From NCBI RefSeq assembly GCF_030717995.2, contig NZ_CP157743.1, positions 3,002,501 through 3,066,500 on the forward strand: a DNA stretch of 64,000 nucleotides, read 5' to 3'. Of this stretch, positions 1-64,000 are shown one piece after another (position 1 is the stretch's first letter; every line of letters begins with the position of its first letter). Made by a program: the position numbers and the translations under genes. Origin of the DNA: Methylomarinum sp. Ch1-1 (GTDB lineage: Bacteria; Pseudomonadota; Gammaproteobacteria; Methylococcales; Methylomonadaceae). The notes under the pieces are model-generated. The model worked only from the letters and a program-made list of their open reading frames with translations, was not told the origin of the DNA and made no database searches.

Positions 1-211
1 CTGCACTGCTCAGTCCGGCCAATAACATGAACAATCTTTTAACCGGAGTGGAATTATCGGCATCAATATCGGGCAACATTCCACCGATCACACCTATGAA
101 AATATACCAAGGCGCGTCTATCAGCTCGATCAGTCCGAGATTAGCCGCCGTAGTCGCTGCAGCCGTGCTCGCGGTAGTCGCCACCCCCACATGCGTATTG
201 AAGTTCGCCAT
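1..211 (-). CDS. YdjM-type membrane-bound metal-dependent hydrolase, N-terminal part
   Basis: The reverse strand encodes a protein beginning MANFNTHVGVA and running off the window edge after about 70 residues. The start MANF(N/K)TH and the later motif GMLPDIDADNSTPVK are characteristic of the YdjM/DUF457 family of inner-membrane proteins with a predicted metal-binding D-x-D. A hydrophobic stretch (WYIFIGVIGGML) precedes the acidic motif. An in-frame ATG also exists at 229, six codons earlier; I prefer 211 because family members normally begin MANF, although neither start has a strong ribosome binding site. The biochemical role of the family is not established. Only the N terminus is visible, so intactness cannot be judged. 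Confidence 0.7.
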   Translation of the reverse strand, partial: MANFNTHVGVATTASTAAATTAANLGLIELIDAPWYIFIGVIGGMLPDIDADNSTPVKRLFMLLAGLSSA

Positions 212-329
212 CCGTCTGAAAACATCCATTAACTATCATTAGAAATGCCCTATTGTACCTTAGTCAGACGATTAATGAAGCCATATTTATCAAAAAAAAC
301 AATGGGATAGTTAATATATCTAGAAGAGT

Positions 330-682
330 TTGGCGCATACGCGATGGGATTGTAAATACCACATTGTATTTATTCCGAAGAAAAGTAAGAAAGTTATCTA
401 TGGCGGCTTAAGAAGATATCTGGGTGATATTCTGCATGAACTGGCTAAGCAAAAAGGCATTGAAGTTTTAGAAGGCCATTTTGAGAGCCCCCCCTGTTCA
501 TATTTGTTTAAGTATTCCGACCAACATTGCTGTATCAAGCTCAGTTGGCTATTAGCGCAATAGCGATTATAAGAAAATTCAGAGGGAGACAAAGAAATTT
601 CAACGGGGAACACTTATGGACACGGGAGTATTTCGCTTCAACTGTAAGCTTGGATGAAGTCGTTGCAGGAGCATCGCTTTAG
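330..682 (+). pseudogene. IS200/IS605-type TnpA transposase remnant
   Basis: The first frame reads LAHTRWDCKYHIVFIPK and continues to GIEVLEGHF, the conserved N-terminal half of the Y1 single-strand transposase TnpA. The MPDH part of the HUH region is lost in a small deletion. The protein resumes in a second frame at about 496 (VHICLSIPTNIAV) and, after another deletion that removes the usual IKGK segment, in a third frame (SAIAIIRKFRGRQRNF, then GEHLWTREYFASTV), ending at the TAG at 680-682. Two frame changes and loss of the metal-binding histidines make it non-functional. The start is a TTG within the family's SLAHTRW motif; upstream codons are not preserved. Confidence 0.85.
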
Positions 683-803
683 TTAATAGTACCTAAAAAA
701 ATGCCAGCCCTATCCTTAATTGATTTATAGGTTAAATTTTCGAGATGCTTATGTTACCAGTCTATGCTTCGGGGTCATATAATTTATCACCATTTATTAG
801 AAT

Positions 804-821
804 ATAGTATAAATATGCTAT
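804..821. repeat. AT-rich palindrome ATAGTATA/TATRCTAT, copy 1
   Basis: ATAGTATAAATATGCTAT, preceded by GAAT. Near-identical 18-bp palindromes, also preceded by GAAT, occur at 8290 and 9020. This copy lies about 180 bp upstream of the decayed ISNCY-like transposase. The rest of 683-1003 holds no gene. Confidence 0.6.
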
Positions 822-897
822 ATAGTGCCTGACCGAAAATTGATTATCCCTAAAATAATCAATGGGATATAATGAATTCCGGGAAATGAGTTTGCAG

Positions 898-948
898 CCC
901 AAAATCACGATTGTTGCGTTGCTCAATCCGTAAGGTACTGATTTTGGG
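898..948. repeat. 10-bp inverted repeat upstream of ISNCY-like transposase
   Basis: CCCAAAATCA (898-907) and TGATTTTGGG (939-948) form a perfect inverted repeat about 55 bp before the transposase start. It could be a terminal or subterminal binding site, or an operator, of that insertion sequence; the outer end of the element was not located. Confidence 0.5.
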
Positions 949-1003
949 TGAGCGCCGCCATAAAAATTTACGAAAACCAGAAATCTTCGTCCGTTGAAAT
1001 CCT

Positions 1004-2762
1004 ATGCGCACCGTCAAGAATCCGCAAATGAGCCTCGGTCAGGTCGATATTGCCGACATCGAGATTAACCTCAAATCCAGAGACGACATCCCGCAACTGC
1101 TGCTAGGGTTGCAGTACATCTATACCACGCCCGAACTGCGCGACCGTGTGTTCGCCATCCTCGAGCAGGTTATTCCCTACCGAAGCGGTCAGGGCCTTAG
1201 CGAAGCAGAGCGTCAGCAACCCGCTGACCCAAGGCGCGGTCGGTCCGGCCTGGAACAATGGAAAATTCTAGTGCTGGGCGTTTTGCGTCTGGGCCTGAAT
1301 ACCGACTACGACCGCATCCATGAACTGGCCAACCACCACAATACCATTCGACAGATGCTGGGCCATAGCGACTGGTGTGACGACACGAAGTATTCTCTCC
1401 AGCGCATCAAAGACAATCTAAGGCTGTTCACCCCGGAACTGTTCGATCAAATCAACCAGGAAGTGGTCAGAGCCGGCCATGCCCTGGTAAAAAAAAGCCA
1501 AACGCTGGGCCAACCGTCCGCAGTGACTCGACTGCCGCCGCGACGGTCGACCACAGCGATAAACTGAGAGGGCGGTGCGATTCCTTTGTGGTCGAAACCG
1601 ACGTCCATTTTCCGACCGACATCAACCTGCTGTATGATGCGATCCGCAAAGCTATTGAAGAGAGTCATACGCTGGCGAAACACCATGACCTGCCGGACTG
1701 GCGCCAATACCGGCACAACATCTGGCGACTCAAACAACAGTACCGAAGAGCTCAACAGCTCAAACGCTCCACCAGCCAGGATGAAAACAAACAAGCCGTA
1801 CGGGAACAAGCCATCCAACAGGCTCATCAGACCTACCTGGACCTGGCGAGCGCCTACCTGGGCAAATCCGAGCGCACCTTAAAACAAGCCCTGGACCGTG
1901 GCGCCCTGGCCGATGAAACGCAGCCGTTGCAATCCTACCAGGCCTATGCCCGCCTGCTGCTGGACCAAATTGAGCGCCGCGTCATACGCAGCGAAACCAT
2001 CCCTCATGCCGAAAAGATCTTCTCCGTGTTTGAACCGCACACCGAATGGATCAGCAAAGGCAAAGCTTCCGCCGCTGAAAATCTTGGAAACGGAGCGCCA
2101 GCGAAGTGAAGATTTTTAGTCCCCGATAGGCGTAGGGCCGATTGTTTTGTCGGAATCGAAGCGAGAGCGAAGGTGGAGACAAAATAAAAGGTCTCCCGAA
2201 ACGCCGTCAAGTCATTTGTGGGAGTGCGACGGAGCCAGCATCGAGTTTACGATGATATGGCGGAGTGGCACGGACGCAGGACGAATCGGGGCCGCCGGAG
2301 GCAATAATCGCCACGTAATTTCTGCCGCTTGCTTGGGCTGGGATGCCCAAAACAAGCTTTCGCAGAAATAGTGGCGCGCTAGTCCTGCTCACGCTCCTTA
2401 CCTACATCCCTGTAGGCAAAGCAGGCGTCCCGGTTGAGTTGGGTTTAAGGGTCTGCGTGATGGAGGACCACCATCGCTTCGTTCTTCACCACCTAGTGAT
2501 GGAAAAGCAAACCGATGACAAAGTCGCCGTCGACATGGTCACCGAAACGCGCCGGCGCTTCCCCGAACTGACCGTGACCAGCTTCGACAAAGGCTTTCAC
2601 AGCCCGGCTAACCAAAAGGAACTGAAAAATCATCTGGAACAGGTGGTTTTGCCCAAAAAAGGCCGACTCAGCGCCGCGGATCAAGCGCGGGAAGGCAGCA
2701 ATGCTTTTAAACAACTACGCCACCAACACTCCGCCGTGGAAATTGTGGGGGCTTCGCTCTAG
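1004..2762 (+). pseudogene. ISNCY-like transposase, frameshifted, interrupted and 3'-truncated
   Basis: Segment 1 (1004 to about 1515) starts MRTVKNPQMSLGQVDIADIE and carries the N-terminal region typical of ISNCY-family transposases (LRDRVFAILEQ, LEQWKILVLGVLRLGLNTDYDRIHEL). A frame change near 1515 moves the reading to the frame that contains LRGRCDSFVVETDVHFPTD and runs to HTEWISKGKA at 2066. A 348-bp insertion with a 9-bp target duplication follows. The reading then resumes at 2415 in GKAGVPVELGLRV and continues through FDKGFHSPANQKEL to HSAVE near 2741, where homology stops short of the usual C terminus. Removing the insertion and one duplicate restores ISKGKAGVPVEL exactly. The gene was therefore damaged at least three separate times and cannot encode active transposase. 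Confidence 0.85.
2067..2414 (+). mobile_element. 348-bp non-coding insertion element, copy A (314-bp core shared with 27,683-27,996)
   Basis: This stretch interrupts the ISNCY-like transposase and is flanked by the direct repeat AGGCAAAGC (2058-2066 and 2414-2422), so it arrived by an insertion that duplicated 9 bp. Positions 2069-2382 recur at 27,683-27,996 on the other strand with a single base difference (C or G near 2099). No convincing ORF or transposase is inside. The core is rich in hairpins: AAAATCTT/AAGATTTT near the left end (2078-2117), GGAGAC/GTCTCC near 2173-2197, and a long right-end stem pairing TTTCTGC with GCAGAAA and GCTTG with CAAGC, enclosing TTGGGC/GCCCAA. The extra 32 bp at the right (2383-2414) contains a CTACA/TGTAG hairpin and is missing in copy B. 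No terminal inverted repeats are evident. Confidence 0.7.
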
Positions 2763-2783
2763 ATATTCGATTTGGTCAAACCA

Positions 2784-3569
2784 TTAGCCAAAATCCGAAG
2801 CCAGCAAGCCGTCACCGAATATAGGCAGTAATTTCAGAAAACTCGCCTCCGGCTCTGCATTTAATTGCAGCCGCACACCGGTAACCGGATGAAGAAAATC
2901 CATGCTTGTAGAAGCTAGCATTAACCGCCCTTGCCCAAACCGTTTTGCGAAATAGCGATTGTGGCGCCCTCGCCCGTGGTTGGCATCGCCGATGATCGGG
3001 TGGCTGATATGCTTCATATGCCTGCGCAATTGATGTTTCCGGCCTGTTTCGGGATACAAGGCCACCAGACTGTACCGGCTGGTGGGGTATCCTTCTATTT
3101 CCACCGGAATTTCCGTGGTCGCCAGGCGGCGGTACCGAGTAAGCGCTTCACGCACGGGCTGAGGATCTCCCTTACGTCGCTTATCCTCCGGTTCGTCGCG
3201 CAGCGGGTGATCAATAACCCCTTGTTCAGGCAACCATCCCCGCACCATCGCCAGATAGGTTTTTCTCACGGCTCCGGCCATCATCGCCTTACCCAGAGTA
3301 CTCGCGGTTTGCTGGTCTCGGGCAAACACCAACAAGCCAGAGGTTGGGCGGTCCAGCCGATGCACAGGATAAACATACTGGCCGCCATTCATCGCCCGTG
3401 CATATTGCAAGGCAAATTCGGTTTCATGCCGGTCGATGGGACTGCGATGCACCAGCAAACCGGCCGGCTTGTGGACAACCAGTAACCAATCATCGCGGTA
3501 GATTTCGGTGAGCGGATTCTTCTCAGGCAAAAACTGGGGGTCACGTTGATCTTTATTTGACATTAACAT
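2784..3569 (-). CDS. truC: tRNA pseudouridine(65) synthase TruC-like protein
   Basis: This RluA-family pseudouridine synthase isomerises a uridine in structured RNA; the TruC subgroup modifies U65 of tRNA. The catalytic motif HRLDRPTSG lies at residues 70-78 with the catalytic Asp at 73. The N-terminal motif VVHKPAGLLVHRS and the C-terminal YPETGRKHQLRRHMKHI-type element (RNA and active-site pocket) are present. The protein is 261 aa, near the E. coli TruC length, and has no S4 domain, which separates it from RluC and RluD. A second in-frame ATG two codons downstream is an alternative start. It stands alone between the decayed ISNCY-like element and the attC-like hairpin. Confidence 0.88.
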   Translation of the reverse strand: MLMSNKDQRDPQFLPEKNPLTEIYRDDWLLVVHKPAGLLVHRSPIDRHETEFALQYARAMNGGQYVYPVHRLDRPTSGLLVFARDQQTASTLGKAMMAGAVRKTYLAMVRGWLPEQGVIDHPLRDEPEDKRRKGDPQPVREALTRYRRLATTEIPVEIEGYPTSRYSLVALYPETGRKHQLRRHMKHISHPIIGDANHGRGRHNRYFAKRFGQGRLMLASTSMDFLHPVTGVRLQLNAEPEASFLKLLPIFGDGLLASDFG

Positions 3570-3690
3570 TCCGTCACTTCTTGGCCTGCAACATGACTTG
3601 TTTACGCATCAGGTTTCATGTATCAATCAAAAAAACGATGTTTTATACCACAATGTCGCAGCAGATATCTTCGAAGATTAATGATAAGAA

Positions 3691-3758
3691 GCCTAACGAA
3701 TAAGGTTAGATGGTGCGAGCGCGAAGCGCGAAGCCACCCTCTGAACCGTTTGTTGGAT
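3691..3758 (-). other. attC-like (integron recombination) hairpin
   Basis: Read on the reverse strand, this 68-bp sequence starts ATCCAAC (fits R'' = RYYYAAC) and ends GTTAGGC (fits R' = GTTRRRY). Between them it folds as an imperfect hairpin: AACGGTTCAGAGGGTGG pairs with CACCATCTAACCTT with unpaired bases, around a GCGCGAAGCGC-type loop. That is the architecture of integron attC sites. No integrase or clear cassette gene is adjacent. It lies between truC and the IS91-type element. Confidence 0.5.
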
Positions 3759-3812
3759 GGGCCCGGGACTAAGTGAACGTGTGAACGATGCTATGAAAAT
3801 AGCTTTTTGTGG

Positions 3813-3848
3813 AGCAGCCTGATTGAACAGTCAGGCTGCTGTTTTTTT
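3813..3848 (+). terminator. Rho-independent terminator-like hairpin
   Basis: AGCAGCCTGA and TCAGGCTGCT (10-bp perfect stem, 8-base loop) are followed by G and seven T. It faces the plus strand and lies between the attC-like site and the end of the IS91-type transposase, so it could shield the element from outside transcription or be part of the element end. Confidence 0.7.
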
Positions 3849-3883
3849 GTCTGATGGTCTGGTATTGGACAGAATTCCATTAG

Positions 3884-3908
3884 GCTCCTCTGACGGAGCG
3901 TCTTTTTT
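3884..3908 (+). terminator. Second terminator-like hairpin at the IS91-type element end
   Basis: GCTCC, six-base loop TCTGAC, GGAGC, then GTCTTTTTT. The short stem has a T-run on the plus strand, about 36 bp after the previous hairpin. Confidence 0.5.
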
Positions 3909-4017
3909 GAACGATTTATCCTGATTTCAAGCCGAACGCTCTTCTCAACCTGAACTAAGCTGCTTGAGGGAGGGGCGAAAGTGCATAGCATTTACATAAC
4001 CGCAATGGATCCCTTGG

Positions 4018-5103
4018 TTAAATGGGCGCCAGCGTCTGCGCCAAAGCCATCGACTCGACCGCCGGTATGCGCGTTCGTCCCACCGCCATGACGCCACCAC
4101 AGCACGCACAGCGCATTTGTGGCCGTTGCCGGATAACCGGCAACCATTTTTGGGGATCGAGTTTCTTAAGGTATTGCAAAATCCGGATCGTACCTTTGCT
4201 GTTGGGATGCAGGAAGCCATAGTTTCTGGCTCGGCGAAAACCTTTGGGCAGCACATGCTGGAGCACCCGCCATAAAAAATCGGCGCCGGAGACCGTTTTG
4301 ATTTGCCAGCGTTTCGTTTTACTGTCTTGATACCGGTAAGTGACCTTGCCGTCCCGGCAGGACAGAATGTCCTTTTCCCGGATAACACCGCGATATAGAT
4401 AGCGCCCCAGATACACCAGCGCCTTGTCCCCCGAACCCACCCGCTTGCAGTCAACGACCCATTTGTGAGGCGTCGCCTTGGGCAACGACAGGTTTTCTCG
4501 GGCAAGGCGGGTCAGCATTTTGGCGCGGAAGACTTTCGCCAGTGCCTTGTGATTGAACAGATACTTTCCTGTCTTGGTTCGCCACAGGCGTTTGCATTGA
4601 TCCACAATCGCGGCGGGCATCACGGCATGAATATGGGGATGATAATCCAGTGCGCGGGAATGCGTATGCAGGACCGCAATGACGCCGGGATCCCCATTGA
4701 GCTTCCGGTCATTGCGGCTGAAGGTTTGCAAGGTTTCCCAGACACATTCGAACAGCACGCTGTAAAGCAGCCGTTGATGTCGCCAGGCAAGTGTTCTCAA
4801 CTGTGCCGGCAGCGTAAAGGTGATCATGAAATACTGGGCGGGCACCTGTTTCTGCAGCTGCCGTTCGATCCATTGCTGGCTTTCGTGATGTTGACAATGG
4901 GGGCAGTTGCGGTGGCCACAGGAATGCGGCACGAAGGTCTGATGTTCGCACTCGGTACAATTCACTTGCATGACAGGACTGTGCCGGGTTCGACAGATTT
5001 TCAAGGCCTGCAAAGCCTTTAACTGGCTGGGCAGAATTTGGGACGGGTACTGATTGAGAAAGTCTGCTTCAAACTGATCGATAACTGAAGAAATCGGGAT
5101 CAT
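4018..5103 (-). CDS. IS91-family HUH/Y2 transposase
   Basis: This 361-aa rolling-circle transposase nicks single-stranded DNA. The N-terminal zinc-binding region has CTEC (49-52) and [11 protein letters not shown] (60-70). The HUH metal motif is HPHIH at 155-159, within [11 protein letters not shown]. The tyrosine motif YLGRYLYRG (231-239) has Y231 and Y235 in the Y-x3-Y spacing of two-tyrosine IS91 enzymes. The C terminus has a CACCGG cysteine pair. Length and all catalytic residues are intact, so it looks functional. Its ATG overlaps the stop of the upstream recombinase in ATGA, implying translational coupling. Confidence 0.92.
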
Positions 5104-6007
5104 TTGACGTTCCCCCAGGTCAGGTCGAAAGCATTAATCAACTGATTGATTTGCTGCTCCGAATTCTTTCCAGTGACATCGGTTAAATGGGTGTAACGCG
5201 AAGTGGTCAACAGGCTGACATGGCCCAGGATCTGTTGCAGCTCCACCAAATCGACGCCAGCCTCCAGCAGATGTGTGGCATAACTGTGGCGCAGCGAATG
5301 ACAGGAAATCTTTTTTTTAGCCCCATTCCGTTGACGACCGCCGCCATAGTCGTTTGCACGCCGCCTCTATCGAGAGGTGACTCGGCCATGTGCGCTGCCT
5401 TCAATCCCCGTTTGCGGTTGGGAAAGAGCAAGGTGGGATGCCGATGCAGTTTCCAAAAATGCCGCAGAACCTGCAAGGTATTTAAAGGTAACGGAACTAA
5501 GCGATCCTTGTTACCTTTGGCATTACGAATATGCACGCGCAGACGCTCGGCATCGATATCCCCGACTTGCAATCGGAGTCCTTCACCCAATCGCAAACCC
5601 ATACTGTAAAGCGTGAAAAAGAATACCCGGTAGCTCAACTTACGGGTTGATAGAAACAGCTGTTGTGCCTCAGCGATCGTGACAATATCGGGAATACGAA
5701 CTGTCCTGGGCGGCTTGATCAGTGCAATATCCGTCCAGGGCTTGTTCAACACATGCATATAGAAAAACTTCAAACCATACAGATCCAGCTTGACGGCACT
5801 CCAAGACAGACGCTCCAACAATTCACAAAAATAATCCAGCAACTGTTCCTGGGAAAGATCCTCCAGATTGCCATCGAAATAATCACCGATCCGACGGATA
5901 GCGCGTGAATAGGCATCGATAGTTTTTGGCTGCAGACCTTTAAGTTTTAGATGTTTGCAATGCAGAGCATAATAATGGTTGAATTTCGTATTGTTGGGTG
6001 TCTTCAT
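5100..6007 (-). CDS. Tyrosine recombinase of the IS91-type element, needing a -1 frameshift
   Basis: The first frame (6007 down to about 5318) encodes an N-terminal SAM-like core-binding domain and the first half of the catalytic domain, with Arg139 in [11 protein letters not shown] and Lys167 in [13 protein letters not shown]. At a run of eight A (CTA AAA AAA AGA in the zero frame) the reading must slip back one base. The -1 frame then continues [34 protein letters not shown] and ends at the TGA at 5102-5100. The H-x-x-R, H and nucleophilic Tyr are all beyond the slip. Without slippage the product is a 266-aa protein lacking them. The A_AAA_AAA heptamer sits in the correct frame for programmed -1 frameshifting, though an ordinary indel is also possible. 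Confidence 0.8.
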
Positions 6008-6010
6008 GGC

Positions 6011-6081
6011 AGTGTAACCTCAGTGTTAGTGGAGCTTACACAGTACCCTTTTATGAGTAAGAGGAGAAATGAGGTTACACT
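6011..6081. repeat. 12-bp inverted repeat just upstream of the recombinase gene
   Basis: AGTGTAACCTCA (6011-6022) and TGAGGTTACACT (6070-6081) are perfect inverted copies separated by 47 bp, starting 4 bp before the recombinase ATG. A further partial copy TGAGGTTACAT lies at 6258. They may be binding sites for the recombinase or its regulator. Confidence 0.6.
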
Positions 6082-6139
6082 TGATTTTACGATAAAGCGG
6101 GGTTTTCTCCGCGTTAGCGGCTCCGTCCAACAAGCATGA

Positions 6140-7027
6140 TTCAATTGACCCTCTGTCACTAAAACCATCACTAAAATCCCATGAATATACCAGAACCGAA
6201 GCCTTCCGGATCCTATTAACCTGTGCTGGAAAAGTTTACCGTAAGCGGAGCCTTCCCTGAGGTTACATCAGCGCTGACAACGGTAACTGTAGAACGGATA
6301 TCCGTAATATGTCATATTTGTTCTGACCAGCGCCATAGCCGTTATTTTTTACAAAAAATATTATCAATATGGCTATAGAATTCAACTAGATACACCACAC
6401 TATTAATGTTACTTAAGGAACATAATTAATGCGGGATAAAGTAATCTATTAAGAGTTCCCCGTGGAACAAAAGGCATCTGATAATTGGTTTATGCGATGT
6501 AATCAAGCAAATATGGCGTAACAGTCGATCGCTAAGCTATCCCAGACCGCCAGCAATACCGACGCCCTCTTCTAACACTCAGATGAATATAGGTTTGGCG
6601 AACATGATGAATATTCCGCCGAAGCAAAAACTGTTATGGCATTCGCTGTTAACACTTGATGGTCAATGATAAATAGCCGTAGAGGCGTTTGTGGAAGTCT
6701 TGATTGACAACGTTTGGCGGATTCGATGCTTGACGACTCGCCGCACGGCGAATCGGTTTTAGTGGCATCGATTCCCAAAATCTATTATGAGGCGTACATT
6801 GGTTCCCCTGCGCACTCAATGCCTGATTCGCTTGTAAATCCATGCTCTAAGTATCTACGCCGAATACAATCTCTTCGAGCCTCCGCTCGGGCAGCAAGAA
6901 CCGAGTATGCAGCAGGCTTTCGCCCTGAAAAACTTATATTAACACTTTATATATCAGTAGCTTGAATTGTTTAATTAACGTTATTTATGGAATAAATAAT
7001 TAGCCGACAGCAATCCGCAAAGCAACA
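6140..7027. other. Gene-poor interval between the IS91-type element and psd
   Basis: No ORF here shows recognisable protein character. The short reading frames lack ribosome binding sites and resemble no family I know. Visible structure is limited to a partial TGAGGTTACAT repeat at 6258 and an AT-rich imperfect hairpin (ATAGCC...GGCTAT around 6344-6380). It is likely decayed DNA. Confidence 0.5.
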
Positions 7028-7903
7028 TTATGAGATCACCTTACCTATTAATGCTCCCATTTTAACGGCGTTTCCAGAAATCATAGTCGACTCCCACTCA
7101 ACTGCGCCTTTAGCAAACAACAATATAACGGTGGACCCTCTATTAAACCGACCTATTTCTTCACCTTTTTTTGCGCTGGGCGGATTGTAAGGATAGTTCC
7201 ACCGTCGAATTTCGGAGTAACTAGGCGGAGTAACAATACCATCCCAAACCGTTTCAATACTGGAAGAAAAAATAGACCCAACCATAACGAGCGCCATTGG
7301 GCCGGCCTCTGTATCAAAAAAACTCACCACCCGTTCATTTTTAGCATATAGATTGGGCATTGCATTCACGGTAGCTTGATCGAAACTGAATAAACGGCCG
7401 GGAATGTGTACTGTTTCTTGCAAGACGCCATTAAACGGCATATGGATGCGATGATAATCCCTGGGCGACAGATAAATTGTCGTAAACATCCCCTCTTTAA
7501 AATTGTCGGTTCTTTGCTCCTCACCACCAAGCAACGCCGCAACCGTGTAGTTTTTCCCCTTAGCCTGTATGAGCTCACCGTCACTAATTTTACCCGCTTG
7601 ACTGACTGTACCATCGGCGGGAGAAGCTACGCCACACTCAAGTTCTGTGATCGGCCGCGCGCCAGGCTTCAGCTCGCGTGTAAAAAACGAATTGAAACTT
7701 GGATAGCGCTTCAAGTTACGAGAGATGGCTTCCTTTGTATTGACTTTATAACGTTTTCCAAAACGTTTGACCATATAGTCCTTCCAAGCTTCATTCTCAA
7801 GATGAGCCAAAAAACTCAACAAACGGCATACTAAATGATGCGGATAAACGTACTGAAGCGCGATGGTAAGAAAATTTTTGAGGCTAGTGGTGTTAATTGA
7901 CAT
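7028..7903 (-). CDS. psd: Phosphatidylserine decarboxylase
   Basis: The enzyme converts phosphatidylserine to phosphatidylethanolamine at the inner membrane. The proenzyme cleaves itself at a G-S bond, and the Ser becomes a pyruvoyl cofactor. Here the site is RGSTVILLF, G256-S257 counting from the ATG at 7903; the usual Leu before GST is Arg. Other family blocks are SFNSFFTRELKPGARP, SPADGTVSQ, TTIYLSPRDYHRIHMP (with the catalytic His), PNLYAKNERV and SIETVWDGIVTPP. I chose 7903 because MSINTTSLKNFL aligns with known N termini; an ATG at 7954 would add 17 unrelated residues. The 291-aa product lacks the C-terminal tail of the E. coli enzyme. It stands alone. Confidence 0.93.
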   Translation of the reverse strand: MSINTTSLKNFLTIALQYVYPHHLVCRLLSFLAHLENEAWKDYMVKRFGKRYKVNTKEAISRNLKRYPSFNSFFTRELKPGARPITELECGVASPADGTVSQAGKISDGELIQAKGKNYTVAALLGGEEQRTDNFKEGMFTTIYLSPRDYHRIHMPFNGVLQETVHIPGRLFSFDQATVNAMPNLYAKNERVVSFFDTEAGPMALVMVGSIFSSSIETVWDGIVTPPSYSEIRRWNYPYNPPSAKKGEEIGRFNRGSTVILLFAKGAVEWESTMISGNAVKMGALIGKVIS

Positions 7904-8565
7904 AATTCGTGTCCCAAACCCGGGGCCTTTATATTTTGGCTGTCCCCAGGACAAGTCTGTAAATTAGTTGTTGATCAAAGCACTCGGGCGCCAAACCGAT
8001 AGTCGACAGATACGAACTTGATCTCGCGGTGACACAAGGTCTTAACCAATTCATGAACGGCTATTTTTTCACACCCCCACGAGAAAAATTCAGAGATAGA
8101 ACAAAGATTGGAAAGAAATTATTGTCATCCTTTTAGGATTATGACTGAGCAGATAAATGTTAACGATGCTTTGTTATCGCGAAGGTTAAACGTTGTGTCG
8201 ACAATCAATAGTGAATGAATTTGCCTCTTCTATGGTTAATGGTGGCAATCATCTATAGCGGAGGTTCAAATTATTTTTGTAACAAGAATATAGTATATTT
8301 ATACTATTTATTAATAATACCCTATAGGCATGATGAGATATTTTCTATCTCAAGGCACCAATAAACTAAGATAAATACATTAATTATCAGTATCTTAAAT
8401 ATTACTTTTAATCTTATTAATAAAGTCTACTAATTATTCTACATATCCCGCCCTTTAGCGATCTGTCCATCGGCATTAAAATGAACGGATCGGAGCCACG
8501 GTATGAGGGGGCTGTAAAGCCATGTTGCCATCGGTGAGCGTCAGGCAATTCAGAGATGGCATTAT
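7904..8565. other. AT-rich interval upstream of psd without clear genes
   Basis: No supported coding region. It contains the perfect palindrome ATAGTATATTTATACTAT. In 8457-8565 a reverse-strand reading (AISELPDAHRW, then HGFTAPSYRG) looks protein-like but is interrupted, so it may be a gene fragment. Confidence 0.4.
8290..8307. repeat. AT-rich palindrome, copy 2
   Basis: ATAGTATATTTATACTAT, a perfect palindrome with 8-bp arms, preceded by GAAT as in the copies at 804 and 9020. No convincing gene starts directly beside it. Confidence 0.6.
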
Positions 8566-8607
8566 TCAGCGCGTTCTAAAAGCGGTTTTTGACTTCATCT
8601 CAATCAT
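8566..8607 (-). CDS. Possible 13-aa peptide after a strong ribosome binding site
   Basis: TAGGAGGTGAATTTATG gives an ideal Shine-Dalgarno and spacing for MIEMKSKTAFRTR, ending at TGA. It starts 11 bp after the stop of the preceding 62-codon ORF. Downstream, another frame shows the protein-like text noted at 8457-8565, so this may be the N terminus of a frameshifted gene rather than a true peptide. Confidence 0.3.
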   Translation of the reverse strand: MIEMKSKTAFRTR

Positions 8608-8618
8608 AAATTCACCTC

Positions 8619-8807
8619 CTATAAACAATATTTGTGCCTAGGATTAAGATCAATCATATTTCCTAGGTAAAGTGTGTAAAATATCAGGTCTAGCGTGGCT
8701 GCAGACATTAACCATCCGAAGGTGACTGAGTTGATCTCAGTCGAGATGTAAATGACTTTTGCCAAAAGCGGATGAAACCAGTCTTCTTGATAATCCGATA
8801 AAGCCAT
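8619..8807 (-). CDS. Hypothetical 62-aa protein, possibly a gene fragment
   Basis: Begins MALSDYQEDWFHPLL and contains a hydrophobic central part (FGWLMSAATLDLIFYTLYLG) that could span a membrane. I do not recognise the family. Upstream at 8848 a perfect AAAGGAGG ribosome binding site precedes an 8-codon frame (MSFVVKLP, stop), which ends 14 bp before this ATG; that arrangement could be a leader peptide or the broken start of one longer gene. A second strong ribosome binding site follows its stop codon. Two strong translation-start signals argue that this AT-rich stretch was recently coding. Confidence 0.35.
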   Translation of the reverse strand: MALSDYQEDWFHPLLAKVIYISTEINSVTFGWLMSAATLDLIFYTLYLGNMIDLNPRHKYCL

Positions 8808-9019
8808 TAGGCGCCCCAACCCTACGGTAGTTTAACAACAAAACTCATTACACCCTCCTTTCAAATCCTGTTCAGACTTTCAAGCGATTTAGTTTGTTGT
8901 GACTAATACGTTCGCGTAGACCAATAGATTATTGGCCAATACGATACGACTACTGGGCGCAAACTAATACAAAGTGCACAGCATAATGGCAGCCCATCCC
9001 CCTCCCTATAAATAGGAAT

Positions 9020-9037
9020 ATAGTATGTTTATACTAT
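9020..9037. repeat. AT-rich palindrome, copy 3
   Basis: ATAGTATGTTTATACTAT, preceded by GAAT and followed by an A/T-rich tract, matching the copies at 804 and 8290 with one arm mismatch. Confidence 0.6.
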
Positions 9038-9204
9038 ATATTAAATTTTTTTTCGGAAAGCACATAAAAAACCCGACACCTTTGGTGTTCACCATAAATA
9101 GATATCCAGCAGCACTAGAATATAAATATTTTTTTTATATTACAAGTACTTAAATAAGTTTATTAATGTTTTTTATAACCTAAATCGTACTATAAAACAA
9201 AGAC

Positions 9205-9536
9205 CGACAACGGCAGCGCAATATCAAGCGAATCGAGCAAAATCGCAAACGCGCCGGTTTCCCCTTGCTCAAAAGCCTGGAGGAATTCGACTATCGCTTT
9301 CAGGCCACGATCAGCAAACGGGAAGTCAACAGACTGCTGGACTTCGGTTTATCGATAACCGCGATAACGTCGTGTTCACGGACTGCCCTGTGTCGGTAAA
9401 ACCTAGCTTGGCCATCGGCATTGGCCTGAAAGCCATCGACGCCGGCTATAAAGTCAGCTTTAACACCCCGCTGGGCCGGTTTATGCTGGGAGGAGAAAGT
9501 TACCGACTCAAAACAAAACTGATTCAGTCGTCTTAA
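9205..9536 (+). pseudogene. IS21-family IstB helper ATPase remnant
   Basis: The first frame reads RQRQRNIKRIEQNRKRAGFP then LLKSLEEFDYRFQ and EVNRLLDFGF, the N-terminal part of IstB. After a one-base frame change it continues IDNRDNVVFTDCPVSVKPSLAIGIGLKAIDAGYKVSF, where the Walker A motif (normally GxxGxGKTH) is destroyed. An internal deletion then joins directly to a C-terminal IstB-like tail (RFMLGGESYRLK). It is non-functional. No istA is present upstream, so only the right part of an IS21-type element survives. Positions 9537-9843 hold no supported gene. Confidence 0.75.
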
Positions 9537-9843
9537 TCCTACAAAAGTGGCTCAATTCTGTTGGCCATTGACACTAATTGGCTGGTGATAACATCATTAA
9601 TCGACTGGGCGTTACCAAAACCAAAACCCGGCATGATGCTGCAAAGCGGAAAAAACTGAGCAGTTGCCCTCTCTGCTGGCTCCGTTCAATTATTAGACAT
9701 TGAGAGAATCAGCCTTAGAGAAAATAAGGCCAGCTTTAGCAATCAACCAAACACAAGCGCGCCACTACCCCGTGATAGATTTTGGGACATCCCCGTCAAC
9801 CAAAATCGACTCGCTCATGTGATTATCCCCTTTTATTCTCTTT

Positions 9844-10119
9844 TTATCGTGCACGGGTATGGCCAGGACATCCTTCCAATTGATAAATAAAATACCCCTG
9901 TTGCTTGATGCTATCTAAGACATCATCCGGCGCCTGCTGACTATGGCAGAATTGGCATTCTTTACTTGACACCTCAGCTTTCGCTTCGCCAATCGAGGCT
10001 AACCATTTCTTGGCATGCAGAATCGCTTTTTGATCATCTTTCTCGGCCGTAAATACGTCAAAATGCATAATATGCCCGTCACCCGCTTTGACATAAGTAT
10101 CATAAACATGGATTTCCAT
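9844..10119 (-). CDS. DUF2024 family protein
   Basis: This 91-aa protein starts MEIHVYDTYVKAGDGHIMHFDV and ends GYFIYQLEGCPGH, matching the small DUF2024 family of unknown function. A C-x2-C-H motif (CQFCHSQ) and another Cys in the C-terminal EGCPGH are conserved-looking and could bind metal. AGGAG lies 6 bases before the ATG at 10119, which favours it over the ATG at 10122. It is monocistronic. I cannot assign a biochemical role. Confidence 0.8.
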   Translation of the reverse strand: MEIHVYDTYVKAGDGHIMHFDVFTAEKDDQKAILHAKKWLASIGEAKAEVSSKECQFCHSQQAPDDVLDSIKQQGYFIYQLEGCPGHTRAR

Positions 10120-10122
10120 CAT

Positions 10123-10417
10123 AGACTCCTAGATTTGCACTACAAAGAATGAAAGTTTAACTGTGGAACTATGGAAATGACAGGATAAATTTCAACATTT
10201 CGGCATCAACTCAAGAAATTACCGCCTGGATAAAACTTTTTTGTTATCACCGCCACAAACTCTGCCTCGTTGCCACGTCTCACGTTTTTGATACCCTCGG
10301 TAAACAATTGTTCTCCCGATCATTTCCGGGATGCCGGTATATCGTAAGTAACGGAACTCATATCATAGTCAATCAAAGTTCATTGTTGCTTGGTTCAATA
10401 GGCTAAATAGGCATGTG
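10123..10417. other. Intergenic region with a short repeat
   Basis: No gene is visible. Positions 10,250-10,287 (CGCCAC, ACTCTGCCTCGTTGCC, CGTCTC) recur with small changes at about 12,577-12,614, indicating a dispersed repeat remnant. Confidence 0.4.
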
Positions 10418-11961
10418 CTAGGAAACCTCCATTGCATATCCGCCTCGTCGTGGATCGCCGATGCCGAAAAATCCGTCAACCGAACTACTCACCGAATGCG
10501 TCCCGCCAAAAAACAGATTGCGGCTGTGCCAGACTTTGTAGTTAGGATAGTTTTTAAGGAGCAGCGCTATCATATCGTCCTCAAATCCTCCCTCTATACT
10601 GAGCAAGCCGGCCTCATGATGGATCCGAGGATGGGAAACCGCCTGATCCAGCGGCATTTTAAAGTCGATCACGTTGAGCAGGACCTGCAGGATAGCCGTG
10701 CGCAGGCGGTTGGAACCGCCTGAACCCAGAGCGATATGCCGCTTATCCGGAAGCGTCACGATGCAAGGCGCCATCATCGAGGACATACGCTGATTGGCCG
10801 GCCAATGGTGAAAGCCCTTGGGGTTAAGATCTTCTTCGCCGAGCATGTTATTGAGCATGATGCCGGTGCCGGGAACGAACAAACCGCAACCTTCACCATT
10901 GCTGGTAGTCAGGCTGGCGATATTACCCAGACGATCGATCACGCTGATATGTGTGGTGCCCCGTGAACACAATGCCGCGGGTTTGATCTGAGTGCGATAG
11001 GCTTCAACAACTTCCGGATCCAGAACGTGTTCTGCAGGATGCGGTGAATTCTCGCTCAGGTAGGCATCGATACGCGCCTTGTTGGTCATGTCCTGAACCT
11101 GAGCCAATAAATCGAGATAGGGAACCGAGCCATAGCGATAAGCAGACGGGTCGAACGATCGCAGCAATTGCAAGGCAAAAGCGATCAGCGTGCCACCTGA
11201 GCTGGGAGCGGGGTTGGTCAGCACGGCAGCATCACGATAATCGATAGACAACGGTTTTCGTTTGACCAACCGATATTGTTCAAAATCTTCGCCGACAAGA
11301 TGGCCACCCTGTTCGGCGCATAATCGAGTCACGGCGTCAGCGATCTCGCCCTGATAAAAAAACGCTTCGCCTTCCTTAGCCAATACCTCGAGGCAATCCG
11401 CTAAATCCGGCTGATATAATATTTCCCCTTGCTGCAGCAACTGACCTTGCCGGATTTTACTACCTAAAATTTTATGAGTCTCGGGGTACTGCTGATAGAT
11501 GGCCTTGACGACATCGAAGATGTAAGCCTGAAAGGCATTCATCGCTACGCCATTTCGATAGCCGGTTCGGCAAGCACCGTCATAGGCAGAGTTCCGTGCT
11601 CCCGATGAATCGCAAATAGCCCTTTGACCGTACCGGGTGTCGCGATCGAGCCCAAGCCAATATGAAATTCCTGTTGAACTGTACCGAAGTCCGCTGAAAT
11701 CGGGAAAAAGTCCGTTTCTTCGACAGACCGTTTGGATATCGGCGTTTGCACGAAAAAATCATACAAAACACTGTTGCCGTCTGCAGGTCGGGCCAATAAA
11801 AAGCCGCCGCCAGCCAATGAGGACAACACCGGCTCCACCACACAAGCCGCTAAATGCGCCGCAATCACCGCATCAAAAGCATTGCCGCCTTCTGCAAGAA
11901 TGAATCCGGCCGCTTCTGCGGTTTGTTCATGCCCCGCCGCAACTACTCCCTTTTTATTCAT
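10418..11961 (-). pseudogene. ggt: Gamma-glutamyltransferase, broken by a small deletion
   Basis: The N-terminal 138 codons (MNKKGVVAAGHEQTAEAAG, GGNAFDAVIAAHLA, GGGFLL) and the following 374 codons (AYIFDVVKAIYQQYP onward) are consecutive parts of one Ntn-hydrolase. The autoprocessing and nucleophile region RGTTHISVIDRLGN, followed by NGEGCG, and the GIMLNNMLGEEDLNP region are intact. Near 11,540 the reading EPAIEMA meets TAG, and the next frame continues VAMNAFQAY; about 8 bases appear missing. This is a recent single lesion in an otherwise well-kept gene. The family hydrolyses or transfers gamma-glutamyl groups from glutathione. Natural processing occurs at the Thr, far from this break, so the split is not the normal subunit boundary. 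Confidence 0.8.
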
Positions 11962-12081
11962 CTTCTATTGGGCTCCAACGCTTTATCGCTACGAAAAAAC
12001 AGAACAGCGGACGCCTCCTTTTCTCCAATCGAGTCGACCCGTTTTCACCCTGGGTACAACTGGTTGGCGGAATTTGCCAAG

Positions 12082-12390
12082 TTAATCATCTGAATTCACG
12101 AAACTAAAGTCTCCAACTTCTCTTTCAAAGGTGAATTTTGCCGGATTGACAACCAAAATGTCGCCCATCTTCTCAAAGGAGTCATGCGGCTCGGGTATGG
12201 CGGCAAAGGCGGTTAGCGGACTCAAACCAAGGAACACGGCAGCACCGCCTATCATGCTGACAAAGCCTAATGGACGTAAAATTACAACGTCAATCAGAAC
12301 ATTGGCATCTTTGGATGAGGCCGACAAACATGGTGAAACGCCCATCAGAATAAAGGCGATGATGATTGGCTTGAGAATGTTCATATTCAA
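12082..12390 (-). CDS. Small secreted or membrane protein of unknown function
   Basis: The 102-aa protein has an N-terminal signal-like segment (LKPIIIAFILMGVSPCLSA) and a second hydrophobic segment (LGFVSMIGGAAVFLGLSPLTAFAAI), then a polar tail with the phrase PHDSFEKMGDILVVNPAKFTFER. I recall similar short proteins in gammaproteobacteria but know of no function. It lies upstream of, and divergent from, the DUF1840 gene. Confidence 0.6.
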   Translation of the reverse strand: MNMNILKPIIIAFILMGVSPCLSASSKDANVLIDVVILRPLGFVSMIGGAAVFLGLSPLTAFAAIPEPHDSFEKMGDILVVNPAKFTFEREVGDFSFVNSDD

Positions 12391-12647
12391 TTCCGCAATA
12401 ATTAAGTACCTGCATCAGAAAGTAATCAACTTTCATTGACTTGTCCAGCTTGATGACTCACAGTAACCATCATTGATCAGGACTTTGTATGGTCAAATAT
12501 GCATTCGTGGGTGAGGGCGAGCTTCATTTATCGCTTAAGTAAGTGCCATTCGTGTCTGACCCTTTTGCCTATTAGCGCCACCACGGAACTCTGCCTCGTT
12601 GCCCGTCTCGCGTTATAATTTTCAACATTCCCTTAGAGGAGATGATC

Positions 12648-12959
12648 ATGTTAGTAACCTTTTCCTGCTCCGCTTACGCGGATATCACGATGTTCGGTGA
12701 CGTAGCGGTACATTTATTGAGATTGATGGGGCATAGCGGAACGGTGCCCGGGGCTATCCTCGCCGACGATGTCCAAGAGGCGTTAGAGCGTTTAGTCGAT
12801 GCGCTCCAGAAAGAACAGCGATTGCCAGAACCGGATAAGTCTGAGGAGGAGGAAGGCGAACCGGTTATCAGTCTGTCACACCGCGCCCTGCCTTTGATCG
12901 AATTGCTTGAAGCTGCGGCAAAAGCGAAATGCAATGTCATGTGGGACAAAAACAACTGA
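12648..12959 (+). CDS. DUF1840 family protein
   Basis: The 103-aa protein begins MLVTFSCSAYADITMFGDVAVHLL and includes LMGHSGTVPGAILADDV, both diagnostic of DUF1840. GAGGAG lies six bases before the ATG at 12648, which makes this the likely start rather than the ATG at 12642. A central acidic stretch (DKSEEEEGE) separates the N-terminal domain from a C-terminal helix. Function is unknown. It is a single gene. Confidence 0.85.
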   Translation: MLVTFSCSAYADITMFGDVAVHLLRLMGHSGTVPGAILADDVQEALERLVDALQKEQRLPEPDKSEEEEGEPVISLSHRALPLIELLEAAAKAKCNVMWDKNN

Positions 12960-13035
12960 TTCAGGTTTACCTATTGGACATGACCAAGGCCTTACATTTT
13001 ATGACGTTTTCTCTTTTGAAGACCATGCGTATTTT

Positions 13036-13171
13036 GGTCATTTCCTATCGAGTTTGATCCTTTCGCCCACTTTTCGCCCAAATATTTAATTATCCTCTTT
13101 TTGGATAGATTATTGTTACTCTGACCCTAATTATTTGTGGTCATTTCCTATCGAGTCTGACCCTTTCGCCC
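13036..13171. repeat. 33-bp direct repeat
   Basis: GGTCATTTCCTATCGAGT followed by YTGAYCCTTTCGCCC occurs at 13,036-13,068 and 13,139-13,171 with two differences. A diverged form of its second half lies near 12,551. The second copy coincides with the point where the ATPase fragment loses homology. Confidence 0.65.
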
Positions 13172-13344
13172 TTTGTAAAATATCTAAATAGTGCTGTTTT
13201 TCCAGATCCTTTTCTTCCAAGTACCAGAAAAGCATCATTGCTATCTACGTTCTCAGTTACATTCATCTCAACAAAATAGTCAAGAACAGCATCATCTTCT
13301 GCTTCAACTTTGCCGAAATTTGCTATATCTCGTAATCCTTTCAT
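13141..13344 (-). pseudogene. P-loop ATPase, N-terminal stump
   Basis: The reading MKGLRDIANFGKVEAEDDAV followed by AFLVLGRKGSGKTALFRYFT contains a clean Walker A motif (GRKGSGKT) of the kind found at the start of larger ATPases, including several phage-defence proteins. The frame enters the 33-bp repeat at 13,171 and stops at 13,141, with no Walker B or later domain, so only about 55 authentic codons remain. It follows two small genes on the same strand, which suggests the stump of an accessory operon. The identity of the full protein cannot be determined. Confidence 0.55.
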
Positions 13345-13443
13345 AAAAACCTATTCTTAGCCCATTTGTCATAATGTCCAGGGTACTTGAAAACATAACG
13401 CAGAGCGAATCACAGCGTCACCTTGGGCGCAACGTTATATTTG

Positions 13444-13830
13444 CTACTTTAAAAAAACTGCAACACCTAAAAAAACAAATGCAATTAAAAGAAAAGCTAT
13501 TTTTAATACAAAAAACGTAAATGGCGGCTTATCAAGCCAGCCAGGTTTCAAATATTCTCCTTCAATGCTCTGTATTTCTGTCCACAGTTCAACTTCTCTT
13601 TTTCTAATCCACCACCGATGAAGCAAAGCACCAATAAATTTTTGCAGCACATCAGCAATAAAGAAGAAAACAAAACAAGCTAGCGCGACTAAAACATATT
13701 TTGGAAAATTACCATTGCTATCTTTTAATACCCAACATATAGCAGAGCCAGCAAATCCAAGTTTCCGAGAGAATTCATTTAAATCATTTACATAGTCTTT
13801 GTAATGTGACCATGCTTCGGAATTATTCAT
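13444..13830 (-). CDS. Hypothetical membrane protein of 128 aa
   Basis: Two hydrophobic segments (YVLVALACFVFFFIADVL and FFVLKIAFLLIAFVFLGVAV) flank a charged cytosolic or periplasmic loop (WWIRKREVELWTEIQ, EYLKPGWLDKPPF). The ATG follows directly after the stop of the upstream 43-codon ORF, and AAAGGA precedes it, so the two are translationally coupled. I do not recognise the family. Its position between a tiny ORF and an ATPase stump suggests a small accessory operon. Confidence 0.55.
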   Translation of the reverse strand: MNNSEAWSHYKDYVNDLNEFSRKLGFAGSAICWVLKDSNGNFPKYVLVALACFVFFFIADVLQKFIGALLHRWWIRKREVELWTEIQSIEGEYLKPGWLDKPPFTFFVLKIAFLLIAFVFLGVAVFLK

Positions 13831-13962
13831 TTATCCTTTATCCATTTCTACTGGAACAGGATCTAAATCTTTTGGCTGTGGTGAGTTATTATTGTCGGTT
13901 CCTGGATTTCCCGTTGGTATATCAACCGGAATCGGTTGTTGCTCTTTTTCTTCATTTGCCAT
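13831..13962 (-). CDS. Small hydrophilic protein of 43 aa
   Basis: MANEEKEQQPIPVDIP and then a Pro, Asn and Asp-rich tail ending PVPVEMDKG. It is likely unstructured. GGAG lies seven bases before the ATG at 13962. The stop abuts the start of the 128-aa membrane protein. Composition is low complexity and no family is recognised; the good ribosome binding site and coupling are the evidence that it is real. Confidence 0.45.
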   Translation of the reverse strand: MANEEKEQQPIPVDIPTGNPGTDNNNSPQPKDLDPVPVEMDKG

Positions 13963-14122
13963 GTATTTCTCCAAAAATATAACTATTATTATCAGACAAA
14001 TTTTCCCTGATAACCTGATATTGCCGGTATTTTCAGGCAGAATTGCCAACCTATTCCAATATCAGGCCAATTCGCCCTGATAAGCCGATATTTACCGGGA
14101 ACCTGGCCAATATACCTGATAG

Positions 14123-14308
14123 ATTGGCTAGCAGAAGCAACTATCAACTGCATTTGCTTTCGCCGCAGCACGTAGGATGTGCTGAACAAAGTGAAGCGCA
14201 TCGATCGCGACATTGATGCGCTTCGTTCCTCAGCACATCCTACAGGCCCCGTATCAAAATATTGGCTAATTTAAATCAAACCATCAACCGCACTTGCTTT
14301 CGCCGCAG
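14123..14308. repeat. Duplicated nrdJb 3' end flanking a 72-bp hairpin
   Basis: Positions 14,279-14,308, the last codons of nrdJb plus flank, recur at 14,139-14,168 with four differences, and the similarity extends weakly back to ATTGGCTA at 14,123 and 14,262. Between the copies lies the hairpin 14,172-14,243: GTAGGATGTGCTGA/TCAGCACATCCTAC outer stem and GAAGCGCATC/GATGCGCTTC inner stem, a REP or MITE-like palindrome. The first copy still encodes CGESKCS and a stop. Confidence 0.65.
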
Positions 14309-14967
14309 TTCAGACAGGTCATGCAGCCGTCCATCAGCACCATGGCCTTGGTGTTGCATTTGCTGCATAACACCGCCTGCTCGGGGAATTCGCTGTCCTC
14401 GCCATTGGTCGCGCCGTGCTTGGCTTCGAATTCCTTGCGTTTTTCGGCCAGGAATTGTTTCTGGTGATCGGACAATTCATCCGGCTTGATCATGCCGATG
14501 TGCTTCATGTGCGATTCGATCGCATAGCCGATTTCGGCGACCAGCGACGGCATGAACACGCCGCCCTTCTTGAAATAACCGCCTTTCGGGTCGAACACCG
14601 CCTTCAGTTCTTCGACCAGGAAACACACATCGCCGCCCTTGCGGAACACCGCCGAGATGACTCGGGTCAACGCCAGCACCCATTGGAAGTGCTCCATGTT
14701 CTTGGAATTGATAAATACTTCGTAGGGGCGGCGCTCTTCGTGTTCGGTGCCAGCGTTCAAAATCATGTCGTTGATGGTGATATACAAGGCATGTTCCGAT
14801 TGCGGCGTCTTGATTTTATAGGTCGAGCCCAGCAACACTTCCGGCCGCTCGACCTTCTCATGCATGCTCTCAAGCGAGTCTTTTTCCTCGGCAGCGGCCG
14901 CTTCGGCTTTGTTTTCTTCTGTCAGCACCTTGTAGCTGACAATTTTTTTGTTGATTTTGTGTAACAT
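14284..14967 (-). CDS. nrdJb: B12-dependent ribonucleotide reductase, small C-terminal subunit NrdJb
   Basis: This 227-aa protein corresponds to the separate C-terminal chain of split class II ribonucleotide reductases such as Pseudomonas NrdJb. The central TSCPD-like region (LYITINDMILNAGTEHEERRPYEVFIN, here quoted in part: LYITINDMI, RPYEVFINSKN, EHFQWVLALTRVISAVFRKG) is followed by a cysteine-rich tail with CSKCNTKAMV and CMTCLNCGESKCG that probably binds zinc or relays electrons to the active site. It lies 64 bp downstream of nrdJa on the same strand and is surely co-transcribed. A partial duplicate of its 3' end lies just beyond the stop. Confidence 0.9.
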   Translation of the reverse strand: MLHKINKKIVSYKVLTEENKAEAAAAEEKDSLESMHEKVERPEVLLGSTYKIKTPQSEHALYITINDMILNAGTEHEERRPYEVFINSKNMEHFQWVLALTRVISAVFRKGGDVCFLVEELKAVFDPKGGYFKKGGVFMPSLVAEIGYAIESHMKHIGMIKPDELSDHQKQFLAEKRKEFEAKHGATNGEDSEFPEQAVLCSKCNTKAMVLMDGCMTCLNCGESKCG

Positions 14968-15031
14968 GGTTAGTCTCGTTTCAAGTCGGCTGGGCGCTAT
15001 CTTTGCCCAGCCGACAATATGTCAGTGATCG

Positions 15032-17182
15032 TTAGAATTTGCCGTAATAACCTTCTTTCAAGGCATCGAACAGGTTCGCGGCGGTATGGACTTCGCCGTC
15101 ATATTCCACTTCCTCGTTGCCTTTCAATTCGACGACATGACCGTCTTCCAGCGTGAATTGGTAGGTGGTGTTCTCGAGATCGGTTTCCTTGACCAATACG
15201 CCCTGGAACACTTCCGGGTTGAAGCGGAAGGTCGTACAGCCTTTCAAGCCTTTTTCGTAGGCATATTCGTAAATCGACTTGAAGTCCTCATAAGGATATT
15301 CGGTCGGCACGTTGGCGGTTTTCGAAATCGACGAATCGATCCATTTCTGCGCCGCCGCCTGAATATCGACATGTTGTTTCGGCGAAATATTGTCAGCGGT
15401 GATGAAATAGTCGGGCAACTGTTGTTCGGGGTCGTCGCTATACGGCATCGCCTTCGGATTGATCAGCTCGCGGTAAGCCAGCAGTTCAAACGAGAACACA
15501 TCGACTTTTTCCTTGCTTTTCTTGCCTTCGCGGATGACGTTGCGCGAATAATGATGGGCGAAGCTCGGCTCGATGCCGTTGCTGGCGTTGTTGGCCAAGG
15601 ACAACGAGATCGTGCCGGTCGGGGCGATCGAGCTGTGGTGGGTAAAGCGGCAGCCGGTTTCGGCCAGTTGCTTGACCAGCTCCGGTTCTTCCTGCGCCAG
15701 CTGCTGCATGTAGCGGCTGTATTTGGCATGCAGCACCTTGCCCGGCACTTGATCGCCGATTTTATAACCGTCGGCTTTCATTTCCGGTCGCTTGTGTAGC
15801 ATTTCCCCGGTCACGCTGTACATTTGTTCCAGAGCCGGCGCCGTGCCTTTTTCCTGGGCCAGACTCAGGCCTTCCTTCCAGCCTTCGATCGCCAACTCCT
15901 TGGTGACTCGTTCGGTGAAGGCCAACGAGCTTTCATCGCCGTATTTCATGCCCAGCATCGTCAGAGTCGAGCCGAGTCCCAGATAACCCATGCCATGGCG
16001 GCGTTTGCCCATGATTTCATTGCGTTGCTGTTCCAGCGGCAAGCCGTTGATCTCGACGACGTTATCCAACATGCGGGTGAAGATGCGGACCGCCTTGCGG
16101 TAGGTTTCCCAGTCGAAACGGGCTTCCTTGCTGAACGGTTTGTCGACGAAGCGGGTCAGGTTGACCGATCCCAGCAGACAGCTGCCGTATGGCGGCAATG
16201 GTTGCTCGCCGCATGGATTGGTCGCGCGGATGTTTTCGCAGAACCAGTTGTTGTTCATTTCGTTGACTTTATCGATCAGGATAAAGCCCGGCTCGGCGTA
16301 ATCGTAAGTCGAAGACATGATGATGTCCCACAAACGGCGGGCCGGTATCGTTTTGGTGATGCGGCAGGCCAATTTGCCGTCTTCATTGACGATATAGGCG
16401 CCTTTATTGGGCAGGTCGCGCCAGACGATTTGCTGTTCATCGTTCAGGTCCAGCTTATCGACCTCGACTTCCTTCTCGGTCACCGGAAACGACAACGGCC
16501 AGTCGGCGTCGTTTTTGACCGCTTCGACAAATTCGCCGGTAATCAGCAACGACAAATTGAATTGGCGCAGGCGGCCGTCTTCGCGCTTGGCGCGAATGAA
16601 CTCGACCACATCGGGGTGGGCGACGTCGAAAGTCGCCATTTGCGCGCCGCGGCGACCGCCGGCCGACGACACGGTGAAACACATCTTGTCGTAGATATCC
16701 ATGAACGACAGCGGACCGGAGGTATAAGCGCCCGCGCCGGACACATAGGCGTTTTTCGGGCGCAGCGTGGAAAATTCATAACCGATGCCGCAACCGGCTT
16801 TCAGGGTCAACCCCGCCTCATGCACCTTCCCCAGGATGTCGTCCATCGAATCCTCGATGATGCCGGAGACCGTGCAGTTGATCGTCGAGGTGGCCGGCTT
16901 ATGCGCCTGGGCGCCGGCATTGGAAACGATGCGGCCAGCGGGAATCACGCCCTGCCTTAACGCCCAAAGAAATTCCTTGTAATAGCGCTCCTGCTTGGCC
17001 TTGCCTTTTTCGACGTCGGCCAACGCCCTGGCGACTCTTTTATAGGTCTCGTCCATAGAGCCATCGACGGGCTGGCCGTCTTTGGTTTTTAAACGATACT
17101 TGGTGTCCCAAATATCGAGCGAGGCGCTCTGGAATGGAATTTCGGTCACGGTATTCGTAACAACATGAAGCTGTGCTGTCAT
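15032..17182 (-). CDS. nrdJa: Adenosylcobalamin-dependent ribonucleoside-diphosphate reductase NrdJa
   Basis: The class II reductase makes deoxyribonucleotides using a radical generated from adenosylcobalamin, so it works with or without oxygen. The 716-aa chain carries the NPCGEQ motif at 322-327; N322, C324 and E326 match the catalytic N-x-C-x-E. C335 lies 11 residues later, the expected redox partner spacing, and C103 (STINCTVSG) is the other redox cysteine. Glycine-rich and phosphate-binding stretches AGCGIGYEFS and SAGGRRGAQM are present. The C terminus is supplied by NrdJb. The promoter region carries a NrdR-type palindrome at 17,294 with a weaker site 31 bp away, consistent with NrdR repression when dNTPs are plentiful. 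Confidence 0.94.
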   Translation of the reverse strand: MTAQLHVVTNTVTEIPFQSASLDIWDTKYRLKTKDGQPVDGSMDETYKRVARALADVEKGKAKQERYYKEFLWALRQGVIPAGRIVSNAGAQAHKPATSTINCTVSGIIEDSMDDILGKVHEAGLTLKAGCGIGYEFSTLRPKNAYVSGAGAYTSGPLSFMDIYDKMCFTVSSAGGRRGAQMATFDVAHPDVVEFIRAKREDGRLRQFNLSLLITGEFVEAVKNDADWPLSFPVTEKEVEVDKLDLNDEQQIVWRDLPNKGAYIVNEDGKLACRITKTIPARRLWDIIMSSTYDYAEPGFILIDKVNEMNNNWFCENIRATNPCGEQPLPPYGSCLLGSVNLTRFVDKPFSKEARFDWETYRKAVRIFTRMLDNVVEINGLPLEQQRNEIMGKRRHGMGYLGLGSTLTMLGMKYGDESSLAFTERVTKELAIEGWKEGLSLAQEKGTAPALEQMYSVTGEMLHKRPEMKADGYKIGDQVPGKVLHAKYSRYMQQLAQEEPELVKQLAETGCRFTHHSSIAPTGTISLSLANNASNGIEPSFAHHYSRNVIREGKKSKEKVDVFSFELLAYRELINPKAMPYSDDPEQQLPDYFITADNISPKQHVDIQAAAQKWIDSSISKTANVPTEYPYEDFKSIYEYAYEKGLKGCTTFRFNPEVFQGVLVKETDLENTTYQFTLEDGHVVELKGNEEVEYDGEVHTAANLFDALKEGYYGKF

Positions 17183-17262
17183 AGTTGATTCCCTATCGGT
17201 TAAATGGTTTCAAATCGGATTGTTGAGACTAGCAGCTGGGCATTTTTGTCGGCAAAATCAAA

Positions 17263-17278
17263 AATGGACATCTAGTGC
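17263..17278. promoter_or_regulatory. Degenerate second NrdR-type box
   Basis: AATGGACATCTAGTGC keeps the right half of the NrdR consensus (A-x-ATCTAGTG) but has a poor left half; about 9 of 16 positions agree. It starts exactly 31 bp from the strong box at 17,294, the usual spacing of paired NrdR sites, which is why I list it. Confidence 0.5.
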
Positions 17279-17293
17279 TTTTTGGAAATAATA

Positions 17294-17309
17294 ACACAAG
17301 ATATTGTGT
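17294..17309. promoter_or_regulatory. NrdR-type operator before nrdJab
   Basis: ACACAAGATATTGTGT matches the NrdR box consensus acaCwAtATaTwGtgt at 15 of 16 positions. It lies 112 bp upstream of the nrdJa start. NrdR is the known repressor of ribonucleotide reductase genes, including nrdJ in Pseudomonas. Confidence 0.8.
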
Positions 17310-17341
17310 TATTTTGAATGTTTTCTTGATTTAGAACGATA

Positions 17342-17368
17342 AAAAAACCACCCTTGCGGGTGGTTTTT
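17342..17368. terminator. Terminator after ssb
   Basis: AAAAAACCACCC, short loop, GGGTGGTTTTT. A symmetrical hairpin with A and T runs on both sides, 29 bp beyond the ssb stop on the reverse strand. Confidence 0.8.
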
Positions 17369-17396
17369 CTTTACTTCTAAAGACTTAGGCTATGAA

Positions 17397-17879
17397 TCAA
17401 AACGGGATATCGTCGTCGAAATCATCATAGCTTGCCGGCGGCGGTGTGTTGCCGGAAGGTTGTTGCTGTTGCGGCGCCGCGGAAGGTTGCGACTGCGGCG
17501 CGGAATAGCCGCCCTGCTGGGCACTATCGCCGAAATTGGCGGTGCCACCGCTGCGGCTGCCGAGCATTTGCATTTCCTCGGCGATGATTTCGGTCGAATA
17601 CCGGTCCTGGCCGGATTGGTCCTGCCATTTTCTGGTTTGAATGCGGCCTTCGACGTAGACCTGACTGCCTTTACGCAGATATTCGCCGGCCACCTCGGCC
17701 AAACGATTGAAAAACACGACTCGATGCCATTCGGTATGTTCCCTGCGTTCGCCCGATTGTCGGTCCTTCCAGCGTCGGGTTGTGGCTAGGCTGACGTTGG
17801 TCACCGCCCCGCCGCTGGGCATATATCTCACTTCCGGGTCGGCGCCCAGATTACCGATTAACATGACTTTATTAAGCAT
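17397..17879 (-). CDS. ssb: Single-stranded DNA-binding protein
   Basis: The 160-aa protein has an N-terminal OB fold ([50 protein letters not shown]) covering about residues 1-110. A Gly, Gln and Pro-rich linker follows, and then the acidic tip DDFDDDIPF, the conserved tail that recruits repair and replication enzymes. It coats single-stranded DNA during replication, repair and recombination. The YajR-like carrier gene ends 16 bp upstream on the same strand, so the two may be co-transcribed; a terminator follows. Confidence 0.96.
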
Positions 17880-17894
17880 TATTGACTCCGTTGA

Positions 17895-19286
17895 TTAAAT
17901 TTGGGCCCATTGTACCAACAATTGTTGCAACTCTTCCTTGTCGAGCACAGAATTGTCGACTTTTAAATAAGCGGCATTTTCTTCGAAATGCAGCCTGACT
18001 TCTTCCACCCCGTCGATCTTCAGCAATTGCCGACTGAATTCATCGGCTTGCTCGGCGCTGACCGCATCCAGCGACAACAGCATGTTGGCCAGATAACGCG
18101 GCGGTTTCATGAACGCCGCGACGATCACCCAGCTGGCGGCCAAGGCGGCGGCAAACCAGAACACCGCGATCGCGCCGTATTCGCCATATAACCAGCCGCC
18201 ACTGGCGCCGCCCAAAAATGCGCCGAAAAATTGGGAACTGGAATAAGCGCCCATCGCCGTTCCTTTCAGGTCGCCGGGCGCCGTTTTCGAGATCAGCGAC
18301 GGCAACGTCGCTTCCAGTAAATTAAAACCGCAGAAAAACAGCCACAGACAGGCGATCAGGCCGATCAGTTCGCCATGGAGCATCGACAGGCCGAAATCGG
18401 CGATGACCAGGGTGCAAATCGCGCCGATAAAGACCTTCTTCATCTGCCGTTTTTTCTCGGCCAAAATGATAAAAGGAATCATCACCGCCATCGAGGTGAC
18501 CAATATCGGCAGATAAACCAGCCAGTGGCGCCCCGGCAGCAGGCCGGCGTCGCGCAGCAGCAACGGGACCACGACGAAGCTGGCGGTCAGGATCAAATGC
18601 AGGACAAAAATCCCATAATCGAGGCGCAGCAAATCCGGGTTGCTGATGACCTTGCTGAATTGCGAAGGGATCAATTCGGCGTCGCGGTGGGTGGAAACTT
18701 TTTGCGGATTGGGTACGACGAACAGAACAACCAGCATCGCCAGCAGAGCCAGACCGGCGGTCAGCCAGAAAATTCCGGCGACGCCGACATAATGGGCCAG
18801 AATAGGTCCCAGCGTGATGGCGACGCCGAAGGACATGCCGATGCTGGCGCCTATCGTGGCCATCGCCTTGGTGCGATGCACTTCCTGGGTCAGGTCGGCG
18901 ACCAAGGCCATGATCGCCGCGGCGATCGCGCCGCCGCCCTGCAAGGCCCGGCCCAGCAACACACCGTATATCGTCGTCGAAACGGCCGCGACCATGCTGC
19001 CGGCGGAAAACAGGATCAGTCCGATGATGATGATTTTCTTGCGTCCGAAACGGTCCGACAGCAGGCCGAAGGGGATTTGCAACAAAGCCTGGGTCAGACC
19101 GTAGATGCTGATCGCCAGCCCCACCAATAACGGGGTCGCGCCCTCCATTTGTTCGGTAAACAGCGACAGAACCGGCAGAATCATGAACAGTCCCAGCATG
19201 CGCAAGGCATAGATGCTGGCGAGCGACAGAGTCGCACGTTTTTCCATCGACGTCATCGGACTCGTGATATCCTGTAACTGGCTCAA
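17895..19286 (-). CDS. yajR: YajR-like MFS transporter with C-terminal ferredoxin-like (YAM) domain
   Basis: This 463-aa carrier has 12 predicted transmembrane helices. The N-terminal text RMLGLFMILPVLSLF, the motif GLTQALLQIPFGLLSDRFGR (major facilitator motif A) and ALQGGGAIAAAIMAL match E. coli YajR closely. Beyond the last helix, residues about 405-463 (GVEEVRLHFEENAAYLKVD) form the small ferredoxin-fold YAM domain that is typical of YajR. It is a proton-driven drug or metabolite exporter by family; the substrate is not known. Its stop lies 16 bp before ssb. Confidence 0.85.
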   Translation of the reverse strand: MSQLQDITSPMTSMEKRATLSLASIYALRMLGLFMILPVLSLFTEQMEGATPLLVGLAISIYGLTQALLQIPFGLLSDRFGRKKIIIIGLILFSAGSMVAAVSTTIYGVLLGRALQGGGAIAAAIMALVADLTQEVHRTKAMATIGASIGMSFGVAITLGPILAHYVGVAGIFWLTAGLALLAMLVVLFVVPNPQKVSTHRDAELIPSQFSKVISNPDLLRLDYGIFVLHLILTASFVVVPLLLRDAGLLPGRHWLVYLPILVTSMAVMIPFIILAEKKRQMKKVFIGAICTLVIADFGLSMLHGELIGLIACLWLFFCGFNLLEATLPSLISKTAPGDLKGTAMGAYSSSQFFGAFLGGASGGWLYGEYGAIAVFWFAAALAASWVIVAAFMKPPRYLANMLLSLDAVSAEQADEFSRQLLKIDGVEEVRLHFEENAAYLKVDNSVLDKEELQQLLVQWAQI

Positions 19287-19460
19287 ATCTGACCTCTGCT
19301 AATCTCTGTTGAAAGCCGGCTATTATAACAACCTTTGTTTTAAATAGTCGTTCGGGAATACGAAATCATCGGTGGCTTTTGCGCTAAGGGCGACGCTGCT
19401 ACGATAGCCTCGGTAAGGCAGCAATCCACTTAAGATGGGTTTCGCGTTGCTCCACCCATC

Positions 19461-22400
19461 CTACCTAATATTTATGCTATCGTTCCTGGCAACACCGGAT
19501 TTGGAGAAATAGCGTTTCCATTGAAAAATAAAGCTCAACAGTATCGGGATGAACAGCAGCGTGATCAGCGTTGAAAACATGATGCCGAACAACACGATGA
19601 TGCCGATGCCGCGATAAAGCTCGGTGCCTTCGCCGGGCAGAAAGACCAATGGCGACAAACCCAATATCGTCGTAACGCTGGACATCACGATAGGCCGCAA
19701 TCTCAACCTGACGCTGTCGATAATGCCTTGCAGCGGTTCCATGCCCTTCTCGTCGATATTGGTTCTGGCCTGCTCGACCAGCAGGATCGGATTGTTGACG
19801 ACGGTGCCGATCAGGATCAGAAATCCCAGCATCGTCAGCATATCGAACGGTTGCTGTGTCGCCTCCAGCCCGAATTTATCGAGCGCGCCGCCAAACCAGT
19901 TGAACAGCCACAGGCCGGCGATGCCGCCGCTGATGCCCAGCGGCACCGTGGTCATGATGATCAACGGGTAGCCCCAATGCCTGAAGATCGCGACCATCAG
20001 CAGATAAGAAATCAGCACCGCGACGATGAAATTATCGGCCAAGGCCTGCCGGGTGGCCTGCAGACGATCGCTGGCGCCGCTGATGCGTAACGATAAGCCT
20101 TCAGGTAATTTTCCGGAAGTCTCCATGTTTTCGATGATGTCGCGTTTAACCGTCTCGACTGCGACTTCCAAGGGAATGTCGCGCGGCGGTATGATCGACA
20201 GCGTGACCGTGCGTTCGCCGTCGACCCGGCGTATCGTCTCTGTATTGACGCTTTCTTTGATGCTGGCGACGCTGTTCAGCGTCACCATGTTGCCGGAAGG
20301 CGAATACAACACCAACTCGTTCAGATCTTCCGGGGATTTGACGACGCCTTTGCTGCTATAGAGGAAGATGTCGATCTTGTCGTCGCCCAGGAAAAATTCA
20401 TCGACATAGGCGCCATCGCTGTAAGCCCAAATCAGATAGCCCAGCTCCTCGGCGCTAAAGCCCAGCTCCGCGGCCCGCTCCCAGTCCGGCTGGATCTCCA
20501 GCAAAGGCTGGCCCATGGTCAGGCTGGCCGGCTCCGGCCGCACCTGCGGCTTGTCGAAGACCTGTTTGGCCTGCAGAAAAACCTTGAAACCGGTATCGAA
20601 CAGCGGCGCAAGTTCCGGGCCGCTGATATCGAGGTTAATGCTGCGCGTCCCGCCCAGATTGCTGGCGAAGATGGAGCCCCGGGACGAAAAGGACACCATG
20701 CCGGGAACCTGGCTGAATTTCTTCGTCAACACCTGAATCAAGTCGTCGATATGATTGCGGTCCTGGGTTTCGATGATGAATAGAATCGATTGCGGCCGCG
20801 CATAGGTGACGATGAATTTCAGCGCCGGCACCTCGCTTTTTCCTTGCTCATATAATTCCGGCTTGTCCTTCAGATAAGGCAGCAGAAAATCGTGCATCGG
20901 TTCGACCACGCTCATCACCTCATCGAGGTTATAGCCGGGCGGCGCGAACAGGAAGGAAAAGGTCTTCGCCTCCTCGCCTTCCGGCAGATATTCGGCCTTC
21001 GGCATCAAAGCGAAAATAATCACCGTGGTGACCAGTAAAATGGCTCCCATCGTCAACAGGCGGCGAGCGACGCTATGCAATATCCAGTCGACGAAGCCGA
21101 TGATCGCATCGGCGGCTCTCAATCCGGCGCTTTTTTTCGCGCGCTTATGCGCCGCCGGCTGCGCCCCCAAGTAGCGACTGGCTGCAGCCGGTATCACCGT
21201 GATCGCGACCAACATCGAGACGATAATCGAGGCGGCGATGGCGATGGCGATATCGGAATACAACTGCCCCGCTTCCTGAGTGATATAGATGATCGGGATG
21301 AAGACAAACACCGTCGTCAGCGTCGACGCCAGCACCGCCGGCCACACCTCCCTGACGCCGTCTAACGCGGCCTGGACTCGGCTCTTGCCCAGGTGTAAAT
21401 GCCGATAGATGTTTTCCAGCACGACGATGCTGTTGTCCAGTGTCATGCCGATCGCGAACGCGACGCCGGCCAGCGAAATGACGTTGATGGTGCGTCCCAT
21501 CAACAATAAGCCGATGAAGGCGGCGATCGTACACACGGGAATGCCGCTGGCCCCGAGCAGCGTGGCCGAAAAGGAGCGCAGGAACAGGAACAACACGGCC
21601 GACGCCAGCACGGCGCCCAGCAGCAGGTTTTGCTGAACCACGGCGACGGCGCTGCGTACATATTGCACGTCCTCGCTGGTCAATTCCATTCTCAGACCTT
21701 GCCGTTTCAGCAGGGTCTGATTCAGCTCTTCGACCTTGTCCATCATCGCTTCCATGATCTCGATGACATTGGCGCCGATCTCGCGGCGGATGCCGATGGT
21801 GATATTGGGCTGGCCGTTGGCGAACGACTTGACCCGGGTTTCGAAACGGTCCAGCTCCACATAACCGACATCGCGCAGATGCACCGAGGTGTTATTGCGT
21901 CGGGCGATGACCATGTCCTCGATATCTTCCAACGAGCGGAAACGTCCGGTCGTTCTGAGCAAATAACGGCGTTTGCCGCTGTCCAGGTCGCCGCCGGACA
22001 CGTCCTGGTTACGCTGTCTGAGCGCCCGTTTGAAATCCGCCACACTGATATGACGCTCCGCCAACCTGGCCGGGTCCAGGTAAATCCGAATCTGTCGTTC
22101 GCTGCCGCCCCACATGTCGGCCTGGGAAACGCCGGGGATGCGCTCCAGCCTGGGTTTAATCTGGTCTTCCACATAATCATGCATCAGCTCCATGTCCACC
22201 TGCTGCGGATTGCCCGGCAAGGGCTGGACGCGAAAATACATGAACGAATTGCTGGAGATCGAGCTGGTCAGGATGCGCGGCTGATCGACATTCTCCGGAT
22301 AGGACGGCACCTGAGACAAGGCGTTGTTGACCCGAATCAATACCTCGTTGATATCGGCACCGTGACCGAATTCCAACTCGATCGTGCCGCCTCCGGTCGA

Positions 22401-22646
22401 GGCGTTGGAAATGATCCGTTCCAGTCCCGGCATCGAACGCAGATATTCTTCCTGTTCGATGATGATCTCCTTTTCGACATCCTGGGGGGTGGCGCCGGGC
22501 CAATCGGTCTTGATGCTGACCGTCCTGACATCGAGATCGGGAATCATCTGAATCGGCACCCGGAGGATCGCCAGGCTGCCGAACAGGCAAACGATCAAAA
22601 TAGCGACGGTGACGATGACGCCATTTTTTATGACAAACTGAAACAT
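19461..22646 (-). CDS. RND efflux transporter, inner-membrane permease
   Basis: The 1061-aa protein has the HAE1/AcrB-like plan: TM1, a large periplasmic porter and docking region, TM2-6, TM7, a second periplasmic region and TM8-12. The N terminus contains IPQMIPDLD-like text (VPIQMIPDLDVRTVSIKTDWPG) and the TM4 motif AIGMTLDNSIVVLENIYRH. The second of the two TM4 aspartates that carry protons in AcrB is Asn here (DN for DD), which may alter coupling. It is downstream of its membrane fusion partner with a 56-bp gap. No outer-membrane factor gene is adjacent, so it probably shares a TolC-like channel. Substrate unknown. Confidence 0.9.
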   Translation of the reverse strand: MFQFVIKNGVIVTVAILIVCLFGSLAILRVPIQMIPDLDVRTVSIKTDWPGATPQDVEKEIIIEQEEYLRSMPGLERIISNASTGGGTIELEFGHGADINEVLIRVNNALSQVPSYPENVDQPRILTSSISSNSFMYFRVQPLPGNPQQVDMELMHDYVEDQIKPRLERIPGVSQADMWGGSERQIRIYLDPARLAERHISVADFKRALRQRNQDVSGGDLDSGKRRYLLRTTGRFRSLEDIEDMVIARRNNTSVHLRDVGYVELDRFETRVKSFANGQPNITIGIRREIGANVIEIMEAMMDKVEELNQTLLKRQGLRMELTSEDVQYVRSAVAVVQQNLLLGAVLASAVLFLFLRSFSATLLGASGIPVCTIAAFIGLLLMGRTINVISLAGVAFAIGMTLDNSIVVLENIYRHLHLGKSRVQAALDGVREVWPAVLASTLTTVFVFIPIIYITQEAGQLYSDIAIAIAASIIVSMLVAITVIPAAASRYLGAQPAAHKRAKKSAGLRAADAIIGFVDWILHSVARRLLTMGAILLVTTVIIFALMPKAEYLPEGEEAKTFSFLFAPPGYNLDEVMSVVEPMHDFLLPYLKDKPELYEQGKSEVPALKFIVTYARPQSILFIIETQDRNHIDDLIQVLTKKFSQVPGMVSFSSRGSIFASNLGGTRSINLDISGPELAPLFDTGFKVFLQAKQVFDKPQVRPEPASLTMGQPLLEIQPDWERAAELGFSAEELGYLIWAYSDGAYVDEFFLGDDKIDIFLYSSKGVVKSPEDLNELVLYSPSGNMVTLNSVASIKESVNTETIRRVDGERTVTLSIIPPRDIPLEVAVETVKRDIIENMETSGKLPEGLSLRISGASDRLQATRQALADNFIVAVLISYLLMVAIFRHWGYPLIIMTTVPLGISGGIAGLWLFNWFGGALDKFGLEATQQPFDMLTMLGFLILIGTVVNNPILLVEQARTNIDEKGMEPLQGIIDSVRLRLRPIVMSSVTTILGLSPLVFLPGEGTELYRGIGIIVLFGIMFSTLITLLFIPILLSFIFQWKRYFSKSGVARNDSINIR

Positions 22647-22702
22647 GATTGATTTTTATCTATAGAGGCAACTGCCGGAGAATGTTATCTCGTTACGAAT
22701 CA

Positions 22703-23791
22703 TCAAGGAATAATCCTGACCACCTGTCCCGGCTTCAAAATTTCATTGCCGCGAATCACCACCCGGTCGCCGTCGGCTATCTGACCGGCGACGATTTCGA
22801 CCAGATTGTCGAATACTTGGCCGACGGTCACTTCCACCGCTTGTGCTTGCAGCTGGTCTTGCTGTTTTTTGATCAACCAGACGCTGTCCGATTGATCCGG
22901 CTGCTTGATTAACGCATCTCTAGGCACCAACAGCACCGGCTTTTGCCGATCCGGGCCGGACAATAATTTGACTCTAACCGTCATGCCGGGCGCCAATGTC
23001 AACGACTCGCTATCGATATCGATATGCACCGGAAAGTAATGCGACGTGGCGTTGGCCACCGGGATGATATGACTGACCTTTGTCGTTAGCTTTTGAGCGG
23101 GCAACGCATCCGGAACGATGACGACGTCGGTATCGGTCGACAGACGAGAAAAATAACGCTGCGGCACGTCCACCTCGACGCGGAGATGATGGTTATCGAC
23201 TAGGGTCAGCACGCTGTTGCCGACCTTCACCCATTGCCCGACTTCGACCAGTTTTTCACTGATCACGCCGCTAAAGGGCGCCTTGATCACATGGCGGTTG
23301 AGCAATTCCTGAAAACGTTGTCTTTCCGCCTGCAGACGCTTGACGACCGCCGCGCTGATACGCACTTTCGATTGCGCCGCCTCATAGGAGGTCTTGGCGA
23401 TGAATTTATCGCCGATCAACCTGGAAAACTCGCCGCGCTGCCGTTTGCTTTCCTGCAATTGCGCCCTCGCCTCTTCCAGCGCGGCGATCGAGCGTTCCAG
23501 ATCAAACCGGGTCAATTGATCGTCGAGTCGAATCAGCACATCACCCTGCTCGACATAACTCCCTTCCTCCACCTTGACCTCGACCACCATCGCATCGACC
23601 CTTGAGGATATTTGGGAAATGCGTTGGGTGGTGATTTCGCCAGGCAAGGACAACTGTTGCCCGCGCGACATGCGCTCCACCGGGGCGACGCGAACCGGCA
23701 CGCCTTGCTCGGCGGCAGACGACAACAATGGCGACAACGGCAAGCCGATCAAAAACAGAATTTTCAAATAAAAACGGGGGAACAAATGCAC
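22703..23791 (-). CDS. RND efflux periplasmic adaptor (membrane fusion protein)
   Basis: A signal-like N terminus (FYLKILFLIGLPLSPLLSSA) is followed by the barrel-sandwich half motif VEEGSYVEQGDVLIRLDD. A coiled-coil hairpin (about residues 120-185, rich in Glu, Gln and Arg) follows, then the second half KAPFSGVISEKLVEVGQWV and beta-barrel and membrane-proximal domains. It links the permease to an outer-membrane channel. The start appears to be GTG at 23791 preceded closely by GAGG; a TTG two codons later is possible. It is the first gene of a two-gene operon and diverges from uvrA. Confidence 0.88.
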   Translation of the reverse strand: MHLFPRFYLKILFLIGLPLSPLLSSAAEQGVPVRVAPVERMSRGQQLSLPGEITTQRISQISSRVDAMVVEVKVEEGSYVEQGDVLIRLDDQLTRFDLERSIAALEEARAQLQESKRQRGEFSRLIGDKFIAKTSYEAAQSKVRISAAVVKRLQAERQRFQELLNRHVIKAPFSGVISEKLVEVGQWVKVGNSVLTLVDNHHLRVEVDVPQRYFSRLSTDTDVVIVPDALPAQKLTTKVSHIIPVANATSHYFPVHIDIDSESLTLAPGMTVRVKLLSGPDRQKPVLLVPRDALIKQPDQSDSVWLIKKQQDQLQAQAVEVTVGQVFDNLVEIVAGQIADGDRVVIRGNEILKPGQVVRIIP

Positions 23792-24006
23792 CTCTAGGAA
23801 ACGTTCATGGTTAGACCGGCTATTCTACCCTAGTCTGCTAATTTCACCATGGGCAACGAAACCCAAAATCATGGAGCGCAGCCGGCAATGGCAATGCTGT
23901 TTATAATACAAATCCGCCACGGAAAAATTTATTCGGTTCTATGCTGGACGTTAAAGTCTCAACAATCGTATATTATGGGGTTGTTTAATTTGTCAGACAT
24001 TGTTTA

Positions 24007-26832
24007 ATGGATACCATCAGTATTCGGGGTGCGCGTACGCACAACCTGAAAAATATCGACCTGGATTTACCGCGCGATTCGCTCATCGTCATCACCGGCC
24101 TGTCGGGCTCCGGAAAATCATCGCTGGCCTTCGACACCATATACGCGGAAGGGCAACGCCGTTATGTGGAATCGTTGTCCGCCTATGCCCGGCAATTTTT
24201 GTCGATGATGGAAAAACCGGATGTCGACCATATCGAAGGCTTATCGCCGGCCATTTCCATTGAACAGAAGTCGACGTCGCACAATCCCCGCTCGACGGTC
24301 GGCACGATCACCGAAATCTACGATTATCTCCGCCTGTTATATGCCCGCGCCGGCATTCCCCGCTGTCCCGAACATAATATTTCCTTAGAGGCGCAAACCG
24401 TCAGTCAGATGGTCGATCAGGTGCTGGCGCAGCCCGAAGGCGAACGCTGGATGTTGTTGGCTCCGGTCGTCAACGACCGTAAGGGTGAGCATATCCAACT
24501 GTTGGATGATTTACGCGCCCAGGGCTTCATACGCGCCAGGATCGACGGCAAAATTTACGACCTGGACGAGCCGCCGACACTGGACCTGAAAAGAAAGCAT
24601 ACCATCGAGGTGATCGTCGACCGCTTCAAGATACGTGAAGATCTGAGTCTGCGCCTGGCCGAATCGTTCGAAACGGCGCTGCGCATCGCCGACGGCCTCG
24701 CCATTGCCGCATCGATGGAAAGCGACCGCAACATCCTTTTTTCCGAACGTTACGCCTGCTCCCAGTGCGGCTACAGCCTGAGCGAACTGGAGCCACGCAT
24801 CTTTTCCTTCAACAATCCCAAAGGCGCCTGCCCCGGCTGCGATGGTTTAGGCGTTAGACAACATTTCGACCCCGAGCTAGTCATCCATAATCCCGATATC
24901 AGTTTGGCCGGCGGCGCCATTCGCGGCTGGGACCGACGCAACGCCTATTATTATCAGATCATCTGCGCTCTGGCCGATCATTACGATTTCGATCCCGAAG
25001 CGCCGTTCTCGGAGATACCGAAGAAAATTCAGGACATCATTCTTTATGGCAGCGGCAACGAGGAAATCAGCTTCCGATTTTTTTCCGGTTCGAGCAAGCC
25101 GAGCACGCGCAGACACCCCTTCGAAGGCATCATCGCCAACATGGAGCGGCGTTATCATGAAACCGATTCGCAAATGGTCAGGGATGAGCTGGCCAAATAC
25201 CTGTCCCAGAAACCCTGCTCGCAATGCAACGGCGCACGCTTGAACAAAGCCGCACGGCATGTATTCATCGCAGACCGGCCCTTGCATCACCTCACCGCGC
25301 TGCCGATCAAACAGACGTCGGAGTTCTTCAAGCAACTGCAGATCCCCGGCCATCGCGGCGAGGTCGCCGCCAAAATCAACAAGGAGATACAAGAACGCCT
25401 GGAGTTTCTAGTCAATGTCGGTCTGGACTACCTCACCCTGGATCGCAGCGCCGACACCTTGTCCGGCGGCGAGGCGCAACGCATACGCCTGGCCAGCCAG
25501 ATCGGCGCCGGCCTGGTGGGCGTGATGTATGTGCTCGACGAACCGTCCATCGGTCTGCATCAACGCGACAACCAGCGCCTGCTGAACACCTTGTTCAGAC
25601 TGCGTGACCTGGGCAATACCGTGATCGTCGTCGAACACGATGAAGACGCGATCCGCTCGGCCGATCATATCATCGACATCGGTCCGGGCGCCGGCGTACA
25701 TGGCGGACAAATCATCGCCCAAGGCACGCCCGAGGAAATCATGCGGCAGCCGCAGTCGCTGACCGGCCAGTACCTACTCGGCGTCAATGAAATCGCCGTA
25801 CCGAAAAAACTGACGCCGCCAAATACGGAAAAACAGATCACGATACACAATGCCCACGGCAACAACCTGAAAAATGTCGAAATTTCTTTTCCGGTCGGTC
25901 TGTTGACCTGTATCACCGGCGTTTCCGGTTCCGGAAAATCGACGTTGATCAACGACACGCTTTACCGTCATGTCGCGCGCCAGATCAATAAGGCCGGCTG
26001 CATCCCCGCGCCCTGTGACGGCATCGACGGGCTGGAGCATTTCGACAAGGTCGTCGACATCAACCAAAGCCCGATCGGCCGCACGCCTCGCTCTAACCCG
26101 GCCACCTATACCGGCATCTTCACCCCAGTCAGGGAATTGTTCGCCGCCACCCCGGAGGCCCGTTCCCGCGGTTATACGCCCGGACGCTTCAGTTTCAACG
26201 TCAAGGGCGGACGCTGCGAAGCCTGCAAGGGGGACGGGGTGATCAAGGTGGAGATGCATTTTCTGCCGGATATCTTCGTACCCTGCGATGTCTGCCACGG
26301 CAAGCGCTATAATCGGGAAACGCTGGAGATCCGTTACAAGGGCAAAACCATCAATGAAGTCCTCAACATGACCGTCGAAGACGCTGCCGAGTTCTTCAGT
26401 CCGGTGCCGGTGCTGGCGAGAAAGCTGCAAACCCTGATCGATGTCGGTTTAAGCTACATCACGCTGGGACAAAACGCCATCACCCTATCCGGCGGCGAAG
26501 CGCAACGAGTCAAGCTGGCCAAGGAATTGTCCAAGCGCGATACCGGCAAGACCCTGTATATACTCGATGAACCGACCACCGGCCTGCATTTTCACGACAT
26601 CAAGCAATTGCTGACGGTGCTGCATGCCCTGCGCGACCACGGCAATACCGTCATCGTCATCGAACATAACCTGGATGTGATAAAAACCGCCGACTGGATC
26701 ATCGACATGGGTCCGGAAGGCGGCATAGGCGGCGGCACCCTGGTCGCCGAAGGGACGCCGGCGCAAATTGCCGATCATCCGAAGTCGCATACCGGCAGCT
26801 ATCTGAAGCGTTTTTTCACCGAGCAGTCGTGA
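24007..26832 (+). CDS. uvrA: Excinuclease ABC subunit A
   Basis: The damage-recognition ATPase of nucleotide excision repair, 941 aa. The first Walker A is [16 protein letters not shown] (about 32-47), followed by the family hallmark [15 protein letters not shown]. The first zinc module is CSQCGYS with CPGCDGLG. The ABC signature [15 protein letters not shown] and Walker [14 protein letters not shown] come next. The second ABC unit has [11 protein letters not shown], a zinc module CEACKGDG with [25 protein letters not shown] and [12 protein letters not shown]. All nucleotide-binding motifs are intact. I see no clear LexA box in the 215 bp upstream. A terminator hairpin follows. Confidence 0.97.
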
Positions 26833-26901
26833 AGCCCACTCGCATTGTTTAGGTTGGGTTTCGCTAAGCTGAGCCTACCGCAGCCGGAGCGCCAGGCAAA
26901 A

Positions 26902-26927
26902 AAAAGGGCGTTGAATACGCCCTTTTC
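26902..26927. terminator. Bidirectional terminator after uvrA
   Basis: AAAAGGGCG, loop TTGAATA, CGCCCTTTT. It lies between uvrA and the convergent small membrane protein gene and can serve both. Confidence 0.8.
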
Positions 26928-26947
26928 AATCAACGCAGCGCTATGGC

Positions 26948-27271
26948 TTATTTGATGCTGTCGACGATCTCGTTGAAGGCCTCGACACGTTGTTTGCCGG
27001 TCTTGACCAGATCGACACCGGTATCGATCAGCATTTGCAGCAAGCCGGGCGTTTTGTAGACAATCATTCCCAAATAGCCGACGACCGGAATTGCCACGAT
27101 CGCGCCAAACAGCGTGCTGATACCGACAAAACTTAACAGTTTTGTCAACAGCACAACCAGATCCAGCGGCACCAGAATCAATGCGCCGAAATAGGCCAGC
27201 ACCATGAAGGTAAACAGTACAAAAACCACAAATTGCAACAGCCTAACCAACGCGACGTTAATTTTATTCAT
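26948..27271 (-). CDS. Small membrane protein of unknown function
   Basis: The 107-aa protein is mostly hydrophobic, with segments LVRLLQFVVFVLFTFMVLAY, FGALILVPLDLVVLLTKLL and GAIVAIPVVGYLGMIVYK giving about three membrane passes. A polar helical C terminus (TGKQRVEAFNEIVDSIK) follows. No catalytic motif is visible and the family is not recognised. It converges on uvrA and shares its terminator. Confidence 0.6.
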   Translation of the reverse strand: MNKINVALVRLLQFVVFVLFTFMVLAYFGALILVPLDLVVLLTKLLSFVGISTLFGAIVAIPVVGYLGMIVYKTPGLLQMLIDTGVDLVKTGKQRVEAFNEIVDSIK

Positions 27272-27446
27272 AATATTGTTTTTCCCGAATTGATGTAATG
27301 AAGCCCGTCAAATTTTAAGCCGATTATTGCGAATTTCCTGCAAATCAGCCGTAAAATAAAAATCGCCATTATAAAGGAAAACAACGATAATTTCTTTACT
27401 TTTCGCAGGCCGACATCATAGCGCGGCGCTTAACGGGCCTAGGCGT

Positions 27447-28065
27447 TCAGCCGGTGCTTTTATCCCTGCCGGAGGCGGCGACATGAACCGCATCCCTGCC
27501 GGAAACCTTGGCCTCGTACAGGGCCTGATCGGCTCGTTTCAGAAAATCCATCAGCCGCTCGGCTTTGTTTAACTGCGCCACGCCGAAACTTGCCGTCACC
27601 CTGCTCACTCCGTCTATTTGCTCATCGGAGACTAGCTGTCTTATCTTTCCGGCGACCCGCTCCGCTTCCGCTAAATGCGTGTCTAGCGCGCCACTATTTC
27701 TGCGAAAGCTTGTTTTGGGCATCCCAGCCCAAGCAAGCGGCAGAAATTACGTGGCGATTATTGCCTCCGGCGGCCCCGATTCGTCCTGCGTCCGTGCCAC
27801 TCCGCCATATCATCGTAAACTCGATGCTGGCTCCGTCGCACTCCCACAAATGACTTGACGGCGTTTCGGGAGACCTTTTATTTTGTCTCCACCTTCGCTC
27901 TCGCTTCGATTCCGACAAAACAATCGGCCCTACGCCTATCGGGGACTAAAAATCTTCACTTCGCTGCCGCTCCGTTTCCAAGATTTTCAGCGGCGGCAAG
28001 ATGATCATGAACTCGTCGCCTCCCCAACGGGCCAGCAGGTCTACCCTCCTCAGAGCCGCCTTAAA
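27447..28065 (-). pseudogene. GGDEF (diguanylate cyclase) domain fragment interrupted by a mobile element
   Basis: On the reverse strand, residues KAALRRVDLLARWGGDEFMIILP carry the GG(D/E)EF active-site loop (WGGDEF). A 314-bp element follows, and the domain resumes at DTHLAEAERVAGKIRQL, then RVTASFGVAQL and FLKRADQALYEAKVSGRD to the stop at 27,447. Upstream of KAAL the reading loses all similarity, so the sensory part and the first half of the domain are missing. By comparison with other GGDEF domains roughly three residues at the insertion point are also gone. The gene would have made cyclic di-GMP; now it is a relic. Confidence 0.8.
27683..27996 (-). mobile_element. 314-bp non-coding insertion element, copy B
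   Basis: Reverse-complement copy of 2069-2382 with one base difference, inserted within the GGDEF codons between ILP and LDTHLAEAE. Unlike copy A it lacks the 32-bp right extension and shows no clear target duplication. The same right-end hairpin (TTTCTGC...GCAGAAA enclosing TTGGGC/GCCCAA) and left-end AAAATCTT/AAGATTTT hairpin are present. Near identity implies recent movement or gene conversion. Confidence 0.7.
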
Positions 28066-28308
28066 TGAATGAGTGGCAAAACAGAAAATTAACAACAAAT
28101 ACGCCAGGCAGGATGATGATGTGGACTCCTCTTCTTTCCCAGGAGTCCGACATGAATTAAATAACCCGCCCCGCGTACATTGAATGCTTTTAGCCGATCC
28201 GCTGCGCGTGCCCCATCTCACGGATGTGGGTAGGGTGTGCTGACGATAGGAAGCGCACCATGTTTCGATGTGCTTCAAGACGATCGGCTTTACATTGGCA
28301 TCGCAACC

Positions 28309-28438
28309 GTAGGGCGGATTCGCCGACAGGCAATCCGCCTTTGATACGCACAATGCCAATTTTGCCCCGGTGGCGGTTTTTGGCGGCTTGCTTCGCGAAG
28401 CCGCCCTACGTTGGCGGATCCGCTGCGCTTGATCCGCC
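28309..28438. repeat. REP-like hairpin cluster
   Basis: Three stems occur in 130 bp: GGCGGATT/AATCCGCC (28,313-28,339), GGCGGCTT/AAGCCGCC (28,382-28,405) and GGCGGATC/GATCCGCC (28,413-28,438). The outer ends read GTAGGGCGGAT and ATCCGCCCTAC. A degraded relative of the palindrome at 14,172 (GTAGGGTGTGCTGA) lies at about 28,229. The rest of 28,066-28,751 holds no gene; a GGGCCG/CGGCCT hairpin near 28,658-28,677 may end transcription from the gene at 28,752. Confidence 0.65.
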
Positions 28439-28751
28439 CTACCGGTGCGGGTAGTTTTTGATGCGCTTCACGCTGTTCAGCACATTCGAAGGCAAGGGTG
28501 CTTTGGCGTAGGAGCGCCGCCCAAAGGGATGACGCGATATTGACCAATGTATTGGTTCAGGTATTTTTAATGAGGGAGCCCTGATTCCCTGCCGACACGA
28601 CGCTTATCCAGGGCTACAGGATCTGGCTGAGAGTTATACGTAATCAAGTAGTAGGAAGGGCCGACAAGGTGCCGGCCTTTATCATCGGTTGTTCACTCAG
28701 AACATGGGAGGAAGCATCTAGAGCCAGCTGGCCTTGCTGCTGATATTGATA

Positions 28752-31034
28752 TCAATAATGCATCAGCCCTTGCAAGCGCAGCAACTGTGTTTCGCCGTTG
28801 GAACCCTCGACGCCGTCGTTATCGTTGACGATCAACACATCGCCATTTTCCGCAACCGTCATGCCTTCTATTTTTTCCAGCGCCATCCCGCCGCTGGCTT
28901 TTAGCGCCGGCAACAAGTCTTGCACCAACACCTTATCGAGCAACGGAAATGACGGTGCGGCCCCCGCCTGAGGTTCCGGCAGCGCAGTCATGCCGCTCAC
29001 CGAGAATTTGTATAGGCGTTTGATGCGCGCATCGGAATTAGCCTGATTATCGCGTTCGATCACGGCAAATTCATCAGGACCGAGCGCGCTGATTTCCGAC
29101 AAGCCTACCCAACCGCCGTTAGGCGATTGCGCCTTATCCAACGGATAATAATAGAAACGCCATTCGGCCGCCGCAATATCATAACGTCCGATACGGGCGT
29201 AGCCTGTGGGGTCATTGCGCCATTCTCGCTGGAAAGCGACAAACAACACCTCGCGGTCGCCAGCCCCGACCGAAGCGACGCCCTCGAAACCGAAACGTTG
29301 CTGCTGGGCGGCGCTGGCGTCAGGCAGTGTGACGACCTCGTTAATCTCACCCGCAGCATCGACATGGACTAGCAAATTGGCGCTCACGTCGCTGCCGGCG
29401 CCTTCCGAGGCTATCCAGAATCCGCCGTTCGCGCTGCTGCTGATGCCTTCGGCGTCGAGATTGACGCTGCCATCGGCATTGACCAAGGCGGGTGCGGTCG
29501 CCGCCAACTTTCCGAGACTGTCGACCAAGACGATTTCCGCGCTGATGACGGCCAGATGATGCCGAGTATCCAATTTATAAATGCGGCTTTGTTGAAAAAA
29601 GCCGTCATGTATTGCATAGACGCTATGCTCCTCGTACAGATCATGCGTCAATCCGGACAAGGCCCCCCACGGTATCGGGCTGCCGTCAGCCCGGTCGGCG
29701 GAAATAAGCGTCGGATAAGCGGGCGGCTTTGCTTGCAATTGATAGATGTTCAGCACCGAACGGTAACCCTCTGCGCGCGCATCATTTTCACTGGCGGCGA
29801 CCAATAGCTTGCGTTGCGGTATGGCTTTAAGGCCTTCCGGACCTAAGCCGGCCGGCAAGGTTTGCCGAAGTTCGAATGAACGGCCGTCTGCGCTGACCTT
29901 ATAAACGAAAACGACGCTAGATCGTTCCGAGGCGACGAATAAAAACGTGTCATTGCCGTAGCGGCCGACCTCGACATTTTCCGGCTCGTTGCCATGATTA
30001 TTAGACCGGCCGTCCGGATAATGGCCGGTGCGCACGGCCTCGTGCTCCAACTGATTGCCCGCGCTATAAACGACATGACCGTTTTTGTCGAACACGGTAA
30101 TGCCACGGCTGCCGCCGTCTAAATCGCCTTCATCGGCAGTCACGAACCATTGTTCCGTCAACCAGGTGACACCATCCGGTTCCCTGGCGCGATGCAGCTG
30201 CTCACCGGTCAGGGTGATCAGGGCCGGCTTTTCCTCTTGGGTATCGATATCGAACAAATCGACGTAACCGGCGCTGAAATGATTGATGATCGCGCCACTC
30301 GCCAGATCGATCAGCGCCAGGTGATTGTTTTCCTGGAAGGTCACCACGGCGATATTTTGGGCGTTGATATCGACATATTCCGGCTCCGCATCCTCGGGAT
30401 AGAGATCGGCAATGCCGGCCAGCTGCACATCACGCAATTCCCATTGCTCAGGCTTGCCCACCAGATCGACGATCACCAGAAAACCGCTTTCCCCCTGCGG
30501 CAATCGTCCTCCGTTCACATCCTCGTCGCGTTCATTTTCGATGACGACGGCGGCATAGCGTTGATCGGGACTGACGGCGATCGCATCCGGCTGTCCGCCC
30601 AGATCGAAAGCGGCGACCTGACGTCTTTTTTTGATGTCGACAACCAGCATTTTTCCGCTGGGATCGTTGAAATCACTGGAGGTATTGACGACGACCAGGG
30701 CGTATTTGTCGGCCACGGCGACCGAAGTCGGTTCGCCCTCGACGTCGATAAGACCCAATGCCTGGGGGCGTGATGGATTGACGATGTCGACGAAGCCCAA
30801 TTTACCGGCAACGCCATCGGTATAAACCAGGGTATTGCCGTCCTTGCTGACATCGACGATTTCGGCGACGCTTTGCTGATCGATATGTGAATTCAGATAA
30901 ATGGGAAATGAGGCGATTCGGTTGAACGCCTTGTTATGCGCCGGCTCTTCGAAGGCATAAACCGGCCTCGCGATCGCCAATAGTGCTGCAGCCAGCATTA
31001 AGCTCGAAAAAAGGCCCCATAAATTAAAACGCAT
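28752..31034 (-). CDS. Secreted beta-propeller protein with phytase-like esterase domain
   Basis: The 760-aa product has a signal peptide (LFSSLMLAAALLAIARPVYA) and then about 400 residues of repeated beta-propeller blades (GKLGFVDIVNPSRP, PTSVAVADKYALVVV, PDAIAVSPDQRYAAVVIENE) of the choice-of-anchor-I type. The C-terminal part from about residue 440 (GALSGLTHDL, AIHDGFFQQSRIYKLD, LDAEGISSSANGGFWIASEG, FGFEGVAS, AVIERDNQ) matches the phytase-like esterase domain (PF13449). It is probably periplasmic and phosphate-related, but the exact substrate is unknown. It is monocistronic with no phosphate-regulator site that I can identify. Confidence 0.82.
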   Translation of the reverse strand: MRFNLWGLFSSLMLAAALLAIARPVYAFEEPAHNKAFNRIASFPIYLNSHIDQQSVAEIVDVSKDGNTLVYTDGVAGKLGFVDIVNPSRPQALGLIDVEGEPTSVAVADKYALVVVNTSSDFNDPSGKMLVVDIKKRRQVAAFDLGGQPDAIAVSPDQRYAAVVIENERDEDVNGGRLPQGESGFLVIVDLVGKPEQWELRDVQLAGIADLYPEDAEPEYVDINAQNIAVVTFQENNHLALIDLASGAIINHFSAGYVDLFDIDTQEEKPALITLTGEQLHRAREPDGVTWLTEQWFVTADEGDLDGGSRGITVFDKNGHVVYSAGNQLEHEAVRTGHYPDGRSNNHGNEPENVEVGRYGNDTFLFVASERSSVVFVYKVSADGRSFELRQTLPAGLGPEGLKAIPQRKLLVAASENDARAEGYRSVLNIYQLQAKPPAYPTLISADRADGSPIPWGALSGLTHDLYEEHSVYAIHDGFFQQSRIYKLDTRHHLAVISAEIVLVDSLGKLAATAPALVNADGSVNLDAEGISSSANGGFWIASEGAGSDVSANLLVHVDAAGEINEVVTLPDASAAQQQRFGFEGVASVGAGDREVLFVAFQREWRNDPTGYARIGRYDIAAAEWRFYYYPLDKAQSPNGGWVGLSEISALGPDEFAVIERDNQANSDARIKRLYKFSVSGMTALPEPQAGAAPSFPLLDKVLVQDLLPALKASGGMALEKIEGMTVAENGDVLIVNDNDGVEGSNGETQLLRLQGLMHY

Positions 31035-31161
31035 CGTTACTGCTCAAATTGATTCGATGCGCGGATAATATGCCATAAATATTGCAGGATTATGACAACG
31101 CCGTAAAAAGCGGCGGATCCCGCCATCGGGACCGACAATGACGTGCTATCAATCGACTGTC

Positions 31162-31869
31162 TTATTCTTCGTCGTTAGGTTGCTCTAGCACAGGCTGTTT
31201 GATCAAAAACAGCTTATGCAGAAAGGCGCCGGCTAAAAAGCCGCCCAGGTGAGACCACCAGGCGACATCGACAGTGACCCCGTCGAATATCATGGCCGTC
31301 GTCGCCTTATGCAACTGAATAATCACCCAAAGACCGAGAAAAGCGATGGCCGGAATTTCAAAAAACAGCGGAAAGAAGAAGATCGGTATCATGATGATGA
31401 CCCTGGCGTAAGGGTACTGAAAAAAATACGCCCCCAAGACTCCGGCAATGGCCCCCGATGCGCCGACGACCGGAAAGACCAATTCCGGATCGTTATACCA
31501 TTGCACGTAAGTCGCCAATAAACCGCACAGCAGATAAAACACCAGAAAACGCCCATGCCCCATCAAGTCTTCGATATTGTCGGCGAAAATCCATAAAAAC
31601 AATAGGTTCATGATGATATGCATCCAGCCTCCATGCAGGAAAAGACTGGTCAAAAAAGACAAATAGCCATCGGGGGGGAGACCGAAAGTGATCGCCCATT
31701 GCGGATGCGAATAGCGAATGGGAACCATGCCATATAAATAGACGATTTGACGTTGAGATTCTTGCGGCAACAATTGCATCAGCAAGAAAATGACGCTGCA
31801 AATCGCCATGATAGACCAGGTAACCACCGGCGTGGTATTGCAGACTACCGTATCTCTGATAGGTATCAT
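31162..31869 (-). CDS. Rhomboid-family intramembrane serine protease
   Basis: The 235-aa polytopic membrane protein has the rhomboid active site GASGAIAG with nucleophile Ser138 and the partner His207 in WWSHLGGFLAGA. The stabilising HGGWMHIIMN element carries H79, H84 and N88. Six or more hydrophobic segments are evident. It cleaves transmembrane substrates within the bilayer. The N terminus MIPIRDTV is typical of this subgroup. It lies 41 bp downstream of hrpA on the same strand. Confidence 0.92.
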   Translation of the reverse strand: MIPIRDTVVCNTTPVVTWSIMAICSVIFLLMQLLPQESQRQIVYLYGMVPIRYSHPQWAITFGLPPDGYLSFLTSLFLHGGWMHIIMNLLFLWIFADNIEDLMGHGRFLVFYLLCGLLATYVQWYNDPELVFPVVGASGAIAGVLGAYFFQYPYARVIIMIPIFFFPLFFEIPAIAFLGLWVIIQLHKATTAMIFDGVTVDVAWWSHLGGFLAGAFLHKLFLIKQPVLEQPNDEE

Positions 31870-31910
31870 TTAACGACCTCAAGGGTTATTTTAAAAAGCC
31901 CGGACCGCCT

Positions 31911-35795
<3,885 letters not shown>

Positions 35796-35901
35796 TAATG
35801 ATAACAGTACAAAATTGAACTATTATATACTCTGTATCATTGAACTTCATCGCGATCAATGAATTACAACCTAGGCCGGTCAAATCATCACCGGGATACT
35901 T

Positions 35902-36411
35902 ATGCTGTCATCCGTTCCTCCTTCCATCGATATCAGCGCTAGCCACGCCGCGGCGCATGCGAGCGGCAAAACCGAGTCATCGCCGGAGGCGAAAACGTCA
36001 TCCGCGCAGGCGGCTAATGCCGACGCGCTTACGCTACAGGAACAACGCAGCGTTGAACAGTTAAAAGCGCGCGATCAAGAAGTCAGGACTCATGAACAAG
36101 CTCACATCAGCGCTGCCTCGGGCATCGCTGTCGGTGGCGCAAGCTTCACCTTCGCCACCGGTCCTGACGGCCGCCGCTACGCGATTGGCGGTGAAGTCAA
36201 CATCGATATTTCCGAAGTCCCCGGTGATCCCGAGGCGACCCTGAGAAAAGCCGAATTGATCAAGAGAGCGGCGCTGGCCCCCGCTCAGCCTTCATCACAA
36301 GACCGCCGCGTCGCCAGCAGCGCGACAGCGATGGCCAGCAAAGCCCAAGCTGAGCTGCTGCAACAGGGCAGCGACCCGCAAATCGGAGGAACTATCGACC
36401 TGAGTGCATGA
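35902..36411 (+). CDS. SprA-related putative metalloprotease (CJM1_0395-type)
   Basis: The 169-aa protein starts with a low-complexity Ala and Ser-rich region (about 1-50). The conserved segment follows: VEQLKARDQEVRTHEQAHISAA, which contains the zincin-like HEQAH motif, then GGASFTFATGPDGRRYAIGGEV and IDISEVPGDPEATL. This combination defines the putative metalloprotease family found near SprA-like proteins; no catalytic activity has been shown to my knowledge. No signal peptide is obvious. It is a single gene diverging from hrpA. Confidence 0.82.
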   Translation: MLSSVPPSIDISASHAAAHASGKTESSPEAKTSSAQAANADALTLQEQRSVEQLKARDQEVRTHEQAHISAASGIAVGGASFTFATGPDGRRYAIGGEVNIDISEVPGDPEATLRKAELIKRAALAPAQPSSQDRRVASSATAMASKAQAELLQQGSDPQIGGTIDLSA

Positions 36412-36494
36412 GACGTTTTTCACTCTGGAACTGAAGTTTTTTAGGAAAACGCTGAAAAAAACCATCCCTCTGACACCGATTTAATCAGACTTCC

Positions 36495-36764
36495 TTAGGC
36501 GTTGATAAACTCGACGGCAAATCCCTGGCCCTGTTCGATTCTAATAACTTTCGCCTGTTGGATCGGCGCATCTTCGAACTCCATCGTTTTGACACCGACC
36601 ACGTCCCCTTCCTTAACCAACCCCTGATCGCCGCACGACAAAAACAGGCCGCTTTCGGATAAGTCGCGGAGACTGACGATCAACGTTTCACCAGGCGAGG
36701 TCATCAGTTGAATTTTAGCATGGTGTTTGAGGCGCTGATGCCTACGTTTATTTGTTTCAGTCAT
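36495..36764 (-). CDS. PilZ-domain cyclic di-GMP-binding protein
   Basis: The 89-aa single-domain protein carries the two PilZ signature elements: the RxxxR-type N terminus (RRHQRLKHHAKI) and DLSESGLFLSC, matching D/N-x-S-x-x-G. It should bind cyclic di-GMP and relay it to a partner. It is the last gene of a three-gene reverse-strand group: yihY, a small membrane protein, then PilZ, with gaps of 8 and 2 bp, so the partner may be one of those membrane proteins. Confidence 0.85.
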   Translation of the reverse strand: MTETNKRRHQRLKHHAKIQLMTSPGETLIVSLRDLSESGLFLSCGDQGLVKEGDVVGVKTMEFEDAPIQQAKVIRIEQGQGFAVEFINA

Positions 36765-36766
36765 TT

Positions 36767-37069
36767 TTATTTACGCAAGATTAAAAAAACGCCGCTGACT
36801 ATCGCCAGTATCGCCAGCGTTAAACCGCTATAGGGAAAGCTAACGTGAAAGAGTTGAATGCAGCTACTTAAAATCAACCAAATAGCCAATAAAAGTAATC
36901 CAATATCTCCAAAACGCGATTTAATCACAGATAATAACAGGATCGCGCCAGTGATCAAGGCCAGCGCCGCCAGCAGCGGGATTTGATAGGCGAAATGCCA
37001 ATGGGTCAGTTTAAGCAGCGCATCGGTTATCAACCATAACGCCAGCAACAATAAGCCAACAGCTTTCAT
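36767..37069 (-). CDS. Small four-helix membrane protein
   Basis: 100 aa, almost wholly hydrophobic, in four segments that look like two diverged repeats: VGLLLLALWLITDALLKL and IGLLLLAIWLILSSCIQL each precede a short linker and a second helix. This internal duplication is clear by eye. No catalytic residue is visible. It lies between yihY and the PilZ gene, nearly abutting both, and the function is unknown. Confidence 0.65.
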   Translation of the reverse strand: MKAVGLLLLALWLITDALLKLTHWHFAYQIPLLAALALITGAILLLSVIKSRFGDIGLLLLAIWLILSSCIQLFHVSFPYSGLTLAILAIVSGVFLILRK

Positions 37070-37077
37070 TGAACTCC

Positions 37078-38397
37078 TTATATTTCTTTTAATAAACGAT
37101 TGCAGTCACTGTGTTCCAGACTGGCGAACCATTCCTCGTTCAATGAGGAAAAACGATCCAACCCCTTGTCTGCCGGCAGACGATTCCTGCCGGCGGTATC
37201 CAAGGCCTTGATCACGTTAAGCACGGTAATTTGATTAATATCATAAGCCGGTTGATAGAGGCTTGAATCATCCTCCCCAGCCTTCAACTCGACGATTAAC
37301 CGGCTATCGAGCAGAATCTGTAAGGTCTTTTGCACGACCGACAGCGGCAGATTCAACCGCGCCGAAATAGCCTCGCTATTCAAGGCCTCGTCGGCCGAGA
37401 CGAAGAGAGTGACGATCAAATGCATCACTTGCAAGGCGATGTTTCTGCGCAGAGCGAGGCTTAAGTCGGAAAACTTTTCGTTATGACAGTAACTGCGATA
37501 ATTTTGAATATAAAAACTAATCTCGCAGCCTAATAACACGACAAACCAGCCCAACTGCAGCCAGATCAAAAATAATGGCAAGGCTGCGAAGCTGCCGTAG
37601 ATGGCGTTATAACTGGACGCTCCCAACTGCAAGCTCAAATAGGCCCACTGCACCCATTGATAGAGCACCCCGGTGACGATGCCGGCGATGGCGGCGGCCT
37701 TCAGTTCGACTTGCCGGTTCGGCATGAACATGAACACGATGGAAAATAAAATCGCCATGATCAGAAACGGCGAGAAGCTTAAGCCATAAAGCACCAACCT
37801 GGCCGCCCATTCCGGCAAATGCATGACCTCCATCAGCCAGGTCACCTGGGTTTTGACGAACACGGTGATACTGCCGGAGGCAATCAACAGCACCGGAGCC
37901 AACAACATGATCGACAAATAATCACTGACCTTTCTCGCCCAGGAGCGATTCAGAGCAATTTTCCAAATATGGTTGAAGGATTCCTCGATATTGCCGATCA
38001 CCTTGATGACTGTCCATAGCAACAGCACGACCCCGATACCGGCCACTACCCCGCCCTTGGTATTAGCCAACATGTTTTCGGCGAATTCGATCAACTGTAT
38101 CATCAAGGCATCCTGTTCCGGCGTCTGTTCCAGCAAACGGTCGCGCAACATTTTTTCGAAGCCGAAACCTTTGGCAATGCCGAATAACATCGCAATCACC
38201 GGTACAATCGACAGCAACGTGTAGAGGGTCAATGCGGAAGCGCGCAGCGGACATAAATCCTTGACAAAGCCCTGGGTCGATAACAAGGTGACTCTTAAGG
38301 TTTTTACCGCCATGACTTCTAGCCGGCCTAGCCTTTCATCGGGCAGCAACCATACCCCTTCTTTTATAAACTCAGTGATTTTGTTTATCATTTCCAC
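37078..38397 (-). CDS. yihY: YihY/BrkB family inner-membrane protein
   Basis: The 439-aa protein has the YihY plan: an amphipathic N terminus, [29 protein letters not shown], six hydrophobic segments to about residue 300, and the motif [23 protein letters not shown]-terminal cytosolic extension of about 130 residues has a winged-helix look ([22 protein letters not shown]). The family was once annotated as ribonuclease BN; its real role is unsettled. It is the first gene of an operon with a small membrane protein and a PilZ protein, which hints at cyclic di-GMP control. It diverges from the histidine kinase gene. Confidence 0.88.
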
Positions 38398-38461
38398 TGT
38401 ATTCGTATGCCATCGATGCGATAATCAATTAAGCTTAACCGTTAACAGCAAAAAAACAAGC

Positions 38462-41029
38462 ATGCCCGTTAAATCCGAATTGCAAAAATTTTCGACCACA
38501 CTGTTTCTGATCGTATTTGTCGCCATCAGTTATTTTGGCCTCGGCTTGTTGGGTTTACAACTCGCTGTGCCTCCCAGCCAGGCGGGAGCGGTCTGGCCGC
38601 CGGCAGGCATCGCCCTGGCCGCCATCTTGCTTTGCGGTCCACGCATTTGGCCCGGCATTTTCATCGGCAATTTCTGCATCAGCGCCTGGGCCTTCGGCTT
38701 CAATCCGCAATCGGTCATAATCTACCTGGCCACCGGCGCGGGCGCCACGCTGTGCGCCTATGTCGCCTATCTGTTGATACGCCACTATATCGGCATACCC
38801 AATGATTTGATAAAGAACAAAGACATACTCCAGTTCGTGCTGATCGGCGGCCCGCTCAGTTGCCTGATACCGGCGACGATCGGCATCAGCACAATGTTTT
38901 TCACCGGCATCCTCAGCTGGACGGAAATAGCGGCCAACTGGTTCAGTTGGTGGGTAGGCGACACGATCGGCGCACTAATCTTCACCCCCTTGATCCTAAC
39001 TCTGTTTTCTCAGGACAGCCCGGTGTGGAAGCGGCGGCGAGTAATATTGACATTGCCGTTAATCGCCACTTTCGTATTGGTCATCCTATTCTTTTTCTAT
39101 GTGCAAAAACTCGAATATGCCCGCCAACGGGAACAATTTGCCGACCAATCGAACCTCCTCACCAATGCCTTCAGTACACGAGTGCAAAGTCAGTTGAGAA
39201 ACCTGGAAGCTATTCATCGTTTTTTCATCAGCTCGAACGAAATAACGAAACAGGAATTCGACACCTTTACTCATTCGTCACTGGCGCGATTTCCGGAACT
39301 GAAATCGATACGCTGGATAAAGCCCGATGCCGAAAACAAGCTGACAGTGAAATACCAGCTAAAAAAGGCCGGTTTTCCAGCCAATCTCGATACGATTCCG
39401 ACGCCGATACAGTCGCTGTTCGATAACCCTTACTTTTTATCAACCGGCTCAGCCACCTTTCTGAGGCAGTCTGAAAACCTCCTAGACTTGTTCATCCCTG
39501 TCTATCAAAAAACCGGCACGCGGCAAATCAAAACGGCCGGGGTGATTTCGATATCCATATCGGTCCATGAGCTGATATCGGCAATTCTGGAAAACACGCC
39601 ACTCCCACGCCTCAGCCTGGCAATCGTCGATTCCGCCAGCGGCCTCGAGCTTTTTAACAATCTCGGTCAGGCATCGCTGCTGAACGACACTCTCCAACAT
39701 CGTTTGAATATCGCCAACCAAGAATGGCTGCTGTTCTACGGTCTGCAGATCCATATCGACAATCATACGTACTGGGCGATGTGGTGGGTCATCATCAGCG
39801 GCTTATTGTTTACCAGTCTGCTGGGCACCGGCCTGTTGCTGCTGACCGGGCGCTATTTCGAAACGGAGGCGATCGTCACCGAACGCACCGCCGAATTACT
39901 CGCGGCAAAAAACCATGCCGAAGCCGCCAATCAGGCAAAATCACGCTTTATTTCCAATATCAGCCATGAATTGCGTACGCCGTTGAACGGCATACTCGGC
40001 TTCACCCAACTGTTGCAAAAAAAAGCTCAGTTATCGGACGATGACCTTAAACAGATTAATATCATCGACCATTGCGGCAATCATTTATTAAGTCTAATCA
40101 ATGATCTGCTCGACATTTCCAGGATAGAAACCAATAAAATTACGATCCAAAACCGGCCATTCGAGTTAAACGCCTTTCTCGATGACATCGTTTCCATTTT
40201 CAAGCTGAAGGCGGAAAACAAAAACTTATATTTCATGTTCAACAAGCATCATGATCTAACCACGATTAACAGCGATGAAAATCGTTTGCGACAAATCTTG
40301 GTGAACCTGCTCAATAACGCGATCAAATTCACCGATCAAGGCTATGTCAGTTTGTCTGTCGCAAGCGATGCAAACAAACTGATTTTCACCATCGAGGATA
40401 GCGGATGCGGCATTTCCGAGGAAAACCAGAAACTGGTTTTTTCACCGTTTGTACAAATCGATGAACAGGAGTTTTCCAAGGAAGGAGTCGGACTTGGGCT
40501 GGCCATTACCCAAGAACTGATTCGATTGATGGGCGGCACCATCTCCCTGACCAGCCAGCTTAACCGGGGCAGTCGTTTCACGGTCTCGATGCCGATACAG
40601 AATGAAATCGAACAGCAGCAGCCCTCGACAGCCGACCACGCCTCGGCCTTAGGCCTCGCTAAAGATATCAACATTTTGGTTGCCGATGATAATGAAATCA
40701 ATATCCTGCTTTTTTCCCACATGCTCAATGAATTCAACTGTCGTTACGATGTCGCCACCGATGGCGAAGAAGCCTGGCATATGTTACAAAAACATCATTA
40801 CCATCTGGCGCTGATTGATTTGAATATGCCGAAATTATCCGGCTTGCAATTGCTAGGCAAGATCAAAGAGCAAGGCTTTCCGCTGACCACTGTCGCGATC
40901 AGCGCCTATGCAGAAAAAGACATCATCAACAATGCCCTGAATGCCGGCTTCGATCATTATTTGACCAAACCGGTCGACGCCCAAACTTTAAAGAAACTCA
41001 TTTGCAACATAGTAAGCAACCATGAATAA
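38462..41029 (+). CDS. Hybrid sensor histidine kinase with MASE1, CHASE, HisKA, HATPase and receiver domains
   Basis: The 855-aa kinase begins with a MASE1 integral membrane sensor of about eight helices (20-215; [18 protein letters not shown]). A periplasmic CHASE domain follows (about 235-430; [20 protein letters not shown]), then a last helix (440-462), a coiled linker, HisKA with phospho-acceptor H502 in [12 protein letters not shown], and an HATPase with N-box and glycine boxes ([21 protein letters not shown]). The receiver domain has phospho-acceptor D786 in LIDLNMP and acidic pair ADDNE. I chose the ATG at 38462, since earlier codons overlap the divergent yihY promoter. It overlaps the next gene by 8 bp. 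Its ligand is unknown. Confidence 0.93.
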
Positions 41030-41843
41030 AGATAATTTGTTCCCGACCCTGATAATGAACCTGGCAATGATCCTGTTTTGCGGCGAGCTGTCGGCCGCGC
41101 CTTGGCCAGAAATTCAATTACAACGCGATTTAACGCCGTCTTCATTGACAAGCACAACGGTCGAGGTGCCCAAGGACCCGGTTTACCAAACCGCTAAACA
41201 CTACCGGGCTTATCCGCTGAAAGGCATCATCGATGAACTAAGCGCCGATTATGCCGGCGATCTGCAACAAGCGGTGCTAGTGTTTACCGCTATCGACGGT
41301 TATAAGGTTTCGATGGCTTATCCCGACGCCTTGGAGGAGCAAGGCTACCTGGCCTTCCGTGATCTTGACGCCAACGAAAATGATTGGATCGCTTTTAAAT
41401 TTGGCAAGGAAAAGATCACTCCGGCGCCTTATTATTTGGTTTGGAGCAAAGCCGATATCGATAAATGGCGTTACCCTTGGCCTTTTCAATTAAGCCGCAT
41501 CACTTTGCAACCGGCCAGAATTTATTTCGGCAAGGCGGCACCGGTTTCTACAAACGACAAAATCAGCCGGGGGTTTGCCGAATTCAGCCGCTACTGCATA
41601 CGCTGCCATGCCGTCAATGGCAGCGGCGGCAGCGTCGGCCCCGAATTAAATGCGCCTCAAAACGTTAGCGAACGCTATGCCGACAAACAATTAACCGGCT
41701 TGATATTGAACAACCCGGCCTATCGCCCGAACAGTAAAATGCCCGTTTTTGCCGAACTTTTGAACGATGCCCAGGTGAACAGTATCCTGGCCTATCTAAA
41801 AGCGATGAAATCACACAAGCAAGCGGTCAATGAAACTGATTAA
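41022..41843 (+). CDS. Periplasmic monohaem cytochrome c
   Basis: The 273-aa protein has a signal peptide ([19 protein letters not shown]) and an N-terminal beta-rich domain of about 140 residues ([23 protein letters not shown]) reminiscent of a molybdopterin-oxidoreductase-like fold. A C-terminal cytochrome c domain carries CIRCH at 192-196 and a probable axial Met at 240 (SKMPVF). The start lies inside the histidine kinase gene (8-bp overlap) and the end overlaps the next gene by 14 bp, so three different protein classes are translationally coupled. The ccm operon at the window end would mature it. The electron partner is unknown. Confidence 0.85.
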
Positions 41844-42564
41844 CACGGCCCTGGTGCTATCGATATTGACCTCTTCTGCCCATGCCTTCGACTGGAGCAG
41901 CAGCAACATACAATTACTCTATGGCGGCGATTTCGAGCTGGGTGATCGCGACCGAACGACAGTCACGGTCGAGCACGCTCACGGCTGGCAATACGGCAGC
42001 AACTTTTTTTTCGTCGATATGGTCAGCCGCAATGATATCGGCGTCGAAGTTTATGCCGAAGTGTATTCCTATATCAGCCTGAGCAAGGTTAGCGGCAATA
42101 ACATCGGTTTCGGACCGGTCAACGATATTTCGCTGCTGGCGGGCGTCAATATCAGTAACAAACCGGAGCAGGACAACTTCAAGGCCTATCTGGCCGGCGT
42201 CAGCTTCGACCTGAACAATCAGTGGTTCGATTACCTGCAATTGGACGCCGCCGTCTACAAGGATGACAGCGTTTCGGGCAAATATGGTCTGCAATTCACG
42301 CCGGTCTGGAGCCTGCCTTTCAGCATTGCCGGCATCAAAGCCAAGTTCCGCGGGTTTGCCGATTTCAGAACCGGCAATACCAACAACTCCGGCAACGTCC
42401 ATATCCTGGCGCAACCGCAAATGTTGATCGATGTCGGCGACCTGGTCGGCTGGAAAAGCGACAAGTTTTACATTGGCGCCGAATATATGTATTGGTACAA
42501 CAAATTCGGCCTGGACAACGTCGAGGAATCGACGGTGCAAGGCATGATGATTGCCTTCTTCTAA
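41830..42564 (+). CDS. Outer-membrane channel protein, OmpK/Tsx-like (DUF5020)
   Basis: The 244-aa product has a signal peptide ([17 protein letters not shown]) followed by alternating amphipathic strands ending in aromatic Phe (MMIAFF), typical of a beta-barrel. The text FDWSSSNIQLLYGGDFELGD, with FFFVDMV and YIGAEYMYWYNKFG, resembles nucleoside-specific channel (Tsx/OmpK) and DUF5020 proteins. It is the third gene of the kinase-cytochrome-barrel operon with a 14-bp overlap. The substrate is not evident. Confidence 0.75.
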   Translation: MKLINTALVLSILTSSAHAFDWSSSNIQLLYGGDFELGDRDRTTVTVEHAHGWQYGSNFFFVDMVSRNDIGVEVYAEVYSYISLSKVSGNNIGFGPVNDISLLAGVNISNKPEQDNFKAYLAGVSFDLNNQWFDYLQLDAAVYKDDSVSGKYGLQFTPVWSLPFSIAGIKAKFRGFADFRTGNTNNSGNVHILAQPQMLIDVGDLVGWKSDKFYIGAEYMYWYNKFGLDNVEESTVQGMMIAFF

Positions 42565-42650
42565 CCCGTTAGTTTATGCGGCCACGGCTACTATGCTCAG
42601 TTTAGGCATTAGTACGGCGTTTCGGACATGAATTTGAACAGGGACGGTTT

Positions 42651-42762
42651 CAGCAATTCCCGCTTTGGCGTTCAAAAATACTCAAACTGATGATATGGAC
42701 TCCTCTCCACCCTCTAACGGTGTCACAATACACCTACTAACAACTTAAACTGGGAATTGCTG
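42651..42762. mobile_element. 112-bp MITE with perfect 11-bp ends and 9-bp target duplication
   Basis: CAGCAATTCCC at 42,651-42,661 and GGGAATTGCTG at 42,752-42,762 are perfect terminal inverted repeats. They are flanked by GGACGGTTT directly repeated at 42,642-42,650 and 42,763-42,771. The inside is non-coding and AT-rich. It sits 80 bp before proS. The left end plus TTTGGCGTTCAAAAA recurs at 52,257. Confidence 0.8.
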
Positions 42763-42841
42763 GGACGGTTTAAAGAATTACCCGTTTTTTCCGTTAAAAA
42801 GGTAAAATACCCGGTTTTTGACTTATATTTCACAAAACATA

Positions 42842-44551
42842 ATGCGTACTACACAATTTCCTCTCAGCACCGTCAAAGAAATTCCATCCGATGCCGAAAT
42901 TGCCAGCCACAAACTGATGATTCGCGCCGGCCTGATCCGCAAACTGGCCGCCGGACTCTATACCTGGCTGCCGTTGGGCCTACGGGTTTTACGCAAAGTC
43001 GAAAAAATCACCCGCGAAGAAATGGAAAAAGCGGGCGCTCTGGAAGTGCTGATGCCGGCGTTGCAGCCGGCTGAATTATGGCAGGAAACCGGCCGCTGGG
43101 AACAATACGGTCCGGAACTGGCCCGTCTGCAGGATCGCCATGACCGCGACTTCTGCCTGGGACCGACTCACGAGGAAATCATCACCGATCTGGCGCGCAA
43201 TGAACTGAAAAGCTATAAACAGTTGCCGATCACCTATTACCAAATCCAGACCAAGTTTCGCGACGAGATCCGCCCTCGCTTCGGCGTCATGCGTTCGCGC
43301 GAATTCGTCATGAAGGATGCCTATTCATTCCACCTGGATCAAGAATCGCTGCAGCAAACCTATGACGTCATGTATCAGGCCTATAGCAATATTTTCAACC
43401 GCTTCGGTCTGGAATTCCGAGCCGTGATCGCCGATTCCGGCTCGATCGGCGGCGCGGTCTCCCATGAATTCCATGTGCTGGCCGATTCCGGCGAAGACGC
43501 GATCGCCTTTTCCAGCGACAGCGACTACGCCGCCAATATCGAAAAAGCCGAGGCGATCATGCCTATCGGCGATCGCGCCGAACCCGCCCAATCCCTGGAA
43601 AAGGTCGCCACGCCGGAACAACATAGCATCGAAGAAGTCAGCCGCTTCTTTGCGATCACCGCCGAACAATGTCTGAAAACCTTGATCGTCAAAGACGAAG
43701 ACGATGGCCTCGTCGCCCTGCTGGTCAGAGGCGACCATGAGCTGAACGAACTGAAGGCGGAAAAAATCGACGGCATTGTCTCGCCGCTGCAATTCGCCAG
43801 CGACGAGGAAATCATCGCCGCCTGCGGATGCAAACCCGGCTCCATCGGTCCGTTCGGATTGGATTTTCCAATCATCGCCGACCGCAGCGTCACCTTGATG
43901 AGCGACTTTGTTTGCGGCGCCAACGAAGACGGTCAGCATTATAAAGGCGTCAACTGGGAACGCGACTTGGCGCTGCCGGAACGCGTCGAGGATCTACGCA
44001 TCGTCGTCGAAGGCGATCCCAGTCCGGACGGCAAAGGCACGCTGACGATCGCCCGCGGCATCGAAGTCGGCCATATCTTCCAATTGGGCAATAAATACAG
44101 TGAATCGATGAATGCGTCTGTGATCAACGAGGGCGGCAAAAACCAGATCATGATCATGGGCTGTTACGGCATCGGTATTTCCCGCGTCGTCGCCGCCGCC
44201 ATCGAACAGGGTCATGACGACAAGGGCATCATCTGGCCGAATGAACTGGCGCCTTTCCAAGTGGCGCTGTGTCCGATGAACATGCATAAATCCGACCGTC
44301 TCAGGGATACCGCGGAAAAGCTCTATCAGGAGCTGCTCGATGCCGGCATCGATGTGCTGTTTGACGACCGCAAGGTACGCGCCGGCTTCATGTTCTCGGA
44401 CATGGAGTTGATCGGCATCCCCCATCGCATCGTCATCGGCGACCGCGGCCTCGATAACGGCACCGCCGAATACCGGGCTCGCACAGCCAGCGAAAATCAG
44501 GACATCCCATTAACCGACGTCGTCGAGTTTCTTAACAACAAACTCTCGTAA
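42842..44551 (+). CDS. proS: Prolyl-tRNA synthetase
   Basis: The class II enzyme charges tRNA-Pro with proline. The 569-aa chain is the bacterial type with an editing insertion. It begins [19 protein letters not shown], with motif 1 around [17 protein letters not shown]. Motif 2 is [20 protein letters not shown], and the editing (INS) domain spans about residues 220-410 ([19 protein letters not shown]). Motif 3 and the anticodon-binding domain ([35 protein letters not shown]) complete it. I chose the ATG at 42842 over one at 42818 because MRTTQ is the standard N terminus. A MITE lies just upstream. Confidence 0.96.
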
Positions 44552-44721
44552 CTCTCGAGCAAAAGCGGCATCGTAGTGGCATACAGCAAGATTCCCGTAT
44601 GGCGCTACGACGCTTCCAAACTACGATATTGAACAGACATGAGATACACACGTCCCAACTTGATGACTGCATCTTCCTGTCCTCCAGGATGAAACAAATT
44701 TCTATTGGAATGACCTACCCG

Positions 44722-45795
44722 TCAAACTGCAGAGTCAGGCAAATCCTCCGGCGCCAGTAACTGCTCTCCTTCCCTCAGGCCGCTGATCACCCTAACCAGG
44801 CCATTGCTTTGCCTGCCCAACCGTACGAAGCGGCGCTCCACGACGCCTTGCTTGACCACCCAGACCACATCCAGTTGTCCAACCTGTTTGCTGTAACGGG
44901 CTGGAATCAACAATCTATCTTCCATCCCCAGCGGAATGCGAATGCGGGCGAACATACCGGGCAATAGTTTAACGTCATGTTCGATTTGCGCCTTGACCAG
45001 AAAACTGCGCGCGCCGGGTTCTGCCGCCGGCACGATTTCATCGATGACCACCGTCATCTCCTTTTGCAACGCGTCGATGACCGCCTGTAGCCTTAGCCCG
45101 GTCTGCAGAGTCAGCGCTAGCGATTCCCTGACATAGGCGGCGACACGCAGCGTGTGCGGGTCGTATACCGACAGCAGACGCATGCCCGGCGTCGCCATAT
45201 CGCCGTTTTCGACGAAATGATCGATCACCCGTCCGGAAAAAGTCGCCTTGATTCGGCTGTAGCTCAGCGCATTTTCCACCTCGGCCATACGCTGTTTGGC
45301 GGCGGAATATTGTGCTCGCACACTGTGATATTCCGCCGTCGCCACCTCCAGAGTCGCTTGAGTCGCGCTTTGCTTGGCGAATAAATGGCGAGTGCGCTCA
45401 TAATGTTGTTTTGCCCGCTGTAACTGGGCGTATAGCGCATTGCGCTGATCCCGCGCCTGCGCGACGCGAGACTTCAAATCGACATTATCCAGCTCGATCA
45501 GTAAATCGCCGTCATTGACGCTGTCGCCGGCATGAACATGAACCTTGGTGACCCGCGCCATGATTTGCGCGGATATCGCGGAAGATTGTTCGGATTGCAA
45601 GGTCGCGGCAATCTCCTCATAAATGGGGACAGGCTGCTTTTTCAATTTCAGCACCGGCCCTTGATAGGCGAGGCCAGCCGGCAAGGTGTCCGGGACGATT
45701 TTGTCGTTGAATGCGCCGGCCATCCATAAAATCATCAAGATCAATAAAGCGGCCGCCGCCAGCGCCATCAAACCCTTTTTAAGTTGACTGTTCAT
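44722..45795 (-). CDS. RND efflux periplasmic adaptor, second system
   Basis: The membrane fusion protein has an N-terminal anchor (LMALAAAALLILMILWMAG), the lipoyl half-motif VHAGDSVNDGDLLIELDNVDL, a coiled-coil hairpin (about 110-175) and the second half KATFSGRVIDHFVENGDMA. Barrel domains follow. Its ATG at 45795 lies inside the end of the permease gene, giving a 17-bp overlap and the order permease then adaptor, the reverse of the other pump in this window. An upstream ATG at 45807 would lengthen the overlap. Substrates are unknown. Confidence 0.87.
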   Translation of the reverse strand: MNSQLKKGLMALAAAALLILMILWMAGAFNDKIVPDTLPAGLAYQGPVLKLKKQPVPIYEEIAATLQSEQSSAISAQIMARVTKVHVHAGDSVNDGDLLIELDNVDLKSRVAQARDQRNALYAQLQRAKQHYERTRHLFAKQSATQATLEVATAEYHSVRAQYSAAKQRMAEVENALSYSRIKATFSGRVIDHFVENGDMATPGMRLLSVYDPHTLRVAAYVRESLALTLQTGLRLQAVIDALQKEMTVVIDEIVPAAEPGARSFLVKAQIEHDVKLLPGMFARIRIPLGMEDRLLIPARYSKQVGQLDVVWVVKQGVVERRFVRLGRQSNGLVRVISGLREGEQLLAPEDLPDSAV

Positions 45796-48700
45796 AACTA
45801 TCCGCATAAATCAAATAATAGACTGTAGGGACCACCAACAACGTAAACACCGTCGAAGCCAAAATGCCGAAAATGATGGCGATAGCCAGGCCACTGAACA
45901 CCGGGTCTAAGACGATGACGATGTTGCCCAACAGCGTCGTGCCGGCGGTCAGCAACACCGGCCGCATCCGCACCGCGCCGGCCTGACGCAGGGCTTCTTT
46001 CAGCACCATGCCTTCGGACTTGGCCTGCATGATGAATTCGACCAGAATCAGCGAATTACGCACGACGATGCCGGCCAACGCAATCATGCCGATCATCGCG
46101 GTAGCGGTAAACAGTACCGGATCGGGACTGCCATCGATGAAGCGCTCACCGAACTGATTTAACAGCCAAAAGCCGGGCATGATGCCGATGATGGTCAATG
46201 GAATCGATGACATGATGATCAGCGACAATGTCGTCGACTCGGTTTGCACACGCAGCACGAAGAAGATGCCGACCAAGGCGAACGCAAAAGCCAAGCCCAT
46301 GTCCCTGAACACGCGCACGGTAATTTTCCATTCTCCTTCACCGGACCACGACAACGACACACCATCCGGCAAGCGCCAGGGAATACCGCCGCCGGAATCC
46401 AGAAAGGTGCGACTATCCCAGGCCGGCGCGGTATCATCGCGCTGAGACAGGTCGGCATTGACATCGGCGATCACTTCCGCCGGGGTGCGCCCTTCCAGTT
46501 CGGCCATGACATAAACGACCGTTTTCAGATCCTTATGCAGAATGGGCTGATCGGCGGTTAATTCGGCAAACTCGCCCAACTCCTGTAAGGGAACCAATTG
46601 ACCGTCCCTTCCCTTTATCACCAGCACCGATAAGTCATGCTTTTCACTGCGCTCCTGTTTGGGTAACTGTAACTGCATCGCCACCGGTTGCAGCTCGCGC
46701 TCAAGGTTCAGATAACCGGCCACCTGCCCCTGATTGGCGATCTGCAAAGTCGTCGCGATAGCCTGGGTCGATATCCCCGACATAGCCGCTTTTTCCTTAT
46801 CGGTCCGAAAGCGCCAGCGCCGTTGTTCCGCCGCGATGCTGGAGTCGATATCGACGACGAAGGGTTCCTGGGCCAAACGTTGCATGACCCGTTGTGCGGC
46901 CTGCTGCTGTTGCTGATAGTCGGTGAAGGTTTCGCCATAAATTTCGGCGACCAGCGTGCTCATGACCGGCGGTCCGGGAGGCACTTCAACCACCTTGATC
47001 GAAATGCCGTCCCGGTTGAGCGGCTGCAATAATTTACGCAGTCGCAACAACACCGCATGCGACTGATGTTCACGTTCGAGCTTAGGCGCCAACGTCAAAC
47101 GGATGTCGGCCAGGTTCGGGGCGAGGCGATAGTCATACTGACGCACCAGACCATTGAAATCGATCGGCGAAGGCTTGCCGACATAAGCCGCCAAGGCATA
47201 AACCTCCGGCAGCTGGCTCGCCAAGGTCATCGCTCGCCGGGTGATCGCCGCAGTATGTTCCAGATCACTGTGTTCCGGCATATCGACGATGATCTGCATT
47301 TCGGCCTTGTTGTCATAGGGCAGCAATTTCAGCGGCACCATTCTCAACACCGGCAGTAAGGCCGTGGCGATAAATAATACCAGCATCACGGCGATCAATA
47401 ACCAGGCGGATTTTCGATTTGCGATGCAAGGGTTAAGCAGACGCGCATAAAAATTCATCATCGCACCCGATACCTGGCTGTCTTCGACCGGTTTCAGCGC
47501 CTTGCTGGCCAACCATGGCGTGACGATGAAGGCGACGACGGTCGACAATATAACCGCGATAGGGACGTTGAACGCCATCGGCGCCATATAAGGCCCCATC
47601 ATGCCGGTAATAAAGGCCAGCGGAATAAACGCCAGGATAATGGTCAGCGTCGACATCAACAAAGCCGGTCTAATCTCGGCCATCGCCGCGATAATACGTT
47701 CGCTCTGACTGCCCTGCCCCTGACGCATGAAGCGTTCTATGTTATCGATGCCGGTGATTGGATCATCGACCAGCAGACCCAAGGCCAAAATCAGCGCAAA
47801 CAGCGTCACTCGATTGATCGTGTAACCGAAAGCCATATCCAGCGCCAGCGTCGCGCCGTAACAGATCGGAATCGCCAAGCCGACCACCAGCGCCGGCCGC
47901 CAACCCAAAAAAACGCCGATGAAAACGACCACCGTCGCGATCGCGAAGCCTAGACTGCTGGTCAGGTTATTGACCTTGTCATTGGCTGTTTTGCCATAAT
48001 CGCGCAATACTTCCAGTTTAACTTCCGGCGGCAGCAGCTTGCGTTGCAATTCGGCCAGACGCGCATGAATATCGTTGGCGACCGCCACGGCATTGGCGCC
48101 GCGCTTTTTCGCAATCGCCAGCGTCGCCAACGGGTAATCCTGCTTATACTGACTGGCCGACGGATGGTTGTGGGCAAAGCGTATCCAGCTGTAATCCTCA
48201 ACTTCGCCGGGTCCATCGACTATCTCGGCCACGTCCCGCAAATACACAGGCACGCCGTCGACCCGATTGATGACCAAGCCACGCAGTTGTTCGACGCTGT
48301 CGATGAAATCGCCGGCTTCCAATTCAATCGATTGCTGATCCACCGACACCAGACCGGCCTGGAATAACAGATTGGCTGATTGTATCGCATGCAACACGTC
48401 TATCGGCGAACTGTGTCTGGCCGCCAAACTTTGCACATTCAGGTTGATATTGATACGCCGAGGACGTCCTCCGTGGACGGTAATCTGATTGGTGTCTTCT
48501 ATTTGCTGCAAATCGTTGGAGATTTCATCGGCAAAACGGCGCAGTTCATAATCACCATACAAGTCGGGCCGCTCGCTCCATAAACCGATCATCACGATCG
48601 GCACATCGTCAACTTCGATCGGCTTGACGATCCAATTGCGCACGACCGCCGGCACCTGATCCTGGTTCGAATACAGCTTGCTGTACGTGTTCAGCAGAGC

Positions 48701-49069
48701 ATCCTCGCGGTCCTCGCCGACATAGAAGCGTAATGTAACGATGGCCTGTCCGGTCTCGGAACGGGAATAAACATGTTCGATGCCGGTGATCTGCGATAGC
48801 AACTTTTCCAGTCGGGTAGTAACCTGCTTTTCCACCTGTCGCGCCGACAAACCCGGCGCCGAAACCAGCACATTCGCCATCGGCACGACAATCTGCGGCT
48901 CCTCCTCACGCGGGGTCAGCCACAACGCGATAACGCCCAGAGAAATCGATAAAACGAAAAAAAATACCGGCAGGCCGCCGCGCAAGGCGTAGGCCACGAC
49001 ACGATCGAGCAAGTGATGAGGCGAGGGACGAGAAGAGCTGTTCACAGTCATCCAATTTTGATTAGCCAC
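45779..49069 (-). CDS. RND efflux permease, second system
   Basis: The 1096-aa AcrB-like permease has an N terminus of VVAYALRGGLPVFFFVLSISLGVIALWL, porter motifs (PGLSARQVEKQVTTRLEKLL) and twelve membrane segments. In TM4 the motif is ALGLLVDDPITGIDNIERFM, which retains both proton-carrying aspartates, unlike the other pump. The sequence VPPGPPVMSTLVAEIYGET and its adaptor arrangement place it among the cation or broad-specificity pumps; substrate cannot be assigned. It overlaps its adaptor by 17 bp. No outer-membrane factor is next to it. Confidence 0.9.
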   Translation of the reverse strand: MANQNWMTVNSSSRPSPHHLLDRVVAYALRGGLPVFFFVLSISLGVIALWLTPREEEPQIVVPMANVLVSAPGLSARQVEKQVTTRLEKLLSQITGIEHVYSRSETGQAIVTLRFYVGEDREDALLNTYSKLYSNQDQVPAVVRNWIVKPIEVDDVPIVMIGLWSERPDLYGDYELRRFADEISNDLQQIEDTNQITVHGGRPRRININLNVQSLAARHSSPIDVLHAIQSANLLFQAGLVSVDQQSIELEAGDFIDSVEQLRGLVINRVDGVPVYLRDVAEIVDGPGEVEDYSWIRFAHNHPSASQYKQDYPLATLAIAKKRGANAVAVANDIHARLAELQRKLLPPEVKLEVLRDYGKTANDKVNNLTSSLGFAIATVVVFIGVFLGWRPALVVGLAIPICYGATLALDMAFGYTINRVTLFALILALGLLVDDPITGIDNIERFMRQGQGSQSERIIAAMAEIRPALLMSTLTIILAFIPLAFITGMMGPYMAPMAFNVPIAVILSTVVAFIVTPWLASKALKPVEDSQVSGAMMNFYARLLNPCIANRKSAWLLIAVMLVLFIATALLPVLRMVPLKLLPYDNKAEMQIIVDMPEHSDLEHTAAITRRAMTLASQLPEVYALAAYVGKPSPIDFNGLVRQYDYRLAPNLADIRLTLAPKLEREHQSHAVLLRLRKLLQPLNRDGISIKVVEVPPGPPVMSTLVAEIYGETFTDYQQQQQAAQRVMQRLAQEPFVVDIDSSIAAEQRRWRFRTDKEKAAMSGISTQAIATTLQIANQGQVAGYLNLERELQPVAMQLQLPKQERSEKHDLSVLVIKGRDGQLVPLQELGEFAELTADQPILHKDLKTVVYVMAELEGRTPAEVIADVNADLSQRDDTAPAWDSRTFLDSGGGIPWRLPDGVSLSWSGEGEWKITVRVFRDMGLAFAFALVGIFFVLRVQTESTTLSLIIMSSIPLTIIGIMPGFWLLNQFGERFIDGSPDPVLFTATAMIGMIALAGIVVRNSLILVEFIMQAKSEGMVLKEALRQAGAVRMRPVLLTAGTTLLGNIVIVLDPVFSGLAIAIIFGILASTVFTLLVVPTVYYLIYADSYEQST

Positions 49070-49241
49070 GATTCAGAGTATATAGGAATGACTAACTTAT
49101 CGATACGGCGAACATGAGCTATTGCCGGAAGAACGCCATGTAACATGAAAAGCATCCGGGCCTACAAGGATGTCTTCAAGCCGTCTTCTGGAATCGATCC
49201 CGATACTTCCTACATCTGCTAAAGCGAAGTAAAGTTATCCT

Positions 49242-49471
49242 TAACTATTCAGCTTGATACTGAGAAAATATTTCTTTTACTCTCAATTGCTTGCGGAAGA
49301 AGTGTATGCGACAGGGATGTCGCATCCAAGCCTATAGGGATATATTCACCCAGCACCTAAATAAACGAAGATGATTTATCGCAGCCATTAGCCTATGGAA
49401 TTTAGGTGCTGGGTGAACGGCGTCTTCTGGAGCAAGTAACTGATAGTAAAAATTCTTATACTGAATAGTTA
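49242..49471. mobile_element. 230-bp MITE-like element with TA-flanked inverted ends
   Basis: Left end TAACTATTCAG and right end CTGAATAGTTA are perfect inverted copies. Similarity continues inward for about 50 bp (TTTTACTCTCAATTGCTTGC against TTTTTACTATCAGTTACTTGC). The outermost TA on each side fits a TA target, as for IS630/Tc1-type elements. The palindromic module 49,347-49,415 lies inside. No ORF is present. The region 49,070-49,241 has only fragments of similar repeats. Confidence 0.7.
49347..49415. repeat. Palindromic module, orientation 1
   Basis: CACCCAGCACCTAAAT and ATTTAGGTGCTGGGTG, 16-bp perfect inverted arms, enclose a 37-bp unique core that begins AAACGAAGATGATTTATC. The same core occurs reverse-complemented between the same arms at 52,344-52,406, while the right flank keeps its orientation. 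Confidence 0.75.
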
Positions 49472-49560
49472 CAATTATTCTTATATGCTAAGCCATAGTA
49501 AGGGGGACGTATTGAGCTTGTCAATGCTCGACTCGATGAGCGGCTATTTTCATTTTGAAG

Positions 49561-49716
49561 TAATTATTCAGCGTAGTTTTACTAAGAGGGAGTAGGTCAT
49601 TGATTTATCGGGCTGTCTGCAACAGGACGTTGCAGTCAGAGCTTACATGGATGTATTCACGCGTCCCGAGAAATCAGTGACCTACTGCCTAAAACCCGAA
49701 AGATACTGAATAGTTA
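49561..49716. mobile_element. 156-bp MITE-like element, same end family
   Basis: TAATTATTCAG and CTGAATAGTTA ends, with inner inverted arms GTAGGTCATTGATTTATCGGG and its near complement at the right (50-bp imperfect arms). It differs internally from the 230-bp element, so both may be moved by one enzyme that sees the shared ends. Confidence 0.65.
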
Positions 49717-49798
49717 CATTTTGAATAGCAAAAAAGAAAAGGATCAACCATCCCTGGCCGAAAATTAGCCGTCTGTCGATGACAAACGGTGCATATTC

Positions 49799-49969
49799 CT
49801 ATTTCATCAACGTGAACATGACTTTAACTGCGCCGCATTGCGGACACTCCCAGTCATCAGGCAAGTCTTCCCAGCGAGTGCCTGGAGCGATGCCGCTGTC
49901 AGGATCGCCTTTAGCTTCATCGTAAATATGTCCACAAGTTTTACATTTGTATTGTCTAAATTCGGCCAT
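49799..49969 (-). CDS. Rubredoxin
   Basis: The 56-aa iron protein reads [20 protein letters not shown], then [20 protein letters not shown] and ECPQCG. Cysteines 9, 12, 42 and 45 form the two C-x2-C(G) ligand pairs of the FeS4 centre. The conserved [15 protein letters not shown] is complete. It transfers single electrons, for example to oxygenases or to peroxide-reducing enzymes; no partner is adjacent. It lies between a repeat-rich stretch and the hppA 3' end, 105 bp away on the same strand. Confidence 0.95.
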
Positions 49970-50073
49970 TACTTAATTCCTATTATTTAAAGCAATGGGA
50001 TTATAGCGTATAGGGAAAGGTCCAAAAAACCATGAACTTTTTACCTGAATAACAGGACATCCGCAAGCCTCAT

Positions 50074-52104
50074 TTACACCAACAGCGGCGCAATCACCAA
50101 AGATACGATCGCCATCAACTTGACGACGATATTCAATGCCGGCCCGGAAGTGTCCTTGAACGGGTCGCCGACGGTATCTCCGCACACCGCCGCCTTATGG
50201 GCATCGCCACCCTTGCCGCCATGCGCGCCGCCCTCGATCAACTTCTTGGCGTTATCCCAAGCGCCGCCGGCATTGGCCATAAACAGCGCCAACAATACCC
50301 CGGCGAGCAAGGAGCCTGCCAGCAAGCCGCCCAGTGCTTGTTTACCCAAGAAGAATCCGACAATTACCGGCGCCGAAACGGTGGTGATGCCCGGCAGGAT
50401 CATTTCTCTCAGCGATGCCTTCGTGGATATTTCGATACAGCGACTGGAATCAGGCGGCGTGTCGCCTTCCATCAGTCCCGGAATTTCCCGAAACTGTCTG
50501 CGCACCTCCTCGACCATGTCTTGAGCTGCCTTTCCGACCGAATCCATCGTCATCGCGCCGACCAGAAACGGCACGGAACCGCCAACGAACAGACCGATCA
50601 CGACCAGCGGATTCAGCAGGTCGATCTTGTCTAACTGCGCCGCCGTTGCATAGGCGGAAAACAAAGCCAATGCGGTCAATGCCGCGGAGCCGATGGCGAA
50701 GCCTTTGCCGACGGCGGCTGTGGTATTGCCGATCGCATCCAGCGAATCGGTGATCTTGCGGGTTTCCGCCCCCAGTTCCGACATTTCGCTGATGCCGCCG
50801 GCATTATCGGCGATCGGACCGTAGGCGTCGACCGACATCGTCACCCCGGTCGTAGCCAACATTCCCACTGCGGCAATGCCTATGCCATACAGGCCAGCCG
50901 AATGAAAAGCCAGAAAAATCGCGACGCAGATGCCCAATACCGGCAACACGGTCGAGCGCATACCGATGCCGAGTCCGGCAATGATATTGGTTGCCGGTCC
51001 GAAATTCGACGCCTCGGCAATCTTCTCGATCGGTTTTTTCGCGGTATAATAATCGGTCACACGACCGATGAAAATACCGACGACCGTTCCGCCCAATACG
51101 GCATAAAAGGGACCATCCAAGGCCGTTATACGATCGCCGAGTTTAAACTGTATGCCGAGATGATGGATCAGCAGATAAGCAAGACTCAGGAACACTAAGG
51201 CGGCAATCCAGGTGACCGCCTCCAGCGCATGGGCCGGATGGATATTTTTCAACAGATTCATCGCCAGTACGCCAATGACCGAGGCCAGCAATCCCAGCAC
51301 GATCAAGGCGATCGGCAACAACAGGGCCTTCGGCTGCATCAGGGTCATATCGACAAAGTTGGTCGACGTGGCGGCAATAGCGATCGAGGCAACAACCGAG
51401 CCGACATAAGACTCGAAAATATCGGCTCCCATGCCGGCGGTATCGCCGACATTATCGCCGACATTATCGGCAATAGTAGCCGGATTGCGAGGATCATCCT
51501 CGGGAATGCCGGCTTCCACCTTGCCGACCAGGTCGGCGCCGACATCCGCCGCCTTGGTATAAATCCCGCCGCCAATTCTGGCAAACAGCGCGATCGAGGA
51601 CGCGCCCATCGCGAAACCGCTTAAAATTTTGTAATTAGCGACATCGCTGGGATCGATCAGAGCGAACACCGTCGACACTCCGGCCAACCCCAATGAGGCA
51701 ACCGCCAAGCCCATCACCGAACCGCCGCCGAAGGCCACCGACAAAGCCGCCCCCATCCCTTTCTGGTTGGCCGCCGCGGAGGTTCTGACATTGGCCCGGG
51801 TGGCCGCCTTCATGCCGAAAAAACCGGCCGACATCGAACAGCCTGCGCCGGCCAAAAATGCATAAGCCGAACCATGACCGATTTTAAAATAGATCAAGCC
51901 TGCAACCAGCAATACGAACAGCAACAGAATCTTATATTCGGACTTCAGAAAAACCATCGCGCCGTCATGAATCAGGTCGGCTATCGCGCGCATCTTATCG
52001 CTACCGGTATCATGAGCAAGCACGACCCGATAAATAATGAAAGCGATGATGAGCCCAGCGATACCCGCATAAGGGGCGATTAACTTGAAAATTTCTATAT
52101 CCAT
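50074..52104 (-). CDS. hppA: Membrane-bound pyrophosphatase, K+-dependent type
   Basis: The enzyme hydrolyses pyrophosphate and pumps H+ or Na+ out of the cytosol. The 676-aa chain has about 16 membrane helices and the signature [20 protein letters not shown], followed by [21 protein letters not shown] second acidic set [12 protein letters not shown] and the C-terminal [15 protein letters not shown] bind substrate. In [11 protein letters not shown] the position that is Lys in K+-independent enzymes is Ala, so potassium dependence is expected. GGGAG lies 7 bases before the ATG at 52104; the ATG at 52122 lacks this. A palindrome CCTGGACGCCGTCCAGG at 52,154-52,170 lies just upstream. Confidence 0.94.
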
Positions 52105-52153
52105 CAAAATCTCCCGCTGCATTCTAATGTGCGCGTTATTGTTGTTGTGCTTT

Positions 52154-52170
52154 CCTGGACGCCGTCCAGG
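52154..52170. promoter_or_regulatory. Palindrome upstream of hppA
   Basis: CCTGGACGCCGTCCAGG, perfect 8-bp arms around a central C, about 50 bp before the hppA start. It could be an operator or a transcript hairpin; I know no regulator for it. Confidence 0.35.
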
Positions 52171-52256
52171 CGATTGAAGGTCTTGTGTTTAGAGAACAGA
52201 CTTCTTTGAAAGTATATTACATTTAACGCTGGATTGTGAGTTGGCCTCATTGGTAC

Positions 52257-52467
52257 CAGCAATTCCCATCAGTTTGGCGTTCAAAAAGGGCATGGGGTGT
52301 GTTTGGCGAGGGTGTCGGCAGCAAGGATGCGGCCGTCAAGCCCCCAGCACCTAAATTCCATAGGCTAATGGCTGCGATAAATCATCTTCGTTTATTTAGG
52401 TGCTGGGTGAACGGCGTCTTCTGGAGCAAGCAACTGATAGTAAAAATATTTTTATACTGAATAGTTA
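52257..52467. repeat. Composite repeat between hppA and the antiporter gene
   Basis: CAGCAATTCCC at 52,257 with TTTGGCGTTCAAAAA is the left part of the MITE at 42,651. It passes into a GC-rich stretch and then the palindromic module at 52,344. The right flank (GAACGGCGTCTTCTGGAGCA to CTGAATAGTTA at 52,457-52,467) matches 49,416-49,471 almost exactly. No right end of the first MITE is seen, so one repeat has apparently landed in another. No gene is present in 52,172-52,532. Confidence 0.65.
52344..52406. repeat. Palindromic module, orientation 2
   Basis: CCAGCACCTAAAT and ATTTAGGTGCTGG arms enclose the 37-bp core found at 49,347-49,415 in reverse complement with no mismatch. Confidence 0.75.
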
Positions 52468-52532
52468 CAATAATTTTTAAGCAGGACGAGGTACAACCCC
52501 GTCCCAAAACTTTCAAACCTGTGCCAATACGT

Positions 52533-54614
52533 TTATTTTTTCCGCAATTCCTTATGCAACATGATATACAGCTTGCTGGTGATGATCTCGTTTTTACTCA
52601 GGTTGTTGAGGGTCTCCAATTCCTTAGCGGCCAAGGTTTTTTCGCCGGAAATCGCATTGAAATTGTTCAGCAATTCATAGTTTTCTTCCAGCATGTGATC
52701 CAGGTTATTTTTGGTGTTGGCGGCCAGCGCTCGATACAGCTCAATCGTCTTAGTCAGCGCTTCTTGGTCGTCAAACACCTCGATGAGACTGGTATCGGTG
52801 AGCCCTTCCAAACGCGCCACCACCATTTCCAACATCTTATACTGGGTCCGGTAATAGATATAAAGCTCTTGCGGTTGCAGTTGTGGGGAAGAAAGAAACA
52901 ACAACCTCCGGATCGCATTGATGAAGCGCTCGATGCCATCGAGCGGGAACTTCTCGTCCAGTGTATTCAACTGCGAACGACCTTTTTCCACCCGCTCCAT
53001 CTGAATATCGAGAAGGTTTAAGATTTTCTTGTAGACTTTTTCGTTGATTTCACCACGACGGTAGATTTCTTTTAACTCGTCCTTTTCCATGCCCAGCACG
53101 AAAACGCGCAATAAATTTTCGGTCATCACACTGTCGTCACCGATTTTATCCTTATATTCCTTTCTGACTTTGTGATATTGGTCAAGATAGTATTTTCTAA
53201 GATTATGATACTGGGCTTCGTTCAATTTCTGCTCGGCAAGCAGCATATCCAACGTATTCAACACTTCGTCAAAAATCAGCGATTTGCTTTTGTAATAACT
53301 GACTTCCTCATAATTGCTCAAGGCGTCGATACCGAGACGATGCATGACCTTACCGATGCTGGTCGCCTTGACCAGCAGAGTAAAATAAATACAACCGATC
53401 GTGATCGCAGTCACGAAATCCTTAACCGAAAAATCATAATGCCAGCCATCCAAGGCTATATCCTCCGGTATCAACAACACCATGATCACGGCCAGCGCGC
53501 CGCGCAGACTGCCCCAGGACAACAGATGCATCCATGACAACGGAATAGGCTCTTCTTTTTTGGTCAGATTTAAAAAACCGAGCACCGGATAAATCGCCAG
53601 CGCACGACCGATCATGACGACGATGATCGATAAGATGATCGGCAACAGCGCAACATGCAGATCTATCGACTGCTTAACGAACAGCAGCCCCATCAAGATG
53701 AACACCAACGAGTTGGTGACGAAGCCGAAATAACTCCAAAATCTCTCCATATAGCCTTCGACGGCCAGAGACATCTTGAAGCGTCCGAAATTGCCGATGA
53801 TCATCGAAGCAACCATCGTGGCGATAATCGACGATAAATGTATATGTTGGTCGGCGATCACCAGATTCTCGGAGATCACTTCGGTCAGAATAAAGGTGAA
53901 ATGGGCGACCAGCAGGGTTAGCGTGATTTCCAGATGTTCATGCCCCTTCACCCATTCGATTAGCTTGGCGAATAAAAAGCCCATCAACATGCCGAAGATA
54001 ATGCCGCCAAACACCATGATGAAGAAACTTAGCAGTCCGCTGACGATGGAACTGGCGCCCGCATACCCATGAACAATGACCTCCAGGAACACCAGAAAAA
54101 TTGCAAACGCCGTTCCATCGTTGAATAAACTTTCGCCTTCGAATATCAGCGTCAAACGACGGGGAGCGCCGTATTCCTTGAACAAAGACAGCACCGCCAC
54201 CGGGTCGGTCGCCGAAATAATGGCGCCAAACAACAACATGACGATCAACGGCACATCGAAACTCAGCACTTTGAACAGGTAATGACCGCCTATGCCGATG
54301 AAAACGGTAGACATCAGCAAGCCGACGATGGCCAATAAACTGATTGCCCGAATATTATCGAGCATGCTGCTGATCTTGATGTTATAGGCCGACTCGAAAA
54401 TCAGAATCGGCAAAAACACGAAAAACAGCAATTCCGGCGTCAATTGAAAACTATTGATAAACGAAAACACCTCAATCTGCGATATCGGCACCAACAGCGA
54501 ACCGACGATGACCAACAATACCGTATATGGCATACGCAGTTTTTGCGCAAAAACATAAACGGCCAGAGAAATCAGCATTAACGTGAATAAAGATAGAAAA
54601 ACTTCAAGATTCAT
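52533..54614 (-). CDS. CPA1-family Na+/H+ antiporter with long cytosolic tail
   Basis: The 693-aa protein has 12 or so membrane helices in residues 1-400 with the CPA1 core motifs SATDPVAVLSLFKEYGAP and FEGESLFNDGTAFAIFLVF (catalytic Asp and Asn region). LLSWGSLRGALAVIMVLLIPED is also present. Residues about 420-693 are a charged helical cytosolic domain (NEAQYHNLRKYYLDQYHKVRK, EKVYKKILNLLDIQMERV) that probably regulates transport. It exchanges Na+ or K+ for H+. A pumping pyrophosphatase lies just across the repeat, so the pair could cooperate in ion homeostasis, but the repeat-filled gap argues against one operon. Confidence 0.88.
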   Translation of the reverse strand: MNLEVFLSLFTLMLISLAVYVFAQKLRMPYTVLLVIVGSLLVPISQIEVFSFINSFQLTPELLFFVFLPILIFESAYNIKISSMLDNIRAISLLAIVGLLMSTVFIGIGGHYLFKVLSFDVPLIVMLLFGAIISATDPVAVLSLFKEYGAPRRLTLIFEGESLFNDGTAFAIFLVFLEVIVHGYAGASSIVSGLLSFFIMVFGGIIFGMLMGFLFAKLIEWVKGHEHLEITLTLLVAHFTFILTEVISENLVIADQHIHLSSIIATMVASMIIGNFGRFKMSLAVEGYMERFWSYFGFVTNSLVFILMGLLFVKQSIDLHVALLPIILSIIVVMIGRALAIYPVLGFLNLTKKEEPIPLSWMHLLSWGSLRGALAVIMVLLIPEDIALDGWHYDFSVKDFVTAITIGCIYFTLLVKATSIGKVMHRLGIDALSNYEEVSYYKSKSLIFDEVLNTLDMLLAEQKLNEAQYHNLRKYYLDQYHKVRKEYKDKIGDDSVMTENLLRVFVLGMEKDELKEIYRRGEINEKVYKKILNLLDIQMERVEKGRSQLNTLDEKFPLDGIERFINAIRRLLFLSSPQLQPQELYIYYRTQYKMLEMVVARLEGLTDTSLIEVFDDQEALTKTIELYRALAANTKNNLDHMLEENYELLNNFNAISGEKTLAAKELETLNNLSKNEIITSKLYIMLHKELRKK

Positions 54615-54800
54615 TAATCATCCAACAGCGGTCCTGTAGACCTTTAAACAAGGGAACTAGATAAGCGAAAAGCAGTCGATCCGCTTTATACGGGAGGTTT
54701 TTAAGACGCTATTTTAGCGCTTTCGAATGTACAGGCGAAATTTATTTTAATTTGCCCAATAAACCCTATTGATCAGGGTGATATACCGACTCGACTTAAA

Positions 54801-55574
54801 TTAGTGACCGCTGCTGTTATTTTCCACCGCCGTCCTGGCCCGCATCAGTTCATGGTATTCTTCAGGCGCCAAAATCTGCCTTAAATCGATAAAGCTACCG
54901 CTTTCTAAGTCTTTCAGCCTGCTTAAGGCTTCCAGTATTCTTTCCGCCGCGGCGACAGGCGACAGAATCTTGTTTTCTTCACGCGCTTTATGAATACGTT
55001 TCAGCGCCGGAAATTTTTCGCTGTCCGCATCGTGACAAAGATAATCGATCATTGTCGAATCGATCAGTCCCGGCGCGACCGCGCTGATATGAGTTTCGGG
55101 GAATTCGTGGGCATAGAGCTTGGCCAACATGTTCAGCGCCGCCTTCGACAAGGCATACCCTGCCCAGCCTTTGTTGCCTAGCACCGCAGCGCCAGAGGAG
55201 ATCAACAGGATTTGTTCGACACGAATACCCGAGGCCAGCAACCAGTCCAAGACGACCTTGTTAGCCCAGACATTGATGTCCATCAGTTGTTTCAGTTCAT
55301 CCAACGAGGCCTCGCGGATGTCCTGCAAGCGGCCTAGCATGCCGGCATTCAACACCACTAGCTGCAAGGCACTGACGTCCTGCAGCAGCTGTTCCAGCGC
55401 ACTGGGCACGCTATCGAAGTCGGTCAAATCGATGACGCCGTCTTTGATGCTTCCTTGCAGCCCACAGCCACGCCGGCTGCAACCGTAAACACTGTAACCC
55501 CTGGACAGTAAAACTTCGCTGAGGCCTTTACCCAGACCTGTGCTGTTGCCGGTAATGAAAGCGTTTTTTTGCAT
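54801..55574 (-). CDS. Short-chain dehydrogenase/reductase
   Basis: The 257-aa Rossmann-fold enzyme has the nucleotide motif TGNSTGLGKG (8-17), VVLNAGMLG (the NAG motif), a catalytic Ser in LLISSGAAVLG, and YALSKAALN with the Y-x3-K catalytic pair. Acidic ISAVAPGLIDSTMID follows. It reduces or oxidises a small carbonyl or alcohol substrate with NAD(P)H; specificity cannot be read from sequence. It is a single gene. Confidence 0.9.
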   Translation of the reverse strand: MQKNAFITGNSTGLGKGLSEVLLSRGYSVYGCSRRGCGLQGSIKDGVIDLTDFDSVPSALEQLLQDVSALQLVVLNAGMLGRLQDIREASLDELKQLMDINVWANKVVLDWLLASGIRVEQILLISSGAAVLGNKGWAGYALSKAALNMLAKLYAHEFPETHISAVAPGLIDSTMIDYLCHDADSEKFPALKRIHKAREENKILSPVAAAERILEALSRLKDLESGSFIDLRQILAPEEYHELMRARTAVENNSSGH

Positions 55575-55695
55575 GGAGATCTATAGGTACAGGTTTATTG
55601 AAATGCGAATTAATCGCTCAATGAAAAGCCTCAGGTGACTTGTGGAGAAAATGAAGGTATGGAACATCTTAAAGTATACAGGCAAAGCTGTTAGG

Positions 55696-55935
55696 TCATT
55701 CGGCATTCAGCAAAGCAGCTAGGCGTTTTAATTCCGCTTCCAGAGTATTGTCCGGCATTTTTTCGCCGGCTCGTCTGTACCAATAGCCGGCATTGCTCAA
55801 GTCTCCCTCCTCCCTGTGCAGATAGGCATGTATCAAACAAGCCATCTTGTCGGAATAAGGCTGAACCATTTCATGAGCCCGCTCCCAGTGCCCGTCGCGT
55901 GCCAACTGTAAAGCCTGCTTGTGATCTAATCCCAT
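55696..55935 (-). CDS. Small helical (TPR-like) protein
   Basis: The 79-aa protein begins MGLDHKQALQLARDGHWERAHEMV and continues with CLIHAYLHREEGDLSNAGYWYRRAGE, a helix-turn-helix pair with the spacing of a single tetratricopeptide unit. No signal peptide or catalytic motif is seen. AAAGGGGAAAAC precedes the start. Function unknown. Confidence 0.65.
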   Translation of the reverse strand: MGLDHKQALQLARDGHWERAHEMVQPYSDKMACLIHAYLHREEGDLSNAGYWYRRAGEKMPDNTLEAELKRLAALLNAE

Positions 55936-56109
55936 TGTTTTCCCCTTTCATTCAAGACTATTTATTCCTGTTGGATTCCGTTGCATGCAAACCCGCCAAC
56001 TTCTATTTTGCCTTTTGTCCAAGAATTTTATCAATGATTGATTGACAGACGACGGCAGGAAAACCTACAAGAATATATTCAAAGCGTGTCTTAATGGTCA
56101 GAAAAGAGA

Positions 56110-57489
56110 TTAAATGACCTTGGAAAACTGCTGCCGTTTTTGCGCCAGATATTTATCGAAAACCATGCAGATATTACGAATCAGCAGCCGTCCGGGCGAC
56201 AATACCCGTATGCCGTCGGCGCCGACCCTCAGCAGGCCGTCCGCTTGCATGGCTTGTAAGGTTTTCAATTCATCGGCAAAATACTGGCCGAAATCGATGT
56301 GAAAATTCTGTTCGATGGACTTAAAGGATAACTGAAAATGGCAGATTAACTGACTGATCACCGCTCTACGTAATTTGTCATCCTCATCCAACGTCACACC
56401 CTTATAAACCGGCAATCGGCCCCTGGCAATCAATTCGTCATACCGATCCAGCGCCTTGACGTTCTGAATATAGGCGTCGCCGACTCGACCGATCGAGGTG
56501 ATCCCCAAGCCCACCAGATCGCAGTCTGAATGGGTGGAGTAACCCTGAAAATTGCGGTACAGTTTTCCTTCGCGCTGAGCGACGGCCAGTTCGTCATCGG
56601 GACGGGCGAAATGGTCCATGCCGATATAGACATATCCGGCCTCGGTCAGCTTGCGCCCGACCATTTGCAGGATATCCAACTTGACCTGCGGGCTAGGCAT
56701 ATCCGCTTCGTTGATTTGCCGTTGAGTCTTGAAACGACTGGGTAAATGCGCATAATTGAAGACCGAAAAACGATCCGGCAGATACTCCAATACCAGATCC
56801 AAGGTATCGGCAAATGTCCGCACCGTTTGCAGCGGCAGACCGTAAATCAGGTCGATATTGGTGGAGCGAAACCCTTCCTGTCTCGCCGCCTCCAGGACGG
56901 CAAACGTTTGCTCCTTAGTTTGCAGACGATTCACCGCTTTTTGCACCGCCGGGTCAAAATCCTGCAGGCCAAGGCTGATGCGGTTGAATCCCAGCTGACG
57001 CAGCAAGGCGATAGTCCCGTCATCGGTTTCGCGCGGGTCGACTTCGATCGAATACTCGCCCTGATCATCATCACGCAAACTGAAATGCTCACGAGTGGTT
57101 TCCATCAGACGGCGCATTTGTCCGGCCTGCAAAAATGTCGGGGTGCCGCCGCCCCAATGCAATTGATTGACTGGCCGGCTGCGTTCGAATAAATCCCCCT
57201 GCATGGCGATTTCCCTGCACAAATTGTCCAGATACGGTTCGGCATGCTTACGGTTCTTGGTGATGATTTTGTTGCAGGCGCAATAAAAACACACCGTGTC
57301 GCAGAATGGGATGTGAAAATACAGCGACAAAGGTCCGCCCGCCGCATTCGATTGGGCGATATGTTGCCGGTATTCGGCATCGCCGAAACCTTCATGCAGC
57401 TCCAACGCGGTCGGATAAGAGGTGTAACGCGGCCCCGAGGTATTGTAGCGATTAATCAGGTCCAAATCGAATTCGATGGATTGATCCAT
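56110..57489 (-). CDS. hemN: Oxygen-independent coproporphyrinogen III oxidase
   Basis: The radical SAM enzyme decarboxylates coproporphyrinogen III in haem synthesis without oxygen. The 459-aa chain has C63, C67 and C70 in FCDTVCFYCAC (with a fourth Cys at 72), the cluster motif of E. coli HemN. HWGGGTPTFL is the SAM-binding GGE-like region, with EVDPRETD, NRISLGLQDFDP and YGLPLQTVRTF following. Length and motifs distinguish HemN from HemW. Its ATG overlaps the stop of ccmI (TAATG), so haem synthesis is translationally coupled to cytochrome c maturation here. Confidence 0.95.
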   Translation of the reverse strand: MDQSIEFDLDLINRYNTSGPRYTSYPTALELHEGFGDAEYRQHIAQSNAAGGPLSLYFHIPFCDTVCFYCACNKIITKNRKHAEPYLDNLCREIAMQGDLFERSRPVNQLHWGGGTPTFLQAGQMRRLMETTREHFSLRDDDQGEYSIEVDPRETDDGTIALLRQLGFNRISLGLQDFDPAVQKAVNRLQTKEQTFAVLEAARQEGFRSTNIDLIYGLPLQTVRTFADTLDLVLEYLPDRFSVFNYAHLPSRFKTQRQINEADMPSPQVKLDILQMVGRKLTEAGYVYIGMDHFARPDDELAVAQREGKLYRNFQGYSTHSDCDLVGLGITSIGRVGDAYIQNVKALDRYDELIARGRLPVYKGVTLDEDDKLRRAVISQLICHFQLSFKSIEQNFHIDFGQYFADELKTLQAMQADGLLRVGADGIRVLSPGRLLIRNICMVFDKYLAQKRQQFSKVI

Positions 57490-58709
57490 TATTCCACCCG
57501 TCGGTCGATGGTAATGGCGACGGAACTGTTCGGCCCTAATTCAGCAACTTCGGCCTGGCCGATCAAGTCGCCGGCCTGTGGCATCGCATTGCCGGAACCG
57601 GAGACTCTGGCGATGACCTTGACTCGGCTAAAGGCTGATAGCTTCATCGCCGGCGTCATCGCCATCGCGTCGTTTAATTGCACCGATAACGGCAAATCGG
57701 CGACCGACTTACGCACGATCGCTAATGGCATTTTCGGTCCGTTCAAGGCCTGCGCATAAACAAACACGACATCGTCGGCCTGCGCCTGTTGGCGCAATGA
57801 CTCAGACAAGCGGACGCTGACGGCGATATTGACCGCCGGAGCCGCCTCCGCCGGTTCCGTTGTCTCGTTCAATCGCGATTTCAGCGCCGCCATCATGCCC
57901 TGCAATTCCCGGCGCGAAGGCGAATCCTTAGGCAACAGCGGCTCCAGTTTTTGCCAGTATTGCAAGGCCTGAGCGAATTCTCCGGCTTCCGCCTTGGCCA
58001 TGCCGCCCAGCCACAAGCCGGTGGCGTCGTCGGGCGATAAGGCCAGCGCCTTGAAAATCAATTCCGCCGGTTTGCCTGCCAGCCGACCGCCTCTGGCCAT
58101 CGCCAGAGCATCGGCATAATACAACATCACGCTGACCTCGTCGCCGAGTAAACGATAGGCTTGGGCGAAGGCCTCCGCGGCTTTATCGTATTGCTGCATA
58201 TATTTGAGGGAGCGTCCCAACATCAGCCAGCCTTCGGCGTCATCCGGTTGCTGCTTCAAGCGTTCGGCCAGCCCGGCCACCATCTTGTCGATGGTTTGCT
58301 GAGCCTTTTCCTGCTGTTGACGAGCCAATTGCTGCTGTTCGGCTTTGACTTGCGCCTGAGTATCGCCCAATGAAAAATACAGCGACAGGCTGAGCAGCGG
58401 CACGAACAACACGACAACCGGAATGATCCATTTGCCTTGCGACGACGGAGCGCTAATCTGTTTCAGACTGTCCAACTCGTCGCTCAAGGTCAGTTCCAAT
58501 TCCTGATACTGCTCATCGAATTGGGCCTGAGTCAACGCGCCCTCTTCTAGCAAGCGCTTGAGTTCTTTCAGGCGCTGCCTGGCGATGTTGATATTGCGCT
58601 GGTCCACCTCCGATTCGGCCAATTCGTTACGACGCCACAACGGCGGCACGATGAAAAGCATGGCGATCCCGATCAATGCCGCGACGGCGATCCAAAATAA
58701 GTTACTCAA
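57489..58709 (-). CDS. ccmI: Cytochrome c biogenesis protein CcmI
   Basis: The 406-aa apocytochrome chaperone starts with two membrane segments (LFWIAVAALIGIAMLFIVPPLW and WIIPVVVLFVPLLSLSLYFSL) around a cytosolic coiled region (NIARQRLKELKRLLEEGALTQAQFDEQYQELE). It then has a periplasmic TPR domain (DDAEGWLMLGRSLKYMQQYDKA, EFAQALQYWQKLEPLLPKDS) and a C-terminal beta-rich extension. It presents apocytochrome to the CcmF/H lyase. The start overlaps ccmH (4 bp) and its stop overlaps the hemN start. Confidence 0.92.
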   Translation of the reverse strand: MSNLFWIAVAALIGIAMLFIVPPLWRRNELAESEVDQRNINIARQRLKELKRLLEEGALTQAQFDEQYQELELTLSDELDSLKQISAPSSQGKWIIPVVVLFVPLLSLSLYFSLGDTQAQVKAEQQQLARQQQEKAQQTIDKMVAGLAERLKQQPDDAEGWLMLGRSLKYMQQYDKAAEAFAQAYRLLGDEVSVMLYYADALAMARGGRLAGKPAELIFKALALSPDDATGLWLGGMAKAEAGEFAQALQYWQKLEPLLPKDSPSRRELQGMMAALKSRLNETTEPAEAAPAVNIAVSVRLSESLRQQAQADDVVFVYAQALNGPKMPLAIVRKSVADLPLSVQLNDAMAMTPAMKLSAFSRVKVIARVSGSGNAMPQAGDLIGQAEVAELGPNSSVAITIDRRVE

Positions 58710-59170
58710 GAGTCGTCACCTTCTTCCAGTAAAGCGTCGATTTTGGCCTTTTTTTCGCCGGTTAAGCCACCGGCCTCGGCCACGCTCCGTTTTCTGCGGC
58801 TGACAATAAGCAGCATTGCGAGTCCGATCACGACAAAAAGCAATGGCCCGATCCATAAGAATAGGGTTTTAGCCTTTAACGGCGGACGGTACATGACAAA
58901 ATCGCCATAGCGCTGGGTCATGAAATCGACGATATCCTGCTCACTCTTACCCTGTTGCAGCATCTCATAGACTTGCCTGCGCAAATCCTTGGCCAAATCC
59001 GCGTTCGAGTCGGCGATGGTCTGATTTTGACAGACGAGACAGCGCAGTTCGGAAATCAGGTTTTGATAAGCCTGTTCCTGTTCGGCATTATCAAATTGCC
59101 GGTATTCGACGGCGGCCTGAGCAACGCTGATCCACAGGCATAATAACAATACACTCAACCTTATCATCAA
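58706..59170 (-). CDS. ccmH: Cytochrome c biogenesis thioredoxin-like protein CcmH (CcmL)
   Basis: This 154-aa membrane-anchored periplasmic protein has a signal peptide, the redox motif LRCLVCQNQTIADSNADLA (C44 and C47) and a three-helix fold, then a TM segment (LFLWIGPLLFVVIGLAMLLIV). It keeps the apocytochrome haem-binding cysteines reduced. It overlaps ccmG and ccmI by 4 bp each (ATGA). Confidence 0.94.
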   Translation of the reverse strand: MMIRLSVLLLCLWISVAQAAVEYRQFDNAEQEQAYQNLISELRCLVCQNQTIADSNADLAKDLRRQVYEMLQQGKSEQDIVDFMTQRYGDFVMYRPPLKAKTLFLWIGPLLFVVIGLAMLLIVSRRKRSVAEAGGLTGEKKAKIDALLEEGDDS

Positions 59171-59697
59171 TTTTCCGCCTTCAACTTTGCAATCATCGGC
59201 AGCAACATCCGCTCGACATCTTCGGGAGTGACCGGTCCGGTATGTTTATATCGAATCAGGCCTTGCTTATCGATGACGAAGGTTTCCGGCACGCCGTAAA
59301 CTCCATAATCGATGCCGGTGCGGCCCTCGGTGTCCATGATGCTGACACGATAGGGATTGCCCAATTGCGCCAGCCACTGCCTGGCGGCATCGGGCTCGTC
59401 CTTGTAATTGAGGCCGACGATCGGCGCTGCATTCAGTTTGGCCAGTTGATTCAATACCGGATGTTCGGAACGACATGAAACGCACCAGGAAGCCCAGACA
59501 TTCAACAGCCAGACCTGGCCTTTAAAATCCTGTTCGCTCAGCTGCCGCTCGGGTTCGGATAGCACCGGCAACGAAAATTCCGGCGCCGGCTTGTCGATCA
59601 AAGGCGATGGGATATCGCGCGGATTCAGCTTCAAACCCAACGCCAAAAACAGCGCCAGCACGGCAAAAATCAATAATGGAATCACGTATCTAAGCAT
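59167..59697 (-). CDS. ccmG: Thiol:disulfide interchange protein CcmG/DsbE
   Basis: The 176-aa thioredoxin-fold protein has an N-terminal anchor (YVIPLLIFAVLALFLALGL) and the active-site motif WASWCVSCRSEHP (C72 and C75), with the acidic-groove text DYGVYGVPETFVID containing the cis-Pro. It reduces CcmH or the apocytochrome. It overlaps ccmF by 8 bp and ccmH by 4 bp. Confidence 0.95.
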   Translation of the reverse strand: MLRYVIPLLIFAVLALFLALGLKLNPRDIPSPLIDKPAPEFSLPVLSEPERQLSEQDFKGQVWLLNVWASWCVSCRSEHPVLNQLAKLNAAPIVGLNYKDEPDAARQWLAQLGNPYRVSIMDTEGRTGIDYGVYGVPETFVIDKQGLIRYKHTGPVTPEDVERMLLPMIAKLKAEN

Positions 59698-61645
59698 GCG
59701 CTACTGTCCTTTTTTTATTGCTGATACGATAACGCTTATCGGTCGTGGCCAGCAAGCCGCCGGCCGCCATCAACAAAGCGCCCAGCCAAATCCAGCGAAT
59801 GAAGGCCTTGTAATAGACGCGCAGGCTCCAGGCGCCCTGATCGCCCAGCGGTTCGCCTATCGCCACAAACAAGTCTCGAAACAGGCCGGCATCGATCGCC
59901 GCCTCGGTCATCGGCATTTTCTGCACCCGATAAACGCGCTTTTGCGGCGCCAGCCTGGCCACCTCTTCACCTTGGTAAGAGACCGTCAAAAAGCCTTGTT
60001 CGGCCCGGTAATTGGGTCCCTCGGCCTGCTTGACGCCATGAAACTTAAAGAGATAACCGGACATATCGAGAGTATCGCCTGGCGCCATCCTGACGTCACG
60101 CTCGACGCTGTAGATCGATGTGAAGGTAATGCCTATCACGAATACCGCAATGCCCAGATGCGCCAAGGTCATACCGTAAAATCCGGCCGGAATTTGAGTC
60201 AGCCTGCCCATCGTGAAACCTTGCTTGCCGAAACGGTCTTTAAAGGCCAGACCGGAAACAGCCACGGTCCATAAGGCCAGCGTCGCGCCAAGCACCGCGC
60301 CCCAGGAATAAAACGGCATCGCCAGCGGAATCAGCAAACCACCGACGACGCAAGCGACGATCACGCCCAGCAATCGCTGCAGCAAGGCGCCGATCTGATC
60401 GCGTTTCCAACGCAGCATGACGCCAAGACCGACGGCAAGCGCCATCGGCGCCATCAACGGTATGAACACGGCATTGAAATAGGGCGGTCCGACCGAAATC
60501 TTGCCCAGCCCCAAGGCATCGACAAATAAGGGATACAAGGTGCCAAGCAGGATGCTAGCGGCGGTCACGACCAACAAAATGTTGTTGATCAGCAGCACCG
60601 ATTCTCTCGAGATCAACTCGAAACTGGCGCTGCTTTTGACCTGCGGCGCCCGTATCGCATAGAGCAACAACGAGCCGCCGACCACCACGGCCAGGAAAAT
60701 GAGTATAAACAGACCGCGGGCCGGATCGCTGGCGAAGGCGTGTACCGAGGTCAACACGCCGGAACGCACCAGAAAGGTGCCCAGCAGGCTCAACGAAAAG
60801 GCGAAAATCGCCAATAACACGGTCCAGGTTTTGAACACACCGCGCTTTTCACTGGCCGCCAGCGAATGAATCAGTGCGGTGCCGACCAGCCACGGCATGA
60901 ACGAGGCGTTTTCGACCGGATCCCAAAACCACCAACCGCCCCAGCCCAGTTCATAATAGGCCCACCAACTACCCAGCGTGATGCCCAGGGTCAGAAACAT
61001 CCAGGCGATATTGGTCCACGGCCTAGACCAGCGCGCCCAGGCCGAATCCAGCCGCCCTTCCAACAACGCGGCGATGGAAAAGGCAAAGGCGACCGAGAAA
61101 CCGACATAGCCCATGTACAGCATCGGCGGATGGATCGCCAGCCCAGGGTCCTGCAACAAGGGGTTCAAGTCACGGCCTTCCAGCGGCGACGGAAACAGAC
61201 GGGCAAAAGGATTGGACGTTAGCATCAGAAACAGGATGAAGCCGATGCTGACCAGCCCCATTACGCCCAATACCCGGGCTCGAGTAACGTCGGGAATATT
61301 TTTACTGAACAGAGCGACCAATCCAGTCCAAATCGACAGCGTCAAAGCCCACAGCAGTAATGAGCCTTCATGCGCGCCCCAGACGCCTGAGATCAGATAC
61401 AGCGTCGGCAAGGCGGTGTTGGAATTCTGCGCCACATAAGCGACGGAAAAATCATGCGCCAGGAAGGCATAGGTCAGACAGGCGTAGGAAATCGCCATGA
61501 ACAGCAATTGCGCATAGGCCGCGGGTCTTGCGACATGGACCCAGCCAGGAATCGAACGGGCGGCGCCGATGATCGGCAGAGCTCCCAAGATAATCGCCAT
61601 GCATAGCGCCATGATCAGCGAAAAATGCCCTAGTTCTGCCATCAT
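59690..61645 (-). CDS. ccmF: Cytochrome c haem lyase subunit CcmF
   Basis: The large (651 aa) polytopic membrane protein carries the WWD haem-handling motif GWGGWWFWDPVENASFMPWL and other conserved blocks (GVWGAHEGSLLLWALTLS, AIHPPMLYMGYVGFSVAFAF, FLVRSGVLTSVHAFASDP). It accepts haem from CcmE and ligates it to apocytochrome. It lies 4 bp after ccmE and overlaps ccmG. Confidence 0.96.
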   Translation of the reverse strand: MMAELGHFSLIMALCMAIILGALPIIGAARSIPGWVHVARPAAYAQLLFMAISYACLTYAFLAHDFSVAYVAQNSNTALPTLYLISGVWGAHEGSLLLWALTLSIWTGLVALFSKNIPDVTRARVLGVMGLVSIGFILFLMLTSNPFARLFPSPLEGRDLNPLLQDPGLAIHPPMLYMGYVGFSVAFAFSIAALLEGRLDSAWARWSRPWTNIAWMFLTLGITLGSWWAYYELGWGGWWFWDPVENASFMPWLVGTALIHSLAASEKRGVFKTWTVLLAIFAFSLSLLGTFLVRSGVLTSVHAFASDPARGLFILIFLAVVVGGSLLLYAIRAPQVKSSASFELISRESVLLINNILLVVTAASILLGTLYPLFVDALGLGKISVGPPYFNAVFIPLMAPMALAVGLGVMLRWKRDQIGALLQRLLGVIVACVVGGLLIPLAMPFYSWGAVLGATLALWTVAVSGLAFKDRFGKQGFTMGRLTQIPAGFYGMTLAHLGIAVFVIGITFTSIYSVERDVRMAPGDTLDMSGYLFKFHGVKQAEGPNYRAEQGFLTVSYQGEEVARLAPQKRVYRVQKMPMTEAAIDAGLFRDLFVAIGEPLGDQGAWSLRVYYKAFIRWIWLGALLMAAGGLLATTDKRYRISNKKRTVAHA

Positions 61646-61649
61646 ATCG

Positions 61650-62090
61650 CTACTCCGCCTTGCTTTGTTGCGGTTTTTTCAGGGTGTCGGCGACTTCCGG
61701 CGGCATATAGTTTTCGTCATGCTTAGCCAGCACTTCTTCGGCGATGAACACGCCTTGAGAATTCAACCTGCCTTTGGCGACGATGCCCTGCCCCTCCCTG
61801 AACAAGTCCGGCAATATGCCGGTGTATTCCACCGTCACTTCCTCGCTGAAATCGGTCAATTTGAAGCGCACCATCAGACCATCGCCGGGGCGCTCGACGC
61901 TGCCATCGACGACCATGCCGCCGAGACGGAACAAGGTGTCTCTAGGCGCCTTTCCTTCCACGACATCGGTCGTGGAAAAAAAATACATTAGATTTTCGTT
62001 GAACGCCTGTAAGGCGAAGGTCGCCGCGGCGCCGACCCCGGCCAGCATCAACAAAATCAGAATCAAACGTTGTTTTCTAGCCGGTTTCAT
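61650..62090 (-). CDS. ccmE: Haem chaperone CcmE
   Basis: The 146-aa periplasmic protein has an N-terminal anchor (LILILLMLAGVGAAATFALQAF) and an OB-like domain. The haem-binding motif LAKHDENYMPPE has H124, which attaches haem covalently, and Y128. It carries haem from CcmC to CcmF. It overlaps ccmD by 4 bp. Confidence 0.96.
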   Translation of the reverse strand: MKPARKQRLILILLMLAGVGAAATFALQAFNENLMYFFSTTDVVEGKAPRDTLFRLGGMVVDGSVERPGDGLMVRFKLTDFSEEVTVEYTGILPDLFREGQGIVAKGRLNSQGVFIAEEVLAKHDENYMPPEVADTLKKPQQSKAE

Positions 62091-62254
62091 GAGCGTGACC
62101 GTTTCTGTTTCAGCTGCAATTGACGCATCAGTTGTTTACGCTGCAGTATCGGCATGATCACGTTGGCCATCAACACCAGCAAACATATTCCATAAGACGT
62201 CCATACATAAAAGGCGTAACCGCCCATGGCAAAAAATTCCTGCCAATTCATCAT
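62087..62254 (-). CDS. ccmD: Haem exporter protein CcmD
   Basis: The 55-aa single-pass membrane protein reads MMNWQEFFAMGGYAFYVWTS, then GICLLVLMANVI and a basic tail (QRKQLMRQLQLKQKRSRS). The phrase GGYAFYVWTSYG is typical of CcmD, which helps release holo-CcmE. ATG at 62254 and the next one at 62251 are both possible starts. It begins 2 bp after the ccmC stop. Confidence 0.9.
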   Translation of the reverse strand: MMNWQEFFAMGGYAFYVWTSYGICLLVLMANVIMPILQRKQLMRQLQLKQKRSRS

Positions 62255-62256
62255 TT

Positions 62257-63012
62257 TCAATTCTCCAGCATTTTCTTGACCCACTGAGTGTTCTGTTCGC
62301 GCCTGAGCAATTCCACTTTGGCTCCCTGCAACAGCGCGATCACGTAATAAACCTTGAACGCAATCGCCATCAACAATAACGGCACCAGCATACTGACATG
62401 GATGGAGGGCTTGTCCATCTTGCTGACAGTCGGGCCCTGATGCAACGTGTTCCACCATTCCACCGAATAATGGATGATCGGAATATTAATGACGCCGACC
62501 AAAGCCAGTATCGATACCGCCCTGGACGCGGCGCGGCGATCCTCGATGGCGCCGTACAGGCTGATCACGCCCAAATACAAGAACAACAGTATCAGCTCCG
62601 AGGTCAATCTGGCATCCCAAACCCACCAAGTCCCCCACATCGGTTTGCCCCATAACGAACCGGTCACCAAGGCGATAAAGGTAAAACTGGCGCCGATCGG
62701 CGCACTGCTGACCAACACCACTTCCGCCAACTTAATGCGCCAGATCAGACCGATGGCGCCGGCGACCGCCATCAAGACATAAATAAACAGCGACATCCAG
62801 GCCGCCGGCACATGAATATAGATAATCCGGTAACTGTCCCCTTGCTGGTAATCCTGCGGCGCCAAAAATAAACCGCCATAAAGGCCGCCGCCGACCAGCA
62901 GAATAAAGATCGCCGTCAGCCAGGGCATTAATTTATCGGCAAAGGCGTAAAAATGCGGTGGAGAAGCCAGGCGGTGAAAAAATCGACTGATTGGAGCGGG
63001 TATCAAAGACAT
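62257..63012 (-). CDS. ccmC: Haem handling protein CcmC
   Basis: The 251-aa integral membrane protein has six hydrophobic segments and the WWD domain text MWGTWWVWDARLTSELILLFLYLG, with flanking histidines (YIHVPAAWMS and PIIHYSVEWWNTLHQG) that hold haem. It passes haem to CcmE. It is the first ccm gene in the window. The ATP-binding subunit CcmA and the permease CcmB, usually just upstream, are absent here; a ferritin-like gene takes their place. Confidence 0.95.
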   Translation of the reverse strand: MSLIPAPISRFFHRLASPPHFYAFADKLMPWLTAIFILLVGGGLYGGLFLAPQDYQQGDSYRIIYIHVPAAWMSLFIYVLMAVAGAIGLIWRIKLAEVVLVSSAPIGASFTFIALVTGSLWGKPMWGTWWVWDARLTSELILLFLYLGVISLYGAIEDRRAASRAVSILALVGVINIPIIHYSVEWWNTLHQGPTVSKMDKPSIHVSMLVPLLLMAIAFKVYYVIALLQGAKVELLRREQNTQWVKKMLEN

Positions 63013-63055
63013 GCTAAAACATCACTTAATTATAATACGCTAAATAATAAAGGAT

Positions 63056-63988
63056 TTACTTCTCCAAGGAAAGCCGGGCATCCTCAGGATCCAAGTCCAC
63101 CTTGCAGTAAGTTGGTATCCAACTGCGCTCAACGATCGACTCTGGCAACTCATTAAAATCGAACGCCAAACCATCCTCAATCATCTGGTTGACATCAAAC
63201 ACTTCCGCCACTTCCGGTATGTCATTAAAAAACATCGTATAAAACGGTTTAACCAGCGCCTTGGAAACCTTCATACCGATAGGACCAATGAAGTTTCTTC
63301 GTTGCCCGACATGGGCGACTTCATCAATAGTAATTTCGTCCAGCAATGCTTTCAAACGGACACGAACTTCCGGTTCGTCGGCCAGCACGTCGTCAAATAA
63401 GGCATCTAAATGACGATAAAAAGTCACTCCCATCAATTCAGTCACGAAAGCCGGTGAATCCATTAAAAAACCTGGGAGTTTCGGAAACTGTTCATAGATT
63501 TTTTCCTTGATCGGGCCTAAAGGCGCCCATTCGACCTTATCCAATCCACAAGTCCGCAGCATTTCATCGAATAAACGCACATGACAAAACTCTTCGGCTA
63601 GATGCACACGACTAATCTTATCTTCCACTGTATGCGAGTTGGCCATATCCGGCACCGCGTCCCAAGCGCCTTTAATGCCAACCCACTCATGTCGGGCAAA
63701 TTTATAAATACAGGTCAGCATCAAGGTCATGCGATCCAACGATTTAGGGTCGTCTTGCATGGCCACATAATTACGGTAAAAGGCGTCAGGGTCGACCAAA
63801 GGTTTGCGCAACCTAACCGGGTTATCCTGAAAATGTTTCAGCCGCGCCCGTTTTTTAGCCAGATCCTTGTCAGCTTCAAAAAGCTCCCCGCCATGGTGCT
63901 GGGTAAATGTCCAGTAATCTTCAAAATTCGCACTTCTTTGCTCTGCCGTCGCCGACGTAAAAACAGATAGATATTTACCCGCTCCCAT
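63056..63988 (-). CDS. Ferritin-like di-iron protein of unknown function
   Basis: The 310-aa protein has the residue pattern of a carboxylate-bridged di-iron helical bundle: E101 (FARHEWVG), E133-x2-H136 (HLAEEFCHVR), E184 (VTELMGV) and E223-x2-H226 (TIDEVAHVGQRR). That layout resembles di-iron oxygenases and hydroxylases. I do not recognise a named family. The ATG at 63988 has GGAG eight bases before it, but the frame stays open to the window edge, so an earlier start cannot be excluded. It lies 43 bp upstream of ccmC on the same strand and may be the leading gene of the ccm operon. Confidence 0.7.
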   Translation of the reverse strand: MGAGKYLSVFTSATAEQRSANFEDYWTFTQHHGGELFEADKDLAKKRARLKHFQDNPVRLRKPLVDPDAFYRNYVAMQDDPKSLDRMTLMLTCIYKFARHEWVGIKGAWDAVPDMANSHTVEDKISRVHLAEEFCHVRLFDEMLRTCGLDKVEWAPLGPIKEKIYEQFPKLPGFLMDSPAFVTELMGVTFYRHLDALFDDVLADEPEVRVRLKALLDEITIDEVAHVGQRRNFIGPIGMKVSKALVKPFYTMFFNDIPEVAEVFDVNQMIEDGLAFDFNELPESIVERSWIPTYCKVDLDPEDARLSLEK

Positions 63989-64000
63989 ACCAGGAACTCC

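Follow-up and report, generated by a model that had tools for sequence, protein, structure and literature searches.

Methylomarinum sp. Ch1-1 carries a gene-less mobile element of 310 bp, two copies of which lie in the stretch of 64,000 nucleotides analyzed here (the window). The element behaves like a non-autonomous single-strand transposon and fails a defining feature of each transposon or intron family against which it was tested. It contains no convincing gene, only short overlapping frames, in agreement with the initial annotation of the sequence, which had found no ORF in the insert.

Both window copies (Table 1) interrupt coding frames, one that of a transposase and the other a GGDEF-type frame. 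The transposase reads ISKGKA before the insert and GVPVEL after it, as first described, and its last piece gives a weak DDE_Tnp_1 match, below the cut-off, in the profile search. The initial annotation gave the insert 348 bp, treated the flanking 9-mer AGGCAAAGC as a duplication made by the element itself, and reported that excision restores the protein exactly. The 9-mer is present on both sides. However, sister transposases of the same genome (L028 to L030) contain AGGCAAAGC-TTCCGC|TCCTGCTC...CCCTGT-AGGCAAAGC without the 310-bp unit, the full arrangement being AGGCAAAGC-TTCCGC|TCCTGCTCACGCTCCTTACCTACATCCCTGT-AGGCAAAGC, which is a 46-bp repeat that includes the 9-mers. The 9-mers therefore belong to this older repeat, and the unit sits exactly between TTCCGC and TCCTG, with 0 bp duplicated and 0 bp lost. 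Its true size is close to that of the “314-bp core” mentioned in the same annotation. Excision of the 310 bp alone leaves the 46-bp repeat, so that by frame count the transposase frame is still shifted; the restored protein first described corresponds to omission of both the unit and the repeat (356 bp, 2058-2413).

By frame count, the 46-bp repeat with its 9-bp end repeats shifts the transposase frame as well, yet the copies that carry it have multiplied. A related arrangement occurs in a different context at L027. Elsewhere in the window, a Y2 transposase of the IS91 type with a zinc-binding domain adjoins a tyrosine recombinase (4018-5103 and 5207-6007, minus strand), and a fragment of an IS200-type TnpA lies at 330-563 on the plus strand (Y1_Tnp positions 2-60).

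Table 1. Coordinates of the element, its parts, and its surroundings in the window
Feature	Position	Strand	Basis or remark
Mobile element, 310 bp, CGCTG...GCGCTAG	2073-2382	+	Limits from about 23 copies in its own genome and the empty sites L028 to L030
Second element copy, 99.7% identical	27683-27992	-	Inside GGDEF-type frame (named from a reading of translated frames)
Left-flank target tetranucleotide, C-C-G-C (C at -4)	2069-2072	+	
Element's own 3' terminal C-T-A-G, obeying the C-N-N-N rule	2379-2382	+	
Left part of older 46-bp repeat	2058-2072	+	Outside the element; holds the first 9-mer AGGCAAAGC (2058-2066)
Right part of older 46-bp repeat	2383-2413	+	Outside the element
Second 9-mer AGGCAAAGC	2414-2422	+	Outside the element
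Interrupted transposase (insertion host)	1588-2762 (pieces 1588-2066 and 2415-2762)	+	Open reading frames
Hairpin P1, 5' end	2074-2120 (2074-2083 with 2111-2120)	+	Helix 1; scored cells all paired; 4 double-change pairs
Closing helix P2 around the internal domain (P3, P4, P5)	2121-2290 (2121-2127 with 2285-2290)	+	
3' hairpin P8	2309-2376 (foot 2309-2314 with 2371-2376)	+	Helices 10 and 11

The element is not confined to the two copies in the window. A search of its own genome gave 35 matches that were grouped into about 23 elements, comprising 17 uninterrupted copies, 4 split by about 2 kb, and 2 partial ones; what is left of the 35 consists of distant parts of split copies or of the 46-bp repeat on its own. 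Identity to the query is 99 to 100% for most chromosomal copies, 75 to 88% for three, and 91 to 92% for the copies on contig C3. Relatives were found in 151 of the 237 genomes searched across the family (its own included), in 27 of its 29 genera and in 122 of its 173 high-quality genomes. In a class-wide sample of 274 genomes, 14 have matches, some of which span a short stretch only: the genome of origin, one more from its family, a third from its order, and 11 from outside the order.

The genomes identified by label in this work include those of the methanotrophic gill symbiont of Bathymodiolus japonicus (G146), Methylotuvimicrobium buryatense 5G (G159), Methylobacter tundripaludum SV96 (G048), and Methylomonas sp. 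AM2-LC (G132). About 360 first-look candidates came from G270, which belongs to another family and is complete at 3.45 Mb; the ends and the target rule are the same there (C at -4 in 12 of 14 inspected copies). A further 71 came from G093, a draft genome that is 93% complete. In the gill symbiont, 400 kb, sampled partly because it contained matches, yielded 144 elements or pieces, of which 114 are full and which fall into four subfamilies, and the contiguous first 260 kb of its contig C1 holds 89, or approximately one per 2.9 kb. M. buryatense 5G has three identical copies, which indicates recent activity of the element. The phage records searched gave no match, and the four matches among plasmid records are all to plasmids of gammaproteobacterial methanotrophs; five stretches in IMG/VR contain one exact pattern of the element. 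A diverged relative (L325:1360-1680) lies between genes that, by eye, resemble part of a short-Argonaute operon. Some short pieces, such as L121:18882-18936, end just after hairpin P1 and TCCCCGA, an ending that resembles the 3' tail of the full element, and these copies could be solo-hairpin forms.

Comparison of the copies and of their empty sites fixed the ends and showed target duplication to be nearly always absent. Across 389 distinct full insertions with 389 distinct flank pairs, the base at -4 is C in 380 (A in 5, T in 3, and G in 1), so that the cut falls 3 nt downstream of a C. Few insertions have C at -5 (18/389) or G at -1 (12/389), and the other target positions are loose. Beyond the last bases of the element, the right flank has no comparable signal in the 41 copies of the gill symbiont that were profiled. 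If a single strand is cut a single time, a target specified only on its left side is what one expects.

Empty sites were sought by joining the flanks of each insertion and matching them against all sequence collected, which gave 139 candidates; those with at least 95% identity across the junction and no gap were taken as stringent, and 20 insertions with gapped matches only were left out of the count. At offsets of up to +8 there are 113 stringent sites, one of them with a junction that can be read in more than one way, and the element ends in C-N-N-N at all 113. At offsets from -12 to +25 there are 114, mostly from the gill symbiont, where the targets themselves are repeats, and 112 of these have neither duplication nor loss within the few-base uncertainty of the consensus ends. 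The exceptions have direct repeats of 6 bp (CTCAAT, at L120:14345, plus strand) and 21 bp (L276:6369). The 113 endings are CCTG (46), CCGA (31), CCGC (14), CCAA (12), CCGT (3), CTTG (3), and four that occur once each, among them CAAT, which belongs to the insertion with the 6-bp repeat. Subfamilies A and D have a tail of consecutive C, and there the final two bases vary even among copies with identical cores; the cut 3 nt after a C may slip along this tail. The occurrence of the same C-N-N-N rule at the target and at the end of the element points to one cutting enzyme.

The strong hairpins reported initially are borne out, as the insert folds better than shuffled sequences on both strands (z of -2.6 and -3.0), and the fold is conserved by compensatory changes. 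A consensus structure obtained with RNAalifold from 25 diverse elements of 21 genomes (alignment A1) has 57 pairs over the whole length of the element, with 96.5% of cells paired and double-sided changes in 31 of the 57 pairs. Covariation is 0.345, compared with 0.135 for shuffled alignments, none of 500 of which reached 0.345, in a test that is inflated by relatedness; it is at most 0.083 when the structure is slid along the alignment, a control that is flattering since the structure came from the same alignment. An earlier fold from 21 sequences in a poorer alignment had weaker support. A further alignment, A2, includes a row without an element (L121:18779-19038, wrong coordinates) and contributed to none of the counts. 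Compensatory switches in P2 are plain by eye (CCCCGAT/ATCGGGG and CCCCAGA/TCTGGGG), and others are found in subfamilies outside A1 (CCCTGA/TCAGGG and CTCCAG/CTGGAG).

On the plus strand, G.U pairs exceed A.C pairs by 152 to 18 overall, by 35 to 18 without the pairs that are mostly G.U, and by 48 to 13 among the double-change pairs. Selection thus appears to work on the plus strand of the element in single-stranded form, and covariation does not separate RNA from single-stranded DNA. A search of Rfam 15 gave sub-threshold matches only, among them JA03 (E value of 0.12), with no match to a group I or group II intron or to HEARO; overall, no Rfam family, intron, or compared insertion sequence accounts for the element.

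The orientation of the element agrees with the local GC skew for 105 of 144 pieces in the gill symbiont, 22 of 36 in M. buryatense 5G, and 13 of 18 in the window genome, although these counts are non-independent and that of M. buryatense is weak when taken alone. The favored sense places the plus strand of the element on the G-rich strand, which is usually the template of lagging-strand synthesis. On the strongly strand-biased replicon G000:C3 (245,923 bp), the minus strand carries all five element matches and all IscB hits, and the plus strand all 15 listed TnpB hits. The 400 kb of the gill symbiont contain 16 pieces with only the 5' part and 13 with only the 3' part; there is no surplus of 5'-truncated copies, which is unlike target-primed reverse transcription.

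Among the enzyme classes tested, Y1 alone occurs in every carrier. Each of the 16 genomes searched for it has Y1_Tnp, including G097, G098, and G011, which had no element match in the family-wide search, and the carriers compared have no one Y1 clade in common. A Y1/RAYT gene adjoins the element in G000 (at 22 bp), G093, and G270; such adjacency is occasional, not general, and was absent at the four Y1 loci of M. buryatense 5G. IS200 TnpA genes were rejected as a source of the element, the flanks of seven having been inspected by eye and none having its ends. Several carriers contain group II introns with RVT_1, and the reverse transcriptase domain RVT_1 (PF00078) was not detected in G270 and G093, both of which are rich in the element. 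Y2_Tnp was not detected in 10 of 13 genomes, 7 of the 10 bearing the element, which argues against the IS91 Y2 enzyme of the window as the mover. TnpB exceeded the cut-off in just 2 of 14 genomes and IscB (PF14239) in 3 of 14, and both were set aside as movers on this ground.

A helper gene was also sought among the ORFs within 1.5 kb of elements at 186 loci, which were clustered. The largest cluster (92 loci) is probably a chain of frames that lie within the element; those that follow contain 6, 6, 6, 4, 4, 4, and then 3 loci, several of them from one genome. No recurring neighbor clearly stood out at the 186 loci, and a partner may lie among the small clusters. Copies split by 2 to 3.4 kb were inspected as candidate autonomous parents. 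In four split copies of the window genome, the inserts instead carry RVT_1 genes and, by eye, group II intron-like ends, and in a split copy of G372 the insert is an IS21-like pair according to a reading of its ORFs. The RVT_1 inserts of the window genome (L012 to L014 and L020/L023) are found in four element copies at two positions within the element, and four reverse-transcriptase genes of G159:C1 (near 723, 2259, 2529, and 3170 kb) are next to copies whose first base corresponds to position 17 or 176 of the element. Group II intron-like inserts seem to land preferentially in this element.

Our tentative preference, at a little short of even confidence, is for a non-autonomous element of about 260 to 310 nt that moves as a folded single strand by means of an HUH enzyme, most probably Y1/TnpA-like, acting in trans. 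The folded plus strand would serve as transposition intermediate, entering or leaving the template of lagging-strand synthesis; the HUH enzyme would read the terminal hairpins P1 and P8 and could be supplied by a RAYT-like Y1 gene at another genomic locus, and the internal domain may be a further recognition structure or a strand-protecting fold. A Y1 enzyme fits the single-strand, duplication-free pattern, although this is not proof. Against it, no Y1 gene is tied to the element and Y1 is also found in the element-free genomes; P1 starts 2 nt from the cut, which leaves no space for a 5' guide; and the conserved internal domain exceeds the needs of end recognition. The weak agreement with GC skew in M. 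buryatense 5G, the orientation of the C3 elements opposite to the listed TnpB genes, and the two empty sites with direct repeats also count against it.

It is possible, if rather doubtful, that the same folded ends are instead used for DNA transposition by another, unrecognized enzyme, such as a tyrosine recombinase, a replication initiator or relaxase, or a member of an uncharacterized family. None of the enzyme families tested could be linked to the element, no neighboring gene recurs clearly, and the C-N-N-N rule is unlike any rule with which it was compared (those of RAYT and of IS200/IS605). However, this is an argument purely by exclusion, and HUH enzymes are known for insertions of this kind, with 0 bp duplicated and a target specified by the left flank alone.

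Movement as RNA, in which a transcript would be copied by a reverse transcriptase in trans or would be reverse-spliced and then copied, in the manner of a bacterial SINE, appears improbable. An RNA-grade fold that tolerates G.U on one strand, the lack of duplication, as with group II introns, the variable last two bases of subfamilies A and D, and the group II introns with RVT_1 in several carriers are consistent with such a route. However, truncation has no 5' bias, no group I or II intron of Rfam matches, the target and the element end share one rule, and RVT_1 is unmatched in the two element-rich genomes, although G093 is a draft and a reverse transcriptase may have been lost after the movement. 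The suggestion in the initial annotation of a structured RNA that moves is so far unsupported, as the fold cannot tell RNA from single-stranded DNA.

An ordinary MITE, namely, an internally deleted insertion sequence with a DDE transposase, would likewise be small, non-coding, and present in many copies, but we consider this very unlikely. No terminal inverted repeats (at least 12 long) were found around the insertion (1900-2600), all but two of the 114 empty sites lack a duplication, the IS200-type TnpA genes examined have other flanks, the split copies hold RVT_1 inserts or the IS21-like pair and no autonomous parent, and the internal fold is conserved across the diverse sequences of A1. The initial description of a small non-coding mobile element unlike the standard MITE, with no evident terminal inverted repeats, is therefore upheld. 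A fixed structured RNA gene duplicated with its flanks, or an effect of assembly or chance, merits practically no credence, for although an RNA gene would explain the conserved fold, the distinct flank pairs and the 112 exact empty sites from independently assembled genomes refute it.

The preferred reading, a folded single strand moved by an HUH enzyme, invites comparison with known systems, each of which the element resembles in part. Non-autonomous derivatives of IS200/IS605 (PATEs and others) also insert without duplication and have terminal hairpins, a strand bias, a target specified on the left flank, and an element end that resembles the target. However, IS200/IS605 targets follow a fixed tetranucleotide rule, with sites of 4 to 5 nt, whereas a single base is nearly fixed here; furthermore, the hairpin lies 2 nt from the left cut, and the local IS200-type TnpA genes have flanks of their own. 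HEARO, the omega-RNA of IscB, likewise resembles a structured RNA and inserts 3' of a short motif with no duplication, but Rfam gave no HEARO match and IscB is infrequent among the genomes tested. ORF-less group II introns share the structured strand, the absence of duplication, and the preference for the lagging strand; the element lacks their GUGYG...AY ends, an Rfam intron match, and a long target pairing, and such introns insert into it instead. IS91 and Helitron-like elements are alike in their 3' hairpin and their single-strand, duplication-free mechanism, but Y2_Tnp was undetected in seven carriers and no fixed tetranucleotide target is used here. REP and REPIN sequences with their RAYT (TnpA_REP) are likewise non-coding and high-copy, with a folded single strand and a trans-acting helper, a parallel being the presence of Y1 in all the genomes tested. 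However, the element has 260 to 310 nt and a multi-helix fold, whereas REP sequences have 20 to 40 bp according to PMC3733652. RAYT cuts at CT or CA, chosen by GTAG, according to PMC8266576, and relative to that description the element has no GTAG 5' of P1 (CG-CTG stands at the very end), is cut after C-N-N-N, and has no consistent RAYT adjacency.

No paper found in our literature search seemed to describe the 310-bp element. We regard as conceivable, but hardly probable at present, that it represents a new class of gene-less element, in which an ornate fold of about 300 nt is selected for movement and insertion by the C-N-N-N rule proceeds by a mechanism that no known transposon class uses, the mobile form being a self-moving RNA, or single-stranded DNA handled by an undescribed enzyme, and which has spread through the Gammaproteobacteria, reaching a density of about one copy per 3 kb in one of their genomes.

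The element would be a widespread and very abundant one, with an RNA-grade fold not found in Rfam 15, and the question it poses is which enzyme moves it and in which form, DNA or RNA. A helper other than Y1, or a mobile form made of RNA, would make it categorically new. The relative with identical copies in M. buryatense 5G makes movement testable in a cultured methanotroph, and the element would also provide a naturally occurring DNA cassette whose target rule asks for one base.

Follow-up and report, generated by a model that had tools for sequence, protein, structure and literature searches.

PruR-based pterin signalling is a young field. Stand-alone PruR proteins are described as one member of a two-gene operon whose other member is a sensor kinase or a GGDEF-EAL enzyme (PMC13259868), and the questions that the field itself poses are which pterin is sensed and in which oxidation state (PMC13259868). 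In that account the authors report no evidence of the pterin reacting chemically with PruR (PMC13259868). The locus considered here lies in a 64,000-nucleotide stretch of the Methylomarinum sp. Ch1-1 genome (contig NZ_CP157743.1, positions 3,002,501 to 3,066,500), referred to below as the window. It encodes a hybrid histidine kinase (K), a cytochrome c fusion protein (C) and an outer-membrane barrel (O), and the 8 and 14 bp overlaps of these three genes noted in a first-pass annotation are borne out (Table 1). The open frame of K starts at a TTG at 38261, and the ATG at 38462 is where the alignment of its relatives begins. Counts of promoter-like sites at the locus (7 versus 5.2, sd 2.3, in shuffled sequences) and of terminator-like sites (4 versus 6.0) gave no signal.

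Table 1. Features of the K-C-O locus and its flanks, in window coordinates.
Feature	Position	Strand	Basis
Flank: divergent YihY/BrkB-type membrane protein, common to several relatives	37078..38397	-	Pfam
K: MASE1 hybrid histidine kinase, 855 aa	38462..41029	+	ORF list, Pfam
MASE1 module of K, residues 18-212	38513..39097	+	Pfam PF05231 7.6e-23
Periplasmic sensor of K, ~residues 213-441, probable CHASE/double-PAS-like fold	39098..39784	+	Hydropathy, sub-threshold PF03924, AlphaFold2, Foldseek
HisKA + HATPase_c of K, residues 492-713	39935..40600	+	Pfam
Receiver of K, residues 738-847	40673..41002	+	Pfam
Overlap of K stop and C start, 8 bp, ATGAATAA	41022..41029	+	
C: 273 aa, predicted PruR-type domain fused to mono-haem cytochrome c	41022..41843	+	Pfam, model, Foldseek
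Predicted PruR-type SUOX-fold domain of C, ~residues 27-164	41100..41513	+	Foldseek, profile search, hhalign, column counts
Cytochrome c domain of C, residues 178-265	41553..41816	+	Pfam, alignment, Foldseek
Haem motif CIRCH of C	41595-41609	+	
Overlap of C stop and O start, 14 bp	41830..41843	+	
O: DUF5020/Tsx-like outer-membrane barrel, 244 aa, optional member	41830..42564	+	Pfam
Flank: prolyl-tRNA synthetase, common to several relatives	42818..44551	+	Pfam domains; name proS assigned here

Pfam sees the cytochrome c half of C only (PF13442, 4.1e-7; PF00034, 5.4e-7; residues 181-262), and the single CXXCH makes this half mono-haem, with the invariant Met240 as the likely sixth haem ligand. 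The protein is probably secreted, its signal peptide having been judged by eye. The initial description of C as a haem protein therefore holds for this half and overlooked a separate domain, itself roughly half of the protein. When the AlphaFold2 model of C (pLDDT 84.5) was compared with solved structures by Foldseek, ranks 1 to 6 were all PruR structures (7rkb at 3.5e-4, 7kou at 7.2e-4, the others above 0.001), and the other half of the model matched cytochromes c6. A 36-sequence profile of the N-terminal domain searched against 177,635 PDB sequences likewise returned PruR chains as its top three, of which only 7kom was significant (0.0014; 7rkb 0.13, 7kos 0.23). Alignment of the same 36 rows by hhalign to four plasmid-borne PruRs gave P 96.8 and E 2.6e-10, and the 15 Methylococcales rows alone gave P 73.1 and E 3.1e-5. 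By sequence alone the link to the SUOX-type family is weak: at a threshold of E 1, PF00174 picked up 10 of the 36 members, the best at 0.0013, and missed window C itself.

In a residue register taken from alignments, with numbering on 7kos worked out by hand, D92-G93-Y94 of C sits at the N102/Y104 pocket of PruR, and F155 at Trp160. D92 is kept in all 36 rows and Y94 in 35, with one Phe; position 155 carries an aromatic residue in 32 of the 33 rows that have no gap at this place (11 Phe, 13 Tyr and 8 Trp, against 1 His). Trp160, described as mostly conserved in PruR (PMC13259868), is thus Phe in window C. Cysteine is missing from the N-terminal domain in 15/15 Methylococcales rows and occurs somewhere in 11 of the 36 rows overall, and among the 24 invariant columns of the C alignment the sole cysteines, C192 and C195, belong to the haem motif. 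Taken together, models and profiles indicate that the N-terminal half of C is a PruR-type, SUOX-fold domain without a molybdenum cysteine, and pterins are therefore suggested as its ligand. Relatives of C were not found in the viral contigs searched.

A different use of the same parts would make C an electron carrier or a periplasmic redox enzyme, acting for example on a small heterocycle, while K would never touch C and would simply control their operon or some connected pathway. The SUOX-like domain plus cytochrome layout resembles that of the sulfite dehydrogenase SorAB, which speaks for such an enzyme, whereas the missing molybdenum cysteine and the PruR identity of the best fold matches speak against it.

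The description of K as a MASE1/CHASE hybrid kinase is firm in its first term and probable in its second. HisKA (2.2e-21), HATPase_c (4.6e-28) and Response_reg (6.2e-24) are all recognized, His502 and the receiver Asp786 are invariant in 18/18 aligned kinases, and the Pfam table shows no Hpt or DNA-binding domain in K. Hydropathy places hydrophobic segments at residues 194-212 and 443-461 on either side of the sensor, whose AlphaFold2 model (pLDDT 81) is mixed alpha/beta and matches CqsR, KinD, PcrK and dCACHE domains in Foldseek. The whole K protein gave no CHASE match at E 0.1; the sensor part alone matched PF03924 at 2.2e-4 with 21.5 bits against a cut-off of 25, and 7 of 18 sensor parts, the window's included, matched at E up to 1. 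No solved relative of the sensor found by sequence was convincing (best 0.95). The WX7E motif of DcpA/DTB receptors is missing in 16/18 K proteins, window included, so the docking mode of those receptors cannot be transferred to K. The motif by itself is an imperfect test, because it was seen, by eye and at a conserved LW site, in just two of four reference PruR-linked kinases.

Two described kinases of other kinds bear on how K might be controlled. In E. coli, apo-TorC inhibits TorS via its periplasmic region (PMC8534201, PMC10845959), and by analogy the apo-cytochrome form of C could hold K off until haem is attached, so that cytochrome maturation is reported; here, too, a hybrid kinase has a c-type cytochrome partner. 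The modelled K sensor is mixed alpha/beta, however, whereas the TorS periplasmic domain is all-helical (PMC8534201); TorC is pentahaem (PMC11727998), whereas C has a single haem and a PruR-type domain besides; and the unit is without a reductase gene. We regard such control as improbable. K could also be an MxaY-type switch kinase for methanol dehydrogenase, which is known from the same bacterial group: Methylotuvimicrobium buryatense 5G carries a K-C locus (L137), and M. buryatense has MxaY as well (PMC5018670). In that account MxaY (METBUDRAFT_1818) is followed by the response-regulator gene METBUDRAFT_1817 and MASE1 goes unmentioned (PMC5018670), whereas K is followed by C. Judged from the published gene neighbourhood alone, this identity is very unlikely.

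Conservation was surveyed across 121 genomes of the family. The search for C gave 28 genomes, from which four with distant homologues (G004, G042, G052, G027) and three matching the haem half only (G031, G059, G073) were dropped, leaving 21 with a close C, defined by at least 40% identity to window C. K was taken as matches down to E 2.1e-73, a cut chosen after the list was seen, which gave 41 genomes (G025 partial). The trio had been proposed for survey as a unit, and as a conserved unit it is rejected: K-C-O is intact in 4/121 genomes. An intact O adjoins K or C in 6 of the 44 genomes with an O match, at a spacing of -14 to +5 bp in all six loci (the start of O in L111 set by eye), and remnants of O persist in three further genomes (G074, G053, G043). 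O matches PF16412 DUF5020 at 4.4e-16, 10 of 15 aligned homologues also match Channel_Tsx (best 2.5e-9), and no PDB sequence matched O at E 1. O is an optional rider.

K and C behave otherwise. Of the 21 genomes that have a close C, 17 carry K next to it, in several genomic contexts, and the two stand together in 17 of the 18 genomes having both, so that the proposed counter-indication, genes usually found apart in relatives, applies to O and not to this pair. Among the 41 K genomes 18 have a close C, as do 3 of the 80 that are not K genomes (p 1e-7 by Fisher's test, uncorrected for descent). The two genes overlap by 4-14 bp in 13/17 loci, from four genera, and the remaining four, all of genus g29, have a gap of ~75-90 bp (start codons of L091, L092 and L096 were set by eye on translations). 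The C tree and the K tree, the latter covering 30 of the 41 K genomes, each group by genus. The earlier suggestion of a sensing circuit tied to the periplasmic redox state gains support from this linkage and from trees that follow genus; what it missed was the PruR-type domain. K lacks an adjoining C in 24 of 41 genomes, one of which (G028) has a close C elsewhere, and K can therefore work without C. Conversely, four of the 21 genomes have no K next to their close C, and the same is true of L133, a further close C locus from outside these 21.

Beyond the order the picture differs. A tblastn survey of 63 C loci recovered C in 63/63, and in the 42 that their record titles place outside Methylococcales a K-like kinase match within 1.4 kb was found in 0/42. 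Kinase-core matches anywhere in the locus occurred in 8/42, the nearest 1.4 kb off on the opposite strand; there was no MASE1-CHASE match, and no conserved partner was seen, the neighbours being varied in the maps made. The C family therefore has a K-independent function, which favours C as a carrier or enzyme in its own right. In the methanotrophs, however, the 21 close C genes form one clade (100/100) in which 17 are kinase-linked and the K-less ones are nested, and the frequent overlap of K and C frames also argues against it; we hold an independent redox role for C to be possible, if rather unlikely.

Gene maps within the family bear on neutral linkage, in which K, C and O would be functionally unrelated members of an old, slowly eroding YihY-K-C-O-GGDEF/EAL-ProRS neighbourhood. 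The YihY and ProRS flanks are common to several genera, each of the three genes is missing on its own in some loci (C alone in L108, K-O in L111 and L112, K alone in L115), and O is decayed in the three genomes with remnants. Against this, K and C also stand together, with overlapping frames, downstream of mfnB in L097-L102 and, in L091 and L092, next to MFS genes and genes that look FleS/FleR-like by eye. We hold neutral linkage to be unlikely.

The wider neighbourhood adds two recurrent associations. Nine of the 21 C loci have a MASE1-CHASE-like GGDEF-EAL protein next to C; the other 12, the window among them, have none there. GGDEF and EAL motifs are present in all nine (Pfam was run on three), and the sensor of all nine is homologous to K over ~residues 7-488. 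Second, of 27 K genomes examined, nine have K within ~100 bp after mfnB on the same strand, and four more have it within 3.8 kb of mfnB. Five loci, four of g15 and one of g23, show the full order DUF6513-DUF447-mfnB-K-C (Pfam on L097 only). In the window genome mfnB is ~0.41 Mb from K, and the pterin-gene linkage is therefore not local there. What MfnB makes is no pterin but the furan part of methylofuran (PMC8141765). A candidate pteridine reductase beside C in L109 was rejected, since this SDR has, by eye, Asp for the Arg of TGXXXRXG, the motif given for pteridine reductases (PMC13259868).

Building on the observed gene anatomy, the domain identities from folds and profiles and the linkage, we favour, with moderate confidence, the reading that K has its activity set by C as a partner protein in the periplasm, of the pterin- and/or redox-binding kind; the pair would be a variant of the PruR-kinase systems. 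We infer pterin binding, redox coupling, C-K contact and output as follows. The N-terminal half of C would probably bind a pterin. The haem half would read out, or alter, how reduced this pterin or the electron-transfer chain of the periplasm is. C, when in one particular binding or redox state, would dock on the CHASE-like domain and so set the autokinase activity of K, whose phosphate would pass to its own receiver and then to an Hpt protein and regulator encoded elsewhere. Where C stands beside a GGDEF-EAL protein, in related genera, one input may lead to phosphorelay and c-di-GMP outputs, much as PruR-DTB and PruR-DcpA are known to do between them, and the O barrel may admit nucleoside-like solutes. 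These arrangements suggest that C and K form an envelope sensor that reads pterins and electron flow simultaneously. A more specific version, which we consider less likely, is that a tetrahydropterin bound to C exchanges electrons with the covalent haem, so that K reads the poise of the cytochrome pool and the supply of one-carbon cofactor as one signal. The tetrahydropterin would perhaps come from the methanotroph's own methanopterin pathway, whose genes K often adjoins, the cytochrome pool would be fed by methanol oxidation, and the GGDEF-EAL enzyme of sister genera would read the same signal.

Because the redox partner is built into C, this natural joining of a PruR fold and a c-type haem gives direct access to the questions posed for PruR. 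With its kinase, and near methylofuran/methanopterin genes in several genera, C also marks a candidate circuit from one-carbon cofactor state to regulation in methanotrophs. Among carriers of the pair, M. buryatense 5G has a derivative, 5GB1C, that is a genetically worked laboratory strain (PMC5018670).

Among described systems, Pfam places O in the group of Tsx nucleoside channels/DUF5020. The SHP/DHC operons (SK1, periplasmic Orf1) resemble the locus in combining c-type cytochromes, a sensor kinase and a periplasmic accessory protein, but there the genes are separate and the cytochromes of other kinds (PMC2909971). TorC/TorS of E. coli shares a hybrid kinase that listens to a c-type cytochrome and differs in its sensor fold, pentahaem cytochrome and reductase operon. 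PruR-DcpA of Agrobacterium tumefaciens has its counterpart in the GGDEF-EAL proteins adjoining C, which here are convergent rather than co-operonic and carry a MASE1-CHASE-like sensor. Canonical PruR gave one partial weak match in the 121 family genomes with a 4-row profile, whose reach is short because it is blind to the C proteins too. The closest likeness is to PruR-DTB, two-gene systems of PruR and a DcpA-TorS-BaeS sensor kinase, in which a periplasmic SUOX-fold pterin-type domain free of the molybdenum cysteine is encoded beside a histidine kinase, some of them hybrid; a sensor kinase follows stand-alone PruR in 4/4 plasmid loci picked from 634 matching records. PruR is a stand-alone periplasmic protein of ~170 aa, whereas C is a 273-aa fusion of a PruR-type domain to cytochrome c; pruR lies upstream of its regulator, whereas here K comes first and then C; K has MASE1 and a CHASE-like sensor in place of the DcpA-type WX7E domain; and Phe replaces Trp160 in window C. 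The pairing of PruR with a kinase is itself known, and what is new here is a PruR-type/cytochrome c fusion paired with a MASE1/CHASE-like hybrid kinase.

The 4.77 Mb genome of Methylomarinum sp. Ch1-1 (G000; window at C2:3002501-3066500) carries a hybrid kinase (K), a PruR-type domain fused to a mono-haem cytochrome c (C) and an outer-membrane barrel (O) between a divergent YihY-type gene on one side and prolyl-tRNA synthetase on the other. The first-pass annotation described an overlapping three-gene unit, with overlaps of 8 and 14 bp, and the gene coordinates in the window bear this out. The domain order of K is MASE1, CHASE-like sensor, HisKA, HATPase_c and receiver (Pfam, with the sensor part searched separately), and H502 and D786 are invariant in all 18 aligned kinases. 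Because the Pfam table lists no Hpt or output domain in K, the regulator acting downstream is probably encoded elsewhere. O is a DUF5020 protein related to Tsx channels (Pfam), and the sole match to C in its own genome is C itself. The YihY/BrkB protein, a divergent neighbor kept across several genera, has a winged-helix-like tail with a weak Rrf2 match (4.8e-4). The inverted repeat between O and proS (23 nt, 78% complementary, 80 nt apart) contains GGGACGGTTT twice, against 0.12 occurrences expected for the window, and might represent a terminator or a small mobile element.

Features of the K-C-O region (window positions)
Feature	Start	End	Strand
YihY/BrkB protein	37078	38397	
K, MASE1 hybrid histidine kinase	38462	41029	+
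C, PruR-type domain-cytochrome c fusion	41022	41843	+
O, DUF5020/Tsx-like barrel	41830	42564	+
Inverted repeat	42641	42771	

The AlphaFold2 model of C, built with 19 relatives (pLDDT 84.5), has two domains. In Foldseek searches against the PDB, ranks 1-6 for the N-terminal half all go to PruR, which binds pterins in the periplasm (E <0.001 for the top two alone), and the C-terminal half matches cytochromes c6. The sequence agrees on the PruR relation, though less strongly: three PruR chains head the list for a 36-row N-domain profile (0.0014, 0.13 and 0.23, only the first significant), and hhalign against PruRs from four plasmid records gives P 96.8 and E 2.6e-10 for all 36 rows and P 73.1 and E 3.1e-5 for the 15 Methylococcales rows alone. 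PF00174 matches 10 of the 36 rows, window C not among them. The available text of a 2026 PruR review lists Asn102/Asp, Tyr104 and Trp160 as pocket residues (PMC13259868). The first corresponds to D92 of C, kept in 36/36 rows, the second to Y94 (35/36, one Phe), and the third is aromatic in 32/33 rows, with Phe in window C; a second Trp, Trp153, stands two residues before that pocket position in all 34 rows with a residue there. The 15 Methylococcales rows have no Cys in the N-domain. The haem half carries CIRCH and an invariant Met240, which fits the His/Met ligation usual for mono-haem cytochromes.

Searched separately against 121 family genomes, C was matched in 28 (21 close, with at least 40% identity to window C, 4 distant and 3 in the haem half only), O in 44 and K, by a cut-off chosen for this analysis, in 41. 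Gene maps of 40 fetched neighborhoods and the window place K beside C in 17 of the 21 close-C genomes, and K-C-O is intact in four of the 121 genomes searched (the window, L091, L092 and L093). K and O occur without C at two loci (L111, L112), and a decayed O lies near K or C in three genomes (G074, G053, G043). The kept unit is the K-C pair, with O a variable member; the trio proposed earlier exists in the window, and as a conserved unit it gives way to the pair, since O comes and goes. C also stands alone between YihY and ProRS (L108), within a different operon (L109, L110) or beside a GGDEF-EAL gene away from K (L107), and 24/41 K genomes have no adjacent C. C is present in 18/41 K genomes versus 3/80 others, an association whose p-value ignores descent. 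Locus L113 (G043) has six similar 148-aa ORFs dispersed through 2242-14747 that perhaps stem from an insertion sequence; K ends after 647 aa next to one of them and O is reduced to a fragment.

The 21 close C proteins form a single clade (support 100/100), within which kinase-less C genes nest among kinase-linked ones. The C tree and the K tree, the latter from the 30 of 41 K genomes with fetched loci, both group by genus, and several long branches leave the deep forks of both uncertain. Of 63 named C loci, 42 lie outside Methylococcales by title, and in none of these did tblastn place a K-like kinase match within 1.4 kb; in the 21 from Methylococcales K adjoins C in 13, and L133 has a close C but no K. 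Since K without adjacent C is common and C occurs elsewhere without such kinases, the most apt description of K-C in methanotrophs is a kinase with a PruR-type partner attached, not an obligate system. Relatives with both halves of C, again with no K-like kinase inside 1.4 kb, are present in Alphaproteobacteria (Stella), Myxococcota, Dadabacteria, Acidobacteria, Bacteroidia and Elusimicrobia (L148-L191). In two Methylomonas MAGs (L109, L110) C is followed by genes for an SDR, a nuclease-like 500-aa protein and a phospholipase-D-like 531-aa protein (functions by eye).

In 9 of 27 K genomes (61 searched) mfnB (PF04476) is found just upstream of K, in the same orientation and with about 100 bp or less between the ends of the matches; in 4 further K genomes the two lie within 3.8 kb. 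The order DUF6513-DUF447-mfnB-K-C, with family names taken from Pfam results for L097 only, occurs at four loci of genus g15 (L097-L100) and one of g23 (L101); at L102 the contig ends before DUF6513. In the mfnB-K-C loci the spacing from mfnB to K is -8 to +6 bp. We take DUF447 and DUF6513 to serve pterin synthesis. The 'archaeal-like' cluster that contains mfnB also has tetrahydromethanopterin genes in M. extorquens, according to the available text of PMC8141765. Because mfnB is present in 59/61 genomes, its presence is uninformative and what counts is its adjacency to K; the two are about 0.41 Mb apart in the window genome, so the argument from pterin context rests on relatives. Pterin binding, redox coupling, contact between C and K, and the output of K are all inferred.

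According to the available review text (PMC13259868), PruR is encoded in operons of two genes, its partner being either a GGDEF-EAL regulator (DcpA) or a TorS/BaeS-like sensor kinase (DTB). PruR-fragment tblastn matched 634 plasmid records, and in 4/4 loci read, hand-picked from the non-pathogens among these, a sensor kinase follows PruR immediately or overlaps it; in L194 that gene is annotated just as an ATP-binding protein and its sequence is a kinase. A 4-row canonical PruR profile of short reach gave one weak partial match in the 121 family genomes; in Methylomonadaceae the PruR-cytochrome fusion is encoded alongside a hybrid kinase. At 9 of 21 C loci (L093, L094, L101-L107) a convergent gene beside C encodes a GGDEF-EAL protein, with both motifs in 9/9 and MASE1, PAS, GGDEF and EAL by Pfam in all three tested. 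The match of the K sensor region to these neighbors spans both the MASE1 and the CHASE-like part (about residues 7-488), and such MASE1-CHASE-like proteins are found also in genomes without C. The neighbor is a candidate second output, and with K next to C both types of output known from PruR systems reappear near the fusion.

The receptor module distinguishes K-C from the PruR-DTB/DcpA systems, being MASE1-CHASE-like in K. The WX7E motif of DcpA/DTB receptors is absent in 16/18 K proteins and was seen by eye in 2/4 reference kinases (P0001, P0003). The predicted K sensor structure is CHASE/double-PAS-like (Foldseek TM-scores about 0.5), with LuxQ, which takes its signal from a periplasmic binding protein, among the weaker matches. 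Operons of SHP cytochromes are linked to the sensor kinase SK1 and an uncharacterized periplasmic Orf1 in the available text of PMC2909971; Orf1 might be a PruR, which would make a second cytochrome-PruR link. The titles and abstract starts listed from the PruR literature, the primary PNAS paper aside, contain no description of a PruR-cytochrome fusion, and 'cytochrome', 'fusion', 'CHASE' and 'MASE' have zero occurrences in the available text of the 2026 review (PMC13259868). Pairs of PruR with kinases or GGDEF-EAL proteins are already known; what appears to be new is a PruR-type domain fused to a cytochrome and accompanied by a hybrid kinase.
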